From Sanguibacter antarcticus (GTDB lineage: Bacteria; Actinomycetota; Actinomycetes; Actinomycetales; Cellulomonadaceae): 64,000 nt of DNA. Location: the NCBI RefSeq assembly GCF_002564005.1, contig NZ_PDJG01000001.1:62001-126000 (forward strand). The letters run 5' to 3'. Of this stretch, positions 1 to 64,000 are shown piece after piece (the stretch's first letter is position 1; every line of letters starts with the position of its first letter). The translations under genes were made by a program, and so were the position numbers. The notes beneath the pieces were generated by a model, which was not told the origin of the DNA, did not search any database, and saw only the letters and a program-made list of their open reading frames with translations.

Positions 1-2
1 AG

Positions 3-398
3 CTCAAGCTGATCGTCATCATCCTCGTGGCGGTCCTCGCCCTCGCTGGTGCCGGCTGGTACTTCTTCCTGCGCACCCCGTCCGAGCCCGCTGCCGAGCC
101 AGAGCCCGAAGCCGGCGAGATGCTCACGGTCGAGGCCATGAGCATCAACCTCGACGACGGCCACTACCTGCGCCTCGGCCTCGGTCTCCAGCTGACGCTG
201 GACGCCAGCGAGCACGGCACGATCGACGAGGCGGCCGCGAAAGACGCCGCCATCGCTCTCTTCTCCGGACGGACGGTCGCCGAGATCTCCGACCCCACGA
301 CACGCGACGCCCTCAAGGCCGAGCTCACCGAGACTCTCAAGGTTGCCTACCACGAGGAGGTCATGGAGGTCTTTCTGACTGACTACGTCACCCAGTGA
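3..398 (+). CDS. fliL: Flagellar basal body-associated protein FliL (5' partial)
   Basis: The reading frame is already open at the left edge, so the N-terminus is missing. The visible part starts inside a hydrophobic membrane segment, followed by an acidic/proline linker and a short extracytoplasmic domain. It ends in the DYVTQ tail typical of FliL. FliL is a single-pass membrane protein that surrounds and supports the stator units of the flagellar motor. The identification rests on this architecture and on its position directly before fliM. Codon use matches the flagellar genes downstream. Confidence 0.85.
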   Translation, partial: LKLIVIILVAVLALAGAGWYFFLRTPSEPAAEPEPEAGEMLTVEAMSINLDDGHYLRLGLGLQLTLDASEHGTIDEAAAKDAAIALFSGRTVAEISDPTTRDALKAELTETLKVAYHEEVMEVFLTDYVTQ

Positions 399-466
399 TC
401 ATTTCTGGGTGATCTGTGACCGGCACGGATGCCGGTGAGTCGAGGCGCCATGGAGGGCGCCACACG

Positions 467-1456
467 ATGAGGACGCAACATTCCCTCATACCTGCTGCGA
501 CAGTGCCGATGGTGCTTTTCGTGACGGTTCAGGACACAGCGCGGAGCAGTGCGCGCAGACAACGCTCAGGCCAGCCAGAGGCCTACGACTTCCGACGCCC
601 GATGACGCTCGCCCGCGAGCACGGACGAGTCTTCGAGATGGCCTTTGAGACCTTCGCCCGCCAGTGGGGCACCCAGCTCACCTCGCGGCTGCGCGTCATG
701 GTGGGGGCGACCCTCGACGGCGTCGAGATGATCTCCTACGACGAGTACGTCCGCAGGCTCCCCACCCACACGACCATGGTCCTGTGCAGCGTCGAGCAGA
801 CGCGAGCGACCGCAGTGCTCCAGATCCCCAGCGACACGTCGCTCCTGTGGATCGACTACGTGCTCGGCGGCCCGGGCCTCGCCCGTGAAGAAGCCCCCCG
901 CGAGCTCACCGAGATCGAGACGACCCTCATCACCGACATGCTCTCGAGCGCGCTCGCGGACCTGCGCTACGCCTTCGCTGCTGTCGTCCCGCTCGACGTG
1001 CGGGTGCGGTCCATCCAGTACAACCCCCAGTTCGTCCAGGCCGTCCCGGCCTCCGAAGCCGTGCTCGTCGCGACCTTCACCCTGCTCATGGGGGAGAACT
1101 CCACGACGACGACGCTCATGCTCCCGGCCGACGTGCTCCTCGCCCCGATGCGGGCCGGAGAGGGCGCGGACACCCGCAGCGCAGCCGAGCTCCAGAGCCA
1201 CGCGACCGCCCGCGCGACCGTGCTCCGCACGGTCCAGACCGTGCCGGTCGACGTGTCGGTCCGGATGACCCCCTTGACGATCCACCCGCGCGACGTCATC
1301 CACCTCGCCGTCGGTGAGGTCATCCTGCTCAACCATCCTGTGTCCCGCCCGCTCGAGGTCGTCGTGGACGACCGCGTCATGGCGCGCGGAGTAGCGGGCA
1401 ACAACGGACGTCAACTGGCCTGCAAGGTCGTACACGCTGAGGAGAACGAACGATGA
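467..1456 (+). CDS. fliM: Flagellar motor switch protein FliM
   Basis: FliM is the C-ring protein that carries the rotor switch. The conserved body begins at YDFRRP and continues with the FETFARQW helix of the middle CheC-like domain; a SpoA surface-presentation domain is at the C-terminus. I chose ATG 467 because GGAGGG lies about 11 bases upstream. GTG 416 and GTG 521 are in-frame alternatives, and 521 gives a start (VTVQD) closer to the conserved core. With any of these starts the N-terminus lacks the LSQxEIDALL peptide that binds phosphorylated CheY in enteric bacteria and Bacillus. The stop overlaps the fliN start, so the genes are probably translationally coupled. Confidence 0.93.
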   Translation: MRTQHSLIPAATVPMVLFVTVQDTARSSARRQRSGQPEAYDFRRPMTLAREHGRVFEMAFETFARQWGTQLTSRLRVMVGATLDGVEMISYDEYVRRLPTHTTMVLCSVEQTRATAVLQIPSDTSLLWIDYVLGGPGLAREEAPRELTEIETTLITDMLSSALADLRYAFAAVVPLDVRVRSIQYNPQFVQAVPASEAVLVATFTLLMGENSTTTTLMLPADVLLAPMRAGEGADTRSAAELQSHATARATVLRTVQTVPVDVSVRMTPLTIHPRDVIHLAVGEVILLNHPVSRPLEVVVDDRVMARGVAGNNGRQLACKVVHAEENER

Positions 1457-2169
1457 ACACCCCCGGAGCAGGAACCGACCAGTCACTGGCGCAGGACGCT
1501 GCTGACGCCCTCGCTCTCCTCATCCCGTCTGAGGTCCCGCTCGTCGCGGTCCCGCGCTCTGCGGGTACCGGGCCGGCCCCGGACCAGGAGACCGTCTCGG
1601 CCGCGTTCGTCGGCGGCCGCAGCGCGGAGCTCATCCTCGCGGCCGGATCAGCGATCGGCGAGGCCCTCGCGGGCGCCGGCGCGCTCGTCTCGGTCGCTGA
1701 CGCCCTGCGCCCGGCGCTCGAGGCCGCAGCAGCGACTCTCGGCGAAGGCGTGCTCGGTGCTGCCGAGACCCGCGATGCCGGTACGGCGTTCGACGACGAC
1801 GACGTCCTCCTCTTCGCCCTCGAGGGCGCCGGCGAGGTCCGCGGCTGGTTCGGTCTCCGCCTGCGCCCCGACCTCTCGAAGGCGTCTCCCGCCGCGACCG
1901 GACGCTCGGGGTCGTCACCGGACAACCTCCGCCTCCTCTACGACGTCGAGATGACGCTCACCGCCGAGATCGGCCGCGCCAAGCTGCCGGTCCGCCAGGT
2001 CCTCGACCTCGTCCCCGGGACGGTCATCGAGCTCGACCGCGTCGCAGGCAGCCCCGCCGACCTCATGGTCAACGGCCGCCTCATCGCCCGCGGCGAGGTC
2101 GTCGTCATCGACGAGGACTACGGACTGCGGATCACCGAGATCGTCGACCACTCGGAGGCAACCGCCTGA
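1453..2169 (+). CDS. fliN: Flagellar motor switch protein FliN with long N-terminal extension
   Basis: At 238 residues this is much longer than the roughly 100-140 residues of many FliN proteins. The last 80 or so residues form the SpoA domain (LPVRQVLDLVPGTVIELDR, then NGRLIARGEVVVIDEDYG), which builds the lower C-ring and docks export components. The first 150 residues form an extra domain rich in Ala, Leu and Glu. This has a CheC/FliY flavour, but I see no clear phosphatase motif in it. The ATG overlaps the fliM stop and the stop overlaps the fliO start, placing it firmly in the fli operon. Confidence 0.9.
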   Translation: MNTPGAGTDQSLAQDAADALALLIPSEVPLVAVPRSAGTGPAPDQETVSAAFVGGRSAELILAAGSAIGEALAGAGALVSVADALRPALEAAAATLGEGVLGAAETRDAGTAFDDDDVLLFALEGAGEVRGWFGLRLRPDLSKASPAATGRSGSSPDNLRLLYDVEMTLTAEIGRAKLPVRQVLDLVPGTVIELDRVAGSPADLMVNGRLIARGEVVVIDEDYGLRITEIVDHSEATA

Positions 2170-2738
2170 TGGACACCGCCGTCCTCGTGCTCCGCACGGT
2201 GCTCTCGCTCACCGCTGTCCTCGGCCTCATCTGGTACGCGGGCCGCAAGCTCAACGACTCGGCCAACGGCCAGGGCGGTGACGGGTTCCTCGCCCGTCTC
2301 GTGGGCGGTGCGGGCGGTACCCGGCGCGCAGGACGGCGCGGCCAGCACCCGGCGGTCGTGGTCACGGTCGTGGCCCGTCAGGTGCTCGGCTCCAAGGCGA
2401 GCCTCGCCGTCGTCGACGTCGGCGACCAGCGCCTGGTCCTCGGTGTGACCGAGTCCGGGGTGAACGTTCTCAGCACCCAGGAGATCCCGCCGGCGGAGGA
2501 GACCGCAGACGACCTCGTTGCCGTGAAGGCCGAGGTCCGCGAAGAGATCTCGCTCACCAAGGTGGCCGCCACTGCGACCAACGTGACGTCGATCGTCACC
2601 CCGCTGACGACGCCGCACCAGCCGGCGCTCGCCGCCGTCCGGACGGCGTCTGCCGGACCGCTCGGCAGCTCGATCCTGTCCCCGACCACGTGGCGACAGA
2701 CCCTCTCACTCATGCAAGGGCGCACGGTCCGACGATGA
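2169..2738 (+). CDS. fliO: Flagellar biosynthetic protein FliO
   Basis: A 189-residue protein with one N-terminal membrane segment (about residues 5-24, VLRTVLSLTAVLGLIWYAGR) and a cytoplasmic domain. The domain contains a basic region and the family pattern GDQRLVLGVTESGVNVL. FliO assists assembly of the FliP ring of the flagellar type III export gate. It sits between fliN and fliP, as in most fli operons, and overlaps both neighbours. FliO is poorly conserved, so the call depends partly on this context. Confidence 0.85.
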   Translation: MDTAVLVLRTVLSLTAVLGLIWYAGRKLNDSANGQGGDGFLARLVGGAGGTRRAGRRGQHPAVVVTVVARQVLGSKASLAVVDVGDQRLVLGVTESGVNVLSTQEIPPAEETADDLVAVKAEVREEISLTKVAATATNVTSIVTPLTTPHQPALAAVRTASAGPLGSSILSPTTWRQTLSLMQGRTVRR

Positions 2739-3613
2739 CATCATCACTCCAGGCATCGCCCGTCATGGGACGGGGGGTGCGAGCGTTCCTCCTCGCGCTG
2801 ACCGTCGCCCTGATGGCGTTCGCCGGGGTGCTCGCCACCTCCGGCGCCGCGTCGGCGGCCACAGCACCCGTGGCGGTGGAAGCCGTCAGCATCGTGCCCG
2901 CCGCTCCCGGCGACCCTGTCGATCCGGTCGCTCCGGTCGAAGGACCGGACGGTCTCGTCAGCGTGAACATCGACGGCGACGCGACCAAGCCGCTCAGCTC
3001 CGTCGTCGTCCTCCTCGGGATCACGCTGCTGTCCGTCGTCCCGTCGATCCTGCTCATGATGACGAGCTTCACGAAGATCTTCGTCGTCCTCGCCCTGACG
3101 CGGAACGCCCTCGGGCTCACCGGCGTGCCGCCCAACCAGATCCTCGCGGGCCTCGCGCTCTTCCTCAGCCTCTTCATCATGGGACCGATCCTCGGCGACG
3201 TGAACACCGCCGGCGTCCAGCCCTACATCGACGGCTCGCTCGACTTCACCGCAGCGGTCGACGCCGGCTCGGCGCCCTTGCGGGAGTTCATGATCGGTCA
3301 GACGCGCGAGGAAGACATCGCGCTCATCACCCGGGCCGCCGAGATGCCCAACCCGGAAGACGCTGCATCGGTGCCCATGCTCACCCTCATCCCGGCGTTC
3401 ATGCTCTCCGAGCTCCGTGCGGCCTTCATCATCGGCTTCGTCATCTTCATCCCGTTCCTCATCATCGACCTCGTCGTCTCCTCGGCGCTGATGTCGATGG
3501 GAATGATGATGCTCCCGCCCGTGATGATCTCCCTGCCGTTCAAGATCTTGCTCTTCGTGCTCATCGATGGATGGGGGCTCATCATCACTGCCCTCGTCGG
3601 AAGCTACCAGTAG
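2735..3613 (+). CDS. fliP: Flagellar biosynthetic protein FliP
   Basis: FliP is a core subunit of the flagellar export gate in the cytoplasmic membrane. The 292-residue product has a cleavable-looking signal peptide (hydrophobic run at about residues 17-40 ending ASAA), which is known for FliP. The conserved body follows: MTSFTKIFVVLALTRNALG, the PNQIL motif, FMLSELRAAFIIGF, and the C-terminal MMMLPPVMISLPFKILLFV region. I chose ATG 2735 because it overlaps the fliO stop (ATGA) and gives the signal peptide directly. A GTG 45 bases upstream would only add residues inside fliO. Confidence 0.96.
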   Translation: MTSSLQASPVMGRGVRAFLLALTVALMAFAGVLATSGAASAATAPVAVEAVSIVPAAPGDPVDPVAPVEGPDGLVSVNIDGDATKPLSSVVVLLGITLLSVVPSILLMMTSFTKIFVVLALTRNALGLTGVPPNQILAGLALFLSLFIMGPILGDVNTAGVQPYIDGSLDFTAAVDAGSAPLREFMIGQTREEDIALITRAAEMPNPEDAASVPMLTLIPAFMLSELRAAFIIGFVIFIPFLIIDLVVSSALMSMGMMMLPPVMISLPFKILLFVLIDGWGLIITALVGSYQ

Positions 3614-3620
3614 GCCCGCC

Positions 3621-3893
3621 ATGGATACCTCAGCCGTCCTCGACATCGGGGTCCAAGGACTCATCATCGCCGCGAAGCTCTGCGCGCCGATCCTCATCAC
3701 CGCGCTGGTCGTCGGCTTCGCCGTCTCCCTCCTGCAGTCCATCACCCAGATCCAGGAGGTGACCTTGAGCTTCGTGCCCAAGGCCATCGCGGTCTCGCTG
3801 GCGATCCTCGTCTGCGGCCACTGGATGATCGCCGAGATGGTCGCTTTCACGCACGAGCTGTTCGAGCGCATCCCCGGTCTCCTCGGGAGCTGA
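3621..3893 (+). CDS. fliQ: Flagellar biosynthetic protein FliQ
   Basis: A 90-residue protein with two membrane segments, the normal FliQ size and layout. It contains the family motif LLQSITQIQEVTLSFVPK between the two helices. FliQ packs around FliP and FliR in the export gate. The start is ATG 3621, seven bases after the fliP stop; a longer in-frame opening upstream lies within fliP and is not needed. The fliR start follows after a three-base gap. Confidence 0.95.
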   Translation: MDTSAVLDIGVQGLIIAAKLCAPILITALVVGFAVSLLQSITQIQEVTLSFVPKAIAVSLAILVCGHWMIAEMVAFTHELFERIPGLLGS

Positions 3894-3896
3894 GCC

Positions 3897-4655
3897 ATGA
3901 CCATCAGCCTCGCTCTCGGGTCGCTCGAGTCGCTCATGCTCGTCGCGGTGCGGATCGTCGCGTTCCTCGTCATCGCGCCGCCCTTCGCGCACCGAGGCAT
4001 CCCGGCGACGGTCAAGGTCATGCTCGCGATGGGGCTGGCGCTCGCGATCAACCCGCGGGTCGAGGCAGGCGCGGCGAGCAGCACGGCTGCGTACATGGGC
4101 GACCTGCTCTTGCAGGTGGTCATCGGTCTCGCGCTCGGGTTCCTCGTGTTCCTCGTGTTCGCGGCGGTCCAGTCCGCCGGCTCGTTCATCGACCTCACGG
4201 GCGGGTTCTCTCTGGCTCAGGGGTTCGACCCGATGAGCCAGGTGAACGGTGCCCAGTTCGCGCGGCTCTACCAGCTCACCGCGATCGTCCTGCTCTTCGT
4301 GTCTGACGGCTACCAGCTGGTCATCGGTGGCCTGGTCCGCACCTTCGACGCGCTGCCGATCGGCGAGTCGATCGACCTCTCGCTCGTCGCCGACGCCGCG
4401 ACCACCGGTCTCACCGGCATGTTCCTCGCGACGATCCAGATCGCCGGCCCGCTCGTGGTCGTCCTCTTCCTCGCTGACGTCGGCCTCGGGCTCCTCACGC
4501 GTGTGGCGCCCGCGCTCAACGCGTTCGCGCTCGGCTTCCCGCTGAAGATCCTCCTCACGCTGTCGCTGTCCTCCCTGACGTTCCTCGCGCTCCCGCGCAT
4601 CATCGAGGCGCTCACGGGAACCGCTGTCGAGACGATGCTGGGGGTGATCCCATGA
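3897..4655 (+). CDS. fliR: Flagellar biosynthetic protein FliR
   Basis: A 252-residue integral membrane protein with several hydrophobic helices, completing the FliP-FliQ-FliR export gate. Family features include RIVAFLVIAPPFAHRGIPATVK near the N-terminus, the QSAGSFIDLTGGFSLAQGFDP region in the centre, and the LADVGLGLLTRVAPALNAF segment. The 3' end overlaps the flhB ATG by four bases, a typical coupling of fliR and flhB in this operon. Confidence 0.95.
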   Translation: MTISLALGSLESLMLVAVRIVAFLVIAPPFAHRGIPATVKVMLAMGLALAINPRVEAGAASSTAAYMGDLLLQVVIGLALGFLVFLVFAAVQSAGSFIDLTGGFSLAQGFDPMSQVNGAQFARLYQLTAIVLLFVSDGYQLVIGGLVRTFDALPIGESIDLSLVADAATTGLTGMFLATIQIAGPLVVVLFLADVGLGLLTRVAPALNAFALGFPLKILLTLSLSSLTFLALPRIIEALTGTAVETMLGVIP

Positions 4656-5785
4656 GCGACGACTCCGGTGAGAAGACCGAGCAGGCGACACCGAAACGGA
4701 TGAAGGAGGTCCGAAAGGACGGTTCCCTCCAGAAGTCGCAGGACGTGAGCGCGTGGGTCGGTATCGGCTCGGCCGTCGTGACGATGCCGCTGGTGCTCGA
4801 GCGGGCAGCCGGGGCCGCCGAGGAGCAGGTCGTGACGCTGCGCTCGGTCATCGCGAACCCTGACCCGCTCGAGGTCGTCGACCTCCTCGGCACCGCGATG
4901 GGCACCATCCTCACGTCGGTGCAGCCGATGCTCATCGCTGTGGTGCTGGCCGCGCTCATCGGCAACGCCGTCCAGGGCGGCGTCCACATCTCGACGAAGA
5001 AGCTCAAGCCGAAGTTCAGCCAGTTCAACCTCGTCAAGGGCGTCAAGAACACGTTCGGCACCCAGGCGCTCTGGCAGGGGGTCAAGGCCCTCGCCAAGAC
5101 GCTCGTGGTCGGGTTCGTCCTGTATCTCGCGGTGCAGAACCTCACGCCGGTGCTGCTCACGGCCGGCGGGCTGTCCGTGGACGCGCTGCTCTCGGCAGCG
5201 ACCGGCGGCATCGCGACGCTCTTGTGGTCCGCGGTCGTGGCCGGCATTGCGCTCGCGATCGCCGACGTGGTCGTGATCATGAAGCGCAACAAGAAGAAGA
5301 CCCGCATGTCGAAGTTCGAGATCAAGCAGGAGAACAAGCAGCAGGAGGGCGACCCGCAGCTCAAGGGCGCCATCCGGTCGAAGCAGATCGCGATGAGCCG
5401 CAACCGCATGATCGCCGACGTGGCGTCCGCGGACGTGGTGCTCGTCAACCCGACGCACGTCGCGGTGGCTCTGCGGTACGAGGCAGGCAAGGGCGCACCG
5501 CGGGTCGTGGCCAAGGGGTCGGGCCACGTCGCGGCCCGGATCCGTGAGGTCGCCGCCGAGAAGCGGGTCCCCATGGTCGAGGACGTCCCGCTCGCCCGGG
5601 CGCTCCACGGAGCCTGCGAGATCGGCCAGGAGGTCCCTGCCGACCTGTTCACCGCCGTCGCCCAGGTGCTCGCGTTCGTCATGGCGCTCAAGCGCCGTGG
5701 GGGAGCGGGCGCCGGGATCCGCACGATGCCCGTGCCCACCATCGTTCCACCGTCAGCCACCAGCGCGAGGACAACTGCCGCATGA
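4652..5785 (+). CDS. flhB: Flagellar export switch protein FlhB
   Basis: FlhB controls substrate specificity of the flagellar type III secretion system. The 377-residue protein begins with the conserved GEKTEQATPKRMKEVRKDG, has four membrane helices, and carries the NPTH autocleavage site (in VLVNPTHVAVALRYE) at the start of its cytoplasmic domain. The C-terminal tail beyond the cleavage domain is low in complexity (Gly/Ala/Pro/Thr), so its end is probably disordered. It overlaps fliR at its start and is followed by flhA after about 40 bases. Confidence 0.96.
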   Translation: MSDDSGEKTEQATPKRMKEVRKDGSLQKSQDVSAWVGIGSAVVTMPLVLERAAGAAEEQVVTLRSVIANPDPLEVVDLLGTAMGTILTSVQPMLIAVVLAALIGNAVQGGVHISTKKLKPKFSQFNLVKGVKNTFGTQALWQGVKALAKTLVVGFVLYLAVQNLTPVLLTAGGLSVDALLSAATGGIATLLWSAVVAGIALAIADVVVIMKRNKKKTRMSKFEIKQENKQQEGDPQLKGAIRSKQIAMSRNRMIADVASADVVLVNPTHVAVALRYEAGKGAPRVVAKGSGHVAARIREVAAEKRVPMVEDVPLARALHGACEIGQEVPADLFTAVAQVLAFVMALKRRGGAGAGIRTMPVPTIVPPSATSARTTAA

Positions 5786-5825
5786 ACGCCCCAGCCGTCA
5801 CCCACCGCACGGAGGTCGAGGTCTC

Positions 5826-7883
5826 GTGAAGAACCGTGACATCGGAAAGATGGCCGTCCCCATCGGCATCGTCGGGGTGGTCCTGCTCCTCGTCATCCCG
5901 CTGCCCGCCTGGATGCTCGACTTCCTCATCGTCGTGAACATCGTGGGATCGCTCGTCATCCTGCTCACCACGATGTACGTCAAGCGACCGCTCGACTTCT
6001 CGGTCTTCCCGTCGCTCCTGCTCGTCGCGACGCTCTTCCGCCTCGGGCTCAACGTCGCGTCGACACGGCTCGTGCTGCGTGACGCCTATGCCGGTGACGT
6101 CATCGAGGCGTTCGGGCACTTCGTCGTGGGCGGGTCGCTCATCATCGGCCTCGTCATCTTCCTCATCCTCGTGGTGATCCAGTTCGTCGTCATCACCAAC
6201 GGTGCCGGCCGTGTGGCAGAGGTCGGGGCGCGATTCACGCTCGACGCGATGCCCGGGAAGCAGATGGCGATCGACGCCGACCTCAACTCCGGGCTCATCA
6301 CGGAGGACGCTGCGCGCCAGCGCCGTGCCGACGTCGCGGCCGAGGCCGACTTCTACGGTGCGATGGACGGTGGGTCCAAGTTCGTCAAGGGGGACGCGAT
6401 CGCCGGGATCATCATCACGATCGTCAACATCCTCGGCGGGATCGCGATCGGTCTCGTGCAGCGCGGCATGGAGATCAGCGAGGCCATCAACACGTACAGC
6501 CTCCTGACGATCGGCGACGGGCTCGTCACGCAGATCCCGGCGCTCCTCCTGTCGGTCTCGACCGGCCTCATCGTCACCCGTGCGACGGCGGAGTCCGACC
6601 TCGGGACGTCGACGAGCAAGCAGCTCTCGCAGTCGAGGACGTCGCTCCTCATCGCCGGTGGCGCCGCGGTCTCGCTCGCTCTCCTGCCGGGGATGCCGAA
6701 GCTCCCGTTCATGGTCGTCGGTGCGCTCCTTCTCCTCGCCTCGCAGCGGATCAAGGCGACGGAGGCCCGCGAGGCCAAGGACGAGCTCCTCGAGCAGGCG
6801 GTCGCGGTCGCGGGCCCTGCGGCAGACACGCCCGAGCGGCTCATCGAGGAGATGCGGGTCTCGGCTCTCGAGATCTTGCTCGCACCGGACCTCGTCGACC
6901 TCGTCAGCTCAGGGTCGGACGACGACCTCTTGGCCCGTATCCGTGGGCTGCGTCGCAAGATCGCGCTCGATCTCGGCATCGTCGTGCCGCCGGTGCGCAC
7001 GCGCGACTCCGTCGAGCTGCCCGCCTCGACGTACGTCCTGCGGATCTCCGGTGTCGAGGCCGCGCGGGGCGAGGTCCCGCCCGGGCGGGTGCTCGCGCTC
7101 GGCGACGACCTCGGGTCCCTGCCGGGGACCGAGGTGCACGAGCCCGTGTTCGGGCTCGCCGGCAAGTGGGTCCCGAGCGAGATGCGGTTCGCGGCCGAGA
7201 TGACGGGCGCGACGGTCGTGGACCGGGTCTCTGTGCTCATCACGCACCTGAGCAGCGTCATCGGTGCGAACGCCGACCGGCTCCTCAGCCGTGAGGACGT
7301 GCGGGTCCTCACGGACGGCGTCAAGCAGGTCAACCCGTCGGTCGTCGACGAGCTCGTCCCCGGGCTCTTGTCGCTCGGCGAGGTCCAGCGGATCCTGCAG
7401 CGGCTGCTGGCCGAGCACGTGCCGATCCGCGACCTCGGCCGCATCTACGAGGCGCTCAGCCTGCGCGCGAAGGTCAGCAGCGACCCTGAGGGGCTCGTCG
7501 AGGCGGCACGTCTCACGCTCGCGCCGGCGCTCACCGCGCAGCACAGCCGTGACGGGCTGCTGCGCGTCATGACGCTCGACCCGGTGCTGGAGCAGGCGCT
7601 CCTCGAGGGCCTGCGTCCGGGCGACCAGGGGAGCCAGATCCTTCTCGACCCCGCGCGGCTCGACGCCATGATCCGGTCCTACGTCACTGGTCGGACCGCG
7701 GCCGAGAACCAGGGGCACGTCGTCGTCCTCGTGTGCGCACCTGCCCTGCGCCCGGCGCTGCACTCGCTCATCGTGCTCCACCACGGCGAGGCGGCTGTCC
7801 TCTCGTACTCTGAGGTGACCGGGTCCGGGTTGAAGATCGAAGCCGTGGGGGTGGTCCGCGATGCCGAAGCGATTGCTGCTTGA
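5826..7883 (+). CDS. flhA: Flagellar biosynthesis protein FlhA
   Basis: FlhA is the export-gate ring protein that docks chaperone-substrate complexes. The 685-residue product has the eight-helix N-terminal membrane domain, including the conserved FHIPEP-type region (GAGRVAEVGARFTLDAMPGK, QMAIDADLNSG). A large cytoplasmic domain follows (KQVNPSVVDELVPGLLSLGE). GTG 5826 is preferred because GGAGG lies about ten bases upstream and the protein then starts just before the first helix. The open frame extends further 5' inside flhB but without homology. The last 23 bases overlap the next gene. Confidence 0.95.
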   Translation: MKNRDIGKMAVPIGIVGVVLLLVIPLPAWMLDFLIVVNIVGSLVILLTTMYVKRPLDFSVFPSLLLVATLFRLGLNVASTRLVLRDAYAGDVIEAFGHFVVGGSLIIGLVIFLILVVIQFVVITNGAGRVAEVGARFTLDAMPGKQMAIDADLNSGLITEDAARQRRADVAAEADFYGAMDGGSKFVKGDAIAGIIITIVNILGGIAIGLVQRGMEISEAINTYSLLTIGDGLVTQIPALLLSVSTGLIVTRATAESDLGTSTSKQLSQSRTSLLIAGGAAVSLALLPGMPKLPFMVVGALLLLASQRIKATEAREAKDELLEQAVAVAGPAADTPERLIEEMRVSALEILLAPDLVDLVSSGSDDDLLARIRGLRRKIALDLGIVVPPVRTRDSVELPASTYVLRISGVEAARGEVPPGRVLALGDDLGSLPGTEVHEPVFGLAGKWVPSEMRFAAEMTGATVVDRVSVLITHLSSVIGANADRLLSREDVRVLTDGVKQVNPSVVDELVPGLLSLGEVQRILQRLLAEHVPIRDLGRIYEALSLRAKVSSDPEGLVEAARLTLAPALTAQHSRDGLLRVMTLDPVLEQALLEGLRPGDQGSQILLDPARLDAMIRSYVTGRTAAENQGHVVVLVCAPALRPALHSLIVLHHGEAAVLSYSEVTGSGLKIEAVGVVRDAEAIAA

Positions 7884-9111
7884 GGGGAACGACCTCGAGA
7901 CCTTGCTCTTGCGGGTGCGTGCGGAGATGGGCCCGCAGGCGAAGGTCGTCAAGGCTGAGCGTGTGCGCACCGGGGGCGTCGGAGGTTTCTTCGCGAAGGA
8001 GCGCTTCGAGCTCACGGTCGAGATGCCCGACCCGGTGGTCGAGCTGAGCGTGCTGGACACCGATCCGCCGGTCGTGCGGAGCCAGCCGCTCGTGACGCCG
8101 GCGAGCCGCGGCCCGGTCGCCCCTCCCGGGCTCTCCGGCATCGATGCGCTCCTCGACGCGGCGGACTCCGGCGACGGTCCGGTCCTCGAGGAAGACATCC
8201 CGGTCTCGACCGAGCGCGACACGTTCGCGAACGTCCTCGACTCTGTTCGTCAGCTCGCCTACGAGACGTCCGCCGGGGCGCCGCTGCGCGACCCTGACCG
8301 TGCGCGGGCGACGGCGCCGCCGACGTCGGGCGCCGGATCGACGCCCGACACAGCCGCGCGGGCACCGGAAGCCACGGCGCCCGTCCCGACGCCGGTCGCC
8401 GAGGTGCTCGGCAAGACCGTGCGCCCGGCCGAGTTCGTGGCGGTCCGCACGACGGGCGCGACGTTCGGCGAGCTCGTCGACCTCGGCGTCCCGCGGGGCG
8501 TCCTCGAGCAGCTGCCGCCGGGCCAGGGGCGGTACACCCTGTCTCAGGTGCTCTCTCTCGTGCCGAAGGCGCCGACCCTGCTCCGCGAGCCGGCGTCTGT
8601 CGTCATCGTCGCCGGGGTGGGGGAGCCGGTCATCGACACCGCGTCCACGATCGCCCGGCGCCTCGGGCTGACCGACTCCCAGATCAGCCTCGCGGGACGG
8701 TTCACCCCGCGCTCTGGGTACGGCCCATGGGTGCTCACGGGGATGTCGGCGCGCCGGCTGAGGGCAGCGACGGTCGAGACGGAGAACACGCTGGTCGTCG
8801 CGCTGGGGGTCGGCGTCGACGCCTCGGACTGGTCGGTGGCGGCGGGCCTCGTCGACGCCTTCGACCCGGACCAGGTGTGGGCGGTCGTCGAGGCCGACCG
8901 CAGCGTCCGGGACGCACGTCGCTGGATGGGCGCGCTGGGGGAGCACCGTCCGCTCGACGCGATCGCGGCGTGCAACGTCACGTCGACGACCGCTCCGGCT
9001 GCCGTGCTCGAGCTCGGTGTGCCCGTCGGGATGATCGACGCGGTCCCTGCGTCGGCCGTCGTGTGGGCGGCGGCGCTGAGCGAGCACCTCGCCGACCCGC
9101 AGTGGGACTGA
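7861..9111 (+). CDS. FlhF-like flagellar protein with degenerate GTPase domain
   Basis: The position after flhA and the N-terminus (RAEMGPQAKVVKAERVRTGG followed by GFFAKERFEL) resemble the B domain of FlhF, the SRP-type GTPase that places flagella. A proline/alanine-rich linker spans about residues 50-185. The C-terminal half aligns by eye with an SRP NG fold (VVIVAGVGEPVIDTASTIAR, later DPDQVWAVVEADR). The P-loop lysine and following threonines expected in GxxGxGKTT are absent: the equivalent stretch reads GVGEPVID. It probably cannot bind GTP in the usual way and may be a structural relic or a partner protein. The family call is moderate; the flagellar context is strong. Confidence 0.65.
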   Translation: MPKRLLLEGNDLETLLLRVRAEMGPQAKVVKAERVRTGGVGGFFAKERFELTVEMPDPVVELSVLDTDPPVVRSQPLVTPASRGPVAPPGLSGIDALLDAADSGDGPVLEEDIPVSTERDTFANVLDSVRQLAYETSAGAPLRDPDRARATAPPTSGAGSTPDTAARAPEATAPVPTPVAEVLGKTVRPAEFVAVRTTGATFGELVDLGVPRGVLEQLPPGQGRYTLSQVLSLVPKAPTLLREPASVVIVAGVGEPVIDTASTIARRLGLTDSQISLAGRFTPRSGYGPWVLTGMSARRLRAATVETENTLVVALGVGVDASDWSVAAGLVDAFDPDQVWAVVEADRSVRDARRWMGALGEHRPLDAIAACNVTSTTAPAAVLELGVPVGMIDAVPASAVVWAAALSEHLADPQWD

Positions 9112-9148
9112 TCCCGGTCTGCGGGGCTCGCTGGGGTAGTCTCGGTCC

Positions 9149-9433
9149 ATGCTGGTCCTGAGTCGTCGCGTCGGAGAGAAGCTCCTTATCGGCGACGACA
9201 TCGTCATCACGATCATCGACACCCGGGGTGACGGTGTCCGCATCGGTATCGAGGCGCCACGCTCGACGCGGGTCAACCGCGCCGAGGTCGTCGAGGCCGT
9301 CACAGCGAGCAACCTGGCGGCGATCGCTGCTGGTGAGGGTGCGGAAGACGTCCTGCGCCAGCTTGTGCGTCCCGCGAGCGGCACGACGCCCGCTCCCACG
9401 GCCTCCACGGAGCCGGACGAGACCGTCTCCTGA
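9149..9433 (+). CDS. csrA: Carbon storage/translational regulator CsrA
   Basis: Residues 1-61 form a standard CsrA (MLVLSRRVGEKLLIGDDIVI, then RIGIEAPRSTRVNRAEV). CsrA binds GGA motifs in mRNA leaders and, in flagellated Gram-positives, represses flagellin translation under control of FliW. A tail of about 30 residues rich in Thr, Pro and Glu follows the core. No fliW is visible in the window. The gene lies 37 bases after the FlhF-like gene and 111 bases before cheA, closing the basal-body operon. Confidence 0.95.
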   Translation: MLVLSRRVGEKLLIGDDIVITIIDTRGDGVRIGIEAPRSTRVNRAEVVEAVTASNLAAIAAGEGAEDVLRQLVRPASGTTPAPTASTEPDETVS

Positions 9434-9501
9434 CGCTGTTTTCATCCGCGGTGCCCGCGATGAAGTCTCATACATCTGAGTTCTCGACCGATCTGCTGTC
9501 T

Positions 9502-9523
9502 TGACGGATAGATCCATCCGTCA
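9502..9523 (+). promoter_or_regulatory. Inverted repeat just upstream of the cheA ribosome binding site
   Basis: TGACGGAT (9502-9509) and ATCCGTCA (9516-9523) are perfect inverted copies separated by six bases. The repeat ends four bases before the purine-rich cheA Shine-Dalgarno region (GGCGGAGGGAG). GGA triplets occur in the left arm and twice in the Shine-Dalgarno stretch, which is the kind of target CsrA binds, and csrA lies immediately upstream. It could equally be an operator. Its function is inferred. Confidence 0.4.
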
Positions 9524-9544
9524 TGAGGCGGAGGGAGCGAGTCG

Positions 9545-11917
9545 GTGGATGACATTGACGACATCGTTCAAGAATTCTTGGTCGAGAGCTACGAGAACCT
9601 CGACCAGCTCGACCAAGACCTCGTCGCCCTGGAGAGTGCGCCGTCGTCCCGTGAGCTGCTCTCGAGCGTGTTCCGGACGATCCACACGATCAAGGGAACG
9701 AGCGGATTCCTCGCCTTCAGCGACCTCGAGCGTGTAGCGCACGTCGGGGAGTCGCTCCTCGTCCAGCTGCGCGACGGTCAGCGGCAGATGGACCAGCACA
9801 CCACCGACGTGCTCCTGCGCATGGTCGACACGATCCGCGAGATCCTCGGACGCATCGAGTCGACCGGCGCTGAGGGCGGTGTTGAGGTCGACGACGTCGT
9901 CGCGGCCATCCAGCGCACGCTCGACGGCGAGACCGCACCTGCTGCGCCCGCCGCCCCGAGCGAGGCTGTCGAGCCGGCCGCGACCGCGACGGCCGCTGAG
10001 CCTGAGCCTGAGCCTGAGCCCGCGCCTGCACCGGCGCCGGAGCTCGCGCCTGAACCTGCCGCGCACGCGGCACCCACCGGTGGCATCCGTACCGCCACCG
10101 CCCCCCAGCCGGCATCGGCGTCCTCTATCACCCCCCCTGTGGGGACGCCGGTGTCTTCTTCGTCGACCAAGGACGTCCCGCCGACCAAGGACGTCTCGTC
10201 GAGCAAGGAAGCACCCACCGGTCGGTCGTCCGGCGAGTCGTCGATCCGCGTGGACATCGGGCTCCTCGACGAGCTCATGCGCCAGGTCGGCGAGCTCGTG
10301 CTCGTGCGCAACCAGATCTCCCAGCTCGCGGGCTTCGACTCCGACGCTGACCTGACCCGCTCGTCCCAGCGGCTCTCCCTCATCGCTTCCGAGCTGCAGG
10401 AGGGGGTCATGAAGACCCGCATGCAGCCGATCGACCACATCTGGTCGAAGATGCCGCGGATCGTGCGTGACCTCGCGGCCGCGTGCGGTGTCGAGGTCCG
10501 CCTCGACATGATCGGTGGGGACACCGAGCTCGACCGCAGCCTGCTCGAGTCGGTGAAGGACCCCCTCACGCACCTCGTGCGCAACGCGATCGACCACGGC
10601 ATCGAGACCCCCGCCGTGCGAGCCGCGACCGGCAAGTCCTCCACCGGAGTCCTGACCTTGCGGGCCTACCACGCAGGTGGTCAGGTCATGGTCGAGGTTC
10701 GTGACGACGGCGCGGGGATCGATCCCGCACGCGTCGCGGCGAAGGCTCTCGAACGTGGTCTCAAGACTGCTGAGCAGCTCGACGCGATGACGAGCAACGA
10801 GATCCTCAACCTCGTCTTCCTTCCCGGCTTCTCCACCGCCGCCGTCGTGACGAACGTGTCCGGCCGAGGCGTCGGCATGGACGTCGTCCGGAGCAACATC
10901 GAGTCCATCGGTGGCTCGGTCGAGGTTGACAGCGACGTCGGTCGTGGCACCACGTGGCGCCTGCGCATCCCGCTGACGCTCGCGATCATGCCTGCGCTCA
11001 CGGTCCGCAACGGCGCTGAGATCTATGCGATCCCGCAGGTCAGCCTGCAAGAGCTCGTCGCTCTCGACAAGCAGAAGACGCGCGACGCGATCGAGCACAT
11101 CGGTGCTGCCGAGGTCTACCGGCTGCGTGGCGCGCTCCTGCCGCTGGTGCGGCTGAGCGACGTGCTCGGTCAGCCTCAGGGCGACGCGGACTCGGCGGTC
11201 ATCGCTGTGCTCCAGGCGGACAACCAGAGGTTCGGCCTCATCGTCGACCGCGTCCTCAACAACGAGGAGATCGTGGTCAAGCCGTTGGCTACCCAGCTCA
11301 AGGCGATCGGCATCTACGCCGGGGCGACGCTCATGGGCGAGGGGCAGGTCGCACTCATCCTCGACATCCAGGCGATCGCTCGCCGCACGCTCTCTGGTGA
11401 CATCCCGGACCCGGACCAGCGTGGGGCCGATGCCTCGGCCTCGGCTGCGCACGACGTCCAGGAGCTGCTCGTGGTCACCGCGGGCGCGGGGCGTCGTGTG
11501 GCGATCCCGCTCGCGGCCGTCACCCGGCTCGAGCAGGTCCCTGCCGACCGGATGGAGCTCGTCGGCGGGCACGAGGTCATCCAGTACCGGAACGCGATCG
11601 TCCCGGTCATGCGCCTGGCGCGTGCGCTCGGCTCGTTCGACGGCGAGCACGAGGACCTCTCGCTCGTCGTGTTCACGCGAGGCGACCGCACCATCGCGAT
11701 GGTGGTCGAGGAGATCATCGAGATCGTCAACGACGACGGCGTGGAGCGTTCGGCGGTCGACGACATCGGCCTTCTCGGGTCCATCGTGCTGTCGGGCAGA
11801 GTCACTGAGCTCCTCGACGTCCCTGCGGCGCTCGCTCAGGCCGACCCCTTGTTCTACACGGACGAGATCGACGACGTGTCGTCGCTCACCAAGACCTCAG
11901 AGATGGCGGGCGTCTGA
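9545..11917 (+). CDS. cheA: Chemotaxis histidine kinase CheA with an extra C-terminal CheW-like domain
   Basis: CheA is the kinase that phosphorylates CheY and CheB in response to receptors. P1 occupies about residues 1-110, with the phosphorylated histidine at 47 (RTIHTIKGTSGF). No P2 domain is evident. Instead a repetitive linker (EPEPEPEP, then Ser/Thr-rich) spans about 145-230. P3 starts near 232, P4 has the N box LVRNAIDHGIE near 340 and the G boxes DDGAGID and GRGVGMDVV, and P5 (CheW-like) spans about 480-615. A second CheW-like domain follows at about 635-780. The start is GTG 9545 behind GGAGGGAG. The stop overlaps cheW by one base. Confidence 0.95.
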   Translation: MDDIDDIVQEFLVESYENLDQLDQDLVALESAPSSRELLSSVFRTIHTIKGTSGFLAFSDLERVAHVGESLLVQLRDGQRQMDQHTTDVLLRMVDTIREILGRIESTGAEGGVEVDDVVAAIQRTLDGETAPAAPAAPSEAVEPAATATAAEPEPEPEPAPAPAPELAPEPAAHAAPTGGIRTATAPQPASASSITPPVGTPVSSSSTKDVPPTKDVSSSKEAPTGRSSGESSIRVDIGLLDELMRQVGELVLVRNQISQLAGFDSDADLTRSSQRLSLIASELQEGVMKTRMQPIDHIWSKMPRIVRDLAAACGVEVRLDMIGGDTELDRSLLESVKDPLTHLVRNAIDHGIETPAVRAATGKSSTGVLTLRAYHAGGQVMVEVRDDGAGIDPARVAAKALERGLKTAEQLDAMTSNEILNLVFLPGFSTAAVVTNVSGRGVGMDVVRSNIESIGGSVEVDSDVGRGTTWRLRIPLTLAIMPALTVRNGAEIYAIPQVSLQELVALDKQKTRDAIEHIGAAEVYRLRGALLPLVRLSDVLGQPQGDADSAVIAVLQADNQRFGLIVDRVLNNEEIVVKPLATQLKAIGIYAGATLMGEGQVALILDIQAIARRTLSGDIPDPDQRGADASASAAHDVQELLVVTAGAGRRVAIPLAAVTRLEQVPADRMELVGGHEVIQYRNAIVPVMRLARALGSFDGEHEDLSLVVFTRGDRTIAMVVEEIIEIVNDDGVERSAVDDIGLLGSIVLSGRVTELLDVPAALAQADPLFYTDEIDDVSSLTKTSEMAGV

Positions 11918-12336
11918 TGTCGACCCAATATGTGACGTTCCGCATCGGCGACGCCCTCTACGGCGTCGAGGTGATGCGGGTCTCGGAGACTCTCGGCCAC
12001 CATGCGCGCACCCCCGTGCCGCTCGCGCCGGTCGGCATCGCCGGCCTCGTCAACCTGCGTGGCCAGGTCGTCATGACCGTGGACCTGCGACCGCGGCTCG
12101 GGCTCGAGGCGCTCGCGCCGGAGAACGAGTCGATGATGGTCGTCGTCGAGGTCGAGGACGGCTCGATCAGCCTGCTCGTCGACGAGGTCGGCGAGGTTCT
12201 CAACCTCGAGGACGACCAGTTCGAGACGCCTCCGGACACTCTCCCGGCGCACGTCCGTGACCTCATCACCGGTGCGTTCAAGCTGGACACAGGCCTTCTT
12301 CTCACTCTCGACGTGGATGCCGCGCTGGCGGCCTGA
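11917..12336 (+). CDS. cheW: Chemotaxis coupling protein CheW
   Basis: A 139-residue single-domain CheW ([38 protein letters not shown], then [14 protein letters not shown]). CheW bridges chemoreceptor tips and CheA in the signalling array. Its ATG overlaps the cheA stop, so the two are translated together. The length is normal for the family. Because CheA already carries two CheW-like domains, this cluster encodes three CheW-type modules in all. Confidence 0.95.
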
Positions 12337-12391
12337 GCCCGAGCACCAGCGCGCGTTCGCCACCTATCTCTCTCTTTCAGAAGGACCACTC

Positions 12392-14035
12392 ATGCCCACG
12401 TCCCCCGTACCGGGTCCCGCCTCGGCGCTCGCGACCGCCTCCTCGGAGCCCGACGTCACCGTCCGTTTCGGTATCCGCGCCCGCATCCTTGCGCTCGTCG
12501 GCGTGTTCGTCATCGTGCTCGTGGTCGTCAGCTCGCTGAGCATCAGCTCGATGCGCAGCAGCAGCGACGACGCGAACTCGATCGCTTCCCTGAACTCCGC
12601 GATCGGTGCCCCCTTGAACCTGCTCCACCAGGACCAGATCAAGGCCCGGATGATCATCGCGGAGATCGGTGTCGCGCCGGACGAAGAATCAGAGAACATG
12701 TGGCTCGACACGCAGACGGCGAACGACGCGGAGATGGCTGCGAGCATCGAGCAGCTGCAGGCCGCGGTGCCCGACGGGGGCAGCCCGGCGCTCACGAGCT
12801 TCTACCCAGCGTTCCAGGAGTGGCTCACGGCCCGTGACGAGACCATCCTCCCGGTCGCGCTGGGCGAGGACCCGGTGGAGTACGTCGAGGTCTACACCGA
12901 GGTCTCGAAGCCGCTCGTCGACGCATACCTCGTCTTCCTCGACGAGGCGCACGTCGAGCTGGACGTCTACGCCCAGGGCATCGCCGACGAGTCGGCTGAC
13001 GCCTCGTCACGTGCGACGACGATCGTCGTGGTCAGCGGCATCCTCGGTGTCGTGGTAGCGCTGGCGGGCGGGATGTACGTCGCCGGCGGGATCCGCCGCT
13101 CGGTCGGTGCGGTCCAGCGCTCGCTCAAGGCGCTCGCCTCCGGAGACCTCACCGTCCCGGCCGAGGTCACCTCGCGGGACGAGACCGGTGTCATGGCGAG
13201 CGACCTCAACCACGCTCTCGAGAAGCTGCGCGAGGCCCTCTCCGGGGTTGTCGGGTCTGCCGGGCTGGTCACCGACTCGAGCCACGAGATGAGCGCCGGT
13301 GCCGCACAGATGCTCCAGGGCGCAGAGGAGTCCAGCGCACAGATCGGTGTGGTCGCAGCGGCGGCCGAGCAGGTCTCCCGCAACGTGCAGACCGTGGCCG
13401 CAGGGGCCGAGGAGATGGGCGCGTCGATCCGAGAGATCGCCCAGAATGCGAACGACGCGGCCCGGGTCGCACAGTCAGCGACAGCGGTCGCCCGCACCAC
13501 GAACGAGACGGTCGCCAAGCTCGGTACCTCCTCGCAGGAGATCGGCAACGTCGTCAAGGTCATCACGGGGATCGCTGCCCAGACGAACCTGCTGGCGCTC
13601 AACGCGACCATCGAGGCTGCTCGTGCCGGTGAGGCGGGCAAGGGGTTCGCCGTCGTCGCCAGCGAGGTCAAAGACCTCGCTCAGGAGACGGCTCGCGCGA
13701 CGGAGGACATCGCCCGCCGGGTCGAGGCCATCCAGCTCGACACCGTCTCGGCGGTCGCGGCGATCGGGGAGATCTCAGAGATCATCGCGAGCATCAACGA
13801 CTACCAGCTGACGATCGCGTCCGCTGTCGAGGAGCAGACGGCCACGACGCAGGAGATGTCGCGGTCCGTGACCGAGGCCGCGACCGGCTCGGGCGAGATC
13901 GCGGCGAACATCTCCGGCGTCGCTCAGACCGCCGAGTCGTCCAACGGCGTCATCAGCGAGATGGGCCACCGCGTCAGCGGGCTGGACGGCATTGCGCTCC
14001 AGCTCCGTGAACGGATCGCAGCGTTCGTCTTCTGA
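12392..14035 (+). CDS. Methyl-accepting chemotaxis protein 1 (four-helix-bundle sensor)
   Basis: A 547-residue chemoreceptor. TM1 is at about residues 28-52, followed by an extracytoplasmic region of about 155 residues that looks helical (4HB_MCP type). TM2 is at about 209-232, then a HAMP domain and the cytoplasmic hairpin with the invariant tip [19 protein letters not shown] near 397. No NWETF-type docking pentapeptide is present at the end (RIAAFVF). ATG 12392 sits behind AGAAGGA and is preferred over upstream in-frame codons inside cheW. A strong terminator follows the gene. Confidence 0.92.
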
Positions 14036-14041
14036 CGCTGG

Positions 14042-14080
14042 GCGACGCCCCCTCCTCGATCGACGAGGAGGGGGCGTCGC
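14042..14080 (+). terminator. Rho-independent-type terminator after receptor 1
   Basis: A perfect 17-bp stem (arms 14042-14058 and 14064-14080, GCGACGCCCCCTCCTCG and its complement) with a five-base loop begins seven bases after the receptor 1 stop. The stem is very stable, but no long T-tract follows, as is common in high-GC actinobacteria. It separates cheA-cheW-receptor 1 from the rest of the chemotaxis cluster. Confidence 0.85.
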
Positions 14081-14150
14081 TGTGTCGTGGTGACGTGGTG
14101 ACGTGGGCGAATCTCACCCGGTTCGGCGCGAACGTCCTGCTCACGACGCT

Positions 14151-14177
14151 TTACACAGAGGGCTGTCCTGCCGATAA
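14151..14177 (+). promoter_or_regulatory. Candidate sigma-28 (FliA-type) promoter for receptor 2
   Basis: GCCGATAA at 14170-14177 is identical to the consensus -10 element of flagellar sigma-28 promoters. The upstream TTACAC region (14151-14156) is only a weak match to the TAAA -35 element. It lies between the terminator and the receptor 2 start 86 bases downstream, where a new transcript must begin. Chemoreceptor genes are classic sigma-28 targets. The gene for the sigma factor is not in the window. Confidence 0.55.
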
Positions 14178-14262
14178 CACGGTCAGGAATCCGGTTTCCA
14201 CAGCCGGAGACGGACGGACGCACCGACGCGTCTGACCGAGCAGCAGCATGAAAGGACAGCCC

Positions 14263-15489
14263 ATGTCTTCCCCTGTCGGCGTCGCCCCAGAGATCCGCTA
14301 CGGCCTGCGGGCCCGCATCGCGACGTTCGTCGCTGTGTTCATCGTGGTCGCCACCACTCTCGCGGCCGTCGCGATCCGAGCCGCGAACCTTCTCGGTGAC
14401 CAGGCGGAAGCCCTCGCAGCGACCGACCCCGAGATGGCGGCAGCAGGCTCGTCCTCGTCGTCGTCGCTCATGTGGACGGCCGTGGTCGTCGTAGTCGTCG
14501 GTGTGCTCGGCGCGGTGCTCGTCGGGGCGCGGCTCGCGCAGCGCATCCGCCGCGGGATCCTCGCCGTGTGCGCGGCTGCCGACGGGCTCGCCGCAGGAGA
14601 CCTCACGGTCGAGGTCGTCGTCCGGACGAACGACGAGCTCGGTGCGCTGGCACGATCTCTCAACCAGGCCCAGTCCTCCTTGCGGGAGACGATGACCGGC
14701 GTCGTCGGCGCCGCTCAGGCGGTCGCCGACGCAGCAGCAGGCCTGTCCGCCGGTGCATCGACCATGAGCGTGGGCTCGGCGGAGTCGACGGGGCAGATGA
14801 GCACCGTGGCCTCCGCCGTCGAGCAGGTCACCCGGAACGTCGAGACGGTCGCAGCAGGCGCCGAAGAGATGAGCGCATCGATCCGGGAGATCGCCCAGAA
14901 CGCGAACGAGGCAGCGAAGGTCGCGCAGTCCGCGACGGCCGTCGCGCTCACGACGAACGAGACGGTCGCCCGTCTCGGTACCTCCTCGCAGGAGATCGGG
15001 AACGTCGTCAAGGTCATCACGAGCATCGCCGAGCAGACGAACCTGCTCGCGCTCAACGCGACCATCGAGGCCGCCCGCGCGGGCGAAGCAGGGAAGGGCT
15101 TCGCTGTCGTCGCGAGCGAGGTCAAGGACCTCGCTCAGGAGACTGCTCGAGCGACCGAGGACATCGCGCGCCGCGTGGCCGCGATCCAGGTCGACACCGG
15201 TTCGGCGGTCGAGGCGATCGGGGAGATCTCCACGATCATCGCGAGCATCAACGACTACCAGATGACCATCGCGTCCGCGGTCGAGGAGCAGACAGCCACG
15301 ACGAACGAGATGGGACGCTCCGCCGCCGAGGCCGCGACAGGCTCTGGCGAGATCGCGGGCAACATCGTGTACGCCTCGCAGTCTGTCGGTCGGTCAGGTG
15401 AGGCGATCATCGACATGAACGAGAGCATCATCCAGCTCTCGGAGATCGCCGCCGATCTCCGCAGCCGCGTCTCGACGTTCACCTTCTGA
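14263..15489 (+). CDS. Methyl-accepting chemotaxis protein 2, almost no extracytoplasmic domain
   Basis: A 408-residue chemoreceptor with TM1 at about residues 17-42 and TM2 at about 69-93. They are separated by only about 26 residues (Ala/Ser-rich), too short for a normal ligand-binding domain. HAMP follows TM2, then a signalling hairpin nearly identical to that of receptor 1 (tip near residue 259). The C-terminus is RVSTFTF. ATG 14263 is chosen because AAAGGA precedes it by a proper spacing; ATG 14248 is an in-frame alternative without such a site. The receptor may sense through partners, the membrane or the HAMP region. Confidence 0.9.
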
Positions 15490-15497
15490 GGCCCGGG

Positions 15498-17243
15498 ATG
15501 CCTGCTCTGCGGACACCACCGGTGCTGGTCCGCGGCCTCGCCGGATCGATCACGACAGCCCGCTCGCGGGTCGCCGCCACGTGGGCGAGCTCAGGCGGAC
15601 GCCTGCGGGCTCGCGCCACCTCCACCGCACCGACCGGCCAGCCTGCCCGCCAGCCGGGCGGGCTCCGGGCGCGCTGGACCGACAGATCGATCGTCACGAA
15701 GATCATGGTCGCCGTCGGTGTCATGGCCGTGGCCGCGGTGCTGGCCGGGGGAGTGGGCGCGGCGTCCCTCGCCACGGTCGACCGCCAGTCCGACGAGCTC
15801 TACGTGTCGCACGTCGTGCCGATGCAGTACCTGTCGGACGTCCAGGCGATGTTCCAGGCCGACCGTGCGCGGACGCTGCAGTACGGGCTCGTGAACGAGT
15901 TCACGCGCGCGGAGCTCGAGGCCCAGCTCGAGCAGAGCCTCGGCGAGCTCCAGGCGCTCATCGTCAAGTACACCCCGTACGCGATCAGGTCCAACGACAT
16001 GGAGACGCTCGCGTACGGCATAGACAACTACCACGACATGGCGGCCTCGGGCCTCTTCCCGCTCGTCGACAGCGAGAGCGAACGAGCCTTCGGGCTCTAC
16101 GTCGACGGCACGATGGAGCCGTTGAGCTCGATCGTCGTCGACCCGTTGCAGCGAGAGACCCTCGCGCAGTCCGACGCGGTCGCCGAGCTCTCGGCGCAGA
16201 TCCACACCACAGCGACGCGATCGACCATCCTCATCGTCGTTGCCACCGCGCTCGGTGCGCTCTCGGCGCTCGGGCTCGCCCTCGTCGTGGCGCTCTCGGT
16301 GAAGTCGCGTCTCGGATCGGTGCAGACCGCGCTCGCCGCGGTCGGCGAGGGCGACCTCACGGTCGCGTCGGGGATCACCGGGCACGACGAGATCGGCGAC
16401 CTGGCCGGGTCGTTGGCTCTCACGCAGGAGAACCTGCGGACCTTGGTCGCGAAGGTCGCCGCCGCGTCGCACAGCGTCCGGGGTGCGGTGAACGACCTCT
16501 CCGACGCGAACGCGACCGTGGCGACAGGCTCGGAGGCGACGAGCACGCAGGCGGTCGTCGTCGCGTCTGCGGCGGAGGAGGTGAGCCGGAGCATCCAGAC
16601 CGTCGCTGCGGGCGCTGAGGAGATGGCGGCCTCGATCCAGGAGATCGCGGTGAATGCGCAGGCTGCTGCCGAGGTCGCCCGCAGCGCGACGTCCGTCGCC
16701 GACTCGGCCCATGAGTCGGTCGGCCGGCTCGGGGTCTCGAGCGAGGGGATCGACGCCGTGGTCCGGTCGATCGTCAAGATCGCCGCGCAGACGAACCTTC
16801 TGGCGCTCAACGCGACGATCGAGGCGGCACGGGCAGGGGAGGCCGGCAAGGGCTTCGCTGTCGTCGCGAGCGAGGTCAAAGACCTTGCGGCGTCGACGGC
16901 GCGCGCGACTCAGGAGATCGTCGAGCGGGTCGGCGCGATCCGTCTCGACACGGCGTCGGCGGCTGGTGCGATCACCGAGATCGCGACGATCGTCGCGACG
17001 ATCGACGACTACCAGATGACCATCGCGTCGGCGGTCGAGGAGCAGACGGCCACGACGCAGGAGATGACGCGGTCGGTCAACGAGGCGGCGACGGGTTCCG
17101 GCGAGATCGCTGCGAACATCACGGGGGTCGCCTCCGCCGCGTCGGAGTCGAGCGAGACCGTGACGCGGATGGGATCGACGGTCGAGCTCCTGCTGCGAAC
17201 CTCGGGCGAGCTGGACGACCAGGTCACCCAGTTCACCTACTGA
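15498..17243 (+). CDS. Methyl-accepting chemotaxis protein 3 (long basic N-terminal tail)
   Basis: A 581-residue chemoreceptor starting eight bases after receptor 2. An unusual cytoplasmic tail of about 65 residues, rich in Arg, Pro, Ala and Thr, precedes TM1 (about 67-90). The extracytoplasmic part of about 145 residues resembles a four-helix sensor. TM2 is at about 238-262, followed by HAMP and the signalling hairpin ([19 protein letters not shown] near 431). It ends QVTQFTY. The start codon has only a weak ribosome binding site, so part of the N-terminal tail might not be translated; GTG codons lie further in. Confidence 0.88.
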
Positions 17244-17319
17244 CAGGGCTGACCGGTGCTCGCCGGCTGCGTCGACAGTTCACCTCCCGCCGGTACGGCG
17301 AGCGCCTCACACCCTGTGA

Positions 17320-17349
17320 GCCGTGGCCGATAGGAGGATCGGCCACGGC
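17320..17349 (+). terminator. Stem-loop between receptor 3 and the sugar-binding protein gene
   Basis: GCCGTGGCCGA (17320-17330) and TCGGCCACGGC (17339-17349) form a perfect 11-bp stem with an eight-base loop, TAGGAGGA. No T-tract follows. It lies 32 bases upstream of the next ATG. It may be a terminator or processing site that sets the relative expression of the binding protein, or a regulatory hairpin. The GGAGG in the loop is not at start-codon distance. Confidence 0.6.
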
Positions 17350-17380
17350 GCACGCGCGTGACCTGGACAGGAAGCAGGAC

Positions 17381-18508
17381 ATGAAAAGCATCTCGGGCAG
17401 GGCACGTTCCCGTGCGGTGGTGGCGCTGACGGCAGTCGTCGCGTCGATCACGCTCGCGGCGTGCAGCGCAGGCGACGTCACGGCAGGAAACGACGACCAG
17501 CTGGTCGGCGTCGCCATGCCGACGACCACCTCTGCCCGATGGGTCGCTGACGGGAAGAACGTCGAGGCTCAGCTCGAGGCGCTCGGGTACACGGTCGACC
17601 TCGAGTATGCAGAGGACGACGTACCGACCCAGGTCGCGCAGATCCAGAAGATGATCGACGACGGCGCGGACCTCCTCATCGTCGGCTCGATCGACGGCAC
17701 GGCCCTCACGGCGCAGCTCGCCGCGGCGGCCGCTGCTGACATCCCTGTCATCGCCTACGACCGTCTCATCCGCGACAGCGCGGACGTCGACTACTACGCG
17801 ACGTTCGACAACCATCGTGTGGGCGTCCAGCAGGCCACCATGCTCCTCGAGGGGCTCGGTGTCGTCGACGACGCCGGCGCGCCGACAGGTGCGACGGGCC
17901 CGTTCGTCGTCGAGCTCTTCGCGGGCTCTCCGGACGACAACAACGCGACCGTCTTCTACGACGCGGCGATGGACACCCTCCAGCCGTACATCGATCGCGG
18001 GGTCCTCCAGGTCCCGTCGGGCGAGACCGACTTCGAGACCGTGGCCACCCTCCAGTGGAACGGCGACACGGCGGCCGAGCGCATGAACAGGCTCCTCGCC
18101 GACACCTATGCGGGCACCGACCTCGTCATCGACGGTGTCCTTGCCCCGAACGACGGCATCGCGATCGCCCTCCTCGCCGCGCTCGCGGCCGACGGGTACG
18201 GGACAGACGCCGAGCCGCTCCCGGTCACCACGGGCCAGGACGCCGAGATCCCGTCGGTGAAGTCGATCATCGCGGGCGAGCAGTACGCCACGATCTACAA
18301 GGACACCCGCCAGCTCGCCGAGGTCGCGGTCTCCATGGGCGACGCGCTCCTCAAGGGCGAGGAGCCCGAGGTCAACGACGTGACGTCGTACGACAACGGC
18401 GTCCAGGTCGTCCCGACCTACCTCCTTGCTCCGGTCGTCGTCGACGCGTCGAACTACGAGGCGCTGCTCGTCGGCGGCGGCTACTACACGGAGGACGAGC
18501 TCAGATGA
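17381..18508 (+). CDS. ChvE-like sugar-binding lipoprotein coupled to a chemoreceptor
   Basis: A 375-residue solute-binding protein with a lipoprotein signal peptide (hydrophobic segment ending LAAC). The mature part closely resembles ChvE-type aldose-binding proteins: [62 protein letters not shown] and [20 protein letters not shown]. ChvE binds several monosaccharides and serves both uptake and signalling. Here no ABC permease or ATPase gene is adjacent. The stop overlaps the ATG of receptor 4, so it probably acts as a ligand-loaded partner for that receptor. Specificity cannot be read from the sequence alone. Confidence 0.9.
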
Positions 18509-20118
18509 CCGCCACGTTCTCGACAGACCTGCGCACGCACTGGTTCTGGGACCGCCCCGTCTGGGCGAAGATCGCGACGTCGCTCGTGGTCATGGCGGTC
18601 GTCTTCGGAGCGGTCGGCGGGCTCGGTGCCGTCGCCCTCGCCCGGGCAGGCACGCACCTCGACGAGGTGAACACGCTCACGGGCGAGCTCCAGGGCGACC
18701 TCGGCGACCTCCGCGCGGCGCAGGCCACCAGCCACCTCCTCGTCCGCCGGGCGGCCGGCGCGACGGACGACGCGATGCGCGAGCAGATCCTCACGTCCTC
18801 GGCGTGGAACGACCGGACGGTCGAGCAGCTCATCACCGAGGTGGAGGGTTACGAGCAGTCGAACACCCAGCAGTGGAGCGACTTCGTCGATCGCTGGGAG
18901 GCATGGACCACCTACCGCGACGCGACGGTGCTCCCGCTCGCGACCGCGGGCGACGTCGCCGGTGTCGAGAACGCTCTCGCCGCTGACGTCGCCGGCGACC
19001 CGGACAGCGCAGGGCGGGCGCTCCTGCTCGCTCAGGGGCAGATCGACTTCCAGGTCGGTGCCGTGCTCGCTGGGGCTCAGGACGAGGTGCGGCGCACGAT
19101 CATCGCGCTCGTCGTCGGGTTCGTCGTCGGCGCAGGCATCGCGGTCACCGTCGCTGTCCTCGTGACGCGCCGGATCACGACGTCGATCAACGACGTCAAG
19201 GTCGCGCTCGAGACGATGGCGACCGGGGACCTCACGCACACGGTCGAGATCCGCAGCCGCGACGAGCTCGGTCAGATGTCGGCGTCGTTCGACGAGGCGC
19301 AGGTGAACCTGCGCGCCGTGATCACGGGGGTCATCGACACTGCCGCCACCGTTGCTGCTGCTGCGGAGGAGCTCGCCACCGCGAACTCCGAGGTCGCTGC
19401 CGGGACGGAAGAGACGAGCGCCCAGGCGGGCGTCGTCGCAGCGGCTGCAGACGAGGTCAACCAGAACGTGCAGACTGTGGCCGCGGGCGCCGAGCAGATG
19501 GGTGCCTCGATCCGCGAGATCGCGACCAACGCGAACGAGGCCGCGAGGATCGCCAGCCGGGCGGTCGAGCACTCCACCGAGACTGCCACGACCGTCGGCC
19601 AGCTGGGCGAGACGTCCCAGGCGATCGGCACGGTCGTCAAGGTCATCACGAGCATCGCGGCTCAGACGAACCTCCTCGCGCTCAACGCGACGATCGAGGC
19701 GGCCCGCGCCGGCGAGGCAGGCAAGGGCTTCGCGGTCGTCGCCGGCGAGGTCAAGGAGCTCGCGTCCGAGTCGGGCCGTGCGGCCGAGGACATCGCCCGC
19801 CGGATCGAGGAGGTGCAGAGCCAGACGGCGTCTGCCGTCTCTGCGATCAGCGAGATCACCGCGATCATCTCGAGCATCAGCGACTTCCAGCTCACCATCG
19901 CGTCGGCGGTCGAGGAACAGACCGCCACGACCAACGAGATGAGCCGGGGCGTCTCCGAGGCTGCGCTCGGTGTCGGCGAGATCGCCGCGAACATCGGCGG
20001 TGTGGCATCAGCCGCTGCCGTCTCCTCCGAGATCGTCACGCAGATGGGCGATTCGGTCTCCGAGCTCGCCAAGATGTCTGCCGACCTCCGTGTGCGCGTC
20101 GCGCAGTTCACGATCTAG
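18505..20118 (+). CDS. Methyl-accepting chemotaxis protein 4, coupled to the sugar-binding protein
   Basis: A 537-residue chemoreceptor. TM1 is at about 20-45, the extracytoplasmic four-helix-like domain spans about 150 residues, and TM2 is at about 197-220. HAMP and a signalling hairpin follow, with the tip near 385. Its methylation-helix sequences differ more from receptors 1-3 than those do from each other. ATG 18505 overlaps the stop of the ChvE-like gene, giving a likely one-to-one expression ratio. The frame is open for a further 450 bases upstream, but that part is only a shadow of the binding-protein gene. Confidence 0.92.
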
Positions 20119-20147
20119 GGGCTCGACGACATGAACAGGACCAGCAG

Positions 20148-21266
20148 ATGACCATCCGTGTAGTAGTGGTGGACGACTCGGTGGTGATCCGCCGGCTCGT
20201 CGTGCAGGCGCTCGAGAGCGACCCTGACGTCGAGGTCGTCGCGACGGCGGCCAACGGGCGCCTCGCGCTCGCGAAGATCGAGCAGCACGCGCCGGACGCT
20301 GTGACGATGGACATCGAGATGCCCGAGCTCAACGGCGTCGAGTCGGTGCGCGAGCTGCGCAAGCGCGGGCACACGATGCCGATCATCATGTTCTCCACGC
20401 TCACCGAGCGTGGTGCGACGGCGACGTTCGACGCTCTCGACGCGGGGGCGTCCGACTACGTGGCCAAGCCGTCCAACGTCGGGAGCATCAGCGAGTCGCT
20501 CAAGGCGGTCGCCGACCAGCTCATCCCCAAGATCCGTGCTCTCGTGCCGAGGCCCCTGACCAGCTCGCCGACGGCACGCTCCGCAGGCACCGTTCCCGGA
20601 GGCGTCCGTCCGAGCGTCGCGGCGCAGCGGCACACGGTGATGCTGCGGGCGACCCCCCGCAACCACCCGGTCCGTGCGGTCGTCCTCGGCAGCTCGACCG
20701 GCGGGCCCGAGGCGCTCTCGCGCGTCGTCGAGCGCCTCACGGAACCTTTGCCCGTGCCGCTCCTCGTCGTCCAGCACATGCCGGCGATCTTCACGCGCCA
20801 GCTGGCGCACCGGCTCGACCGCCTGGGGCCGTCCCAGGTGTTCGAGGCCGTCCACGGCCAGGTCCTCGAGCCCGGGTGCGTGTACATCGCCCCGGGCGAC
20901 ACGCACCTGGAGCTCGAGGGCACGGCTGGCCGGTATCGGGCGAAGATCACGCACGGCGCCCCGGTGAACTTCTGCCGGCCGTCGGTCGACGTCCTCTTCC
21001 GGTCGGCGCTCACGGTCGTGGGCCCCGATCTCCTGGCAGTCATCCTCACGGGCATGGGTGCCGACGGCAAGGTCGGTGCGGGCGCGGTGGCCGACGCCGG
21101 TGGGACGGTCGTCGTCCAGGACGAGGAGACGTCTGTCGTGTGGGGCATGCCTGGCGCGACAGCGATGGCCGGGTACGCGCACAGGGTGCTGCCGATCAGC
21201 GAGATCGGCCACACCATCGCAGGGATCGTCCGAGCGAGCCAAGGTGCACAGGAGGTGTCACGGTGA
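20148..21266 (+). CDS. cheB: Chemotaxis response regulator protein-glutamate methylesterase CheB
   Basis: CheB removes methyl groups from receptors. The receiver domain spans about residues 1-115, with phosphoacceptor Asp near 55 (TMDIEMP) and Lys in VAKPSN. A variable linker follows. The methylesterase domain carries the Ser-His-Asp triad in GSSTGGPEAL, QHMP and GMGADG. The length of 372 is normal. GTG of cheR overlaps the stop, and cheB follows receptor 4 by 29 bases. Confidence 0.96.
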   Translation: MTIRVVVVDDSVVIRRLVVQALESDPDVEVVATAANGRLALAKIEQHAPDAVTMDIEMPELNGVESVRELRKRGHTMPIIMFSTLTERGATATFDALDAGASDYVAKPSNVGSISESLKAVADQLIPKIRALVPRPLTSSPTARSAGTVPGGVRPSVAAQRHTVMLRATPRNHPVRAVVLGSSTGGPEALSRVVERLTEPLPVPLLVVQHMPAIFTRQLAHRLDRLGPSQVFEAVHGQVLEPGCVYIAPGDTHLELEGTAGRYRAKITHGAPVNFCRPSVDVLFRSALTVVGPDLLAVILTGMGADGKVGAGAVADAGGTVVVQDEETSVVWGMPGATAMAGYAHRVLPISEIGHTIAGIVRASQGAQEVSR

Positions 21267-22087
21267 GTCTGACTGCAGAGAGCTTTACGTTCGTCGCGGA
21301 CCTGGTCCGCAAGAAGAGCGCCATCCACTTGCCTCCGGGCAAGGAATACCTTGTCGAGAGCCGGCTCATGCCGCTCGCTCGGCGAGCAGGGCTGTCGGTC
21401 GACGACTATGTCCGACGACAGCGCACATCGGCCAGCCTCACGGAGGCGGAGCTCATCGTCGAGGCGCTCACCACGAACGAGACCAGCTGGTTCCGGGACG
21501 CGCTCCCGTTCGTCACGCTCGCGGGGCATGTTCTGCCCGAGGTCATGGCCAACAAGCCGGTGACCGCTCCGTTGAAGATCTGGTCCGCCGCGTGCTCGAC
21601 GGGGCAGGAGCCGTACTCGATCGCGATGGCGCTCCTCGACGCGCTGTCCGGACCGTCGCCGCGCATCGAGATCACGGCGACCGACCTCTCGGGCGAGGTC
21701 CTCGCCAAGGCAGAACGAGGCGCGTACTCGCAGCTCGAGGTCAACCGCGGGCTCCCCGCCAAGTACCTCGTCAAGCACTTCACCAAGGCGGGCACCGAGT
21801 GGCAGATCAGCAAGGAGCTGCGCTCGCTCGTCCGCTTCTCCAAGCACAACCTGCTCGGCGCACCACCTGTGGGGCCGTTCGACATCGTCTTCCTGCGCAA
21901 CGTCCTCATCTACTTCGACGTCGAGGTGAAGCGGGACATCCTGCGGCGCCTGCGGACGTCTATGCGGCCCGGTGGCTTCCTCGTCCTGGGGGCGGCAGAG
22001 ACGACAGTCGGCATCGACGACCTGTGGCAGAGGGTCCAGGTCGGGCGGAGCTCCATCTATCAGAACACGACAAGGAGCAGGACATGA
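21263..22087 (+). CDS. cheR: Chemotaxis protein methyltransferase CheR
   Basis: CheR methylates receptor glutamates with S-adenosylmethionine. The 274-residue protein has the N-terminal helical domain and the Rossmann domain with IWSAACSTGQEPYSIAM (SAM site near residue 105), TATDLS and IVFLRNVLIYFD. GTG 21263 is preceded by GGAGG and overlaps the cheB stop. The longer open frame upstream is a shadow of cheB. None of the four receptors here ends in an NWETF-type tether, so CheR must act without that docking peptide. Confidence 0.96.
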   Translation: MSLTAESFTFVADLVRKKSAIHLPPGKEYLVESRLMPLARRAGLSVDDYVRRQRTSASLTEAELIVEALTTNETSWFRDALPFVTLAGHVLPEVMANKPVTAPLKIWSAACSTGQEPYSIAMALLDALSGPSPRIEITATDLSGEVLAKAERGAYSQLEVNRGLPAKYLVKHFTKAGTEWQISKELRSLVRFSKHNLLGAPPVGPFDIVFLRNVLIYFDVEVKRDILRRLRTSMRPGGFLVLGAAETTVGIDDLWQRVQVGRSSIYQNTTRSRT

Positions 22088-22467
22088 AGGCGCTCGTCAT
22101 CGACGACTCACGCACGATGCGACGCATCGTGTCTACGGTCCTCAGAGACCTCGGATACGAGACGACAGAGGCCGGAGACGGCCAGGAAGCGCTGGACGCG
22201 CTCGAGGCCGGCGGGGTGTTCGATCTTGCGTGCATCGACTGGAACATGCCCGTCATGGACGGGCTGACCTTCGTCACGAAGGTTCGAGAGAACAAAGACT
22301 GGCGGTCCCTCACTCTGATGATGGTGACCACCGAGAGCGAGCACGGCCAGATCGTTCGAGCACTCGCGGCGGGGGCCCACGAGTACCTCATCAAACCATT
22401 CACCCCGGACGCGCTCCGGGACAAGCTGGAGCTGCTCGGGCTGCTCCCGGTAGAGGAGACAGTGTGA
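22084..22467 (+). CDS. cheY: CheY-type response regulator 1
   Basis: A 127-residue single receiver domain with every key residue: the acidic pair DD at the N-terminus, phosphoacceptor Asp in CIDWNMP, Thr in MVTTES and Lys in LIKPF. It overlaps cheR by four bases, and the next gene (CheC/CheX-like) overlaps its stop. By position it is the best candidate for the motor-controlling CheY, but FliM here has no recognisable CheY-docking peptide. Confidence 0.93.
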   Translation: MKALVIDDSRTMRRIVSTVLRDLGYETTEAGDGQEALDALEAGGVFDLACIDWNMPVMDGLTFVTKVRENKDWRSLTLMMVTTESEHGQIVRALAAGAHEYLIKPFTPDALRDKLELLGLLPVEETV

Positions 22468-22934
22468 TCGCCGGAACGTTGACCGTGGACAGGGATCAGA
22501 TCCTGGCCATCTCCCAAGACGTCTTCGCGGCCATGATCGACGGAGGCGAGACGATCGTCTTCGAGCGCTTCGGAGCCGTCCCTGAGCCCGCCGACCCGAT
22601 CGTCGCGTGGGTCGACATGACGATCGGTGGCCTCGGCATCGGTGCGCGCGCGGTCGTGCGCACCGGGCGCCCCGTCGCGGACGAGCTCACGCGTGCCCTC
22701 CTCGTCATGAACCCCGACGAGGTCGTGACCCCCGAAGACCTCGCCGACGCGTTCGGCGAGATCGCCAACGTCGTGGGGGGCAACGTCAAGTCGCTCCTCG
22801 CGGCGCACGCCGTCCTGAGCCTGCCCGCCGTCGCGAGCGAGGCCCCGGCCATGGCCGAGCACCAGTTCTTGCAGGAGATTCCTCTCGACTGGCGCGGTCA
22901 CGTCCTTGTCATGTCACTGTGGTCATTGAGCTGA
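22464..22934 (+). CDS. CheC/CheX-like phosphatase-type protein 1
   Basis: A 156-residue protein with one copy of the CheC/CheX active-site pattern: E and N separated by two residues in GEIANVVGGNVKSLL, followed by a proline about 20 residues later. CheC/CheX/FliY proteins dephosphorylate CheY-P and replace CheZ outside proteobacteria. GTG 22464 overlaps the preceding cheY stop, which supports a functional pair. Whether it is closer to CheX or CheC cannot be decided by eye. Confidence 0.75.
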   Translation: MIAGTLTVDRDQILAISQDVFAAMIDGGETIVFERFGAVPEPADPIVAWVDMTIGGLGIGARAVVRTGRPVADELTRALLVMNPDEVVTPEDLADAFGEIANVVGGNVKSLLAAHAVLSLPAVASEAPAMAEHQFLQEIPLDWRGHVLVMSLWSLS

Positions 22935-22983
22935 CCGACGAAACGCACCACCAGCACACGTTCGACCAAGGGGAGGGAAACCT

Positions 22984-23343
22984 ATGTACGTCCTGATCGC
23001 TGACGACAGCCGCGTGATGCGGCAGATCGTGATCCGCACGCTCCGGCAGGCGGGCTACGACTGGAAGATCATCGAGGCCGCAGACGGCCAAGAGGTCTAC
23101 GACCTGGCTCTCGCGGAGGAGCCAGATCTCATCTTGTCTGACTGGAACATGCCGAACGCCACGGGTATCGAGGCGCTCAACGCGCTCCGCCAGGCCGGCT
23201 GCATGATCCCGTTCGGCTTCGTGACCTCGGAAGGGTCACCAGAGATGCGCGACCAGGCTGACGAGGCGGGTGCGCTGTTCCTCATCGCGAAGCCCTTCAC
23301 GGCTGAGTCGTTCCGTGACGTCATCGACCCGGTGCTCGTATGA
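22984..23343 (+). CDS. CheY-type response regulator 2
   Basis: A 119-residue receiver domain with the acidic pair (IADDSRVMRQI), phosphoacceptor Asp in LSDWNMP, Thr in FVTSEG and Lys in LIAKPF. It is clearly diverged from the first CheY in the second half (NATGIEALNALRQAG). It is preceded by an AGGGAGG-like site and overlaps the following CheC/CheX-like gene by four bases. It may be a second motor input or a phosphate sink. Confidence 0.9.
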   Translation: MYVLIADDSRVMRQIVIRTLRQAGYDWKIIEAADGQEVYDLALAEEPDLILSDWNMPNATGIEALNALRQAGCMIPFGFVTSEGSPEMRDQADEAGALFLIAKPFTAESFRDVIDPVLV

Positions 23344-23825
23344 GTGCCACGCCGCTGCCGAGCGCCCTGGAGGTCCGTGAGGTCCTCCAGGGTCTGCTCG
23401 GGCGAGATGTCGAGACGCTCACGGGTGGCGCGATGGTCGATCCGGGTGCACCGGGCGGCGCGCTCGTCGCGGAGTACATCTCGGACCAGATGCAGCTTGC
23501 TGCGCTCATCGTCATGGACCTGCCGATGGCGGCCCGGGCTGGGGCCGCGATCGCGCTCATGCCGTCGACGGCGTCGGAGGCCGACGTCGAGGCGGGGGAG
23601 ATGTCGGACGTGCTTCTGGAGAACGCCGGCGAGATCCTCAACGTCCTCGCGTCGTTGTTCAACGCGGAGGGCGCGCCGCACCTGCGGCTCAATGCTGTGC
23701 ACGCGCCGGGGGCGACGATCCCGGCTGACGTCGCTCCGTGGGTGATGGCGTACGTGGCTCGGCTCGACCTGGAGTGCGACGTCTCGGGCTACGGCCCGGG
23801 CGGGTTGTCCCTGCTCGTCATCTGA
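23340..23825 (+). CDS. CheC/CheX-like phosphatase-type protein 2
   Basis: A 161-residue protein with the ENAGEILNVLASLFN helix that contains the E-x-x-N pattern of CheC/CheX active sites. Sequence similarity to the first CheC/CheX-like protein outside that helix is low. It is the last gene of the chemotaxis run and is translationally coupled to the second cheY. The role, dephosphorylation of CheY or of the motor, is inferred from the family and from the pairing. Confidence 0.65.
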   Translation: MSATPLPSALEVREVLQGLLGRDVETLTGGAMVDPGAPGGALVAEYISDQMQLAALIVMDLPMAARAGAAIALMPSTASEADVEAGEMSDVLLENAGEILNVLASLFNAEGAPHLRLNAVHAPGATIPADVAPWVMAYVARLDLECDVSGYGPGGLSLLVI

Positions 23826-23970
23826 CGTCTGCACGGCTCGAGCGGGTGAAAAAGAGGCCCTGGGGCAACCTGCGTCGTTGATCGCTGTGGTGCGCGCCTC
23901 TGGGTGCGGACCCGCAGGCTACGGTGTCGGTGAACTTGTGCTGGGGCTGTGAACGACCACGGGGGCGGGG

Positions 23971-25872
23971 GTGCGCGTGAGGCAGGCTGGCGGTCGTGTC
24001 GACGGTGCGCGCCGGGCTCTGTGGCACCTGCGCACGGGAGGTGTCCGTCAGCTGCGGACCTGGGCACGGCGCCGCCGGATCGCCGCAGGCCTGCCTGCGC
24101 GCTCGGGTCGTCTCGACCGTCATGGGCGGCTGACGTTCGACCCGTGGCCGCTCCCGGAGCGTGCCCCTCGACGCGCTGACCTGCGCGTGGGCGTCGTCCT
24201 CGACGACTTCTCCCGGCTCGCCTTCGGGTTCGAGTGGGAGCAGGTGCTGCTCGAGCCGTCGTCGTGGCAGCGGGTCCTCGAGGATCGGCCGGTCGACGTG
24301 CTCTTCGTCGAGTCGGCCTGGGCCGGCAACGGTGGGGCGTGGAGCTATCACCTCACCGGGCCGACCGCGCCGCGTCCGGCGTTCGTCGAGCTGGTGGCCT
24401 GGTGCCGCGAGCACGGTGTGCCGACCGTCTTCTGGAACAAGGAGGACCCGGCGCACTTCGAGGACTTCCTCGACGCGGCCCGGTTGTTCGACCACGTCTT
24501 CACGACGGACAGCGCCATGGTGCCTGCGTACCGTGACCGGCTGGGCCACGACAGGGTGGGGACGCTGGGCTTCGCAGCGCAGCCGGTGATCCACAACCCG
24601 GTGCGGGCGCACGGGCGCGGTCCGGAGCGTGACGTCGCCTTCGCGGGGATGTATTTCGCTCACAAGTATCCGGAGCGTCGTGAGCAGATGGACCTGCTCC
24701 TGGGCGCTGCCCATCGGGTGAGCGGCCGCATGGAGACGGGCCTGGAGATCTTCTCTCGTCAGCTCGGGGGCGACGAGCGGTACCAGTTTCCGGTTCCGTA
24801 TGCGGAGCACGTGGTGGGTTCGCTGACGTACGAGCAGACGCTCGCTGCGTACCGCGAGTACAAGGTGTTCCTCAACGTGAACTCGGTGGTGGACTCGCCG
24901 AGCATGTGCGCGCGGCGCGTCTTCGAGATCAGCGCGTGCGGCACACCCGTCGTGAGCGCACCGAGCGTGGCGATCACGGCGCTCTTCCCTCCGAACGAGG
25001 TCTTCACCGTGTCGGAGCCGGACGAGGCCGAGCACACTCTCCGCGCTCTGGTGCGCTCTCCGGAGCTGCGCGACCGTGCGACCCACCTGGCGCAACGGCG
25101 GATCTGGGAGGAGCACACGTACTCTCACCGTGCGGCGCAGGTGCTCGCTGCTGTCGGTATCGATGACGACGGTCTCCGGCGCCCGAGCGTCACGGCGATC
25201 GTGTCGACGAACCGCCCGCACCAGCTCGACCACGTGCTGCGGACCCTGGGCGCCCAGGTGGGCGTCCGCCCCCAGCTGGCTCTGCTGGCGCACGGCTTCG
25301 ATCCTGACTGGTCGGAGATCCGTGCCACGGCTCGCGACCTCGGCATCGACGACCTCGTGACGCTCACGGCAGACGCGAGCGTCACGCTCGGCGCGTGCCT
25401 CAACCTCCTCGTGGATGCCGCTGACGGCGACGTGGTCGCCAAGATGGACGACGACGACCTCTACGGCCCGCACTACCTCTCCGACCAGATGTACGCCATG
25501 GACTACAGCGGGGCAGACGTCGTGGGGAAGCAGGCGCACTACATGTACCTGGAGGCTCTCGACGCGACCGTGCTGCGGTTCGCGGAGAAGGAGCACCGGT
25601 TCACCGACTTCGTCATGGGCCCGACGATCGTCGCGTGCCGCGACGTCGCCCGTGCTGCGCGCTTTGCCGACGTGGCCCGCGGTGAGGACACAGCGCTGCT
25701 CCGGAGCGCGGACGGCCTCGGCGCCACGATCTACGCCGCTGATCGGTTCGGCTTCGTCCAGGTTCGGCACGACGACGTCGCTGCGCACACCTGGTCCGCG
25801 TCGGTGGCTGAGCTGCTGGCCGGTGGCGAAGTACAGCTTTTCGGGCGCGCTGACAAGCACGCCTTCGTCTGA
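23971..25872 (+). CDS. CgeB-like glycosyltransferase fused to a GT2-type domain
   Basis: A 633-residue protein. Residues of about 75-400 resemble the CgeB/DUF3880 class of GT-B glycosyltransferases (FVESAWAG, FWNKEDPAHFEDF, then NVNSVVDSPSMCARRVFE and CGTPVVSAP). Residues of about 405-600 look like a GT2 nucleotide-sugar domain (VTAIVSTNRPHQLDHVLRTL, KMDDDDLYGPHY). It lacks a signal peptide. It starts 145 bases after the chemotaxis genes and belongs to the high-GC background. A role in flagellin or cell-wall glycosylation is possible; substrate unknown. The GTG start is the most upstream plausible one. Confidence 0.75.
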   Translation: MRVRQAGGRVDGARRALWHLRTGGVRQLRTWARRRRIAAGLPARSGRLDRHGRLTFDPWPLPERAPRRADLRVGVVLDDFSRLAFGFEWEQVLLEPSSWQRVLEDRPVDVLFVESAWAGNGGAWSYHLTGPTAPRPAFVELVAWCREHGVPTVFWNKEDPAHFEDFLDAARLFDHVFTTDSAMVPAYRDRLGHDRVGTLGFAAQPVIHNPVRAHGRGPERDVAFAGMYFAHKYPERREQMDLLLGAAHRVSGRMETGLEIFSRQLGGDERYQFPVPYAEHVVGSLTYEQTLAAYREYKVFLNVNSVVDSPSMCARRVFEISACGTPVVSAPSVAITALFPPNEVFTVSEPDEAEHTLRALVRSPELRDRATHLAQRRIWEEHTYSHRAAQVLAAVGIDDDGLRRPSVTAIVSTNRPHQLDHVLRTLGAQVGVRPQLALLAHGFDPDWSEIRATARDLGIDDLVTLTADASVTLGACLNLLVDAADGDVVAKMDDDDLYGPHYLSDQMYAMDYSGADVVGKQAHYMYLEALDATVLRFAEKEHRFTDFVMGPTIVACRDVARAARFADVARGEDTALLRSADGLGATIYAADRFGFVQVRHDDVAAHTWSASVAELLAGGEVQLFGRADKHAFV

Positions 25873-25886
25873 GCAGGGGAGCTCGT

Positions 25887-27134
25887 GTGGAGAACATCAA
25901 GACTGTTGCTGTCATCGGCCTCGGGTACATCGGGCTGCCGACCGCGGCGATCCTTGCAACCCAGGGGCTCGATGTCATCGGTGTCGACATCAAGCAGTCG
26001 ACCGTCGATGCCGTGAACCGTGGCGAGGTGCCTTTCGTCGAACCGGACCTGGGCACCTACCTCGCGGGCGCGGTCAAGCAGGGGAACCTCTCGGCGAGCA
26101 CGAAGACGCCGGCTGCGGACGCGTACATCGTCGCGGTCCCGACGCCGTTCTGCGAGGACCACGCACCTGACCTGTCGTATATCGAGGCGGCTGCGGACGC
26201 GCTCGCGGAGCAGCTGGTCGGTGGTGAGCTCATCATCTTGGAGTCGACGTCTCCTCCGGGGGCGACGGCGCACATGGCGCAGCGCATCCTGGCGGCGCGA
26301 CCGGACCTGGATCAGGCGGACGAGCGGACGATGCTCTACTTTGCGCACTGCCCCGAACGAGTGCTGCCGGGACGGGTCATGATCGAGCTGGTCACCAACG
26401 ACCGGATCGTGGGCGGGTTGTCGGACCGAGCGGCTGAGCGTGCAAAGTCGTTGTATGAGACCTTCTGTCAGGGGGAGATCCTCCTGACGGACGCGAAGAC
26501 CGCTGAGATGGCGAAGCTCGTGGAGAACTCCTTCCGAGACGTGAACATCGCGTTCGCGAACGAGCTCTCCCAAATAAGTGATCGGCTAGATATCGATGTG
26601 TGGGAGCTAATTCGCCTCGCAAATCGGCACCCACGGGTCAATATTCTCCAACCAGGACCAGGTGTTGGTGGGCACTGCATTGCGGTGGACCCATGGTTTA
26701 TTGTCGAAGCAGCTCCGGATCTCGCTCACTTGATTCGCACGGCACGGCATGTGAATGATGCGAAGCCACAGTGGGTTATTGATAAGGTGTGTGCAAAGGC
26801 GGACCAGGTGGCTCAACCCGTGGTGGCGATCTTCGGCCTCGCATTCAAAGCGAATATTGACGACCTCCGGGAATCGCCAGCGCTAAAGATCGTCGACTCT
26901 CTCTCCCGTAGACGACCTTCGGCTCAATTCCTTGTCGTTGAACCGCATGTCAAACAGCTGCCCGAAGAGTTGATCAGCCGGGACAATGTGAGGCTTGTCG
27001 GTCTGGATGAAGCGGTGGAAAAAGCAAACGTAGCTGTTCTTCTAGTGGACCACGCAGACTTTGCAAGTGACAGCATCGATCCGATATCAGCAGCATTCGA
27101 GCATGTGGTAGACACTCGCGGAATGTGGCAATGA
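25887..27134 (+). CDS. wecC: UDP-N-acetyl-D-mannosamine dehydrogenase WecC
   Basis: WecC oxidises UDP-ManNAc to UDP-ManNAcA using NAD. The 415-residue protein has the N-terminal Rossmann motif VAVIGLGYIGLPTA, the ESTSPPGAT region, ENSFRDVNIAFANEL, and the catalytic cysteine in PGVGGHCIAVDPWF. Codons 1-228 use G/C third positions almost exclusively. From codon 229 (26571) the gene switches sharply to A/T-rich codons (CAA ATA AGT GAT) and stays so to the end, although the protein is intact. The gene therefore looks like a recombinant of two alleles. Its partner WecB is encoded about 15 kb downstream. Confidence 0.93.
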   Translation: MENIKTVAVIGLGYIGLPTAAILATQGLDVIGVDIKQSTVDAVNRGEVPFVEPDLGTYLAGAVKQGNLSASTKTPAADAYIVAVPTPFCEDHAPDLSYIEAAADALAEQLVGGELIILESTSPPGATAHMAQRILAARPDLDQADERTMLYFAHCPERVLPGRVMIELVTNDRIVGGLSDRAAERAKSLYETFCQGEILLTDAKTAEMAKLVENSFRDVNIAFANELSQISDRLDIDVWELIRLANRHPRVNILQPGPGVGGHCIAVDPWFIVEAAPDLAHLIRTARHVNDAKPQWVIDKVCAKADQVAQPVVAIFGLAFKANIDDLRESPALKIVDSLSRRRPSAQFLVVEPHVKQLPEELISRDNVRLVGLDEAVEKANVAVLLVDHADFASDSIDPISAAFEHVVDTRGMWQ

Positions 27135-29173
27135 TGAACCTGGACAAGTGGAAGATGCGGATGGCTTCAATTTCTGGTTACGCTGTCAAGCGTAAAAATC
27201 ATCTAAGTGTGTTTTCAGGTAAGGCCAGCGCTGCTCAGGTGCTGATTTGGGTCGCGACCGCGAGTGCAGTATCTGTTGTCCTCATCTCAGTGGACATCGA
27301 TCCGGTAATCGTCATAACTATTGCGATTCTGTTCGTTGCCAACGTAGCCCTCGTCGCGCGAGCTGAAAGGCGTCGAGATCTTCGTGAGGGGCGGATCGAG
27401 GCTACTCTTCGGAACGTGGCAGAGAATTCTATTCGAAACTCGAGAGAGTATCGGAGTTTGGAAAAGCGTGAGCCGTCGATACTGGAAGGTGAACTCTCTA
27501 AAGCAGTGGCCGTTGCGGTAACACCTCCCGAGTCGCACGATCGCATCTCACCACCAGCTCTGGTCGTTGCTAAACCACAGGACAGCGGCACATCGGCTCT
27601 CAGGCCAGTCAACGGAGTTGATTGGGCCGTTGAACGGCAGATTCTTCCGCGAGTGGTAACCAGAACCGACGTCGCGGGTGCGTATCGTGCTAGTAGAGGC
27701 ACAAAGGCCGAGCATGTCACGGTAGCAATAATCTGCGACGAATTTACCCACAATAGTTTCGCACCGGAGTTCGCAACCGTGCCGCTGTCGCCCGATATGT
27801 GGCGTGAGCAGATGGAAGAGTCTCGCCCCGAGTATCTTTTTTGCGAATCTGCTTGGGCTGGGGTAGATCCAGTCGCCCGGCCATGGCGAGGAAAAATCTA
27901 TGGAAGCGTGAAGTTTCCCTATGAAAACCGTCGGACACTCTTTGAAATCCTTGAGTACTGCAAACTGCAAGACATCCCCACGATCTTCTGGAATAAGGAA
28001 GATCCGACTCACTTCAGCGATCGTGTCAACGATTTTGTAGATACAGCCAGCAGATTTGACTACGTCTATACTACTGCTGAGGAGTGCATTGGAGAGTACC
28101 AGAAGTTTATGGGTGTGGGCAGGGTGGGGCTATTACCATTCGCTGCGCAACCGCGAATATTCCACCCGCTACCGCTGGCGCCGCGGCGAGACCGGGTAGT
28201 TTTTGCCGGTGCGTGGTACAGAGTTCATGAAGAACGTGCGCGTGTTACTCGCGAAATGTTCGACGCGATCATCGGGTCTGGCCGCGACCTTGCGATCTAC
28301 GACAGGGACTCAGGAATCGACTCACCTGAGCGAGGCTTCCCAAAAGAGTACCAAAACTTCGTACACCCAGCAGTTTCCCACGCCGCAACAGCAGAGCTAT
28401 ACCGAGGCTCGACAATCGGTATGAATATCAACACTGTGACCTCCTCTGAGAGTATGTTTGCGCGACGGGTCTTTGAACTTGCCGCGTCGGGGTCGATGGT
28501 CGTGTCCAACTACTCGCCAGGGATAGAACGATATTTCGGCGACTCAGTCATTTTCCTGGACCAGGTTCCCGGCGCACTCGGAGAACTGGACGAAAAGACA
28601 GTAGCTGAGAAGGCTCTGCAAGGTCTAGAGACGGTGCTGGAAAGCCACACCTATCGCGACCGTGCTCGGACTGTACTGACAACCTTTGGTCGCAAAGACC
28701 TCTCGCGGACGCAGTTGCCAACCTTGGCGTTTATGGTCGACTCGATACAAGGCGCTGAAACTGCATGTGGGATGTACCGCCGGCGCGCAAGCGAATTCCA
28801 CAAACTTCTCCTTGTGGTCGATGCGTCAATACCTTCCCATCGAGTCGGCGAGTTCTACACAGCATTCAATGACTCCATGTGTTCCGTGATCTCAGCACGG
28901 CTAGCGAGCCGGCAGACTGTCGATCCAGCACGTCTGATCGAGACCCCCGATCTGCTACTTGTGAGATCACAGATCCCGTCGAAGGCCATGGTGCGACGCA
29001 TGGTCCTTCATCGAGAATACTGGCTCGGTCCGATCGTCGAAGGCGCATCGCACGAACTCGCGTGGGGTGTCAGCCACCCTGGAAAACCGTCTCTGATTAG
29101 TGCTGCTGACCTCTTGTCGCTGGTGTTGCAACCACAATTCGCGGTCCCAGCTTTGGAGGTTCCATCCGCATGA
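27131..29173 (+). CDS. Membrane-anchored CgeB-like glycosyltransferase
   Basis: A 680-residue protein with two predicted membrane segments near the N-terminus (about residues 35-78), a linker, and a GT-B-like catalytic part. The catalytic part shares FCESAWAG, FWNKEDPTHFSD, FAAQPRIFHP and ESMFARRVFELAASG with the glycosyltransferase at 23971-25872. It lacks the GT2 domain of that protein; the C-terminal 150 residues are unassigned. ATG 27131 overlaps the wecC stop (ATGATGA); ATG 27134 is equally possible. The gene is entirely in low-GC codon style. Substrate unknown. Confidence 0.7.
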   Translation: MMNLDKWKMRMASISGYAVKRKNHLSVFSGKASAAQVLIWVATASAVSVVLISVDIDPVIVITIAILFVANVALVARAERRRDLREGRIEATLRNVAENSIRNSREYRSLEKREPSILEGELSKAVAVAVTPPESHDRISPPALVVAKPQDSGTSALRPVNGVDWAVERQILPRVVTRTDVAGAYRASRGTKAEHVTVAIICDEFTHNSFAPEFATVPLSPDMWREQMEESRPEYLFCESAWAGVDPVARPWRGKIYGSVKFPYENRRTLFEILEYCKLQDIPTIFWNKEDPTHFSDRVNDFVDTASRFDYVYTTAEECIGEYQKFMGVGRVGLLPFAAQPRIFHPLPLAPRRDRVVFAGAWYRVHEERARVTREMFDAIIGSGRDLAIYDRDSGIDSPERGFPKEYQNFVHPAVSHAATAELYRGSTIGMNINTVTSSESMFARRVFELAASGSMVVSNYSPGIERYFGDSVIFLDQVPGALGELDEKTVAEKALQGLETVLESHTYRDRARTVLTTFGRKDLSRTQLPTLAFMVDSIQGAETACGMYRRRASEFHKLLLVVDASIPSHRVGEFYTAFNDSMCSVISARLASRQTVDPARLIETPDLLLVRSQIPSKAMVRRMVLHREYWLGPIVEGASHELAWGVSHPGKPSLISAADLLSLVLQPQFAVPALEVPSA

Positions 29174-31131
29174 GCAGCGAATATTCGAACGAAAATCTCT
29201 TCCTGACCATAGTAGTTCCGATGTTTAATGCTCAGGATAAAATGGATCATTGTCTCGCGAGCCTGCGCGAACTACCGTCCGAACTGTCTCACGAAGTCAT
29301 ATTTGTCGACGACTCCTCGGACGACGGGACTTTTCAGCGGCTCGTTGCTGAGGCTTCTGGCGAGGATGCCTGGAGCGTCCTGACAACCCCCGAGAACACT
29401 GGCACGCCGTCTGCCGGACGAAACCTTGGAATTCGAGAGTCCAAGGGGGAGTGGGTGTTCTTTCTTGACGGTGACGACTCTGTTTGTCCAGACGGCCTGG
29501 CCTCCGGAGTCCAACGTGCGCGTGAAGGTGGTGTCGACATGGTTCGCGGATCAGTTGACCTTGTGCACGTGGGGGTTCGGGAGCTAACGATCGACCGGGT
29601 TGATCCAGCCGTGATGAGTTTTGATCGCGTGCGGAGAATCGCCACAATAGCCCAGGCGCAGAGCCTGACCTGCATGGCATTGATCCGTAAGAGTCTTCTT
29701 CTCGATAAGGGCATCTATTTCGACGAAAAGATCCGAATGGGTGAAGACATAGTCTTTACCGCACAGGCGTTAACTTCGGCCGTCGACGTCGCCTACATTG
29801 ATTCGTCATTCTTTAGATACTGGCGGCGCCAAGGAGGCGCAGAATCTGCAATGCACTCCCTTGGATCGAGAGAGATCTCGGAACTCGCTGACTCATGGAC
29901 GCGCGTTGAAGAAGCCTTTCAGCTTGTTGGGCTGAGTTATATCGAACTGCACGGCCTCAGCACCATCGGGTATGCTCTTCGACAATTGATTCAACATCGT
30001 CGTGAGAATATTTCGTATCAAGCTTTTTCGACGCTTTCTGCTTTTTCGGTGCGCTTTTCAGTCGCAATTCAACGTCTTGTATTTCCTGAGAGGCTCCAAC
30101 TCATCGTGGACTCTCTCACTTCTGGAAGCTTTCAAGATTTTGAACTCCAGATCCGACCCCGCCTTGTGATAGCCGGACACGACTTGAAGTTCATACGCGA
30201 CGCGGAACCCGAGCTTTCAACAGTGTTCACGATTCGATACGATGAGTGGCCATCGGAACGTGTCCATGACCGCGATGCTTCGACTGCGACTGCGGTATGG
30301 GCTGATCTGGTCTGGTGCGAATGGCTAACGGAATGTGCGGTGTGGTACTCCAACAACATATCGCCTCCGACAAAAATGGTGGTTCGTGTGCATCGGTATG
30401 AACTCGGGCGAACATATGGCGACCAGATCAACGAGACTGCCGTCTCGGCATTTGTCGCAATCGCACCGCACTGCTACGAAGATCTCGTCGATAGGTTCGA
30501 TTTTTCAAGGTCGAAGGTTCGGTATATTCCGAACTACTACCGCGTCTCTGAATATGAGCAGGGAACAGGGAAAGAACGGCTCAAGCGGCTCGCAATTATA
30601 GGTATCGCGCCGCGGAGGAAGGGCTACTTAAAAGCGCTCCAGGTTCTCGAGGATCTTCGGCGAGAAAATGGCGAGTATACGCTCACCGTCTTCGGCAAAG
30701 ATCCTCTTGAGTATCCGTGGATCAGCGGAGACCCAGAGGAGCAGGCCTACTATTCCGCTTGCAAGTCATTTATTGAGCAGAGCGACCTAGGTCGTTTCGT
30801 GATTAACGCGGGTTGGGTTGACACGAAACAAGCGACAAAGGACTTCGGTTTTGTACTTTCGACTAGCGAGCATGAGGGCTCTCATGTTGGACCGGGGGAG
30901 GCGTTCTGTGCGGGCAATCAAGGGGTGTTTCTACCATGGCGTGGGGTGGAATATGTTTACCCTGAGCGCTTTGTCTTCGAAACACCTTCGGCTATCGCGG
31001 ATCATATTCGTGCGAACCAGGAGGTCGAGCACTTTGAGAAGCTTGCGGCCGAGGGGCGATCTTTCATGGTCGAAACCTATGATGTTTCCCTCTTTCTTGA
31101 CCGTGTAGTGAAACTTTGGAAGTCACTGTGA
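29170..31131 (+). CDS. Two-domain glycosyltransferase (GT2 plus GT-B-like)
   Basis: A 653-residue protein. Residues of about 10-230 are a GT2 domain (LTIVVPMFNAQDKMDHCLAS, VDDSSDDGTF and the metal-binding DGDDS). Residues of about 330-650 look like a GT-B fold (IGIAPRRKGYLKALQVLEDL, FVINAGWVDTKQA, STSEHEGSHVGPGEAF). Two transferase activities in one chain are common in capsule and teichuronic-type loci. It overlaps the previous gene by four bases, and the next gene overlaps its stop. Linkage and donor sugars cannot be deduced. Confidence 0.78.
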   Translation: MSSEYSNENLFLTIVVPMFNAQDKMDHCLASLRELPSELSHEVIFVDDSSDDGTFQRLVAEASGEDAWSVLTTPENTGTPSAGRNLGIRESKGEWVFFLDGDDSVCPDGLASGVQRAREGGVDMVRGSVDLVHVGVRELTIDRVDPAVMSFDRVRRIATIAQAQSLTCMALIRKSLLLDKGIYFDEKIRMGEDIVFTAQALTSAVDVAYIDSSFFRYWRRQGGAESAMHSLGSREISELADSWTRVEEAFQLVGLSYIELHGLSTIGYALRQLIQHRRENISYQAFSTLSAFSVRFSVAIQRLVFPERLQLIVDSLTSGSFQDFELQIRPRLVIAGHDLKFIRDAEPELSTVFTIRYDEWPSERVHDRDASTATAVWADLVWCEWLTECAVWYSNNISPPTKMVVRVHRYELGRTYGDQINETAVSAFVAIAPHCYEDLVDRFDFSRSKVRYIPNYYRVSEYEQGTGKERLKRLAIIGIAPRRKGYLKALQVLEDLRRENGEYTLTVFGKDPLEYPWISGDPEEQAYYSACKSFIEQSDLGRFVINAGWVDTKQATKDFGFVLSTSEHEGSHVGPGEAFCAGNQGVFLPWRGVEYVYPERFVFETPSAIADHIRANQEVEHFEKLAAEGRSFMVETYDVSLFLDRVVKLWKSL

Positions 31132-32726
31132 ATAGCGAGGAGCTGCGCGGTTATGTGAGCGCCTATCGCGACTTCTCACCGCACGGCTGGAAAGGGGGTC
31201 CCGATGAAGCCGGCAGCGGCTTTGTCGTGACTCTACCCAATGGGTATAGTTTTTTAATTGACGCCTCGTACTTTCCGGTCGACTGGTGGAAAGTATATGA
31301 ATATAACCACGTAACGACGCGACTGTGGCAACGCTCCCTCTGCTATCTCCCGCTTCTTGCCGATCACATTGATGGCTGGCAGATCATCCAGTCGATGCTC
31401 CGTGACTTTTCTGCGCTAATGACTCGAGCCGTTGATGAACCGTCGATCCTTGGAATGAATAGCCTCGATCATTCGGTTGCGCTCCAACTGAGATCGCTGT
31501 GCACACTCCGTGCACAGCTTGCCTCGTTCGATACTCCCGATGCGATCTGGGTTGAGGAGATGGATTATCTGCTGAAGGGCCTTGTTTGCAGGTTGGAAAA
31601 CCTTGCCCGTTCCGAAGGCTTCCGCCTCGTGAATAATCATGGTGTAATGCTGGGCCTGGCGCTTATGCACTCACGAGCAGTATTTTCTGACATTGAACGT
31701 TCGAACCAGATGGTCGAGGAAGATGATTGCTGGATGATGACTGCTTTGGACGAGATCGTCGACTCCGACGGTCTCGTCTTCGAGAATACACCCCAGTATC
31801 AGCGGCTATATATTGATGTGATCGAGCAGATTGTTCAGGTATCTGGGGATCTACTCGGTGAGCTCGATAGGGTTGACGCGTATGATGGTCGTCTAAAACG
31901 TGTTGTCTCGGGATATCGCCATTTGCTTACAGCAGATGGGACCGTCCCTGCGATCGGAGACGCGCAACGTACGAAAGACAAGAAGTATCAATATCTTCCC
32001 GGAATCTTCTGCTCACCGCTGAATGGTCTATATATCCGTAACGCTCAGCGTGCTCAGTTGGTTGTGACATCTGGATGTCGATCGCATGTGCACAAACAGA
32101 TGGACGACACGGCCATTCGATTGATAGTCGACGATATCGACATGCTTCTTGACGGCGGCCTCATAAACTACGACTCGCACGATGCTGCTGCAGTTGCCGT
32201 ACGCGCACAGCCAGGACACAGTGGACTGTTCTTTTCAAGGTTTGACGATAGGCCGTGTCATTGGTTCTACCCTGCGGGAATGAGTGCTCGCATTGAAGCA
32301 TCAATAGGTCGAGTTACTGATCCTTCCGGGAGGGAAGTCGTTAGTTGCCGGTACGTGCTCGAAGAGATGTACGAAGCTCGGCGGGAAGTCGCAGTGAGAT
32401 CCGCTGTAGATTTCGTTGTCACGGATCGTTGCTGGGCACCGGAGCCTGCTTCGCAGCGATTCGTGCTCCCCCCGGCCTCGTGCATCGAGGTGTCAGGACA
32501 GGTTGTGACGGTCAGGTCACCGATTGGTCCTGTACTGAGGATCGAGGCTTTAGAAGGTAACAAGACAGTTCAATGGGGGATCACCAGAGTGAAGGTTGGC
32601 CTCGAACGCACGCCAGTTGAGACGTGGTCTCTCCAACGCCCCGTACCGCCTGGTGGAGGGCCTGTTGTGAGTCGCGTGTCCGTTTTCGAGCCCGATGGTC
32701 GGGCACTTTTCGAAGGGGGGCATTGA
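31128..32726 (+). CDS. Heparinase II/III family protein
   Basis: A 532-residue protein with a helical toroid-like N-terminal half (RSEGFRLVNNHGVMLG) and a beta-rich C-terminal half. The C-terminal half begins with a heparinase II/III-like metal/active-site stretch (CRSHVHKQMDDTAIRL, close to the HxHxD family pattern). Members are polysaccharide lyases that cleave uronic-acid glycans. No signal peptide is visible, so it may act in the cytoplasm or be a biosynthetic relative. GTG 31128 is chosen because it overlaps the previous stop (GTGA); TTG 31116 is the first in-frame codon. WecC supplies a uronic acid to the same locus. Confidence 0.72.
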   Translation: MNSEELRGYVSAYRDFSPHGWKGGPDEAGSGFVVTLPNGYSFLIDASYFPVDWWKVYEYNHVTTRLWQRSLCYLPLLADHIDGWQIIQSMLRDFSALMTRAVDEPSILGMNSLDHSVALQLRSLCTLRAQLASFDTPDAIWVEEMDYLLKGLVCRLENLARSEGFRLVNNHGVMLGLALMHSRAVFSDIERSNQMVEEDDCWMMTALDEIVDSDGLVFENTPQYQRLYIDVIEQIVQVSGDLLGELDRVDAYDGRLKRVVSGYRHLLTADGTVPAIGDAQRTKDKKYQYLPGIFCSPLNGLYIRNAQRAQLVVTSGCRSHVHKQMDDTAIRLIVDDIDMLLDGGLINYDSHDAAAVAVRAQPGHSGLFFSRFDDRPCHWFYPAGMSARIEASIGRVTDPSGREVVSCRYVLEEMYEARREVAVRSAVDFVVTDRCWAPEPASQRFVLPPASCIEVSGQVVTVRSPIGPVLRIEALEGNKTVQWGITRVKVGLERTPVETWSLQRPVPPGGGPVVSRVSVFEPDGRALFEGGH

Positions 32727-34453
32727 TGACGTTTGAGGTCGCGGATGCAGAATCCAGACCCACTCGAGTCTTTGTTTTCGGGAGTTGCGTTGGGCGCGAT
32801 AGCGTGGCGCTAGGTTCGGAAGTCGAGTCTACTCTTGTTGGTTACGTCGCGCGCCAGAGTCTGATTAGCGCCATGGGCGGTATGGTTAAAGGTGTCCCGA
32901 GTCTCGCGGAAACCCTCCCGTCTAAGTTTCAGCGCACGATGGTCGAAGGTGATCTTGCCGGAAATCTGACGGACGAGCTTCTGCGCCGGCGGTCTGAGAT
33001 TGATGTATTGCTTTGGGATTTAACCGATGAGCGATTTGGGGTACGTTCGTTTCGGGATGCCTTCTTTACGCCGTCTGCTGAGGCGAACGTCGGGTTTTCT
33101 GGAAGTCAACTTTTGGTTGACTCGGACCTGATCGACTTTGGCTCTGACGCGCATTTTGGTCTCTTCAAAGATGCTGCCTATCGTTTCTCCGCGTTCTTGA
33201 AGAAAAATAGTCTATTTGAATCGGTTTTGCTACTTGGCATTCCTCACTCCGGCTTGGTAACGGATGGAAACGATTCGTTGTTAGATCGTACTCTTGAGGC
33301 CCGTGCTGCGGAGGGCAACCGTTCGTTTGCGCGCTATCTGAAACTCTTGTCGTCAGAACTTGGGTTCGGCATGTTGGCGCTGCCTCATTCAGAAGTGTCG
33401 GTCGATAGTCATCATCGATGGGGCTTGGCCCCATTTCATTATTCGTCGTCTGTTTATAAGTCGGTCATGGAAGCGGTTCAATCTGTCAGTAAAGCGTCAA
33501 ATGGGGGGGAGTCTTCGTTCGCCTCTGCCCCACCGCGTAGGTTTAGCCGTCACAGCGAAACGCGACCAGTTTGGACCTGGGATTCTCTAGGTTCCTTTCT
33601 GTCAGGCGGAACGGTGGCGGCTGGCCATCATGTGGTTTTTGTCTCGAGCGGATTGTTTGTGGATTTTTTGGTGGTCGGAGACGTTGGCTCTAGCGCAACA
33701 CTACCTGTCTTCTTTACCGGCGCAATCAGTCAGGAGTACTCGCATTCTCCTGCATTCTCTGGTGTCGGACTTGCTTCTGAACTTGAGACTCCTGTAATTG
33801 CTTTTGCGGATCCTACTCTGAGCCATTCGCCTCGTCCCGTGATTGGCTGGTACTTGGGTGGCCAGTTTGGGAGCCCGGATTTAGCGATTGGGGCAATTCT
33901 GGAACATATTCGAAACGTGTATGGCTGCAAGTTCATCATGTGTGGTGGTTCTGGTGGCGGTTTTGCGGCCCTGAAGTTTGCTTCTCTGTCGACAGATTCT
34001 GGTGCGCTCGTCTGGAATGCGCAGACGGATGTGCTCAAGTATGGATGGTCTAGCGTGGACGCTTACCTTGCATCCGCCTTCCCGAGTGAGTATGTTCTGC
34101 GTGGGAAGAATGTCGATGCAGAGGAATGGCGTAGTGTGCTGGAAGAGTACAATATTGCTCCCTCCATACTCGATTTCAATACGATTGCGCGTCTGCGAAA
34201 GGTGTTGTTCCTGCAGCAGGCCTCCGATTGGCACGTCCAAGCACACTTCGAGCCGATGCTTGATGCTGCTGTTGCCCGCGAAGTGGTTTCGGGGCGCTGG
34301 CGTGCCCCAGGTGATCTTGTGTTGATGAAGAGGGAGTGGATGGGGTCTCACGCGCCCCCGTCTCGTGCAGTTCTGCTGTCTGCTCTAGGATCGCTCCTGA
34401 TGGGCTCTTCTGCATCGGAGGCGGCCGATGGGCTTGACGGCCTTAGCTGGTAA
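32726..34453 (+). CDS. DUF6270-like domain fused to an alpha/beta-hydrolase-like domain
   Basis: A 575-residue protein. Its first 260 residues match the SGNH-like DUF6270 pattern as I recall it (VFVFGSCVGRDSV, VLLWDLTDERFG, then HHRWGLAPFHY near the end of the domain). The C-terminal part has a hydrolase nucleophile elbow, MCGGSGGGFAALKFAS. ATG 32726 follows AAGGGGGG and overlaps the heparinase-like stop. It is the last gene of the low-GC island. DUF6270 proteins occur in capsule loci, where they are suspected of adding or removing glycan substituents; the exact activity here is unknown. Confidence 0.65.
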   Translation: MTFEVADAESRPTRVFVFGSCVGRDSVALGSEVESTLVGYVARQSLISAMGGMVKGVPSLAETLPSKFQRTMVEGDLAGNLTDELLRRRSEIDVLLWDLTDERFGVRSFRDAFFTPSAEANVGFSGSQLLVDSDLIDFGSDAHFGLFKDAAYRFSAFLKKNSLFESVLLLGIPHSGLVTDGNDSLLDRTLEARAAEGNRSFARYLKLLSSELGFGMLALPHSEVSVDSHHRWGLAPFHYSSSVYKSVMEAVQSVSKASNGGESSFASAPPRRFSRHSETRPVWTWDSLGSFLSGGTVAAGHHVVFVSSGLFVDFLVVGDVGSSATLPVFFTGAISQEYSHSPAFSGVGLASELETPVIAFADPTLSHSPRPVIGWYLGGQFGSPDLAIGAILEHIRNVYGCKFIMCGGSGGGFAALKFASLSTDSGALVWNAQTDVLKYGWSSVDAYLASAFPSEYVLRGKNVDAEEWRSVLEEYNIAPSILDFNTIARLRKVLFLQQASDWHVQAHFEPMLDAAVAREVVSGRWRAPGDLVLMKREWMGSHAPPSRAVLLSALGSLLMGSSASEAADGLDGLSW

Positions 34454-34674
34454 CGCTACTGGTAATTCTTCCCGATCGGCAGGTGGTGATTTTTTAGTGC
34501 ACATTAGGACCTAAGAAAGAGTAGGAGCCTATCTGGACGTGTATCTGGCCTTGGTGTCAAGGCGTGGAAGCAATGGTGGCGTTGAGGAGCTCTTCGAATT
34601 TCTCTCGCGGGGTGTAGAAGCCCAGGGCTGCTCGGGGTCTGTCGTTGAGCTCTTCGGCGATGGCGTCGAGGTAG

Positions 34675-34688
34675 CCTCGGGCTTTCAT
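34675..34688 (+). repeat. Left terminal inverted repeat of the IS1380-type element
   Basis: CCTCGGGCTTTCAT reads inward from the left end. It is preceded directly by the GTAG target copy at 34671-34674. Confidence 0.85.
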
Positions 34689-34795
34689 GGCGGGGTGGGT
34701 CTCAGTAGGTGTCATGACGCAAGAAAGTGCTCCTGACCTGGAAGAATACGGTTTGTTGAGGACCGATTCTGACTAGTTCGAGGAGCACCTTCAAG

Positions 34796-36190
34796 GTGAA
34801 GACTACCGTCGCGTATCCCCGTCTGAACATCGTCACGTCGGCGACGTCCGCGGTTGGTCAGGCTGGTGGGGTGCTGTTGACCGAGACGGTCCGGGCGACG
34901 GGTCTGGATCGGGCGTTGTCGACGGGCTTGGCGCGGTGGCGTAAGCCGACGGCGTTCCACGACCCGGGCAAGGTGATCGTGGACCTGGCGGTCGCCCTGG
35001 CGTTGGGTGGGGACGCGTTGGCGGACGTCGCGGTGCTGCGTGCCGAGCCCGGTGTCTATGGCGCGGTCGCCTCGGATCCGACGGTTTCGCGCACGATCGC
35101 GGCGTTGGCCGCTGATGCCCCGGCAGCGTTGGCGGCGATCAACACCGCCCGAGCTGCGGCCCGTTCGGCGGCCTGGCGCCTGGCTGGTGAGCGCGCCCCC
35201 GACGCGGGCGCCAGCGCGGTGGACCCTCTGGTCATCGACCTCGACGCGACGCTGGTCACGGCGCATTCGGAGAAGGAGAACGCGGCGCCGACGTTCAAGC
35301 GCGGGTTCGGGTTCCATCCCCTGTGCGCGTTCGTCGACCACGGCGGCGCCGGGACCGGGGAACCGCTGGCGATCATGCTGCGGCCGGGCAATGCCGGGTC
35401 GAACACCGCCGCCGATCACATCGCGGTTCTCCGAGATGCTCTGGCTCAGCTCCCTGGTCATGGCGGGCGGACGCGGGGCAGTAAGAAGATCCTGGTCCGC
35501 ACCGACGGCGCAGGCGGAACCAAAACCCTCATCGAATGGCTCACGACCCACCGCCTGGGCTACTCGGTCGGGTTCACGCTGCCTGGCAACACCCCCGACC
35601 TGCTGGCCCGCATCCCCGAGCGTGTCTGGGCCCCGGCCCTGGACGCTCACGACGAGGTCCGTGACGGCGCCTGGATCGCTGAGCTCACCGACCTGATGGA
35701 CCTGACCGCCTGGCCGGCAGGCATGCGCGTCATCGTTCGCAAGGAACGGCCCCACCCCGGCGCCCAGCTGCGTTTCGAGGACGTCGACGGGATGCGCATC
35801 ACCGCGTTCGTGACGAACACGCCAGCCGGTCAGCTCGCTGACCTTGAGCTGCGTCACCGCCGCCGCGCCAGGTGTGAAGACCGCATCCGCATCGCCAAGG
35901 ACACCGGTCTGCGCAACCTCCCCCTCAAGGCCTTCGCCCAGAATCAGATCTGGTGCGCCATCGTCGCCCTCGCCAATGACCTCCTGGCCTGGATGGGCAT
36001 GCTCGCCCTCACCGACCACCAGGCCCGCCGCTGGGAACCCAAACGCCTGCGACTACGCCTGTTCACCATCCCCGCGGTCATCGCCCGCACCGGCCGGCGC
36101 ACCTGGCTCCGCCTCTCCAACCGAGCGCCCTGGGCAGCGCTGGCCGCTCAAGCAGTCCAAGCCCTGCGAGCCCGACCCGCACCCGGCTGA
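34796..36190 (+). CDS. IS1380-family transposase
   Basis: A 464-residue DDE transposase. Recognisable features are the N-terminal LSTGLARWRKPTAFHDPGK region, the first catalytic Asp in VIDLDATLVTAHSEKENA, a second in LVRTDGAGGTKTL, and the C-terminal YSVGFTLP and RCEDRIRIAKDTGLRNLPL segments typical of IS1380. The start is GTG 34796, with GAGGAG about ten bases upstream. The frame is complete and has no disabling change, so the element may still be active. Its codon use is high-GC, unlike the island on its left. Confidence 0.9.
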   Translation: MKTTVAYPRLNIVTSATSAVGQAGGVLLTETVRATGLDRALSTGLARWRKPTAFHDPGKVIVDLAVALALGGDALADVAVLRAEPGVYGAVASDPTVSRTIAALAADAPAALAAINTARAAARSAAWRLAGERAPDAGASAVDPLVIDLDATLVTAHSEKENAAPTFKRGFGFHPLCAFVDHGGAGTGEPLAIMLRPGNAGSNTAADHIAVLRDALAQLPGHGGRTRGSKKILVRTDGAGGTKTLIEWLTTHRLGYSVGFTLPGNTPDLLARIPERVWAPALDAHDEVRDGAWIAELTDLMDLTAWPAGMRVIVRKERPHPGAQLRFEDVDGMRITAFVTNTPAGQLADLELRHRRRARCEDRIRIAKDTGLRNLPLKAFAQNQIWCAIVALANDLLAWMGMLALTDHQARRWEPKRLRLRLFTIPAVIARTGRRTWLRLSNRAPWAALAAQAVQALRARPAPG

Positions 36191-36346
36191 GCGCCAGCAC
36201 ACCCTTGACTCAACGACCCCCGCGCGACCACCCGGACCTGGAACCGGCGCCCAACCCGACGACACGGGACCATCTGTCATACCCACAAGGCAGAATCACA
36301 CCCGAGCAGGCGCCCTGACGCCCAAACGACCCACCTCATGAGCCCG

Positions 36347-36360
36347 ATGAAAGATCGAGG
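36347..36360 (-). repeat. Right terminal inverted repeat of the IS1380-type element
   Basis: CCTCGATCTTTCAT read on the minus strand. It is followed on the plus strand by the second GTAG copy at 36361-36364. Confidence 0.85.
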
Positions 36361-37402
36361 GTAGGGCTCGTGGTCGGTGATGACGGTGCCCTTGGGCAAG
36401 TACTCGCGAATGAGCCCGTTGGTGTTCTCGTTCGTGCCGCGCTCCCAGGGGGACCGGGGGTGGGCGAAGTAGACGGGCATCGTCGTGGCCAGTGTGAGGG
36501 CGCCGTGGCGGGCCATCTCCGAGCCCTGGTCCCACGTCAACGACTTGCGCATCATGGCCGGCAGGGAGTTCGCGTGCTCGATGAGCAGGTCCGCCAACGG
36601 GGCCGATGTTTTGCCCTGGGGCAAGCCCAGGATCACCACGAACCGGGTGGTGCGCTCGACCAGCGTTGCGACCGCGGAGCGGCCGAACGCCCCCACGACG
36701 AGGTCACCTTCCCAGTGCCCGGGAACCCGGCGGTCAGCGACCGTGGCGTCGCGGTCGTCGATGGGGACCATCCCCACGATCGGCCCGGTCCGTTCACCTG
36801 CAGGTTTGCGGGGCCGGCGAGCGATCCGCTTGGAGCGCAGCATCACTGCGTGCTTGGCGAGGTCGCCCTTGGGCAGGGCGTAGATGAACCGGTAGATCGC
36901 TTCATGACTGGCCGTGGCGCCGCCAGCAGCAGGGGAATGACTCACCCTCGCAACGGTGGGGCCGACCGCTTCCAGAAGCAACCGGCCTGCGATCTGCCGG
37001 GGCGTCCTCGAGCGCTTCAGATCCGCCAAGACCCGAGCCCGAAGCACTTCGTCACCAGCGACCTTGCCGACCTGCGGGCGCCGACGGTTGCGCTCAGCCC
37101 GACAGTCCGCCGTCACCAACCGGTACCCCAACGTCTTCGTCGAGTTCCGGACAATCTCACGGCACACGACCGACGGCGCACGGTCGATGTGAGCGGCGAT
37201 CCGGCGCATCGACCACCCCGCCTTGAGGCCCGTGGAGATCTCAACCCGATCAGCGATCGTCAACATCCTGCGCCCCACACCCGTACCCCTCGCCGACCAG
37301 CACTGTTGCTACGACGCTATGACACCAAGGGCTTGAACTGCGCCATGATCGCGACTGCTTTTTGTGAGCGCGAGATGTGACTCTGGTGTATTTTGCAGTC
37401 CG

Positions 37403-38308
37403 CTAGTGAGGCCGTGCGTGCCGAGGCCACGACCCACGCGCGATGGGCGTCGTGAGCTCGATCCGCGACGGCTGCCCGGCCTCGATCGCTTCCTTCAGCT
37501 GTTGCTTCGCCGCCGCGTGCTCGCCCTTGCTGACGTTCCACGCCCACGACCGGTAGCGCCGGGCAGTCTCCACCGCAGGCCCGTCGAGGACCACGCGACC
37601 ACGGTCGAGCCAGATCGCTCGCGTGCAGATCTCCTCGATCACCTGAGCCGCATGGCTGACCACGAAGACGGTTCCCGCATGGGCCCGCAGCTCTTCCATG
37701 CGGCGTTCGCTCCGCTCCTTGAACGCCGCATCGCCTGTCGAGAGGGCCTCGTCGATGAGGAGGATCTTCGGGTTGGCGGCCGCAGCGATCGCAAACCTCA
37801 ACCGTGCGCCCATCCCCGACGAGTACGTCTTCATCGGATAGTGGATCGCCTTGCCGAGGCCAGCAAGATCGACCACGTCAGGGATCAGACGCTCGGTCTC
37901 CTCCGGGGAGAGCCCCATCGCCAAGCAGCCCAGCCGGACGTTCTGCTCACCCGACAGGTCTGGCACGAGCGCAGCGTTGACGCCCAGCAGCACAGGGCTC
38001 GTCTCAGCCACCACCTGGCCGCGAGACGGGACCTCGAGACCAGCGATCACCCGCAGCAAGGTGCTCTTGCCCGACCCGTTGGTGCCGACGATGCCCACCG
38101 ACTCCCCCCGGTAGGCAGCCAACGACACGCCAGCGAGCGCGCGGACGAGCACCTTAGGCTGACCGCCCGTGACCTTGGTGAGCGCACGGGCAGATCGCGA
38201 GGACCTCGACGAGCTGACGTGCTCGGTGGACGGGACCCGATAGTGCACGTGGACGTTCGCGACCGCGACCGTGACGTCGTCCTCCCAGAACAACCTATTC
38301 GCGACCAT
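37403..38308 (-). CDS. Polysaccharide ABC exporter, ATP-binding protein (Wzt/TagH type)
   Basis: A 301-residue ATPase with Walker A GTNGSGKSTLLR, signature YSSGMGARLRF, Walker B ILLIDEAL and the H-loop VVSHA. The early HYRVP segment, the SGEQNVRLG spacing and the absence of a long carbohydrate-binding domain resemble TagH-type exporters of teichoic acid or O-antigen. It overlaps the permease gene upstream by 14 bases. The 3' end is only 72 bases from the IS30 end, but the protein is of normal length. With the permease it should flip a lipid-linked glycan across the membrane. Confidence 0.9.
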   Translation of the reverse strand: MVANRLFWEDDVTVAVANVHVHYRVPSTEHVSSSRSSRSARALTKVTGGQPKVLVRALAGVSLAAYRGESVGIVGTNGSGKSTLLRVIAGLEVPSRGQVVAETSPVLLGVNAALVPDLSGEQNVRLGCLAMGLSPEETERLIPDVVDLAGLGKAIHYPMKTYSSGMGARLRFAIAAAANPKILLIDEALSTGDAAFKERSERRMEELRAHAGTVFVVSHAAQVIEEICTRAIWLDRGRVVLDGPAVETARRYRSWAWNVSKGEHAAAKQQLKEAIEAGQPSRIELTTPIARGSWPRHARPH

Positions 38309-39167
38309 AGGTCTCCTCTCCTCTCCAGAAGAAGAGGAACCCGACGAGGAGGGCTCCGGCAGCCCATGCTCCGAGGACGGCCCACGATCTGAGGTCGGGT
38401 GTCTGGCCGTAGAGCAGCACGTCGCGCGTCATGTCGAGGACGAGGAAGAGAGGGTTGAGCTCGACCACCGCGAGGACCGTCGGGTGAGACACGAACGCGT
38501 CGAAGGAGAAGAAGACCCCGGATCCGTACAGCCAGAACCGTGTCACGAACCCGATGACGAGGTTGAGGTCGGGGACCCGCGCCACCATGCGTGCCGCGAG
38601 CAGCGCGATGCCGGTGTTGAACACCACCTGCAGAGCGAAGACGAGCGGGAACAACACCCACCGCCAGGTGACCACCGCATGGGGTGGGATCACCAGGACG
38701 AGCACCACCATGGAGACCACGACAGGAACCATGCTCAGCGTCTCGCGCAGCACAGCGGCGATCGGCAGCGCCGCACGCGGGAAGAGGAAAGACCGGATGA
38801 GGTTCCGCCCGCTCGTCACCGACGACGCCCCCGCGGAGAGGCACCGTGCCGTGAACTGGAACATGAACACGCCGATGAGCAGATAGCCGATGAAGTTCTC
38901 GATCCCGCGGCTCGACTTGAGGACGAGCCCGAAGATCACGAGGAACACGAGCCCGTTGAGCATCGGATTGAGCACGAGCCAGACGTTCCCCAGCACCATC
39001 TGACGCGTGCCGCTCGTCACCCGTGCGCGGGAGTCCGCGACGATGAAGTGTCGGCGGGTCCACAGCTGCGACACATAGTCGCGCAGCGCAGGCCGACGAC
39101 CCACCGGGTGCAGACCCTGGAGCTGCACCACGGCGAGCTGTTGCCCCGCAGCTCTCTCGACGCTCAT
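38295..39167 (-). CDS. Polysaccharide ABC exporter, permease (Wzm/TagG type)
   Basis: A 290-residue protein with six hydrophobic segments typical of ABC-2 exporters (LGNVWLVLNPMLNGLVFLVI, FIGYLLIGVFMFQF, SGRNLIRSFLFPRAALPIAA, NPLFLVLDMTRDVLLYG). The amphipathic N-terminal region before the first helix (YVSQLWTRRHFIVADSRARV) fits Wzm/TagG. It lies between the ATPase gene and a GT4 glycosyltransferase, overlapping both, so the four minus-strand genes form one operon. Confidence 0.9.
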   Translation of the reverse strand: MSVERAAGQQLAVVQLQGLHPVGRRPALRDYVSQLWTRRHFIVADSRARVTSGTRQMVLGNVWLVLNPMLNGLVFLVIFGLVLKSSRGIENFIGYLLIGVFMFQFTARCLSAGASSVTSGRNLIRSFLFPRAALPIAAVLRETLSMVPVVVSMVVLVLVIPPHAVVTWRWVLFPLVFALQVVFNTGIALLAARMVARVPDLNLVIGFVTRFWLYGSGVFFSFDAFVSHPTVLAVVELNPLFLVLDMTRDVLLYGQTPDLRSWAVLGAWAAGALLVGFLFFWRGEETYGRE

Positions 39168-40981
39168 ACCGCTACCCCCCGGTGCGCGACGCTGCGCATC
39201 ACCTCACGGTACGTGGCACCCACAGATCCCCACGTCCGCGTCGAGGCGAACGCACGGCCGCTCGCGCCCAGCGACGCCCGCAGCGCCTCGTCCGACGCAA
39301 GCTCCTCCAGCACGTCAGCGAGCGCTCCCGGGGCCTCGGGGGAGACGACGCGTCCGCTGCCAGGCGCGGTGACGAGCTCGGCCAGCGCAGGCAGGTCGCT
39401 CGCGACGACCGGGCGTGCGCACGCCATCGCCTCCACCGGCTTGAGCGGCGTCACGAGCCGGCACACCCGGAGGTCTCGTCGAGGAACGACGAACACGTCG
39501 AGCGCCTGGTGGTGCACCGCGGCTGCGGCACGGGGGACCCGACCGGTGAACGTCACCGCGGATGCGACCCCGAGGGCACGCGCCTGAGCCTCGAGCCCTG
39601 GTCGGGACACCCCGTCCCCGACGATCAGGCCGCGAGCGTCGATGCCGCGTCCTCGCAGCTCGGCGATCGCGTCGACGAGGGTGTCCAACCCTTCGTAGTC
39701 GACGAGGCTCGAGACCGTCCCGACCCAGAAGCCGTCCTCGGGCAGCCCGAGCGCCCGACGTGCGGCGGCGGGGGACAGGCTGGTCGTCAGCAGTGCTTCG
39801 TCGACAGCGTTCGGCACGACGGTGATGTGCGCGTCGGGGATCCCCCGCTCGACGAGCTCGTGACGCAACGTCTCGCTCAGCGTGAAGACGTGGTCGGCGG
39901 CCAGCGCCATCTCGGTCTCGCGAGCACGCAGCACGGCGTACTTCTCGCTCGTCGCGGCACGCTCCTGCTCGGCGACGCTGGGCCGGCTGGCGACCCACGT
40001 CTCCTCGAGGAGCCCGCGGACCTCGTACACCCACGGGATGCCGAGCCGCTGCGCTGCCGACCGCGCGACGACGGCGTTCATGTAGTTGGTCGTCGCGTGC
40101 AGGATGTCGGCACCGTGCGCACGGGCCACGGGGACGAGCCGGTCGACGGCGTCGAGCACCCGCTCGTGCGCGGTCCGCTCAGCGACCGGTGCGATGAGCC
40201 GGTGGTAGGTGATGCTGTCGACGACGTCCGTGTGCCGAGCGTCGATCCGGCCGATCGAGACGGGATAGCCCAGGCGCGTGACAGCGGCTGCCTGGAGCCC
40301 GGCGCTCTGCTGCGCGAGCAGCACCGAGTGGCTGCGCTGCGCGTAGCCGCTCTGCGTGTGCGGCAACGAGTTCGTCAGGACGTGGAGCACGCTGAGCGCC
40401 GACGGTCCGGACATCGACGACGGCTCCGACGCCTCTGGCGGCATCGACGTCCGGGTGGTCTGCGGCGGCGTCGGGTCTCCCGCGAGCGCGCCCGGGGTCA
40501 TGACGTGCAGCTCGGACGCGAGCCGTGCGTGCAGCGCGCGCGTCGAGCGGTGAACGTCGGCGGCGGTGACCGCGGCGGTGAGGTCTCCCTGGCTCCACAG
40601 TGCGCGCGCACGTATGGCGGGGAAGCGTTCTAGGACGAGGTCCGGTACCAAGGACGTGCAGCCGAGCTGGACAGCCATCTCGCCGTGCAGACGCGACCGC
40701 CACCCACCCGGTCTCGGCGTGGGGACCTGCGCCAGCACCGATCGTGCCTCGTCTGGGCGGTCCACGAGCCAGAACCCCGCCGCACGCCGGACCGACCCCT
40801 CGCGTCGTGCGCCCGAGCGCAGCGCACGGCCGGCGGCTTCCCGGGCCCGGCGCGGCAGGCGCCGGCTCGTCTGGAGGACGAAGTTCAGCGGGTCGTCGGT
40901 GAGGTGCCTGGCCGACGTGGTGCCTGCGAGCGCGACGTTGCACACGAGCTCGCCCAGCCGTGCAGGGGCGAGGAAGGTCAT
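39164..40981 (-). CDS. GT4 glycosyltransferase with an extra N-terminal domain
   Basis: A 605-residue protein. The GT4 (GT-B) part starts near residue 205 (VLHVLTNSLPHTQSGYAQRS) and contains VYEVRGLLEE, VVPNAVDE, VGTVSSLVDYEGLDTLVDAI and PLKPVEAMACARPVVASDLP, the donor-binding motifs of this family. The first 200 residues are Ala/Arg-rich and helical-looking, with no family I recognise. The ATG at 40981 overlaps the stop of the upstream gene (ATGA). The frame is open further upstream, but that part is antisense-like filler. Confidence 0.85.
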   Translation of the reverse strand: MTFLAPARLGELVCNVALAGTTSARHLTDDPLNFVLQTSRRLPRRAREAAGRALRSGARREGSVRRAAGFWLVDRPDEARSVLAQVPTPRPGGWRSRLHGEMAVQLGCTSLVPDLVLERFPAIRARALWSQGDLTAAVTAADVHRSTRALHARLASELHVMTPGALAGDPTPPQTTRTSMPPEASEPSSMSGPSALSVLHVLTNSLPHTQSGYAQRSHSVLLAQQSAGLQAAAVTRLGYPVSIGRIDARHTDVVDSITYHRLIAPVAERTAHERVLDAVDRLVPVARAHGADILHATTNYMNAVVARSAAQRLGIPWVYEVRGLLEETWVASRPSVAEQERAATSEKYAVLRARETEMALAADHVFTLSETLRHELVERGIPDAHITVVPNAVDEALLTTSLSPAAARRALGLPEDGFWVGTVSSLVDYEGLDTLVDAIAELRGRGIDARGLIVGDGVSRPGLEAQARALGVASAVTFTGRVPRAAAAVHHQALDVFVVPRRDLRVCRLVTPLKPVEAMACARPVVASDLPALAELVTAPGSGRVVSPEAPGALADVLEELASDEALRASLGASGRAFASTRTWGSVGATYREVMRSVAHRGVAV

Positions 40982-42216
40982 GCGGCGACGCTCTTGAGCA
41001 GGCGGAGGTACGAGAGCGCGAGCTCGTCGAAGTTCGCGTGGTCCATCGCCCACTCTCGCCCCGCCGGACCGACCGCAAGCTGTTCTCGGTGCCGCGCCAG
41101 ACGCCCCCACAAGAGGGCAAGAGCCGCGTCGTCTCCCGGAGAGACCACGTCGCCGGCGTGCACGGACGTGATGAGCCCCGCCGTCTCGCCTGCCACGACG
41201 GCGGACACGTGCCGCTGGAGGGCGAGCGCCTCGTAGGTCTTCGACGGGACGGTCCACTCGAACGGTGCCCAGTCCCGCAACGACACGAGCACCGTGTCGG
41301 CCCACCGGTAGTGGTCGACGATGTCGCCCACAGGGACGCGGCCCACGAACGTGACCGGCGCGCCGAGCGTCTGGGCCAGCGTCTGGAGCTCGTCCTCGTC
41401 AGCGCCGCCGCCGACGAACCGGAGCTCGACCGGGATGCCGAGCGCCGATGCTGACGCCGCAGCCCGGATCGCGACGTCGAGACCTTGGCTGCGTCCCATC
41501 GTCCCCACGTAGGCGATGTGCAGCGCGTCCGACGTCGGTGCAGGGGGAGCGAGCGGCTCGAGCTTGTCGAGCGGTGCACCGTTGCGGATCACCTCCACCT
41601 GCTGGACCCGCCGCGACCGCAGGACCTCAGCGAACGAGTCCGTGGTCGTGACGACGACGGCTGCAGAGCGCTGCAACCAGGTGAGCACCCGGTCCGCGAC
41701 GAGAGTCAGGACGCGACGCTTCGTCGAGACTCGCGTCTGACCATTGCGCAGCATGCCGCTCGCATGGATGAGGTCGGGCCACGCGTCGCGCATCTCGATC
41801 ACGTGCGGAACGTGCAAGAGCAGGCCGAGCAGCCATCCGGCTGCGATCGACGGCAGGCCGGGAGCCGTCGAGACGATGACGTCCGGGCGCGACGCCCGAG
41901 AGCGGAAGAGCCGGAGCCCGAGCCATGCCGAGTCGAGCGCGGCCACCGCCTGGTCGATCGAGCGCGAGCGCAGCCCCTGGCCGTGCTCGCGAAAACGCAC
42001 CCGGTAGACGGTCTCGCCGTGCTCGCCCGATGTGACGGTGCCGGGAGCGTGCTCGCTGGTCAGGTCGTCCCGATGCCCAGCGGGGTAGTGCGGCGGCGGC
42101 GCGATGACCGTCACCTCGACGCCGTCAGCGACGAGCCGCGGGACCAGCGCCGACCACCGTCGTTGGGGGGCGTTGTTCTCCGGTGCGTAGTGATGGGTCA
42201 CGAGGAGGACGCGCAA
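40978..42216 (-). CDS. WbuB-like GT4 glycosyltransferase
   Basis: A 412-residue GT-B glycosyltransferase (VLLVTHHYAPENNAPQRRWS, IEMRDAWPDLIHASG, VIRNGAPLDKLEPL, IAYVGTMGRSQGLDVAIRAA, PSKTYEALALQRHVSAV). The pattern matches the WbuB family, which transfers amino sugars in O-antigen and capsule synthesis. It is the first gene of the minus-strand export operon. Three inverted repeats lie in its leader region. The acceptor and sugar are not known. Confidence 0.87.
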   Translation of the reverse strand: MRVLLVTHHYAPENNAPQRRWSALVPRLVADGVEVTVIAPPPHYPAGHRDDLTSEHAPGTVTSGEHGETVYRVRFREHGQGLRSRSIDQAVAALDSAWLGLRLFRSRASRPDVIVSTAPGLPSIAAGWLLGLLLHVPHVIEMRDAWPDLIHASGMLRNGQTRVSTKRRVLTLVADRVLTWLQRSAAVVVTTTDSFAEVLRSRRVQQVEVIRNGAPLDKLEPLAPPAPTSDALHIAYVGTMGRSQGLDVAIRAAASASALGIPVELRFVGGGADEDELQTLAQTLGAPVTFVGRVPVGDIVDHYRWADTVLVSLRDWAPFEWTVPSKTYEALALQRHVSAVVAGETAGLITSVHAGDVVSPGDDAALALLWGRLARHREQLAVGPAGREWAMDHANFDELALSYLRLLKSVAA

Positions 42217-42244
42217 CCTGCCACCCCCGCCTGTCTCGCTGGCT

Positions 42245-42298
42245 CCGCTCCGACCCGGAGCGGGTGGTCCTCTGGTCCAGAGGGTACCGACCGTACCC
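42245..42298. promoter_or_regulatory. Three consecutive inverted repeats between wecB and the glycosyltransferase operon
   Basis: CCGCTCC/GGAGCGG (42245-42251 and 42257-42263), CCTCTGG/CCAGAGG (42269-42275 and 42277-42283) and GGGTAC/GTACCC (42282-42287 and 42293-42298) are all perfect. They lie 71 bases after the wecB stop and 29 bases before the next minus-strand gene. Repeats two and three share two bases, so they cannot both fold fully at once. They could be a terminator/attenuator or protein-binding sites. Confidence 0.5.
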
Positions 42299-42369
42299 GG
42301 CGCAAACCCTGGGAAGCCGGTTCAACAGGGTGGTTAGCCGAGGTATCGGAAGAATTCACCCGGTGCGCG

Positions 42370-43524
42370 TCAGGTCGTGTGCGCCCCGAAGTCGTCGGCT
42401 CGTTCCCCGACGCCGAGGAGCGCACCGATCGCCGCGACCGCCCGGGCGCTCGCCCGCCCGTCGCCGTACGGGTTCACGGCGTGAGCCATCGCGTCGTACG
42501 CACCAGCGTCGGTCATGAGGCGCTCGACCTCGTCGACGATGCGGTCCTCGCCGGTGCCGATGAGAGCGACCGTCCCCGCCGCGACCGCCTCGGGCCGTTC
42601 CGTGGTGTCACGCATGACCAAGACCGGCTTGCCGAGGCTCGGCGCCTCCTCCTGGACACCGCCGGAGTCCGTCAGGACGATCCGGCTCACACCCAGCAGA
42701 CGCGTGAACTCCCCGTACGCGAGCGGTTCCGTGACGAGCACGTTGGGCAGCCCGGCGAGGTGCGGGAGGACCGCCTCGCGGACGATCGGGTTGCGGTGCG
42801 CAGGCAGCACCACCACATACTCCGGGTGCGCCAGCGCGATCCGGCGCAGCGCGCGCCCCACGTTCTCCATCGCGTCACCCCAGTTCTCCCTGCGGTGCGT
42901 CGTGACGAGCAGGACCGGCCGACCCGACGCGGCGACCTCCTCGAGCCGGGGGTCCGCGAACGGCAGATCCTTGGCCACGGTCTCCAGCAGCGCGTCGATC
43001 ACCGTGTTCCCCGTCACCACGACGTCGGCAGGGTCAACGTGCTCGCGCAGCAGGTTCGCCCGGCTCTCCGCGGTGGGAGCCAGGTGGAGCGCTGCGAGCT
43101 GCGTCGTGATCCGACGGTTCGCCTCCTCCGGGAACGGCGACGTGATGTCGCCCGACCGCAGCCCTGCCTCGAGATGGATCACCGGGATCTGCCGGTAGAA
43201 CGCAGCCAGCGCAGCAGCCGTCGACGTCGTCGTGTCTCCCTGGACCACGACAGCCGCGGGCGCGACCTCGAGCAGCACCGGGTCGAGCCGGTCGAGGATC
43301 CGCGCAGCCACCCCGGACAACGACTGACCGTGACCGAACACGTCGAGGTCCACGTCCGGGACGATCGCGAACAGCTCGTTGACCTGGTCGAGCATCTCTC
43401 GGTGCTGCCCCGTCACCACCGTCATGCTCGCGAGAGACATGCTCGCTTCGAGGGCGCGCACCAGCGGCGCGACCTTGATCGCCTCAGGGCGGGTGCCGTA
43501 CACAGTCATCACGAGCGGCTTCAT
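42370..43524 (-). CDS. wecB: UDP-N-acetylglucosamine 2-epimerase (non-hydrolysing) WecB
   Basis: WecB converts UDP-GlcNAc to UDP-ManNAc, the substrate of WecC. The 384-residue protein has TVYGTRPEAIKVAPLVRAL, VVTGQHREML, VQGDTTT, HLEAGLRSGD, PEEANRR, TTHRRENWG and LTDSGGVQEEAPSLGKPVL. ATG 43524 gives the standard start just before the first strand; the upstream opening is a shadow of the divergent gene. The intergenic region of about 170 bases to the DUF4012 gene should contain both promoters. Confidence 0.95.
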   Translation of the reverse strand: MKPLVMTVYGTRPEAIKVAPLVRALEASMSLASMTVVTGQHREMLDQVNELFAIVPDVDLDVFGHGQSLSGVAARILDRLDPVLLEVAPAAVVVQGDTTTSTAAALAAFYRQIPVIHLEAGLRSGDITSPFPEEANRRITTQLAALHLAPTAESRANLLREHVDPADVVVTGNTVIDALLETVAKDLPFADPRLEEVAASGRPVLLVTTHRRENWGDAMENVGRALRRIALAHPEYVVVLPAHRNPIVREAVLPHLAGLPNVLVTEPLAYGEFTRLLGVSRIVLTDSGGVQEEAPSLGKPVLVMRDTTERPEAVAAGTVALIGTGEDRIVDEVERLMTDAGAYDAMAHAVNPYGDGRASARAVAAIGALLGVGERADDFGAHTT

Positions 43525-43696
43525 GCCGAGGATGCTCCCACCGCGACCACCGGAACCAGGGGAGTGACGCGCCGAGCGCACCACGTGCACCCGCCCCGAC
43601 CAGACACGCCCCGCCCCACCTCGGCACGCCGCCGCGCAACGCGATCGGCGCGTGGCAGCATGTCCCGCGGACAGGTTGGACTTCCAAGGGGGCGCC

Positions 43697-45541
43697 GTGC
43701 AGGACGAGACGATCGACATCTTCGGCGAGGGCTCCGGCCCCGGCGACCAGGCACCACGACGGCCCCGACACCGAGCGCTGAAGATCGTCGCGTTCTCCGC
43801 CCTCGGCCTCGTCATCGTGACCGGTGCGCTCGCCGCCTGGGTCGGGTACGACCTCCTGTCCGTCCGGAGCTCGCTCACCGCAGCCTCCGACCTCGTGCCC
43901 GAGCTCCAAGACGAGATCGCTGCCGGCGACGGCGACGCCGCGCTCGCCACCCTCGCCGAGGTCCAGGACCACGCACAGGACGCAGAGGCCTCCTCCCACG
44001 GGTTCCACTGGTCGGTCGTCTCGCTCCTGCCCGTCGCGCGACCCAACATCCAGGCCGTCCAGGTCGTCACCGAGGTCGTCGAGTCTCTCGCTGTCGACGC
44101 CCTGCCCGCGCTCACCGAGGCCGCGGTGCTCGTCGGCCCCGACGGACTCAGCCCCGTCGACGGGCAGATCGACCTCGCGCCCCTCGTCGCCAGCGCCCCA
44201 CAGCTCATCGCCGCGGACCTCTCCCTCCGACGAGGGCTCGCGGACCTGCGTGCCGTCGAGACCGACGAGGTCCTCGACCCGCTCGCCGATGCGGTCACCG
44301 ACCTTGAGAGCACGATGTCCGACATCGCGAGCACCACGTCGACAGCCGCGCGCGCCGTCCAGATCGCCCCCGCGATGCTCGGTGCCGACGGCCCTCGCCG
44401 CTTCCTGCTGCTCGTCCAGAACAACGCCGAGCCCCGCGCGACAGGCGGCATCCCGGCATGGGTCATCCTCCTCACCGCCGACGACGGCGTCCTCCAGTTC
44501 GCCGACCAGCGCTCAGCGAGCGAGTTCCAGCCCGACGCACCCGTCCTGCCGATCACGGATGCCGAGCGCGCGCTCTTCGGCGACGACCTCGCGCAGAAGA
44601 TGGCCGACGTCAACTTCACGCCCGACTTCCCCCGGACCGCCGAGCTCGCCAGCGCGCTGTGGCAGCAGCAGGACCCCGGAGAGATCGACGGAGTCCTCTC
44701 CCTCGACCCGGTGGCGCTCGCGGACATCATGAAGACGACAGGGTCGCTGAGCTTGCCGTTCGGACCACAGCTGGACGCCGATAATGTTGCCGACTACCTG
44801 ATGAACGGTGTCTATCTCCAGATTGCCGATAAAGACCAGCAGGATGCGCTCTTCCAGCTCGTGGCCGCCGCAATGTTTGCCCAGATCCTCAACGGACCGG
44901 GTGAAATATCGAGCGCATTTCCAGCATTGGCCGACTCGGCGGACGAAGGACGCCTCATGCTCTGGTCTGCACACCCTGACGAGCAGGAGCTGCTGCAGCC
45001 GACCGCACTGAGCGGAGCTCTCGTCGGCGATGCTGCGGACAGCGACGGCGGCGCAGATCGGCCGATCGTCGGGGTCTACCTCAACGACGGGACCGCCGGA
45101 AAGATCGGCTACTACCTCGAACGCTCCATCACCGCAGACGTCACCGAGTGCCGTGCGGACGGCTCTCAGGCCCTGAAAATCACCCTTTCTCTGACCTCGA
45201 CGGCTCCTGCCGACGCGGCCACCCTCCCCGAGCACGTCACCGGTGTCTCCGGCGACGTTCCCCCGGGAGACATCCGCACGAACGTCCTCGTCTACGCCCC
45301 CGCAGGAGGTCAGCTCGAGAGCGTCACCGCAGGTGGGGAGCCTGTCGGCATTCAGTCCCAGCTGCACGACGACCTCTTTGTCGCAGGGCTCACGAACAAC
45401 CTCTCTCCCGGAGAGAGCGAAATCTACGAATACGAGATCGTCACCGGACCAGATCAACGCGGAGTGCCACTGTTGCGCTTTACACCTGGACCACGGGATA
45501 CTCACACCCAGGTCACAGGTGCCACGTGTAACGGTGCCTGA
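43697..45541 (+). CDS. DUF4012 domain-containing membrane protein
   Basis: A 614-residue protein with a short cytoplasmic N-terminus and one membrane segment (about residues 30-55, IVAFSALGLVIVTGALAAWV). A large extracytoplasmic part follows, with the DUF4012 core (FLLLVQNNAEPRATGGIPAW, then TPDFPRTAELASALWQQQDP and DGVLSLDPVALADIM). DUF4012 proteins often accompany polysaccharide loci in actinobacteria; their biochemical role is not established. GTG 43697 follows AAGGGGGC. The 3' half (from about 44780) uses somewhat more A/T third positions than the 5' half. Confidence 0.85.
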   Translation: MQDETIDIFGEGSGPGDQAPRRPRHRALKIVAFSALGLVIVTGALAAWVGYDLLSVRSSLTAASDLVPELQDEIAAGDGDAALATLAEVQDHAQDAEASSHGFHWSVVSLLPVARPNIQAVQVVTEVVESLAVDALPALTEAAVLVGPDGLSPVDGQIDLAPLVASAPQLIAADLSLRRGLADLRAVETDEVLDPLADAVTDLESTMSDIASTTSTAARAVQIAPAMLGADGPRRFLLLVQNNAEPRATGGIPAWVILLTADDGVLQFADQRSASEFQPDAPVLPITDAERALFGDDLAQKMADVNFTPDFPRTAELASALWQQQDPGEIDGVLSLDPVALADIMKTTGSLSLPFGPQLDADNVADYLMNGVYLQIADKDQQDALFQLVAAAMFAQILNGPGEISSAFPALADSADEGRLMLWSAHPDEQELLQPTALSGALVGDAADSDGGADRPIVGVYLNDGTAGKIGYYLERSITADVTECRADGSQALKITLSLTSTAPADAATLPEHVTGVSGDVPPGDIRTNVLVYAPAGGQLESVTAGGEPVGIQSQLHDDLFVAGLTNNLSPGESEIYEYEIVTGPDQRGVPLLRFTPGPRDTHTQVTGATCNGA

Positions 45542-45610
45542 GAACACAACTTCGGGTCGCTGTGACGACGGCTTCCGCACTCCATCATCGATGTATCTAG
45601 GGGACAGAAC

Positions 45611-46138
45611 ATGAATCGACGTATCGCGGCAACGGCCGTAGCAGCACTGGCGCTCGCCGTGGTTCCGGCGACCACCGCCTCTGCGTACGAGGCCATCGAC
45701 TTCAGCTCGACGCTCTCGGCAACTTCCTTCTCGGCGGGCTCGCCGTTCAACTACGTCGTCGACGGCCCCCTCTACAACGACAAGATCACCGCGTCGGTCA
45801 CGTCGACCAGCGTCGTCACCTCGGCCATCTCCATCGCGGGTACGTCGAGCCTCGCCAAGGCCACAGACGCCGCAGGCGACGCGACGTTCAACATCACGCT
45901 CGCAGCAGCTGGGTCGTACACGATCACGGCCGTCGACGCAGAGGGAACCGTCATCAACACGCAGACGATCGCGGTCGGTTCGGCTGCGACCTCCACCGGA
46001 GCCGCTTCGGGTGCAGCAACCCTGCCCGTTACGGGCTCCTCGCCTCTGCCGCTCACGATCGGTGCCGGTGCGCTCGCCGCAGCCGGCCTCGGAGCGTTCT
46101 TCTTCGCGAAGCGTCGCCGGGCAGCCCTGAACGCCTGA
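45611..46138 (+). CDS. LPXTG-type cell-wall-anchored surface protein
   Basis: A 175-residue secreted protein. It has a signal peptide ending ATTASA near residue 25, an Ig-like beta-sandwich segment (FSAGSPFNYVVDGPLYNDKI, then AAGSYTITAVDAEGTVI) and a C-terminal sorting signal: LPVTG, a hydrophobic helix and KRRRAALNA. Sortase would link the threonine to peptidoglycan. It is preceded by GGGGAC-type spacing and followed by a strong terminator. A paralogue without the LPXTG motif lies at 48718-49269. The sortase gene is not in the window. Confidence 0.88.
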   Translation: MNRRIAATAVAALALAVVPATTASAYEAIDFSSTLSATSFSAGSPFNYVVDGPLYNDKITASVTSTSVVTSAISIAGTSSLAKATDAAGDATFNITLAAAGSYTITAVDAEGTVINTQTIAVGSAATSTGAASGAATLPVTGSSPLPLTIGAGALAAAGLGAFFFAKRRRAALNA

Positions 46139-46151
46139 CGCACCATCTCAC

Positions 46152-46192
46152 GACGACCGAGGGCCTCCGGATTCCGGGGGCCCTCGGTCGTC
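46152..46192 (+). terminator. Terminator after the LPXTG protein gene
   Basis: A perfect 14-bp stem, GACGACCGAGGGCC (46152-46165) with its complement at 46179-46192, and a 13-base loop. It is followed by TCTCGC and starts 13 bases after the stop codon. Confidence 0.85.
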
Positions 46193-46219
46193 TCTCGCAC
46201 GGGAGCCACGGAGGACCGC

Positions 46220-47104
46220 ATGCTGTCTCGAGGCCGTACGTCCGTGGTGAGCGCAGCAGGCGTGCTCGTCGTCCTGGCCGCCGTCGGGTTCACGCTGGGT
46301 CGATCGCCACACGAGACCGTCGTCGCGCGCGTGGAGACGGTCAGCGCACCTGCCGCTCCGTCCGCGCCGGCGCCGGCGCCGGCTGACGAGGGGCCTGCGG
46401 TCGACCCGACGAGCTACGACCTCGCCGCCCTGCCGAGCGTCGACGTCTTCTCTGTCCTGCCCGAGCTCCCGCTCGACCCGGCACCTGACCTCCCGCCCAC
46501 CCAGGTCCTCGTGACACCCACGGGGGAGGCAGCCCCGGTCTTCGCGGAGCCGGGCTCACCTCCGGTCGCCCGGCTCGCGTCCGAGCAGGTCCACGACGGC
46601 ACGACCGTGCCCGTCGTCGAGCAGCACGAGCACTGGTTGCGCGTCCTGCTGCCCGGACGGCAGGGCTACCCGTCCGCAGGGGTCACCGGTCAGGCGACAG
46701 GATGGGTCCGTGCCGCCGACGTCACCACGGCGGCCGACCCGTTCCTCGTGACAGTGAGCCTCTCGGGCGGCCTCCGCATCCTCGAGGACGGCGTGGCGAT
46801 CTACGAGAGCCCCGACCTCGGCTACGGCACGCAAGCGACCCCGACACCTCTCGGAAGGACGTTCATCATGACGATGTTCACCGACCCGGCTGCGGCCTAC
46901 ACGCGCGGGCTCCCGATCGTGGCGCTCGGCGTCCAGTCTCCGACCCTCGACGGCTTCGGCGGGACAGACGTCGCGGTGACGGCCTTCCACTTCCACGACG
47001 ACCGGGCGCAAGCAGTCTCCAACGGGTGCGTGCGCGTCGACGAGGCGACGATCGCGCAGCTTGCCGCGCTGCCGCTCGGCACACCGGTCGTGATCACCGC
47101 ATGA
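46220..47104 (+). CDS. L,D-transpeptidase (YkuD family)
   Basis: A 294-residue exported protein with an N-terminal membrane anchor (about residues 8-27), a Pro/Ala-rich linker, an SH3-like region (about 90-160) and a C-terminal YkuD catalytic domain. The active site is clear: HFHDDR followed by SNGCVRV with the nucleophile at Cys270. Such enzymes make 3-3 peptidoglycan crosslinks or attach proteins. The stop overlaps the start of the next gene by four bases, so the two envelope proteins are co-expressed. Confidence 0.9.
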   Translation: MLSRGRTSVVSAAGVLVVLAAVGFTLGRSPHETVVARVETVSAPAAPSAPAPAPADEGPAVDPTSYDLAALPSVDVFSVLPELPLDPAPDLPPTQVLVTPTGEAAPVFAEPGSPPVARLASEQVHDGTTVPVVEQHEHWLRVLLPGRQGYPSAGVTGQATGWVRAADVTTAADPFLVTVSLSGGLRILEDGVAIYESPDLGYGTQATPTPLGRTFIMTMFTDPAAAYTRGLPIVALGVQSPTLDGFGGTDVAVTAFHFHDDRAQAVSNGCVRVDEATIAQLAALPLGTPVVITA

Positions 47105-47691
47105 GCCGTCGCGAACCGGGACGCTCAGGCTCCCGCAGGCGGCGGTCCGTACGCAGCGCGTCGCTCGCGCTCGCTCTCTTCCTCGCGTGCACCGCATGCA
47201 GCACAGCCGACGACGGAGGGCAGGCCGACGACGCAGGCCAGACGGCCGACCTGAGCGACTCGACCTCGGTCGAGGAGAGCCCAGCCCCCTACGACCTCGC
47301 TGCTGTCACGCCCGAGGAGTACGCGGCAGCCCTCGTTGCATCGACGAACGCCGTCCGCGAGGACGCGGGCCTCGACACGTTGTCCCCGTCGCTGTGCGCG
47401 CAAGAGCAGGGGCTCGTCCGTGCGACCGACCTGGTGGACGCCGGCGGAGAGCTCGTCCACGCGTCCCTCGACCCGGTCACCGACGGCTGCGGACCCGTGG
47501 AGATCACGGGAGAGAACCTCAGCCGGGCTGCGGCGTCACCGCAGGACGTCGTCGATGCGTGGATGCAGTCGCCGGGGCACGCCTCGAACATCCTCATGCC
47601 CGCCTACACGTCCATCGGCATCGCGTGCGTGCCCGTCGTCGACGAGTCCGAGACCGAGATGCTCTGCTCGCAGATCTTCCTCGGCATCTAG
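47101..47691 (+). CDS. CAP-domain lipoprotein (SCP/PR1-like)
   Basis: A 196-residue protein with an Arg-rich start and a lipobox-like end of the signal peptide (LALFLACTAC). An acidic linker leads to a CAP domain (VASTNAVREDAGLDTLSPSL, ENLSRAAASPQDVVDAWMQS, PGHASNILMPAYTSIGIACV). The conserved His and Glu positions of bacterial CAP proteins are present in part (ELVHASL, ITGENLS, SPGHASNI). The function of bacterial CAP proteins is mostly unknown. ATG 47101 overlaps the transpeptidase stop. Confidence 0.87.
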   Translation: MSRREPGRSGSRRRRSVRSASLALALFLACTACSTADDGGQADDAGQTADLSDSTSVEESPAPYDLAAVTPEEYAAALVASTNAVREDAGLDTLSPSLCAQEQGLVRATDLVDAGGELVHASLDPVTDGCGPVEITGENLSRAAASPQDVVDAWMQSPGHASNILMPAYTSIGIACVPVVDESETEMLCSQIFLGI

Positions 47692-47752
47692 CCGGGCAGG
47701 GGCCCAGGGGCCACCGCACACCGCTCACCGCTCACCGCTCAGAGGCGAGAGC

Positions 47753-48040
47753 TCAGGGTTCCGTGGTGCTGGCGGCTCCCGCGCGGTAGCGGCGCCTGTT
47801 CGCCCGCTCCCACACGAGCCCCAGGAGACCGAGGACCACGCCAGCCGCACAGACGAGGAGCTGGTCGACGACCTCGTGGTCGGTGAAGAGCTGGAGCACA
47901 CCGAACGTCGCACCGGCCACGACCCACAGCGTGATCCCGACGAGAACCACCACGCGCAGGTCGACGTCCATCGGGCGGACGTCGCGTCGACGCCGCTCCG
48001 GGTGCAACGTGAGATCGATCGCGGGGGGCAGGCGAGGCAT
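47753..48040 (-). CDS. DUF2530 membrane protein
   Basis: A 95-residue protein with two hydrophobic segments (VVVLVGITLWVVAGATFGVL and VDQLLVCAAGVVLGLLGLVW) and a basic tail after WERANRRRYR. This matches the small actinobacterial DUF2530 family, whose function is not known. In related genomes the gene often lies near an NCS2 permease, as here (49468), but the two are separated by a surface-protein gene. It is the only minus-strand gene in this stretch. Confidence 0.75.
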   Translation of the reverse strand: MPRLPPAIDLTLHPERRRRDVRPMDVDLRVVVLVGITLWVVAGATFGVLQLFTDHEVVDQLLVCAAGVVLGLLGLVWERANRRRYRAGAASTTEP

Positions 48041-48717
48041 GAGCCCACACTAAGCCTCGGCTCTCGAGCAGCGCCGGAGGTCATGGTGCACCGGGCGCGT
48101 CTGCGTCCGACCGGTCTGCACGGACCCCACGACGGAAAGTCCGTTTTGAGAGACTCGCGAGACCGAGGTCGGGTCTCCGTTTGTGAACAATGCGTTAACG
48201 AGGGCTATCGCGTGCGTCACACTTTCATTGAACGTCGGTTGGTAAAGGCCCGGACAGTTCTATTGATTGAAAATAGAGATACCGGCGACCAGCCGTTCTC
48301 ACAAAGAGGTGGGCGTCTGTCTTCAGGAGTGTCGTCGCAGGTCCGCGCCACGGTAGGGGCGGCGGACACGTGGCCGCCTGCTCGGCGGGGCGTCAAGGCG
48401 CGTCATCGTGCTTCACGAGGTCAAAAACGGCGAGATACCAACGTTCTTGCCGCTTCGAAACTGTGTGAAACGGGCAAGGTGTACAGATTGCCGTGGGGTG
48501 CCCCGACGAGCCCCTGTGTCGTCCCGCAGGCCCGGTCGACCTCTCCTGACATTCCTCGAGAATGTCCGTGCCCATTTCGCACCTTGCATTGTTGCCGAGC
48601 CCCACGTAATACTTGTGGCGTACTCAGGAGTGCCTCAAGGCTCGGCGTTTGAGGGGGGAGCGCCTGAGACTGCCATAGTCCTTCACCGGACTTCCGACAC
48701 CTTGCGGGGAGACACCC
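48041..48717 (+). other. Long intergenic region with candidate structured leader
   Basis: These 677 bases contain no convincing gene on either strand and are less GC-rich in places (for example 48181-48300). The right half, upstream of the surface protein gene, holds several hairpins: CTTGCC/GGCAAG (48446-48451 and 48473-48478), GACATTC/GAATGTC (48548-48554 and 48560-48566), and a nested pair CTCAGG/CCTGAG (48623-48628, 48663-48668) around CCTCAA/TTGAGG (48633-48638, 48649-48654). It does not match a riboswitch consensus that I know. It should also contain the promoter of the minus-strand DUF2530 gene at its left end. Confidence 0.45.
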
Positions 48718-49269
48718 ATGAATCGACAAGTCTTTGTCATCGCCGCCGTGGCCACCGGGATCGCACTCGTTCCCGCCGCCGCGCAGGCCGCACAAGCACC
48801 CGAGACGAGCGAGCGCACATCTGCGGTCGTCGCCGGATCGACCACCGAGGGCAACGCCGTCGTCTACGCGGTGAACGGCCCTGTCGACAACGAGTTCATC
48901 ACGGTGAACGTCGTCTCCAACCCCGCTGAGCTTCCCGAGAGCGCCATCTCGATCGCAGGCACGGCCAGCATGAAGAAGCCCACCGCGGACGGCAGCGCAT
49001 CGTTCGAGGTCACCATGGAGGCTGGCGGCACCTACACGCTCGTCGCCACCGGTTCTGACGGCGACCTCATCGACTCGCAGGTCGTCACCGTCGTCCCTGA
49101 CGGGACCGCCTTCGCTGCAGGCACCACGGAGAGCGCGACGCTCGACGTCGTCTCCCCGGTCGGCGAGGCCTCCGGCGCAGGCGCTGCGATCGGAGCCGGC
49201 GCGATCGCCGTCGCCGGAGCAGGAGCTGTCTTCGTCGCCAGCCGCCGACGCGAGCTCATGCGCCGCTGA
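48718..49269 (+). CDS. Surface protein paralogue lacking an LPXTG motif
   Basis: A 183-residue secreted protein related to the LPVTG protein at 45611-46138. Both start MNRxxxx, share AISIAGTASMKK-like and AGGTYTLVATGSDGDLIDSQ-like segments, and end in a hydrophobic helix with a basic tail (SRRRELMRR). Where the paralogue has LPVTG this protein has only SPVGEA, so sortase anchoring is doubtful and the C-terminal helix probably holds it in the membrane. ATG 48718 follows GGGGAGA. A strong terminator follows. Confidence 0.75.
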   Translation: MNRQVFVIAAVATGIALVPAAAQAAQAPETSERTSAVVAGSTTEGNAVVYAVNGPVDNEFITVNVVSNPAELPESAISIAGTASMKKPTADGSASFEVTMEAGGTYTLVATGSDGDLIDSQVVTVVPDGTAFAAGTTESATLDVVSPVGEASGAGAAIGAGAIAVAGAGAVFVASRRRELMRR

Positions 49270-49337
49270 GCCCCGCTCGCACCACAGACTCGCATCACCC
49301 CACAGCGGCCCGTCCGCACAGAGGTCGATGCATCGAA

Positions 49338-49377
49338 GCACGGTTGAGGACCTCGGGGGTGGGGTCCTCAACCGTGC
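49338..49377 (+). terminator. Terminator after the surface protein paralogue
   Basis: A perfect 15-bp stem, GCACGGTTGAGGACC (49338-49352) with its complement at 49363-49377, and a ten-base loop. It lies between the surface protein gene and the purine permease gene. Confidence 0.87.
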
Positions 49378-49467
49378 GGGTCCATACCCCAAGACATCGC
49401 GCGGGGCCGCCCCGGCACAGCGTGGGTGGCGTAGTCAGCCCAGCGCACCCGTGCAAAGATCATCCCC

Positions 49468-50946
49468 GTGACTGAGACAGCTGCCGCCGTGAGCGAGCCG
49501 AAGAATGCGATCGACAAGTTCTTCAAGATCACCGAGCGAGGCTCGTCCGTCGGCGCCGAGGTGCGCGGCGGACTGGTGACGTTCTTCACGATGAGCTACA
49601 TCATCGTGCTCAACCCCATCATCCTCAGCACCATCCCGGACGGCACCGGCAACTACCTCGGTGGTGGCTCCGAGCCGAACCTCGCGATGATCGCCGCCAC
49701 CACAGCGCTCGTCGCCGGCGTCCTCACCATCCTCATGGGAGTCGTCGCCAACTTCCCGCTCGCGCTCGCCGCGGGTCTCGGTCTCAACGCCGTGGTCGCC
49801 TTCTCGATCGCGAGCCTGCCAGGCATGACCTGGGCGGACGCGATGGGGATCGTCGTCCTCGAGGGACTCATCATCCTGGTGCTCGTCCTCACCGGGTTCC
49901 GGGAGGCCGTGTTCCGCGCGGTCCCCGTCGAGCTCAAGACGGCGATCAGCGTCGGGATCGGCCTCTTCATCGCGTTCATCGGTCTCGTCGACTCCGGGTT
50001 CGTGCGCATCCCCGCGAGCATGGCGACGCCGGTCGAGCTCGGGATCGACGGATCGCTCGCCGGGTGGCCGCTGCTCGTCTTCGTCTTCGGCCTCGTCGTC
50101 GCGATCGTGCTCATGGTGCGCAAGGTCCACGGCGCGATCCTCGTCGCGATCCTCTCCTCGACCGTCCTCGCCGTGATCATCGAGGCTGTCGCGACGGTCG
50201 GCCCCCAGACGCTCGACGGCAGCAACCCGACCGGCTGGGAGCTCAACACGCCCGAGCTGCCAGACTCTCTCGTCGCCGTCCCCGACTTCTCTCTGCTCGG
50301 GCAGTTCTCGCTCTTCGGCTCCTTCGAGAAGATCGGTGCCGTCGCCGTCATCCTTCTCGTCTTCTCTCTGCTCCTCGCCGACTTCTTCGACACGATGGGC
50401 ACCATGGTCGCTGTCGGCGGCGAGGCCGGCCTGCTCGACGAAGAGGGCAACCCGCCCCGCACCCGCCAGATCCTCATCGTCGACTCGATCGCGGCCGCGG
50501 CAGGCGGCGCCGGGAGCGTCTCCTCCAACACGAGCTACATCGAGTCTGCTGCGGGAGTCGGTGACGGGGCCCGTACGGGCCTCGCGTCCGTGGTCACCGG
50601 GATCGCGTTCCTCCTGGCCACGTTCCTCTCCCCGCTCGTCGACATGGTGCCGTTCGAGGCGGCGACCCCGGCGCTCGTGGTGGTCGGGTTCCTCATGGTC
50701 ATGCAGGTTTCCGGGATCGACTGGAAGAACTACGAGGTCGCCATCCCGGCGTTCCTCATGATCATCCTCATGCCGTTCACGTTCTCGATCACCGCCGGCA
50801 TCGGTGGCGGCTTCATCGCCTTCGTCGTCATCAAGGTCTCGCTCGGCAAGGTCAAGGACGTCCACCCGCTCATGTGGCTCGCGTCGGTCCTCTTCGTGGC
50901 CTACTTCACACGAGGTCCGCTCGGGGAGCTTCTCGGGGCGTTCTGA
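49468..50946 (+). CDS. NCS2-family purine permease (AzgA type)
   Basis: A 492-residue transporter with about 12-14 membrane segments. Motifs of the AzgA/PbuG group of adenine-guanine-hypoxanthine permeases are visible: EVRGGLVTFFTMSYIIVLNP, ANFPLALAAGLGLNAVVAF, LADFFDTMGTMVAVGGEAGL, SNTSYIESAAGVGDGARTGL and MPFTFSITAGIGGGF. The start is GTG 49468. It is transcribed alone behind the terminator at 49338-49377, and manA follows after 59 bases. Confidence 0.93.
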   Translation: MTETAAAVSEPKNAIDKFFKITERGSSVGAEVRGGLVTFFTMSYIIVLNPIILSTIPDGTGNYLGGGSEPNLAMIAATTALVAGVLTILMGVVANFPLALAAGLGLNAVVAFSIASLPGMTWADAMGIVVLEGLIILVLVLTGFREAVFRAVPVELKTAISVGIGLFIAFIGLVDSGFVRIPASMATPVELGIDGSLAGWPLLVFVFGLVVAIVLMVRKVHGAILVAILSSTVLAVIIEAVATVGPQTLDGSNPTGWELNTPELPDSLVAVPDFSLLGQFSLFGSFEKIGAVAVILLVFSLLLADFFDTMGTMVAVGGEAGLLDEEGNPPRTRQILIVDSIAAAAGGAGSVSSNTSYIESAAGVGDGARTGLASVVTGIAFLLATFLSPLVDMVPFEAATPALVVVGFLMVMQVSGIDWKNYEVAIPAFLMIILMPFTFSITAGIGGGFIAFVVIKVSLGKVKDVHPLMWLASVLFVAYFTRGPLGELLGAF

Positions 50947-51005
50947 CCCAGGGTCAGTCTCAGGGCCAGTCAATCTGGGCCCCGCCCTGACGTACTGTCG
51001 GTGGT

Positions 51006-52280
51006 GTGAGACCGAGCCAGATCTTCCGTCTGACCAACACCGTGCAGCACTACGCGTGGGGATCGCCGACCGCTATCCCCGAGCTCCTCGGAGTCCCTGC
51101 GGACGGCCGCCCCGTCGCGGAGATGTGGCTCGGCGCGCACGCCCTCGCCCCGTCGCGCTGCGTGCCGCAGGGGGCCGGCGGCTCGGCCGAGGACCTCCAC
51201 GAGGGCGTCGAGCCTGTCGCTCTCCCCGACCTCGTGCGCAGCGCGCCCTACACGACCCTGGGCGTCGCGGTCGTCGAGGAGTACGGCCCTCGGTTGCCCT
51301 ACCTGCTCAAGGTCCTCGCCGCCGACCAGCCGCTCTCGCTCCAGGTCCACCCCAAGCCGCACGTCGCGCGTTCGGGGTTCAGCCACGAGAACGCTGCAGG
51401 CGTCCCTCTGGACGCCCCGGAGCGCAACTACAAGGACGACCAGCACAAGCCCGAGATGATGCTCGCGCTCACGCCCTTCGAGGGGCTGTGCGGCTTCCGG
51501 AGGCCTCTGCGCACGCTGCAGCTCTTCGACGGGCTCGACGGTGCCCTCCTCGGGTCGATGCGCGACGCGCTCCGAGCGTCGCCCGACGCGCGCGGGGTGC
51601 GGAGCGCCTTCGAGCTCGCGCTGGCCGCGCGGGGGACGGACTGCACCCAGGACATCGAGACGACCGTCGCGTCGATCCGCGCACGCATCGCCCGCGGCGG
51701 TGCCGGCTCGAGGAGCGGGGTCGTCTCGCGCGGCGACTACACCGCCGTCGCGCTCGCTGAGCACTATCCGGGAGATCCCGGCGCGCTCGTGTCCCTCATG
51801 CTCAACCGGGTCTCCTTGCAGCCGGGAGAAGCGGTCTTCCTCGCGTCCGGCGAGGTGCACGCGTACCTGTCGGGTCTGGGCATCGAGGTCATGGCGAGCT
51901 CGGACAACGTCCTGCGTGCTGGGCTGACGTCGAAGCGCGTCGACGTGGACGCGCTCCTCGCGTGCGCGAGCTACGTGCCCCGCCCGCCCGAGCGGCCGGT
52001 CGTCGTCCCCGGGGTGGTCGGCCAGACCCTCGCGACGTACCGGGCTCCTGTGCCCGAGTTCTCGCTCATGTACGGCACCGTGGTCGGGGACGCTCTCGTG
52101 GCGCACACCGGTCCGCGCATCGTCCTGTGCCTCGACGGGGAGGTCGTCGTCCAGAGCGGGGCGAGCACCGCCGGCCCGCCTGCGCGACTCCGTCGGGGTG
52201 AGTCGGCGTTCGTCCCGCACGACGCGGGAGCGGTCGCCCTGCGCGGGTCGGGGTCGGTCGTCGTCGCCTACGTCCCGTGA
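51006..52280 (+). CDS. manA: Mannose-6-phosphate isomerase, class I
   Basis: ManA interconverts mannose 6-phosphate and fructose 6-phosphate, feeding GDP-mannose and glycan synthesis. The 424-residue cupin-type protein has YAWGSPTAIPELLG at the start, EMWLGAH, the zinc-site segment LSLQVHPKPHVA, KPEMMLALTPFEGLCGFR, and LASGEVHAYLSGLGIEVMAS with SDNVLRAGLTSKRVD. The GTG start has no strong ribosome binding site. The MarR gene follows after an operator-like region. Confidence 0.93.
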   Translation: MRPSQIFRLTNTVQHYAWGSPTAIPELLGVPADGRPVAEMWLGAHALAPSRCVPQGAGGSAEDLHEGVEPVALPDLVRSAPYTTLGVAVVEEYGPRLPYLLKVLAADQPLSLQVHPKPHVARSGFSHENAAGVPLDAPERNYKDDQHKPEMMLALTPFEGLCGFRRPLRTLQLFDGLDGALLGSMRDALRASPDARGVRSAFELALAARGTDCTQDIETTVASIRARIARGGAGSRSGVVSRGDYTAVALAEHYPGDPGALVSLMLNRVSLQPGEAVFLASGEVHAYLSGLGIEVMASSDNVLRAGLTSKRVDVDALLACASYVPRPPERPVVVPGVVGQTLATYRAPVPEFSLMYGTVVGDALVAHTGPRIVLCLDGEVVVQSGASTAGPPARLRRGESAFVPHDAGAVALRGSGSVVVAYVP

Positions 52281-52301
52281 GGATGAAAACATCATCTCCT
52301 C

Positions 52302-52333
52302 AGGTAATTACGTAAGGTAATGAGTTAAGGTAA
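52302..52333 (+). promoter_or_regulatory. Three AGGTAA repeats with 13-bp period before the marR gene
   Basis: AGGTAA occurs at 52302, 52315 and 52328, exactly 13 bases apart. The longer units are AGGTAATTACGTA, AGGTAATGAGTTA and AGGTAAGGGAGTG. The third copy overlaps the Shine-Dalgarno region and the GTG start of the MarR gene. The palindrome TTACGTAA lies between the first two copies. Autoregulation by the MarR protein is the likely role but is inferred from position. Confidence 0.6.
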
Positions 52334-52337
52334 GGGA

Positions 52338-52880
52338 GTGCCTCAACCCTCCCTCCCCCTTGACGAACCAGCCCACACCACAGACCCCGCTCCAGCACCG
52401 ACCACGGGCCAGGTGACGAACCAGACCACGGGCCAGATCTCGGGTCAGGCGACGGACCTCTGCGGCCCCGACACCCTGGCCGGACAGCTCCGCGTCGCAC
52501 TCACCCGTGTCAGCAGGCGCCTGCGCGCGCAGAAGGGCGACGCCGAGCTCACCGAAGGCCAGCTCGCCGTCCTCTTCGCCATCCGCAAGCTCGGCCCGAT
52601 GACGCCTGGCGCACTCGCAGAGCACGAGAACATGCGCCCGCCGTCCATGACGAGGATCGTCAGCGCGCTCGCCGACGCGGGCCTCGTCCTCAAGGTCGGC
52701 GACGCGACGGACCGGCGTCTCGTCGTCGTCGAGATGACCGCCCTGGGCGCCAGCGAGATCGCCGAGACCAAGCGCCGTCGCAACCAGTGGCTCACCGAGA
52801 AGCTCGACGGGCTGACCGCGGAAGACCGACAGACGCTCGCCCGGGCGAGCGAGCTCCTCACCGAGATCGCTGCACGATGA
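52338..52880 (+). CDS. MarR-family transcriptional regulator
   Basis: A 180-residue regulator. The winged helix-turn-helix is at about residues 50-150 (LRVALTRVSRRLRAQ, TEGQLAVLFAIRKLGPMTPG, MRPPSMTRIVSALADAGLV and the wing VGDATDRRLVVVEMTALG). The first 45 residues are low-complexity Pro/Thr/Gln and may not all be translated; no better internal start is obvious. It overlaps the MFS exporter gene by four bases, a typical repressor-exporter pair. Confidence 0.92.
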   Translation: MPQPSLPLDEPAHTTDPAPAPTTGQVTNQTTGQISGQATDLCGPDTLAGQLRVALTRVSRRLRAQKGDAELTEGQLAVLFAIRKLGPMTPGALAEHENMRPPSMTRIVSALADAGLVLKVGDATDRRLVVVEMTALGASEIAETKRRRNQWLTEKLDGLTAEDRQTLARASELLTEIAAR

Positions 52881-54232
52881 GCCCCACGTTCTCCTCGCTC
52901 AAGTATTACAATTACCGGCTGTGGTTCGGGGCAGCGTTCGTCGCGAACGTCGGCACCTGGATGCAGCGCGTCGCCCAGGACTGGCTCGTGCTCACCGTCC
53001 TGTCGGACGACTCCGGGGTCGCCGTCGGGGTGGTCACCGCCCTGCAGTTCGCGCCGGTCCTCTTCCTCTCCGCCTGGGCCGGGGTCCTCGCCGACCGCGT
53101 CAACCGGCGCAAGCTCCTCATGATGACCCAGACGGCGCTGGGCGTCCTGGCGCTCGGTCTCGGTGCCCTCGTGCTGTCCGGCCAGGCCGAGCTGTGGCAC
53201 GTCTACGTCTTCGCGACGCTCCTCGGTTGCGTCTCCGCGATCGACGGCCCGGTCCGGCAGGTGTTCGTCGCCGAGATGGTCCCGGCCAAGAGGCTCTCGA
53301 ACGCCGTCGGCCTCAACTCCGCGTCCTTCAACGCCGCGCGTCTCGTGGGCCCAGGTGCTGCAGGTCTGCTCATCGCGCTCGTCGGGCCCGGGTGGGTGTT
53401 CGTCATCAACGGGGTCACGTTCGCTGCGACGATCTTCGCGATGTCGCGCATGCGCGTCCGAGAGCTGAACATCATGCCGGTCACCCCGCGGGCGAAGGGG
53501 CAGATCCGGGAGGGGATCCGGTACGTCCGCGGGCGGAGCGACATCGTCGTCATCATGGTCGTCGTCGGAGTCGTCTCCACCTTCGGCCTGAACTTCCAGC
53601 TGACCTCGGCCATCATGGCCCGCGAGGTCTTCGACAAGGGGGCCGGGGCGTACGGCATCCTCGGCTCGATCCTCGCGATCGGGTCGCTCGCCGGTGCGCT
53701 CCTCGCCGCCCGTCGAGAGCGTCCGCGCGTGCGGCTCGTCATCGGCGCAGCCTTCGCCTTCGGTGTGGCGAGCGGCATCACGGCCCTCATGCCGACGTAC
53801 CTGACCTATGCGATCGCGTGCATCCCGCTGGGCTTCGCGTCGCTGACGATGATGACGGCGGCGAACAGCACCATCCAGATGTCGACCGACCCGCACGTCC
53901 GGGGCCGCGTCATGGCGCTCTACATGATGGTCTTCCTCGGGGCCACCCCGATCGGTTCGCCGATCGTCGGCTGGGTAGCCGAGGCGTTCGGGGCGCGCTG
54001 GGCGATCGGCATCGGTTCCATCTCCGCGCTCCTCGTCGCGTCTGGAGCCGCCCTCTGGACCTCGCGCCACTGGAAGTACACGGTCCAGTACCAGGTGCTC
54101 CACCGGCCGCACGTCGAGGTGCGCTACGCCCCCGTCCCCCACCAGGAGGGCGAGGCGCTCGTCGACGAGCGGCGTCTGGTGGCCGACGAGCTCGGGGCGC
54201 AAGAGGCGAAGAACACCGCGACGTCGACCTGA
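52877..54232 (+). CDS. MFS transporter (EntS-like drug/siderophore exporter type)
   Basis: A 451-residue major facilitator protein with about 12 membrane helices. It shows the MFS_3 pattern (NYRLWFGAAFVANVGTWMQR, VAQDWLVLTVL, FLSAWAGVLADRVNRRKLLM, AEMVPAKRLSNAVGLNSASF). A soluble C-terminal tail of about 60 residues follows the last helix. ATG 52877 overlaps the marR stop; the frame is open upstream only as a shadow. Substrate unknown; export of a toxic compound under MarR control is inferred. Confidence 0.9.
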   Translation: MSPTFSSLKYYNYRLWFGAAFVANVGTWMQRVAQDWLVLTVLSDDSGVAVGVVTALQFAPVLFLSAWAGVLADRVNRRKLLMMTQTALGVLALGLGALVLSGQAELWHVYVFATLLGCVSAIDGPVRQVFVAEMVPAKRLSNAVGLNSASFNAARLVGPGAAGLLIALVGPGWVFVINGVTFAATIFAMSRMRVRELNIMPVTPRAKGQIREGIRYVRGRSDIVVIMVVVGVVSTFGLNFQLTSAIMAREVFDKGAGAYGILGSILAIGSLAGALLAARRERPRVRLVIGAAFAFGVASGITALMPTYLTYAIACIPLGFASLTMMTAANSTIQMSTDPHVRGRVMALYMMVFLGATPIGSPIVGWVAEAFGARWAIGIGSISALLVASGAALWTSRHWKYTVQYQVLHRPHVEVRYAPVPHQEGEALVDERRLVADELGAQEAKNTATST

Positions 54233-54246
54233 CGCGTCATGGCGCG

Positions 54247-54279
54247 AGGCGCTGCTCCTGTGCGGCAGGTGCAGCGCCT
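54247..54279. terminator. Bidirectional terminator between the convergent MFS and serC genes
   Basis: AGGCGCTGC (54247-54255) pairs with GCAGCGCCT (54271-54279). Inside, CCTG (54257-54260) pairs with CAGG (54266-54269) across a single T-T mismatch, with a five-base loop. It lies between the two convergent stop codons. Confidence 0.75.
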
Positions 54280-54298
54280 GGACGTCGTGAGGGCCTCG

Positions 54299-56295
<1,997 letters not shown>

Positions 56296-56403
56296 GTCAC
56301 ACCGGCAAAACTTGAGGCCTGGAGTGGGTGACATACCGATGGTCTCTGAGGTACCGTCATGTTGCTTCGTAGGCATAACAAACTATCGAAGTGCAAGAGC
56401 GAA

Positions 56404-56566
56404 ACGCCGAACCCTGCCATCGCTCGAGCTAGCCCACGACCCGCTGGCAGGGACGGGGGACCCATAACTGGGCACTGGTCGCAGTGTCCTCGGGGTGAAG
56501 TCGTATGAAAAGTTCATTCGGCCGGGTGTTCTCCTACCCGAACCCGACAGCTGACCTCGCAGGCGT
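56404..56566 (+). ncRNA. c-di-AMP riboswitch (ydaO-yuaA class)
   Basis: Several conserved blocks of this class occur in order: ACGCCGAACCCTGCC at the 5' end, GGCAGGGACGGGGGACCC in the centre, GGGGTGAAG, then GCCGGGTGTT and CCCGAACCCGACAGCTGACC, and a closing GCAGGCGT. The outer P1 arms ACGCC (56404-56408) and GGCGT (56562-56566) pair. It sits 14 bases before the GTG of an NlpC/P60 cell-wall hydrolase, a well-known target of this class in actinobacteria. Binding of c-di-AMP usually turns expression off. Confidence 0.93.
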
Positions 56567-56580
56567 CATTGGAGATAAAC

Positions 56581-57381
56581 GTGACCACTAGCACCACTCG
56601 TGCCCGCCACAGGCAGGCTCGGCGTCCCATCAGCCCACTGACCACGCTCGTCAGCTCCGCGACCGGCAACGCCGCCGTCATGGGCCGTCGCACGGCCGTC
56701 GTCGCTGCGTCCTCGGGTCTCCTCGTCTCGTTCATGGGCGCTGGTGCGGCCATGGCTGCTCCTGCATCCAGCAGCCCGGCACTCAACTCCGTCGACGTCT
56801 CTGCGCTCACCACGCAGGCGCGTGCGGCACTGAACACGGCTCCTGCCGTCACGGTCGCCGCCGACGCGACCTGGACGGTCGAGCAGACCGCGGTCTCGGT
56901 CACGCCGAAGCCCGAGGCTGCCCCGGAGGTCGAGCGCACCGTTGCTGCCACGCGCAGCGCCGAGCGGACGTCGCTCACCGAGGACACCACGACCACCGCG
57001 AGCGCCACGACAGAGACGGCAGCGGCCTATGCGGTTCCCGCATCGGCTGCCGGCAGCTCGATCATCGACATCGCGAGCCGCTACGTCGGTGTCCCGTACG
57101 TCCTGGGTGGATCGACCCCTGACGGCTTCGACTGCTCCGGCTTCACCGCGTACGTCTTCGCGCAGGCAGGGATCTCCCTCCCGCGCACGGCAGCCGCACA
57201 GCACTACGCGGGGACGATCATCTCCCGCGACCAGGCGCAGGCCGGTGACCTCATCTGGTCTCCTGGGCACATCACGATCTACGCCGGTGGCAACACCCAG
57301 ATCGATGCTCCCAAGCCCGGTGGAAGCATCCAGTTCCGCTCGATCTGGCAGTCCGACCCGGTGTTCATCCGTATCGGCTGA
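56581..57381 (+). CDS. NlpC/P60 peptidoglycan endopeptidase
   Basis: A 266-residue secreted enzyme. An N-terminal basic segment and hydrophobic signal region (about residues 38-62) are followed by a variable Thr/Ala/Glu-rich stretch. The NlpC/P60 domain starts near residue 159 (IIDIASRYVGVPYVLGG), with catalytic Cys185 (DCSGF) and His230 (GHITIYAG). It cleaves peptide crosslinks within peptidoglycan. GTG 56581 has GGAGAT just upstream. The c-di-AMP riboswitch ties its expression to envelope and turgor status. A terminator follows. Confidence 0.93.
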   Translation: MTTSTTRARHRQARRPISPLTTLVSSATGNAAVMGRRTAVVAASSGLLVSFMGAGAAMAAPASSSPALNSVDVSALTTQARAALNTAPAVTVAADATWTVEQTAVSVTPKPEAAPEVERTVAATRSAERTSLTEDTTTTASATTETAAAYAVPASAAGSSIIDIASRYVGVPYVLGGSTPDGFDCSGFTAYVFAQAGISLPRTAAAQHYAGTIISRDQAQAGDLIWSPGHITIYAGGNTQIDAPKPGGSIQFRSIWQSDPVFIRIG

Positions 57382-57394
57382 TATCTCTCCTGTT

Positions 57395-57432
57395 GACGAA
57401 GCCCGGACCGCATCTGCGGTCCGGGCTTCGTC
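57395..57432 (+). terminator. Terminator after the NlpC/P60 gene
   Basis: A perfect 17-bp stem, GACGAAGCCCGGACCGC (57395-57411) with its complement at 57416-57432, and a four-base loop ATCT. Confidence 0.88.
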
Positions 57433-57554
57433 ATGTCCGGATCTGTCCTGGTCGACCGTCAACCCGGTGCATGGTGGATGCGGGTTTCGCGTCATGGGAG
57501 CGTAAAGTCGTTGACGAGTAACGTCTTGGACCATCACGTCAAGGGAGTCTCCTC

Positions 57555-58490
57555 ATGAGCCGCACCGAAGCAATCCTCGTCGGTATCGACGGTTCAGCAT
57601 CGAGCCTGCACGCACTCGACTGGGCGACCGCCCTCTCGAGACGGTCCGGCCAGCCGCTGACTGTCGTCTGCTCCTACTCCTTGCCCTCGTTCGCGGCAGC
57701 GTCGCTCGACGGCGGCTACGCAGCGCTCGACGACTCCTCGATCCAGGCAGGGGCCCGCGTCGTCCTCGACGAGGCTGTCGCCCGCGCGGAGCTCTCGGGC
57801 GTGACCGTCACAGCGCACCTCACGACAGGTGACGCGGCCGGGGTGCTCATCGAGATGTCGAAGGACTTCTCCTTGGCTGTCGTCGGCACGCGTGGGCGCG
57901 GTGGGTTCGCCGAGCGGCTCCTCGGAACGGTCTCCTCAGCGCTCCCCGCCCACGCCCACTGCCCGACGGTCGTGGTGCCGCTCCGCTCCGAAGAAGCAGC
58001 GCCTGACGAGGACGCCGTCGCGCCGCTGCACCGGATCATCGTCGGGGTCGACGGGTCGCCCTCCGCTCACGGAGCGCTGGACCGTGCGATCGAGCAGGCG
58101 ATCCTGTGGGAGGCCGAGCTCGTCGCCGTCGCCGGCGTACCCGTCGGTTCAGGGTCGGGGCTGCTCGCATGGCTCCCGGCGTCGATCGACCACGAGCAGG
58201 TCCTCGAGGACGTCACGAGGGGCCTCAACGACATCGTCGATGCCGCCGAGGCGGAGCACGCGGGCCTGAAGATCAAGCGCATCGTGCTCGACGGCACCGG
58301 CGCAGAGCTCCTCACCGAGTTCTCCACCGCCAGCGACCTCCTCGTCGTCGGTTCGCGTGGGCGTGGCGGCTTCGCAGGGCTCCTCCTCGGCTCGACGAGC
58401 CAGGCGGTCCTCCACCACTCCGAGTGCCCGGTCATGGTCGTCAACAAGCACTGCGACGCCCCACGACCTGCTGACAGCGCGTCGCTCTAG
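57555..58490 (+). CDS. Tandem universal stress protein (UspA family)
   Basis: A 311-residue protein made of two Usp domains (about residues 5-145 and 155-300). Each ends with the ATP-binding pattern G-x2-G-x9-G-S/T (GTRGRGGFAERLLGTVS and GSRGRGGFAGLLLGSTS). Tandem Usp proteins in actinobacteria are linked to dormancy and hypoxia responses; the exact role is not known. ATG 57555 is preceded by GGGAG. The 3' end overlaps the convergent ornithine aminotransferase gene by four bases. Confidence 0.93.
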   Translation: MSRTEAILVGIDGSASSLHALDWATALSRRSGQPLTVVCSYSLPSFAAASLDGGYAALDDSSIQAGARVVLDEAVARAELSGVTVTAHLTTGDAAGVLIEMSKDFSLAVVGTRGRGGFAERLLGTVSSALPAHAHCPTVVVPLRSEEAAPDEDAVAPLHRIIVGVDGSPSAHGALDRAIEQAILWEAELVAVAGVPVGSGSGLLAWLPASIDHEQVLEDVTRGLNDIVDAAEAEHAGLKIKRIVLDGTGAELLTEFSTASDLLVVGSRGRGGFAGLLLGSTSQAVLHHSECPVMVVNKHCDAPRPADSASL

Positions 58491-59704
58491 CCGTCCTCGG
58501 CGAGCACGTCGCGGAGCTGGTCGAGGCCGTGGTCGAGGTCCTCGACAGAGATCGTCAGCGGCGGCGCCAGCCGCAGGGTCGATCCGTGCGTGTCCTTGGC
58601 GAGCACGCCTCGTCGCAGCAGCGCGAGGCACACCTGCTTGCCTGTGCCCCAGGCAGGGTCGACGTCGATGCCTGCCCACAGGCCGGCGCCGCGCACGTCC
58701 ACGAGCAGCTCCTCGGTCACGAGGTCGTCGAGCCGCGCCTGGAGGTGGTCGCCGAGAGTGCTCGCTCGCTCCTGGAGGTCTCCCGTGCTCAGGAGGTCCA
58801 CGACCGCGAGCCCGACCGCGCACGCGAGCGGGTTGCCGCCGAACGTGGAGCCGTGCGTTCCCGGTGTGAAGACCCCGAGGACGTCCGAGCGACCGACCAC
58901 CGCGCTCACCGGCACGATGCCGCCGCCGAGCGCCTTGCCCAGCACCACGAGGTCCGGGCGCACGTTCCACAGGTCGCACGCGAGCGTGGTCCCCGTCCGG
59001 CCGAGGCCTGACTGGACCTCGTCCGCGATGAGAAGGATCCCGGCGTCGTCGCACAGGGCGCGGAGGGAGGGCCAGAAGCCGGGCGCGGGAACGATCACGC
59101 CTGCCTCGCCCTGGATAGGTTCCATGAGGACGGCGACGGTCGAGGAGTCGATCGCGGCCTCGACAGCAGCCGCGTCGCCGAAGGGGACCACGCGGAAGCC
59201 CGGGGTGAACGGACCGTAGCCGGCCCGAGCGTCGTCATCGGTCGAGAACGAGACGAGCGTCGTGGTGCGACCGTGGAAGTTGTTCTCCGCGACGATGATG
59301 GTCGGGCTGGTGATACCGCGAGATGCGCCCCACTTGCGGGCCGCCTTGATCGCCGTCTCGACAGCCTCGGCGCCCGTGTTCATCGGCACCATCATCGACT
59401 CGGCAGCGCCTCCGGCGACCGACGGACCCACCAGGCCGCACAAGGCCTCCGCGAACGGGTCGAGAAGGTCGTGGGTGAACGCTCGTGACGTCAGGGTGAC
59501 ACGATCGAGCTGATCATGGGCGGCAGCCACGAGCGCAGGGTGCCGGTGACCGAAGTTCAGGGCCGAGTACCCCGCGAGCAGGTCGAGGTACCGGCGCCCT
59601 GCCGTGTCTGTCACCCACGAGCCATCGGCCGTCGCGATCGTCACCGGCAGCGGAGCATAGTTCGGCGCGAGCCGTCCCGTCCCCGGCGCTGCAGCCGCGG
59701 CCAT
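58487..59704 (-). CDS. rocD: Ornithine aminotransferase
   Basis: RocD converts ornithine to glutamate semialdehyde. The 405-residue class III aminotransferase has YLDLLAGYSALNFGHRHP near the start, MNTGAEAVETAIKAARKW, ENNFHGRTT, ADEVQSGLGRTG, the PLP lysine in VVLGKALGGG, and the HGSTFGGNPLACAVG loop of the ornithine enzymes. It begins two bases after the end of the DDAH-like gene, so the two are co-transcribed for arginine/ornithine breakdown. Confidence 0.93.
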   Translation of the reverse strand: MAAAAAPGTGRLAPNYAPLPVTIATADGSWVTDTAGRRYLDLLAGYSALNFGHRHPALVAAAHDQLDRVTLTSRAFTHDLLDPFAEALCGLVGPSVAGGAAESMMVPMNTGAEAVETAIKAARKWGASRGITSPTIIVAENNFHGRTTTLVSFSTDDDARAGYGPFTPGFRVVPFGDAAAVEAAIDSSTVAVLMEPIQGEAGVIVPAPGFWPSLRALCDDAGILLIADEVQSGLGRTGTTLACDLWNVRPDLVVLGKALGGGIVPVSAVVGRSDVLGVFTPGTHGSTFGGNPLACAVGLAVVDLLSTGDLQERASTLGDHLQARLDDLVTEELLVDVRGAGLWAGIDVDPAWGTGKQVCLALLRRGVLAKDTHGSTLRLAPPLTISVEDLDHGLDQLRDVLAEDG

Positions 59705-59706
59705 GC

Positions 59707-60600
59707 TCAGTCCAGCCCTGCAGCGCCGGCGAGGCCGTCAGGGCCGCGCGCAGGCCGGATCTCCAAGGTGCAGCACTTCGCGCCACCCCCGCCGAGGACG
59801 AGCTCTGACGTGTCGACTCCCACCGGCTCGTACCCCCGCTCCGCAAGCTGACCGACGAGCTTCGTCGCCAGCGGGTTGAGGACCACGTGATGACCGTCGC
59901 TCACCCCGTTGAGGCCGAGCACCACCGCATCGGACTCGTCCGCGATGACCGCGTCCGGGTAGAGGCCCTCGAGCACCTCGCGGCTCGACGGAGAGAACGC
60001 CGCCGGGTAGTACGCGACCTGACCGGCCCGCGCTCCGCCCTCGGTGCCCTCGAGCCCTGTACCTCCCTCGGTGCCCTCGAGCACGATCAACGCGGTGTCC
60101 AAGTGATAGAACCGCGGGTCGACGAGCTCGAGCGTGACGAGCTCGCGTCCCCAGAGCTCCGCCGCCTCGGCATGGGCGGCCACGTCCGTGCGGAAGCCTG
60201 TCCCGGCGAGGATCCGTGGGCCGACGGTGAGGATGTCGCCCTCGCCCTCGTTGCGCTCACGGGCGTCGTGCACCGTGAAGCCGTGGTCGGCGAACCAGCG
60301 CAGGAACGCCGGGCCCTCAGGCTGGCGCTCGGGGTGCGTGAAGCGCGCGCCGTACACGACACCGTCCACGACGGTCGCGCCGTTCGCCGAGTAGACCATG
60401 TCCGGGAGCCCCTCCACCGGGTCGATGTACTCGACCGTCGCCCCGAGATCGAGGTACGTGTCTCGCAACCTCTCCCACTGCTTGACGGCGAGAGCCGTGT
60501 CGACGGGCAGGTGCTTGTTCATCCACGGGTTGATCTCGTAGCTCACCGTGAAGAAGTCTGGGCGGCACATGAGATAGCGGCGGCTCTGCGGGGTGGTCAT
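59707..60600 (-). CDS. DDAH/arginine deiminase-superfamily amidinohydrolase
   Basis: A 297-residue guanidino-modifying enzyme of the dimethylarginine dimethylaminohydrolase type. It shows CRPDFFTVSYEINPWMN at the start, EGEGDIL, the active-site His in FYHLDTAL and the nucleophile in GGGGAKCCTLEIRP. It may release citrulline from dimethylarginine or make ornithine from arginine, feeding the RocD encoded just downstream. A short in-frame tandem duplication gives LEGTEGG twice in a surface loop. ATG 60600 is the start; the earlier open frame has no homology. Confidence 0.9.
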   Translation of the reverse strand: MTTPQSRRYLMCRPDFFTVSYEINPWMNKHLPVDTALAVKQWERLRDTYLDLGATVEYIDPVEGLPDMVYSANGATVVDGVVYGARFTHPERQPEGPAFLRWFADHGFTVHDARERNEGEGDILTVGPRILAGTGFRTDVAAHAEAAELWGRELVTLELVDPRFYHLDTALIVLEGTEGGTGLEGTEGGARAGQVAYYPAAFSPSSREVLEGLYPDAVIADESDAVVLGLNGVSDGHHVVLNPLATKLVGQLAERGYEPVGVDTSELVLGGGGAKCCTLEIRPARGPDGLAGAAGLD

Positions 60601-60653
60601 GCGGTGGGCCTCCCGGGCGTCGTGGGTTCTGCGTTGGCTGAGAGTACGCCGTG

Positions 60654-61142
60654 CTAGCCGCGCGCGGCAGCGGTCGCCGCGATCTCGCGGCTGACGGCGC
60701 GCAGCGCGTACCGGAGCATGAGCACGAGAAAAGGGCCCACGAGGACCCGCGTCACGCGTGCGGGAATCGGGCCGGCGAGGTGGACGTCCTCCCACCACGT
60801 GATCTGGGACGTGCGCGCCGTCGGGCCGGGGGTGACCTCGATGCCGGCGACCCCGGCGAGCAGCGGGCCTGCCTTGCGAAAGGTCGTCGACAGGGTCGTC
60901 GAGGCTGTCCCGATGAGGTCCGTGACGATCATGCGGTCGACGATGCCCGGCGTGCTGATCATCGTGAACCGGGCACCGCGGGGGAGCGGGCCGGGAGGCG
61001 CGACGGGAAACCTGCCGTGGGTCAGGGGGATCCAGCGGTCGTGGTTGCGGACGTCCGCGACGAGCGCGAACGCGTCGGCCGCTGGGAGAGGGACGGTCAC
61101 CGACGCCGCGAAGCGCAGGGCTCTCGACCGTTCGGAGGGCAC
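60654..61142 (-). CDS. SRPBCC family protein
   Basis: A 162-residue START/polyketide-cyclase-like fold (ADAFALVADVRNHDRWIPLT, ARFTMISTPGIVDRMIVTDL and a long C-terminal helix, VLVGPFLVLMLRYALRAVSR). Such proteins bind hydrophobic ligands in a cavity; the ligand is unknown. GTG 61142 is chosen because it lies one base after the stop of the upstream EcsC-like gene and the protein then begins just before the first strand. A longer frame upstream is antisense-like. Confidence 0.75.
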   Translation of the reverse strand: MPSERSRALRFAASVTVPLPAADAFALVADVRNHDRWIPLTHGRFPVAPPGPLPRGARFTMISTPGIVDRMIVTDLIGTASTTLSTTFRKAGPLLAGVAGIEVTPGPTARTSQITWWEDVHLAGPIPARVTRVLVGPFLVLMLRYALRAVSREIAATAAARG

Positions 61143-61143
61143 G

Positions 61144-61860
61144 TCAACGCTCGATCGTGACGCGCTGCGAGGCGTCGTTGATGACGGTCGGGCGGACGAA
61201 CGCCGGCGGCGGCGGACCGAACGCCTCGGTGGCCTGCTGGACCACCGTGCGAGCGAGCGCCCGACCGCCGGCGATCCCGATCGCGGCACCGATGCCGAAC
61301 GGGATGACCCGCCCGACCATGAGGGAGCCCTGCTTGACCACCTGGCGCTTGATGAACCGCTTCGCCAGGACGCTGTTGACCTGCTTGATGGTGCTCTGCG
61401 GCATCGTCGTCAGCAGCGCGGTACCCCACGCGGAGACCGACTTGCCGGACGCGTCGGCGACCGTCTGCGCCCCGGACTCGCCGAGGACGGTCGCGAGCAG
61501 GAGCGCGCGCCGCCGCTCGATGTCGTTCACCTCGATCCCGTGCACCTCGGCGACGGCGAGGGCGTAGGCGGAGGACGACGCGAAGAACGTCGCGACGTCG
61601 CCGCTCGAGAGCACCAGGCTCACGCCCGTGCCCACGCCGGGGACGGCCGCCGCGGCACCGACGGCGCCGCCGGCGCCCTGGAGGACGAGCGCGTACTCGC
61701 GGCCGAGCAGCTCGATGATGCGGGCGGGGCTGGCCTCGGGGTTGCGTCGACGCAGCGAGTCGACGTGGCTGCGGACCCGTGCCGTCGGCAGAGCGACGGC
61801 GCGGTCGATCGCAGCGTCGATGATCGGTGTGCGGGAGCTGCCCCGTGTGATGATCGCCAA
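61144..61860 (-). CDS. EcsC family protein
   Basis: A 238-residue protein with a Gly/Ala-rich hydrophobic middle (GGAVGAAAAVPGVGTGVSLV) and the EcsC-like segments HGIEVNDIERRRALLLATVL and IPFGIGAAIGIAGGRALART. EcsC proteins are membrane-associated and of unknown biochemical function. TTG 61860 is preferred because AGGAGAG lies just upstream at proper spacing. Upstream GTG/ATG codons in the same frame would add about 28 residues and overlap the OsmC gene. Confidence 0.8.
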   Translation of the reverse strand: MAIITRGSSRTPIIDAAIDRAVALPTARVRSHVDSLRRRNPEASPARIIELLGREYALVLQGAGGAVGAAAAVPGVGTGVSLVLSSGDVATFFASSSAYALAVAEVHGIEVNDIERRRALLLATVLGESGAQTVADASGKSVSAWGTALLTTMPQSTIKQVNSVLAKRFIKRQVVKQGSLMVGRVIPFGIGAAIGIAGGRALARTVVQQATEAFGPPPPAFVRPTVINDASQRVTIER

Positions 61861-61903
61861 GGACTCTCTCCTGTGCTCGTGCGGTGCGACCGGGGGTAGA
61901 GCG

Positions 61904-62434
61904 TCAGGCCTCGGACGACTGGGCGTCCACGGAACGGTCGGCACCCGTGACGGACTCGATGTGCAGTTCGACCGTAGTGCCAGCCGTCAGAGTTCGCCCG
62001 ACGGTGCACGCCTGGTCGATGGCGCGCTGCACCACGGTGAGGAGCCGCTCGGCGGCCGCCGGCTCGAGCGCCGAGAGGTCGACCTCGAGACGCTCGACGA
62101 GGGTCGGGTAGCGCTCCTCGGCGGCGTCCTTCGCGCCTGAGACGCGGATGACGGCGTCGTAGTCGTCGCCGAGCCGACGAGCGAACGGCACGTCCGAGGT
62201 CAGGCCCGTGCAGCCGGCGAGTGCGATCTTCAGGAGCTCGCCGGGCGTGAAGGTCTCGGGGGCCTCTGAACCACCGATGTGCACGACGCCACCACGCTCT
62301 GAACGGCCCGTGTAGAGCCGTGGGCCGGTGCGCTCGACCCAGAGTGCCGGCTGAGCCGGTTCGTCCATTCCTGGCGCGGTCGTGGGCTCTGAGGGCTCGG
62401 AGGAGGCTGAGGGCTGGGTGCCTGAGTCGGTCAT
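61904..62434 (-). CDS. OsmC/Ohr-family peroxiredoxin-like protein
   Basis: A 176-residue protein. About 50 N-terminal residues are a Ser/Pro/Glu-rich tail, followed by the OsmC domain (TGRSERGGVVHIGG, FTPGELLKIALAGCTGLTSD, later RAIDQACTVGRTL). The two conserved cysteines of the family are in place, so hydroperoxide reduction is plausible. ATG 62434 is the start. The gene lies between the EcsC-like and GNAT genes, all on the minus strand. Confidence 0.87.
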   Translation of the reverse strand: MTDSGTQPSASSEPSEPTTAPGMDEPAQPALWVERTGPRLYTGRSERGGVVHIGGSEAPETFTPGELLKIALAGCTGLTSDVPFARRLGDDYDAVIRVSGAKDAAEERYPTLVERLEVDLSALEPAAAERLLTVVQRAIDQACTVGRTLTAGTTVELHIESVTGADRSVDAQSSEA

Positions 62435-62459
62435 GCGGCCGATTCTCTCATCGCCGGTG

Positions 62460-63590
62460 TCAGAGGTCGCGCGACCACCGCGCCTCGATGCTCGTCGACC
62501 GAAACCCGAGGGCGTCGTTGATCGCGAGCATCTGGGCGTTCTCGGCAGCGTTCCACGTGTGCACACGCTCGGCGTCAGGCCGTGCCCGTGCGACCTCGGC
62601 CATGAGCGACGTCTTGACGAGCATCCCCAGGCGTCGACCACGGTGCTCGCGCAGGACGAGCGTGTCGCACTGGAACACGACAGCAGGGTCGTCGACCGGG
62701 AACACGACCTCGGAGTAGGCGACGAGCGAACGGCTCGTCACGTGCTCGGCGGCGACCAGCACGCGCCCCTGCCCGCGCTCGCGGAGGTCGACCGCGGTCG
62801 CGAGGACGCGGGCGGCGTCCCACGGGTCTTCTTCGACGACGATGTCGCCGGACGGCATGTCCGTGCTGATGCGGGTCTTGAGCGTCGCGACGCTGTCGAG
62901 GTGCTCGGGCGGGATGTCGAGGTGCCACACGTGGACGCGGTAGTCGCTGCCTGCTGCCTCGACAGCACGGTCGTGCAGTCCTCCGAGCGTCTCGTGCGGC
63001 ACGGGAAGGTCGAGGACCGAGTGGCGGGCCACCTGCACGAGGCGCAGGCCCTGCGCGATCGCGAACCGGGTCGAGTCGTGGTCGAGGGGGACGCTCCCGG
63101 GCCCGGTCGGGGGCTCGATCGTCCCCGGACCGGGGGCAGGCTCGGGCGAGTACGTGACGTCGGTCAGCAGGAGCCGTCGGCCCGACGCCCGTGCGACGTC
63201 GACGACGGCCTCGGCCAGCGCGCGTCCGATGCCCTGGCGCCGGTGCTCGGGGTGCACCTCGACGATGACGCGTGCTGTGTGGACGTTGCCCACCTGGGGG
63301 AGCAGGACCATCGCATGCCCGACGACAGCGTCGGCCGTCCGGGCTCCGGGCGCGACGGCGACGAGGCGCCGGACCTGGCGGTACGCGGGGGTGAGCATCG
63401 TCGCGCGGGCACCCGCGGCGTCGATCGCGAGATTGGCGTGGCCGTGGTTCTCCAGCGCGCAGGCGCGCGAGACGGCGGCGACGCCGTGCAGCGGCCAAGC
63501 ATCGGGGGTGTCTAGCACCGCGGGGACGGTCGCCTCGACGATCTCGACCGGAGGGACGGTGGCAGCGTGGGGGCTCTCAGAGGGTGGCAT
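62460..63590 (-). CDS. Tandem GNAT-family N-acetyltransferase
   Basis: A 376-residue protein with two GNAT folds. The first (about residues 60-190) has the acetyl-CoA loop RVIVEVHPEHRRQGIGRAL. The second (about 220-376) has TLVLREHRGRRLGMLVK and ends with INDALGFRSTSIEARW. Two-domain GNATs of this kind in actinobacteria include mycothiol synthase relatives, but this one cannot be assigned to a substrate. ATG 63590 is chosen over upstream in-frame starts that reach into the divergent promoter region. Confidence 0.85.
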   Translation of the reverse strand: MPPSESPHAATVPPVEIVEATVPAVLDTPDAWPLHGVAAVSRACALENHGHANLAIDAAGARATMLTPAYRQVRRLVAVAPGARTADAVVGHAMVLLPQVGNVHTARVIVEVHPEHRRQGIGRALAEAVVDVARASGRRLLLTDVTYSPEPAPGPGTIEPPTGPGSVPLDHDSTRFAIAQGLRLVQVARHSVLDLPVPHETLGGLHDRAVEAAGSDYRVHVWHLDIPPEHLDSVATLKTRISTDMPSGDIVVEEDPWDAARVLATAVDLRERGQGRVLVAAEHVTSRSLVAYSEVVFPVDDPAVVFQCDTLVLREHRGRRLGMLVKTSLMAEVARARPDAERVHTWNAAENAQMLAINDALGFRSTSIEARWSRDL

Positions 63591-63694
63591 CACGATGATC
63601 CTCGCGTGCCAGCTGGGTGGTCCGCCAGTCCTTTTTCGCCTGGGTGCATCGAGCACGGGCCCAGGCGGGGTCGCAGCCTCCGTACGATGGCGCC

Positions 63695-64000
63695 ATGACC
63701 GACGTCCTGCCCCCGTGCCCTGCCTGCTCGAGCCCCTACACCTACGAGATGGGGGCGCTCCTCGTGTGCCCGGAGTGCGCGCACGAGTGGTCGCCAGAGC
63801 AGGTGGAGGAGACCCCGGAGCGCGTCATCAAGGACTCGGTCGGCAACGTCCTGGCCGACGGCGACACCGTGACGGTCGTCAAGGACCTCAAGGTCAAGGG
63901 CAGCGCGACCGCCATCAAGGTCGGCACCAAGGTGCGGGGCATCCGCCTCGTCGACGGGGTCGGCGACCACGACATCGACTGCAAGGTCGACGGCTTCGGA
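63695..64000 (+). CDS. PhnA/YjdM-type zinc-ribbon protein (3' partial)
   Basis: The frame starts at ATG 63695 and is still open at the right edge after 102 codons. A zinc ribbon (CPAC and CPEC) is followed by the PhnA-family body: [34 protein letters not shown] and the end motif [12 protein letters not shown]. Only about ten residues should be missing. Despite its old name the family is not firmly tied to phosphonate use. It is divergent from the GNAT gene, with about 100 bases between them. Confidence 0.92.

Follow-up and report, generated by a model that had tools for sequence, protein, structure and literature searches.

The window, the 64,000-nucleotide stretch of Sanguibacter antarcticus DNA analyzed here, lies within a single-contig genome of 3.52 Mb and contains, to the right of a chemotaxis cluster that runs up to about 22,934, a polymer locus of about 11 genes: wecB, wecC, an ABC exporter, three further glycosyltransferases, and a cassette of four genes, A to D. 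The plus-strand arm starts with a conserved core gene for a CgeB-type glycosyltransferase of 633 amino acids (23971..25872; PF13524, 8.9e-23), followed by the UDP-ManNAc dehydrogenase gene wecC (25887..27134; NF008286 equivalog, 581 bits against a cut-off of 459). The cassette comes next on the same strand. Gene A (27131..29173; PF13524, 3.6e-14) encodes a membrane-anchored CgeB-type glycosyltransferase, whose hydropathy profile has its hydrophobic windows in the stretch from residue 32 to residue 79. Gene B (29170..31131; PF00535, 4e-23) encodes a double glycosyltransferase with a GT2 and a GT-B-like half, the latter a weak match in the window protein and matching at 5.2e-6 in the homolog from genome G215. 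Gene C (31128..32726) encodes a heparinase III-fold, probably cytoplasmic protein that is a putative uronate-acting enzyme, and gene D (32726..34453) a protein of 575 amino acids that joins a DUF6270 module to a CsaC-like predicted O-acetyltransferase half. All four frames are intact, neighbors overlap by 1 to 4 bases, and the genes are translationally coupled, which agrees with the preliminary description of four overlapping, translationally linked low-GC genes at 27131..34453. That description took the four genes for a system of their own, and in this respect it needs revising, as they are the variable cassette of the larger locus and not a free-standing system.

The two arms are convergent, and between them lie a DDE_Tnp_1_4 transposase gene (34796..36190, plus strand; PF13701, 1.2e-78), which we take to be of the IS1380 type, and an IS30 family transposase gene (36277..37278, minus strand; NF033563, 1.6e-64). 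A short remnant at 34560-34720, just before the DDE_Tnp_1_4 element, resembles a transposase end by eye. The minus-strand arm encodes the ATP-binding subunit of a polysaccharide-export type ABC exporter (37403..38308; PF00005), whose best NCBIfam matches are TagH/Wzt models, below cut-off, and an ABC-2 type permease (38295..39167; PF01061, 6.4e-11; NF050109 below cut-off); the NCBIfam models that fit the exporter as a whole best are those for teichoic-acid and galactan exporters, with scores under the cut-offs of these models. The rest of this arm consists of a GT4 glycosyltransferase gene (39164..40606; PF13692/PF00534), the gene for the 412-residue GT4-type glycosyltransferase GT412 (40978..42216; PF13579, 7.2e-14), and the UDP-GlcNAc 2-epimerase gene wecB (42370..43530; PF02350, 7.6e-110). 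The coordinates of the GT4 gene and of wecB mark the homologous part of a longer frame, with an approximate start. As wecB is the only Epimerase_2 match found in the whole genome, the UDP-ManNAc for the polymer should come from this gene.

Recurrence of the locus in relatives

Genome scans provided the distribution data. Oerskovia douganii Sa1BUA8 (same family grouping) has all eleven locus genes, again as a convergent pair of arms, but lacks the transposases; its wecB sits at the opposite end of its arm, and wecB and D are side by side. The tblastn identities to the Oerskovia proteins are 55, 66, 58, and 53% for A, B, C, and D, and 69% for CgeB, 71% for wecC, 67% for the ATPase, 58% for the permease, 53% for GT4, 73% for wecB, and 50% for GT412; the cassette proteins align over nearly their full length, the alignment beginning at residue 32 in the listed frame of A and at residue 31 in that of D. 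Genome G690 (2.1 Mb), from another family of the order, carries A-B-C-D in the same order, with gaps of 1 and 12 bases and then a 4-base overlap, adjoined by GT4, GT412, wecB, wecC, and the exporter and flanked on one side by an SNF2-helicase gene. The preliminary description had made its proposal depend on co-occurrence of the four families elsewhere, and the A-B-C-D order indeed recurs in two further genera, one of them in another family.

A genome of the window's own genus (G002) keeps the flanks (ATPase and permease, 78% each; GT412, 77%; CgeB, 75%) and has, in the slot of A to D, a 1,113-residue GT2/CgeB-type frame and two other frames instead. Genomes G215 and G227 have matches to A, B, and DUF6270 and none to C. 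In G778, which belongs to yet another family, the exporter, GT4, and GT412 adjoin CgeB, DUF6270, a GT-B half resembling that of B, and a short match to C. Relatives of C were found in 4 of 221 family genomes by a single-sequence search (the window's own genome, G000, included) and, by a profile search at E 1e-10, in 6 of the 200 genomes scanned from the family that includes G690, itself one of the six. Thirteen loci, those of G778 and G633 among them, have a C relative that reaches E 1e-10, and in 11 of these the fetched stretch also holds a wec, exporter, CgeB, or DUF6270 gene. At E 1e-5 the C profile matched 21 of 396 genomes of the order, including G000, G690, and, with longer matches, G778 (4.9e-13) and G633 (1.1e-11); 17 weaker matches, mostly covering 120-190 positions inside longer frames, were left out as C relatives. 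The single query P0004 matched 0 of 393 other genomes of the class and 0 of 38 other relatives, and gave nothing confirmed in the genome-contig or plasmid collections; profile A1 gave nothing confirmed in viral contigs, and P0005 matched five plasmid records, each over one domain only.

DUF6270 was found in 45 of 221 family genomes, and A-like proteins (E 1e-20; mostly the core CgeB paralog) likewise in 45. The two sets share 42 genomes (Fisher 6e-38, uncorrected for relatedness), in 39 of which DUF6270 and CgeB lie within 20 kb of each other, with the pair on different contigs in the other three; one DUF6270 row (G197, 32 bits) was not entered in this count, though G197 is in both sets anyway. 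The same family association occurs in a gammaproteobacterium, Pseudomonas putida NBRC 14671 (L015, 7236-21276), where a heparinase-like gene lies between two DUF6270 genes and CgeB-type and GT4 transferases are also present.

Composition of the cassette

Genes A to D have a GC content of 52.7-54.5%. When third-position GC is followed from the CgeB gene to D, the best single breakpoint falls at base 26,573 (support 26,561-26,576), inside wecC, where it drops from 86% to 55% with a log-likelihood gain of 154. Third-position GC also drops near the wecC/A junction in Oerskovia, where A to D have 54-57% GC compared with 63-74% in the other locus genes measured, and in G690 the cassette has 42-45% compared with 47-51%. 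The foreign composition noted earlier is thus borne out, and from their sequence A to D look like an exchangeable cassette. Loci of the capsule and O-antigen type are exchanged in this manner, with conserved flanks, a low-GC variable middle, and a composition break inside a conserved gene. All three features are seen here, the break inside wecC fitting cassette exchange by recombination in conserved flanking genes, although this is a Gram-positive actinobacterial family and the anchor gene is wecC. Three observations run contrary to such exchange: the neighboring helicase gene in G690 is also at 42% GC, A and B of G215 are not low in GC, and the wecC of the window is nearer to that of Oerskovia in all four quarters.

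Gene C: a putative lyase or epimerase

Structure prediction, proposed in the preliminary description as a check of active sites, gave for C a heparinase III fold (helical toroid plus beta-sandwich). The lyase residues are in place in C, and D keeps a set of Ser, Gln, Asp, and His. The identity of C to solved lyases is 8-14% among the matches listed. The PF07940 gathering score of 24 bits is missed by C of the window (19.2) and of Oerskovia (22.5) and passed by the homologs from G690 (29.4), G165 (28.6), G117 (31.8), and P. putida (34.3); 6hzn, the structure considered for the epimerase comparison, matches C in Foldseek at 6.0e-8, yet is absent among the 50 VIA matches listed. The lyase residues (Asn/His, Tyr, His, Tyr) are kept as NNH, ENxxxY, HK, and Y(D/Q) in the 10 rows that cover them, where the Oerskovia row is taken from the earlier of two alignments; the G953 row covers the first two motifs only.

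On one reading, C would be a lyase for trimming or quality control, cleaving the uronate polymer by beta-elimination to adjust its length or to remove chains that have stalled. We consider this a real possibility, somewhat short of an even chance; it competes with the epimerase proposal only and leaves the reading of the locus as a whole untouched. Against it, C has no hydrophobic leader and no 19-residue window above 1.6 (highest 1.11), and judged by hydropathy only it departs from the secreted or periplasmic location expected of a PL12 lyase; as a lyase it would therefore act on the polymer during assembly. If it is related to C, the heparinase-like VV0358 of Vibrio vulnificus would also speak against trimming, being among the genes whose mutants look capsule-deficient (PMC6037467), although the authors of that study treat it as a heparinase/lyase. 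Human dermatan sulfate epimerase 1 has the heparinase fold too, and its residue set occurs in heparinase II as well (PMC8006597). The shared His/Tyr/His/Tyr set accordingly does not discriminate between epimerase and lyase, and the shared fold makes a polymer C5-epimerase a live alternative. C resembles heparinase III (PL12) and, less certainly, the human epimerase, as PMC8006597 presents them, in its toroid plus beta-sandwich fold and in the His/Asn, Tyr, His, and Tyr positions, and differs from them in having no hydrophobic leader, in its placement in a biosynthetic locus, and in its low identity to solved lyases. C is a bacterial candidate for kinship with the uronyl epimerases of the lyase fold.

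Gene D and the DUF6270 module

For the alpha/beta-hydrolase-like C-terminal half of D, CsaC is the first match both by sequence profile (E 0.0017) and by structure comparison, by a narrow margin. The first four VIA structure ranks are CsaC chains, and the fifth is 6oyc_B from the Gap123 glycosylation complex, presumably Gap2/Asp2. CsaC, also called SacC, is the capsule O-acetyltransferase of Neisseria meningitidis serogroup A and acts on a ManNAc polymer (PMC7501274). D has S409, Q433, D501, and H542, with the Ser in a GXSXG motif and 24 residues from Ser to Gln, exactly as between S114 and Q138 of CsaC. In the seven full residue sets the triad Asp occupies two neighboring alignment columns, and the second His (H201 of CsaC) follows it at +2 in the window, Oerskovia, G690, and G215, whereas G083, G132, and G010 have the +3 spacing of CsaC. 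Among 14 aligned halves, Gln is kept in 8 of the 9 with the Ser and in 0 of the 5 without it. In the aligned columns of the halves from L022, L036, L037, L040, and L045, Ser, Gln, and His are missing, and these are probably non-catalytic.

The narrow best match to CsaC and the kept Ser, Gln, Asp, and His make acetylation likelier than trimming as the predicted role of this half. It could instead be an esterase that removes acetyl groups rather than adding them, which we regard as unlikely in view of the five top VIA ranks and the coupling of Gln to Ser. With CsaC, as PMC7501274 describes it, D shares the nucleophile elbow and the Gln 24 residues after the Ser, and probably also the predicted fold, the Asp, and the His; it differs in its N-terminal DUF6270 module, in an identity of about 11%, and in that its donor and acceptor are predicted only. 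The earlier assignment of D as a DUF6270-hydrolase fusion stands for the DUF6270 module, whereas the hydrolase half looks more like an O-acetyltransferase, a role now suggested for a half without a Pfam name. The related proposal that the set trims the glycan survives in part: a lyase is one of two readings of C, an epimerase being the other, and D is more acetylation-like.

No paper naming DUF6270 was found in the literature searched, and its sequence profile gave no match to the PDB up to E 10. S20 and H238 are invariant in 29 sequences, and in the model S20 follows the first strand and H238 precedes the last helix; the structural matches were all taken by the other domain. SGNH hydrolases usually carry a DxxH motif, the Asp of which is absent here. 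We read 30 DUF6270 loci out of 53 matches, with 1.5-kb flanks; 22 have a wecB match and 24 an exporter ATPase. Eleven of the 30 proteins are sulfotransferase fusions (L017, L018, L019, L026, L027, L028, L031, L032, L033, L041, and L043; all but L018 over the Pfam cut-off), eight show, by alignment, an alpha/beta-hydrolase-like half at the C terminus, one has an unnamed C-terminal part (L034), one is a GT2 fusion, and nine lack the length for another domain. In L011, moreover, DUF6270 is fused to a hexapeptide region (match at 2.6e-5, under the cut-off). By sequence, DUF6270 is an N-terminal module common to sulfotransferase, hydrolase-fold, and GT2 glycosyltransferase proteins near wecB. All 11 sulfotransferase-fusion loci have wecB matches, which suggests that these relatives make sulfated ManNAcA-type polymers.

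A more far-reaching proposal combines both proteins: C would be a cytoplasmic heparinase-fold C5-epimerase that converts ManNAcA to L-GulNAcA in the chain prior to export, and DUF6270 would be a common polymer-handling module carrying interchangeable acetyl, sulfo, or glycosyl decorators on ManNAcA polymers. This conjunction is speculative, and we think it more apt to fail than to hold; if true, C would be a bacterial counterpart of dermatan sulfate epimerase.

Discussion

We consider it probable that A to D are an exchangeable cassette in a locus for an ABC-exported, ManNAcA-type (teichuronic-acid-like) surface polymer. The observed basis is the family membership of WecB and WecC, the conserved locus, the recurrence of the cassette, and its foreign composition; the structure of the polymer and all enzyme activities we infer. 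WecB and WecC, by family membership, would make UDP-ManNAcA, the core transferases would start the chain and add the common sugars, and membrane-anchored A together with B would add strain-specific ones. Before export, C may abstract the proton at C5 of a uronate in the chain, with either epimerization of that residue (ManNAcA to L-GulNAcA) or cleavage as the outcome. The C-terminal half of D may use acetyl-CoA to acetylate a sugar hydroxyl through a Ser-Gln-His-Asp mechanism resembling that of CsaC, and the DUF6270 half of D may bind or edit the polymer. The ABC exporter would then move the polymer out of the cell.

The proposal of a ManNAcA-containing surface glycan gains support from wecB and wecC, from the exporter matches (below cut-offs), and from the conservation of the locus in Oerskovia. 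CgeB-type transferases also occur in glycoprotein pathways. This, the chemotaxis genes that run up to 22934 beside the locus, and a CheX near the G165 locus would suit a locus that glycosylates a surface protein, such as flagellin, instead of building a polymer, but we hold this to be improbable, given that an ABC-2 exporter belongs to the locus, that the 60 kb around the Oerskovia locus contain no match to the window's cheA or CheX, and that one side of the G690 locus is taken by an SNF2-helicase gene. In G165, another member of the family, CheX recurs together with the window's neighboring 245-residue protein near a wecC/heparinase-like locus (L010, 15982-17804). That the cassette is a decaying island without current function, cut off by the two transposase genes that lie directly downstream with the transposase-like remnant, is very improbable, as A to D have open frames that match their Oerskovia counterparts over almost the whole length, and the transposases sit in the gap between the arms and break no locus gene.

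Two features of teichuronic-acid-type loci are found here, uronate-precursor genes (wecB and wecC) and an exporter within the locus. The teichuronic acid of Micrococcus luteus is a ManNAcA-Glc polymer, and the passages of PMC3005890 that describe it name no genes. The polymer proposed here would share with it the acidic sugar and the setting of an actinobacterial wall polymer with membrane-associated transferases; it differs in the added heparinase-fold enzyme and DUF6270-acetyltransferase-like fusion and in being predicted from genes. The teichuronic-acid-like utrA-J locus of Streptomyces (PMC13274773) is likewise an actinobacterial locus that varies, its transferases included, and that serves an O-acetylated wall polymer containing a uronate, but this polymer has ManNAc3NAcA and is joined to wall teichoic acid, and the main text of that paper nowhere uses the terms heparinase, wecB, or ManNAcA. 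Actinobacterial polymers of this type are called poorly characterized there, and one of them acts as a toxin receptor (PMC13274773). No description of the four-family set was found in the literature searched, which does not prove its absence; the candidate undescribed system of the preliminary description holds to that extent, but the locus looks like a variant, so far little described, of the known loci for ABC-exported polymers of the ManNAcA type and not like a new kind. It constitutes a defined, swappable unit with testable enzymes, in which the chemistry of C and the role of DUF6270 are of most interest.

Four clustered LytR-CpsA-Psr (LCP) ligase genes lie about 250 kb from the locus (G000:C1 358158-363216), which permits, and does not demonstrate, covalent attachment of the polymer to the wall, a step that LCP ligases may carry out. 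Past the locus, the plus strand of the window encodes at 45611-47104 a protein with an LPXTG-anchor match (PF00746) and an L,D-transpeptidase-domain protein (PF03734).
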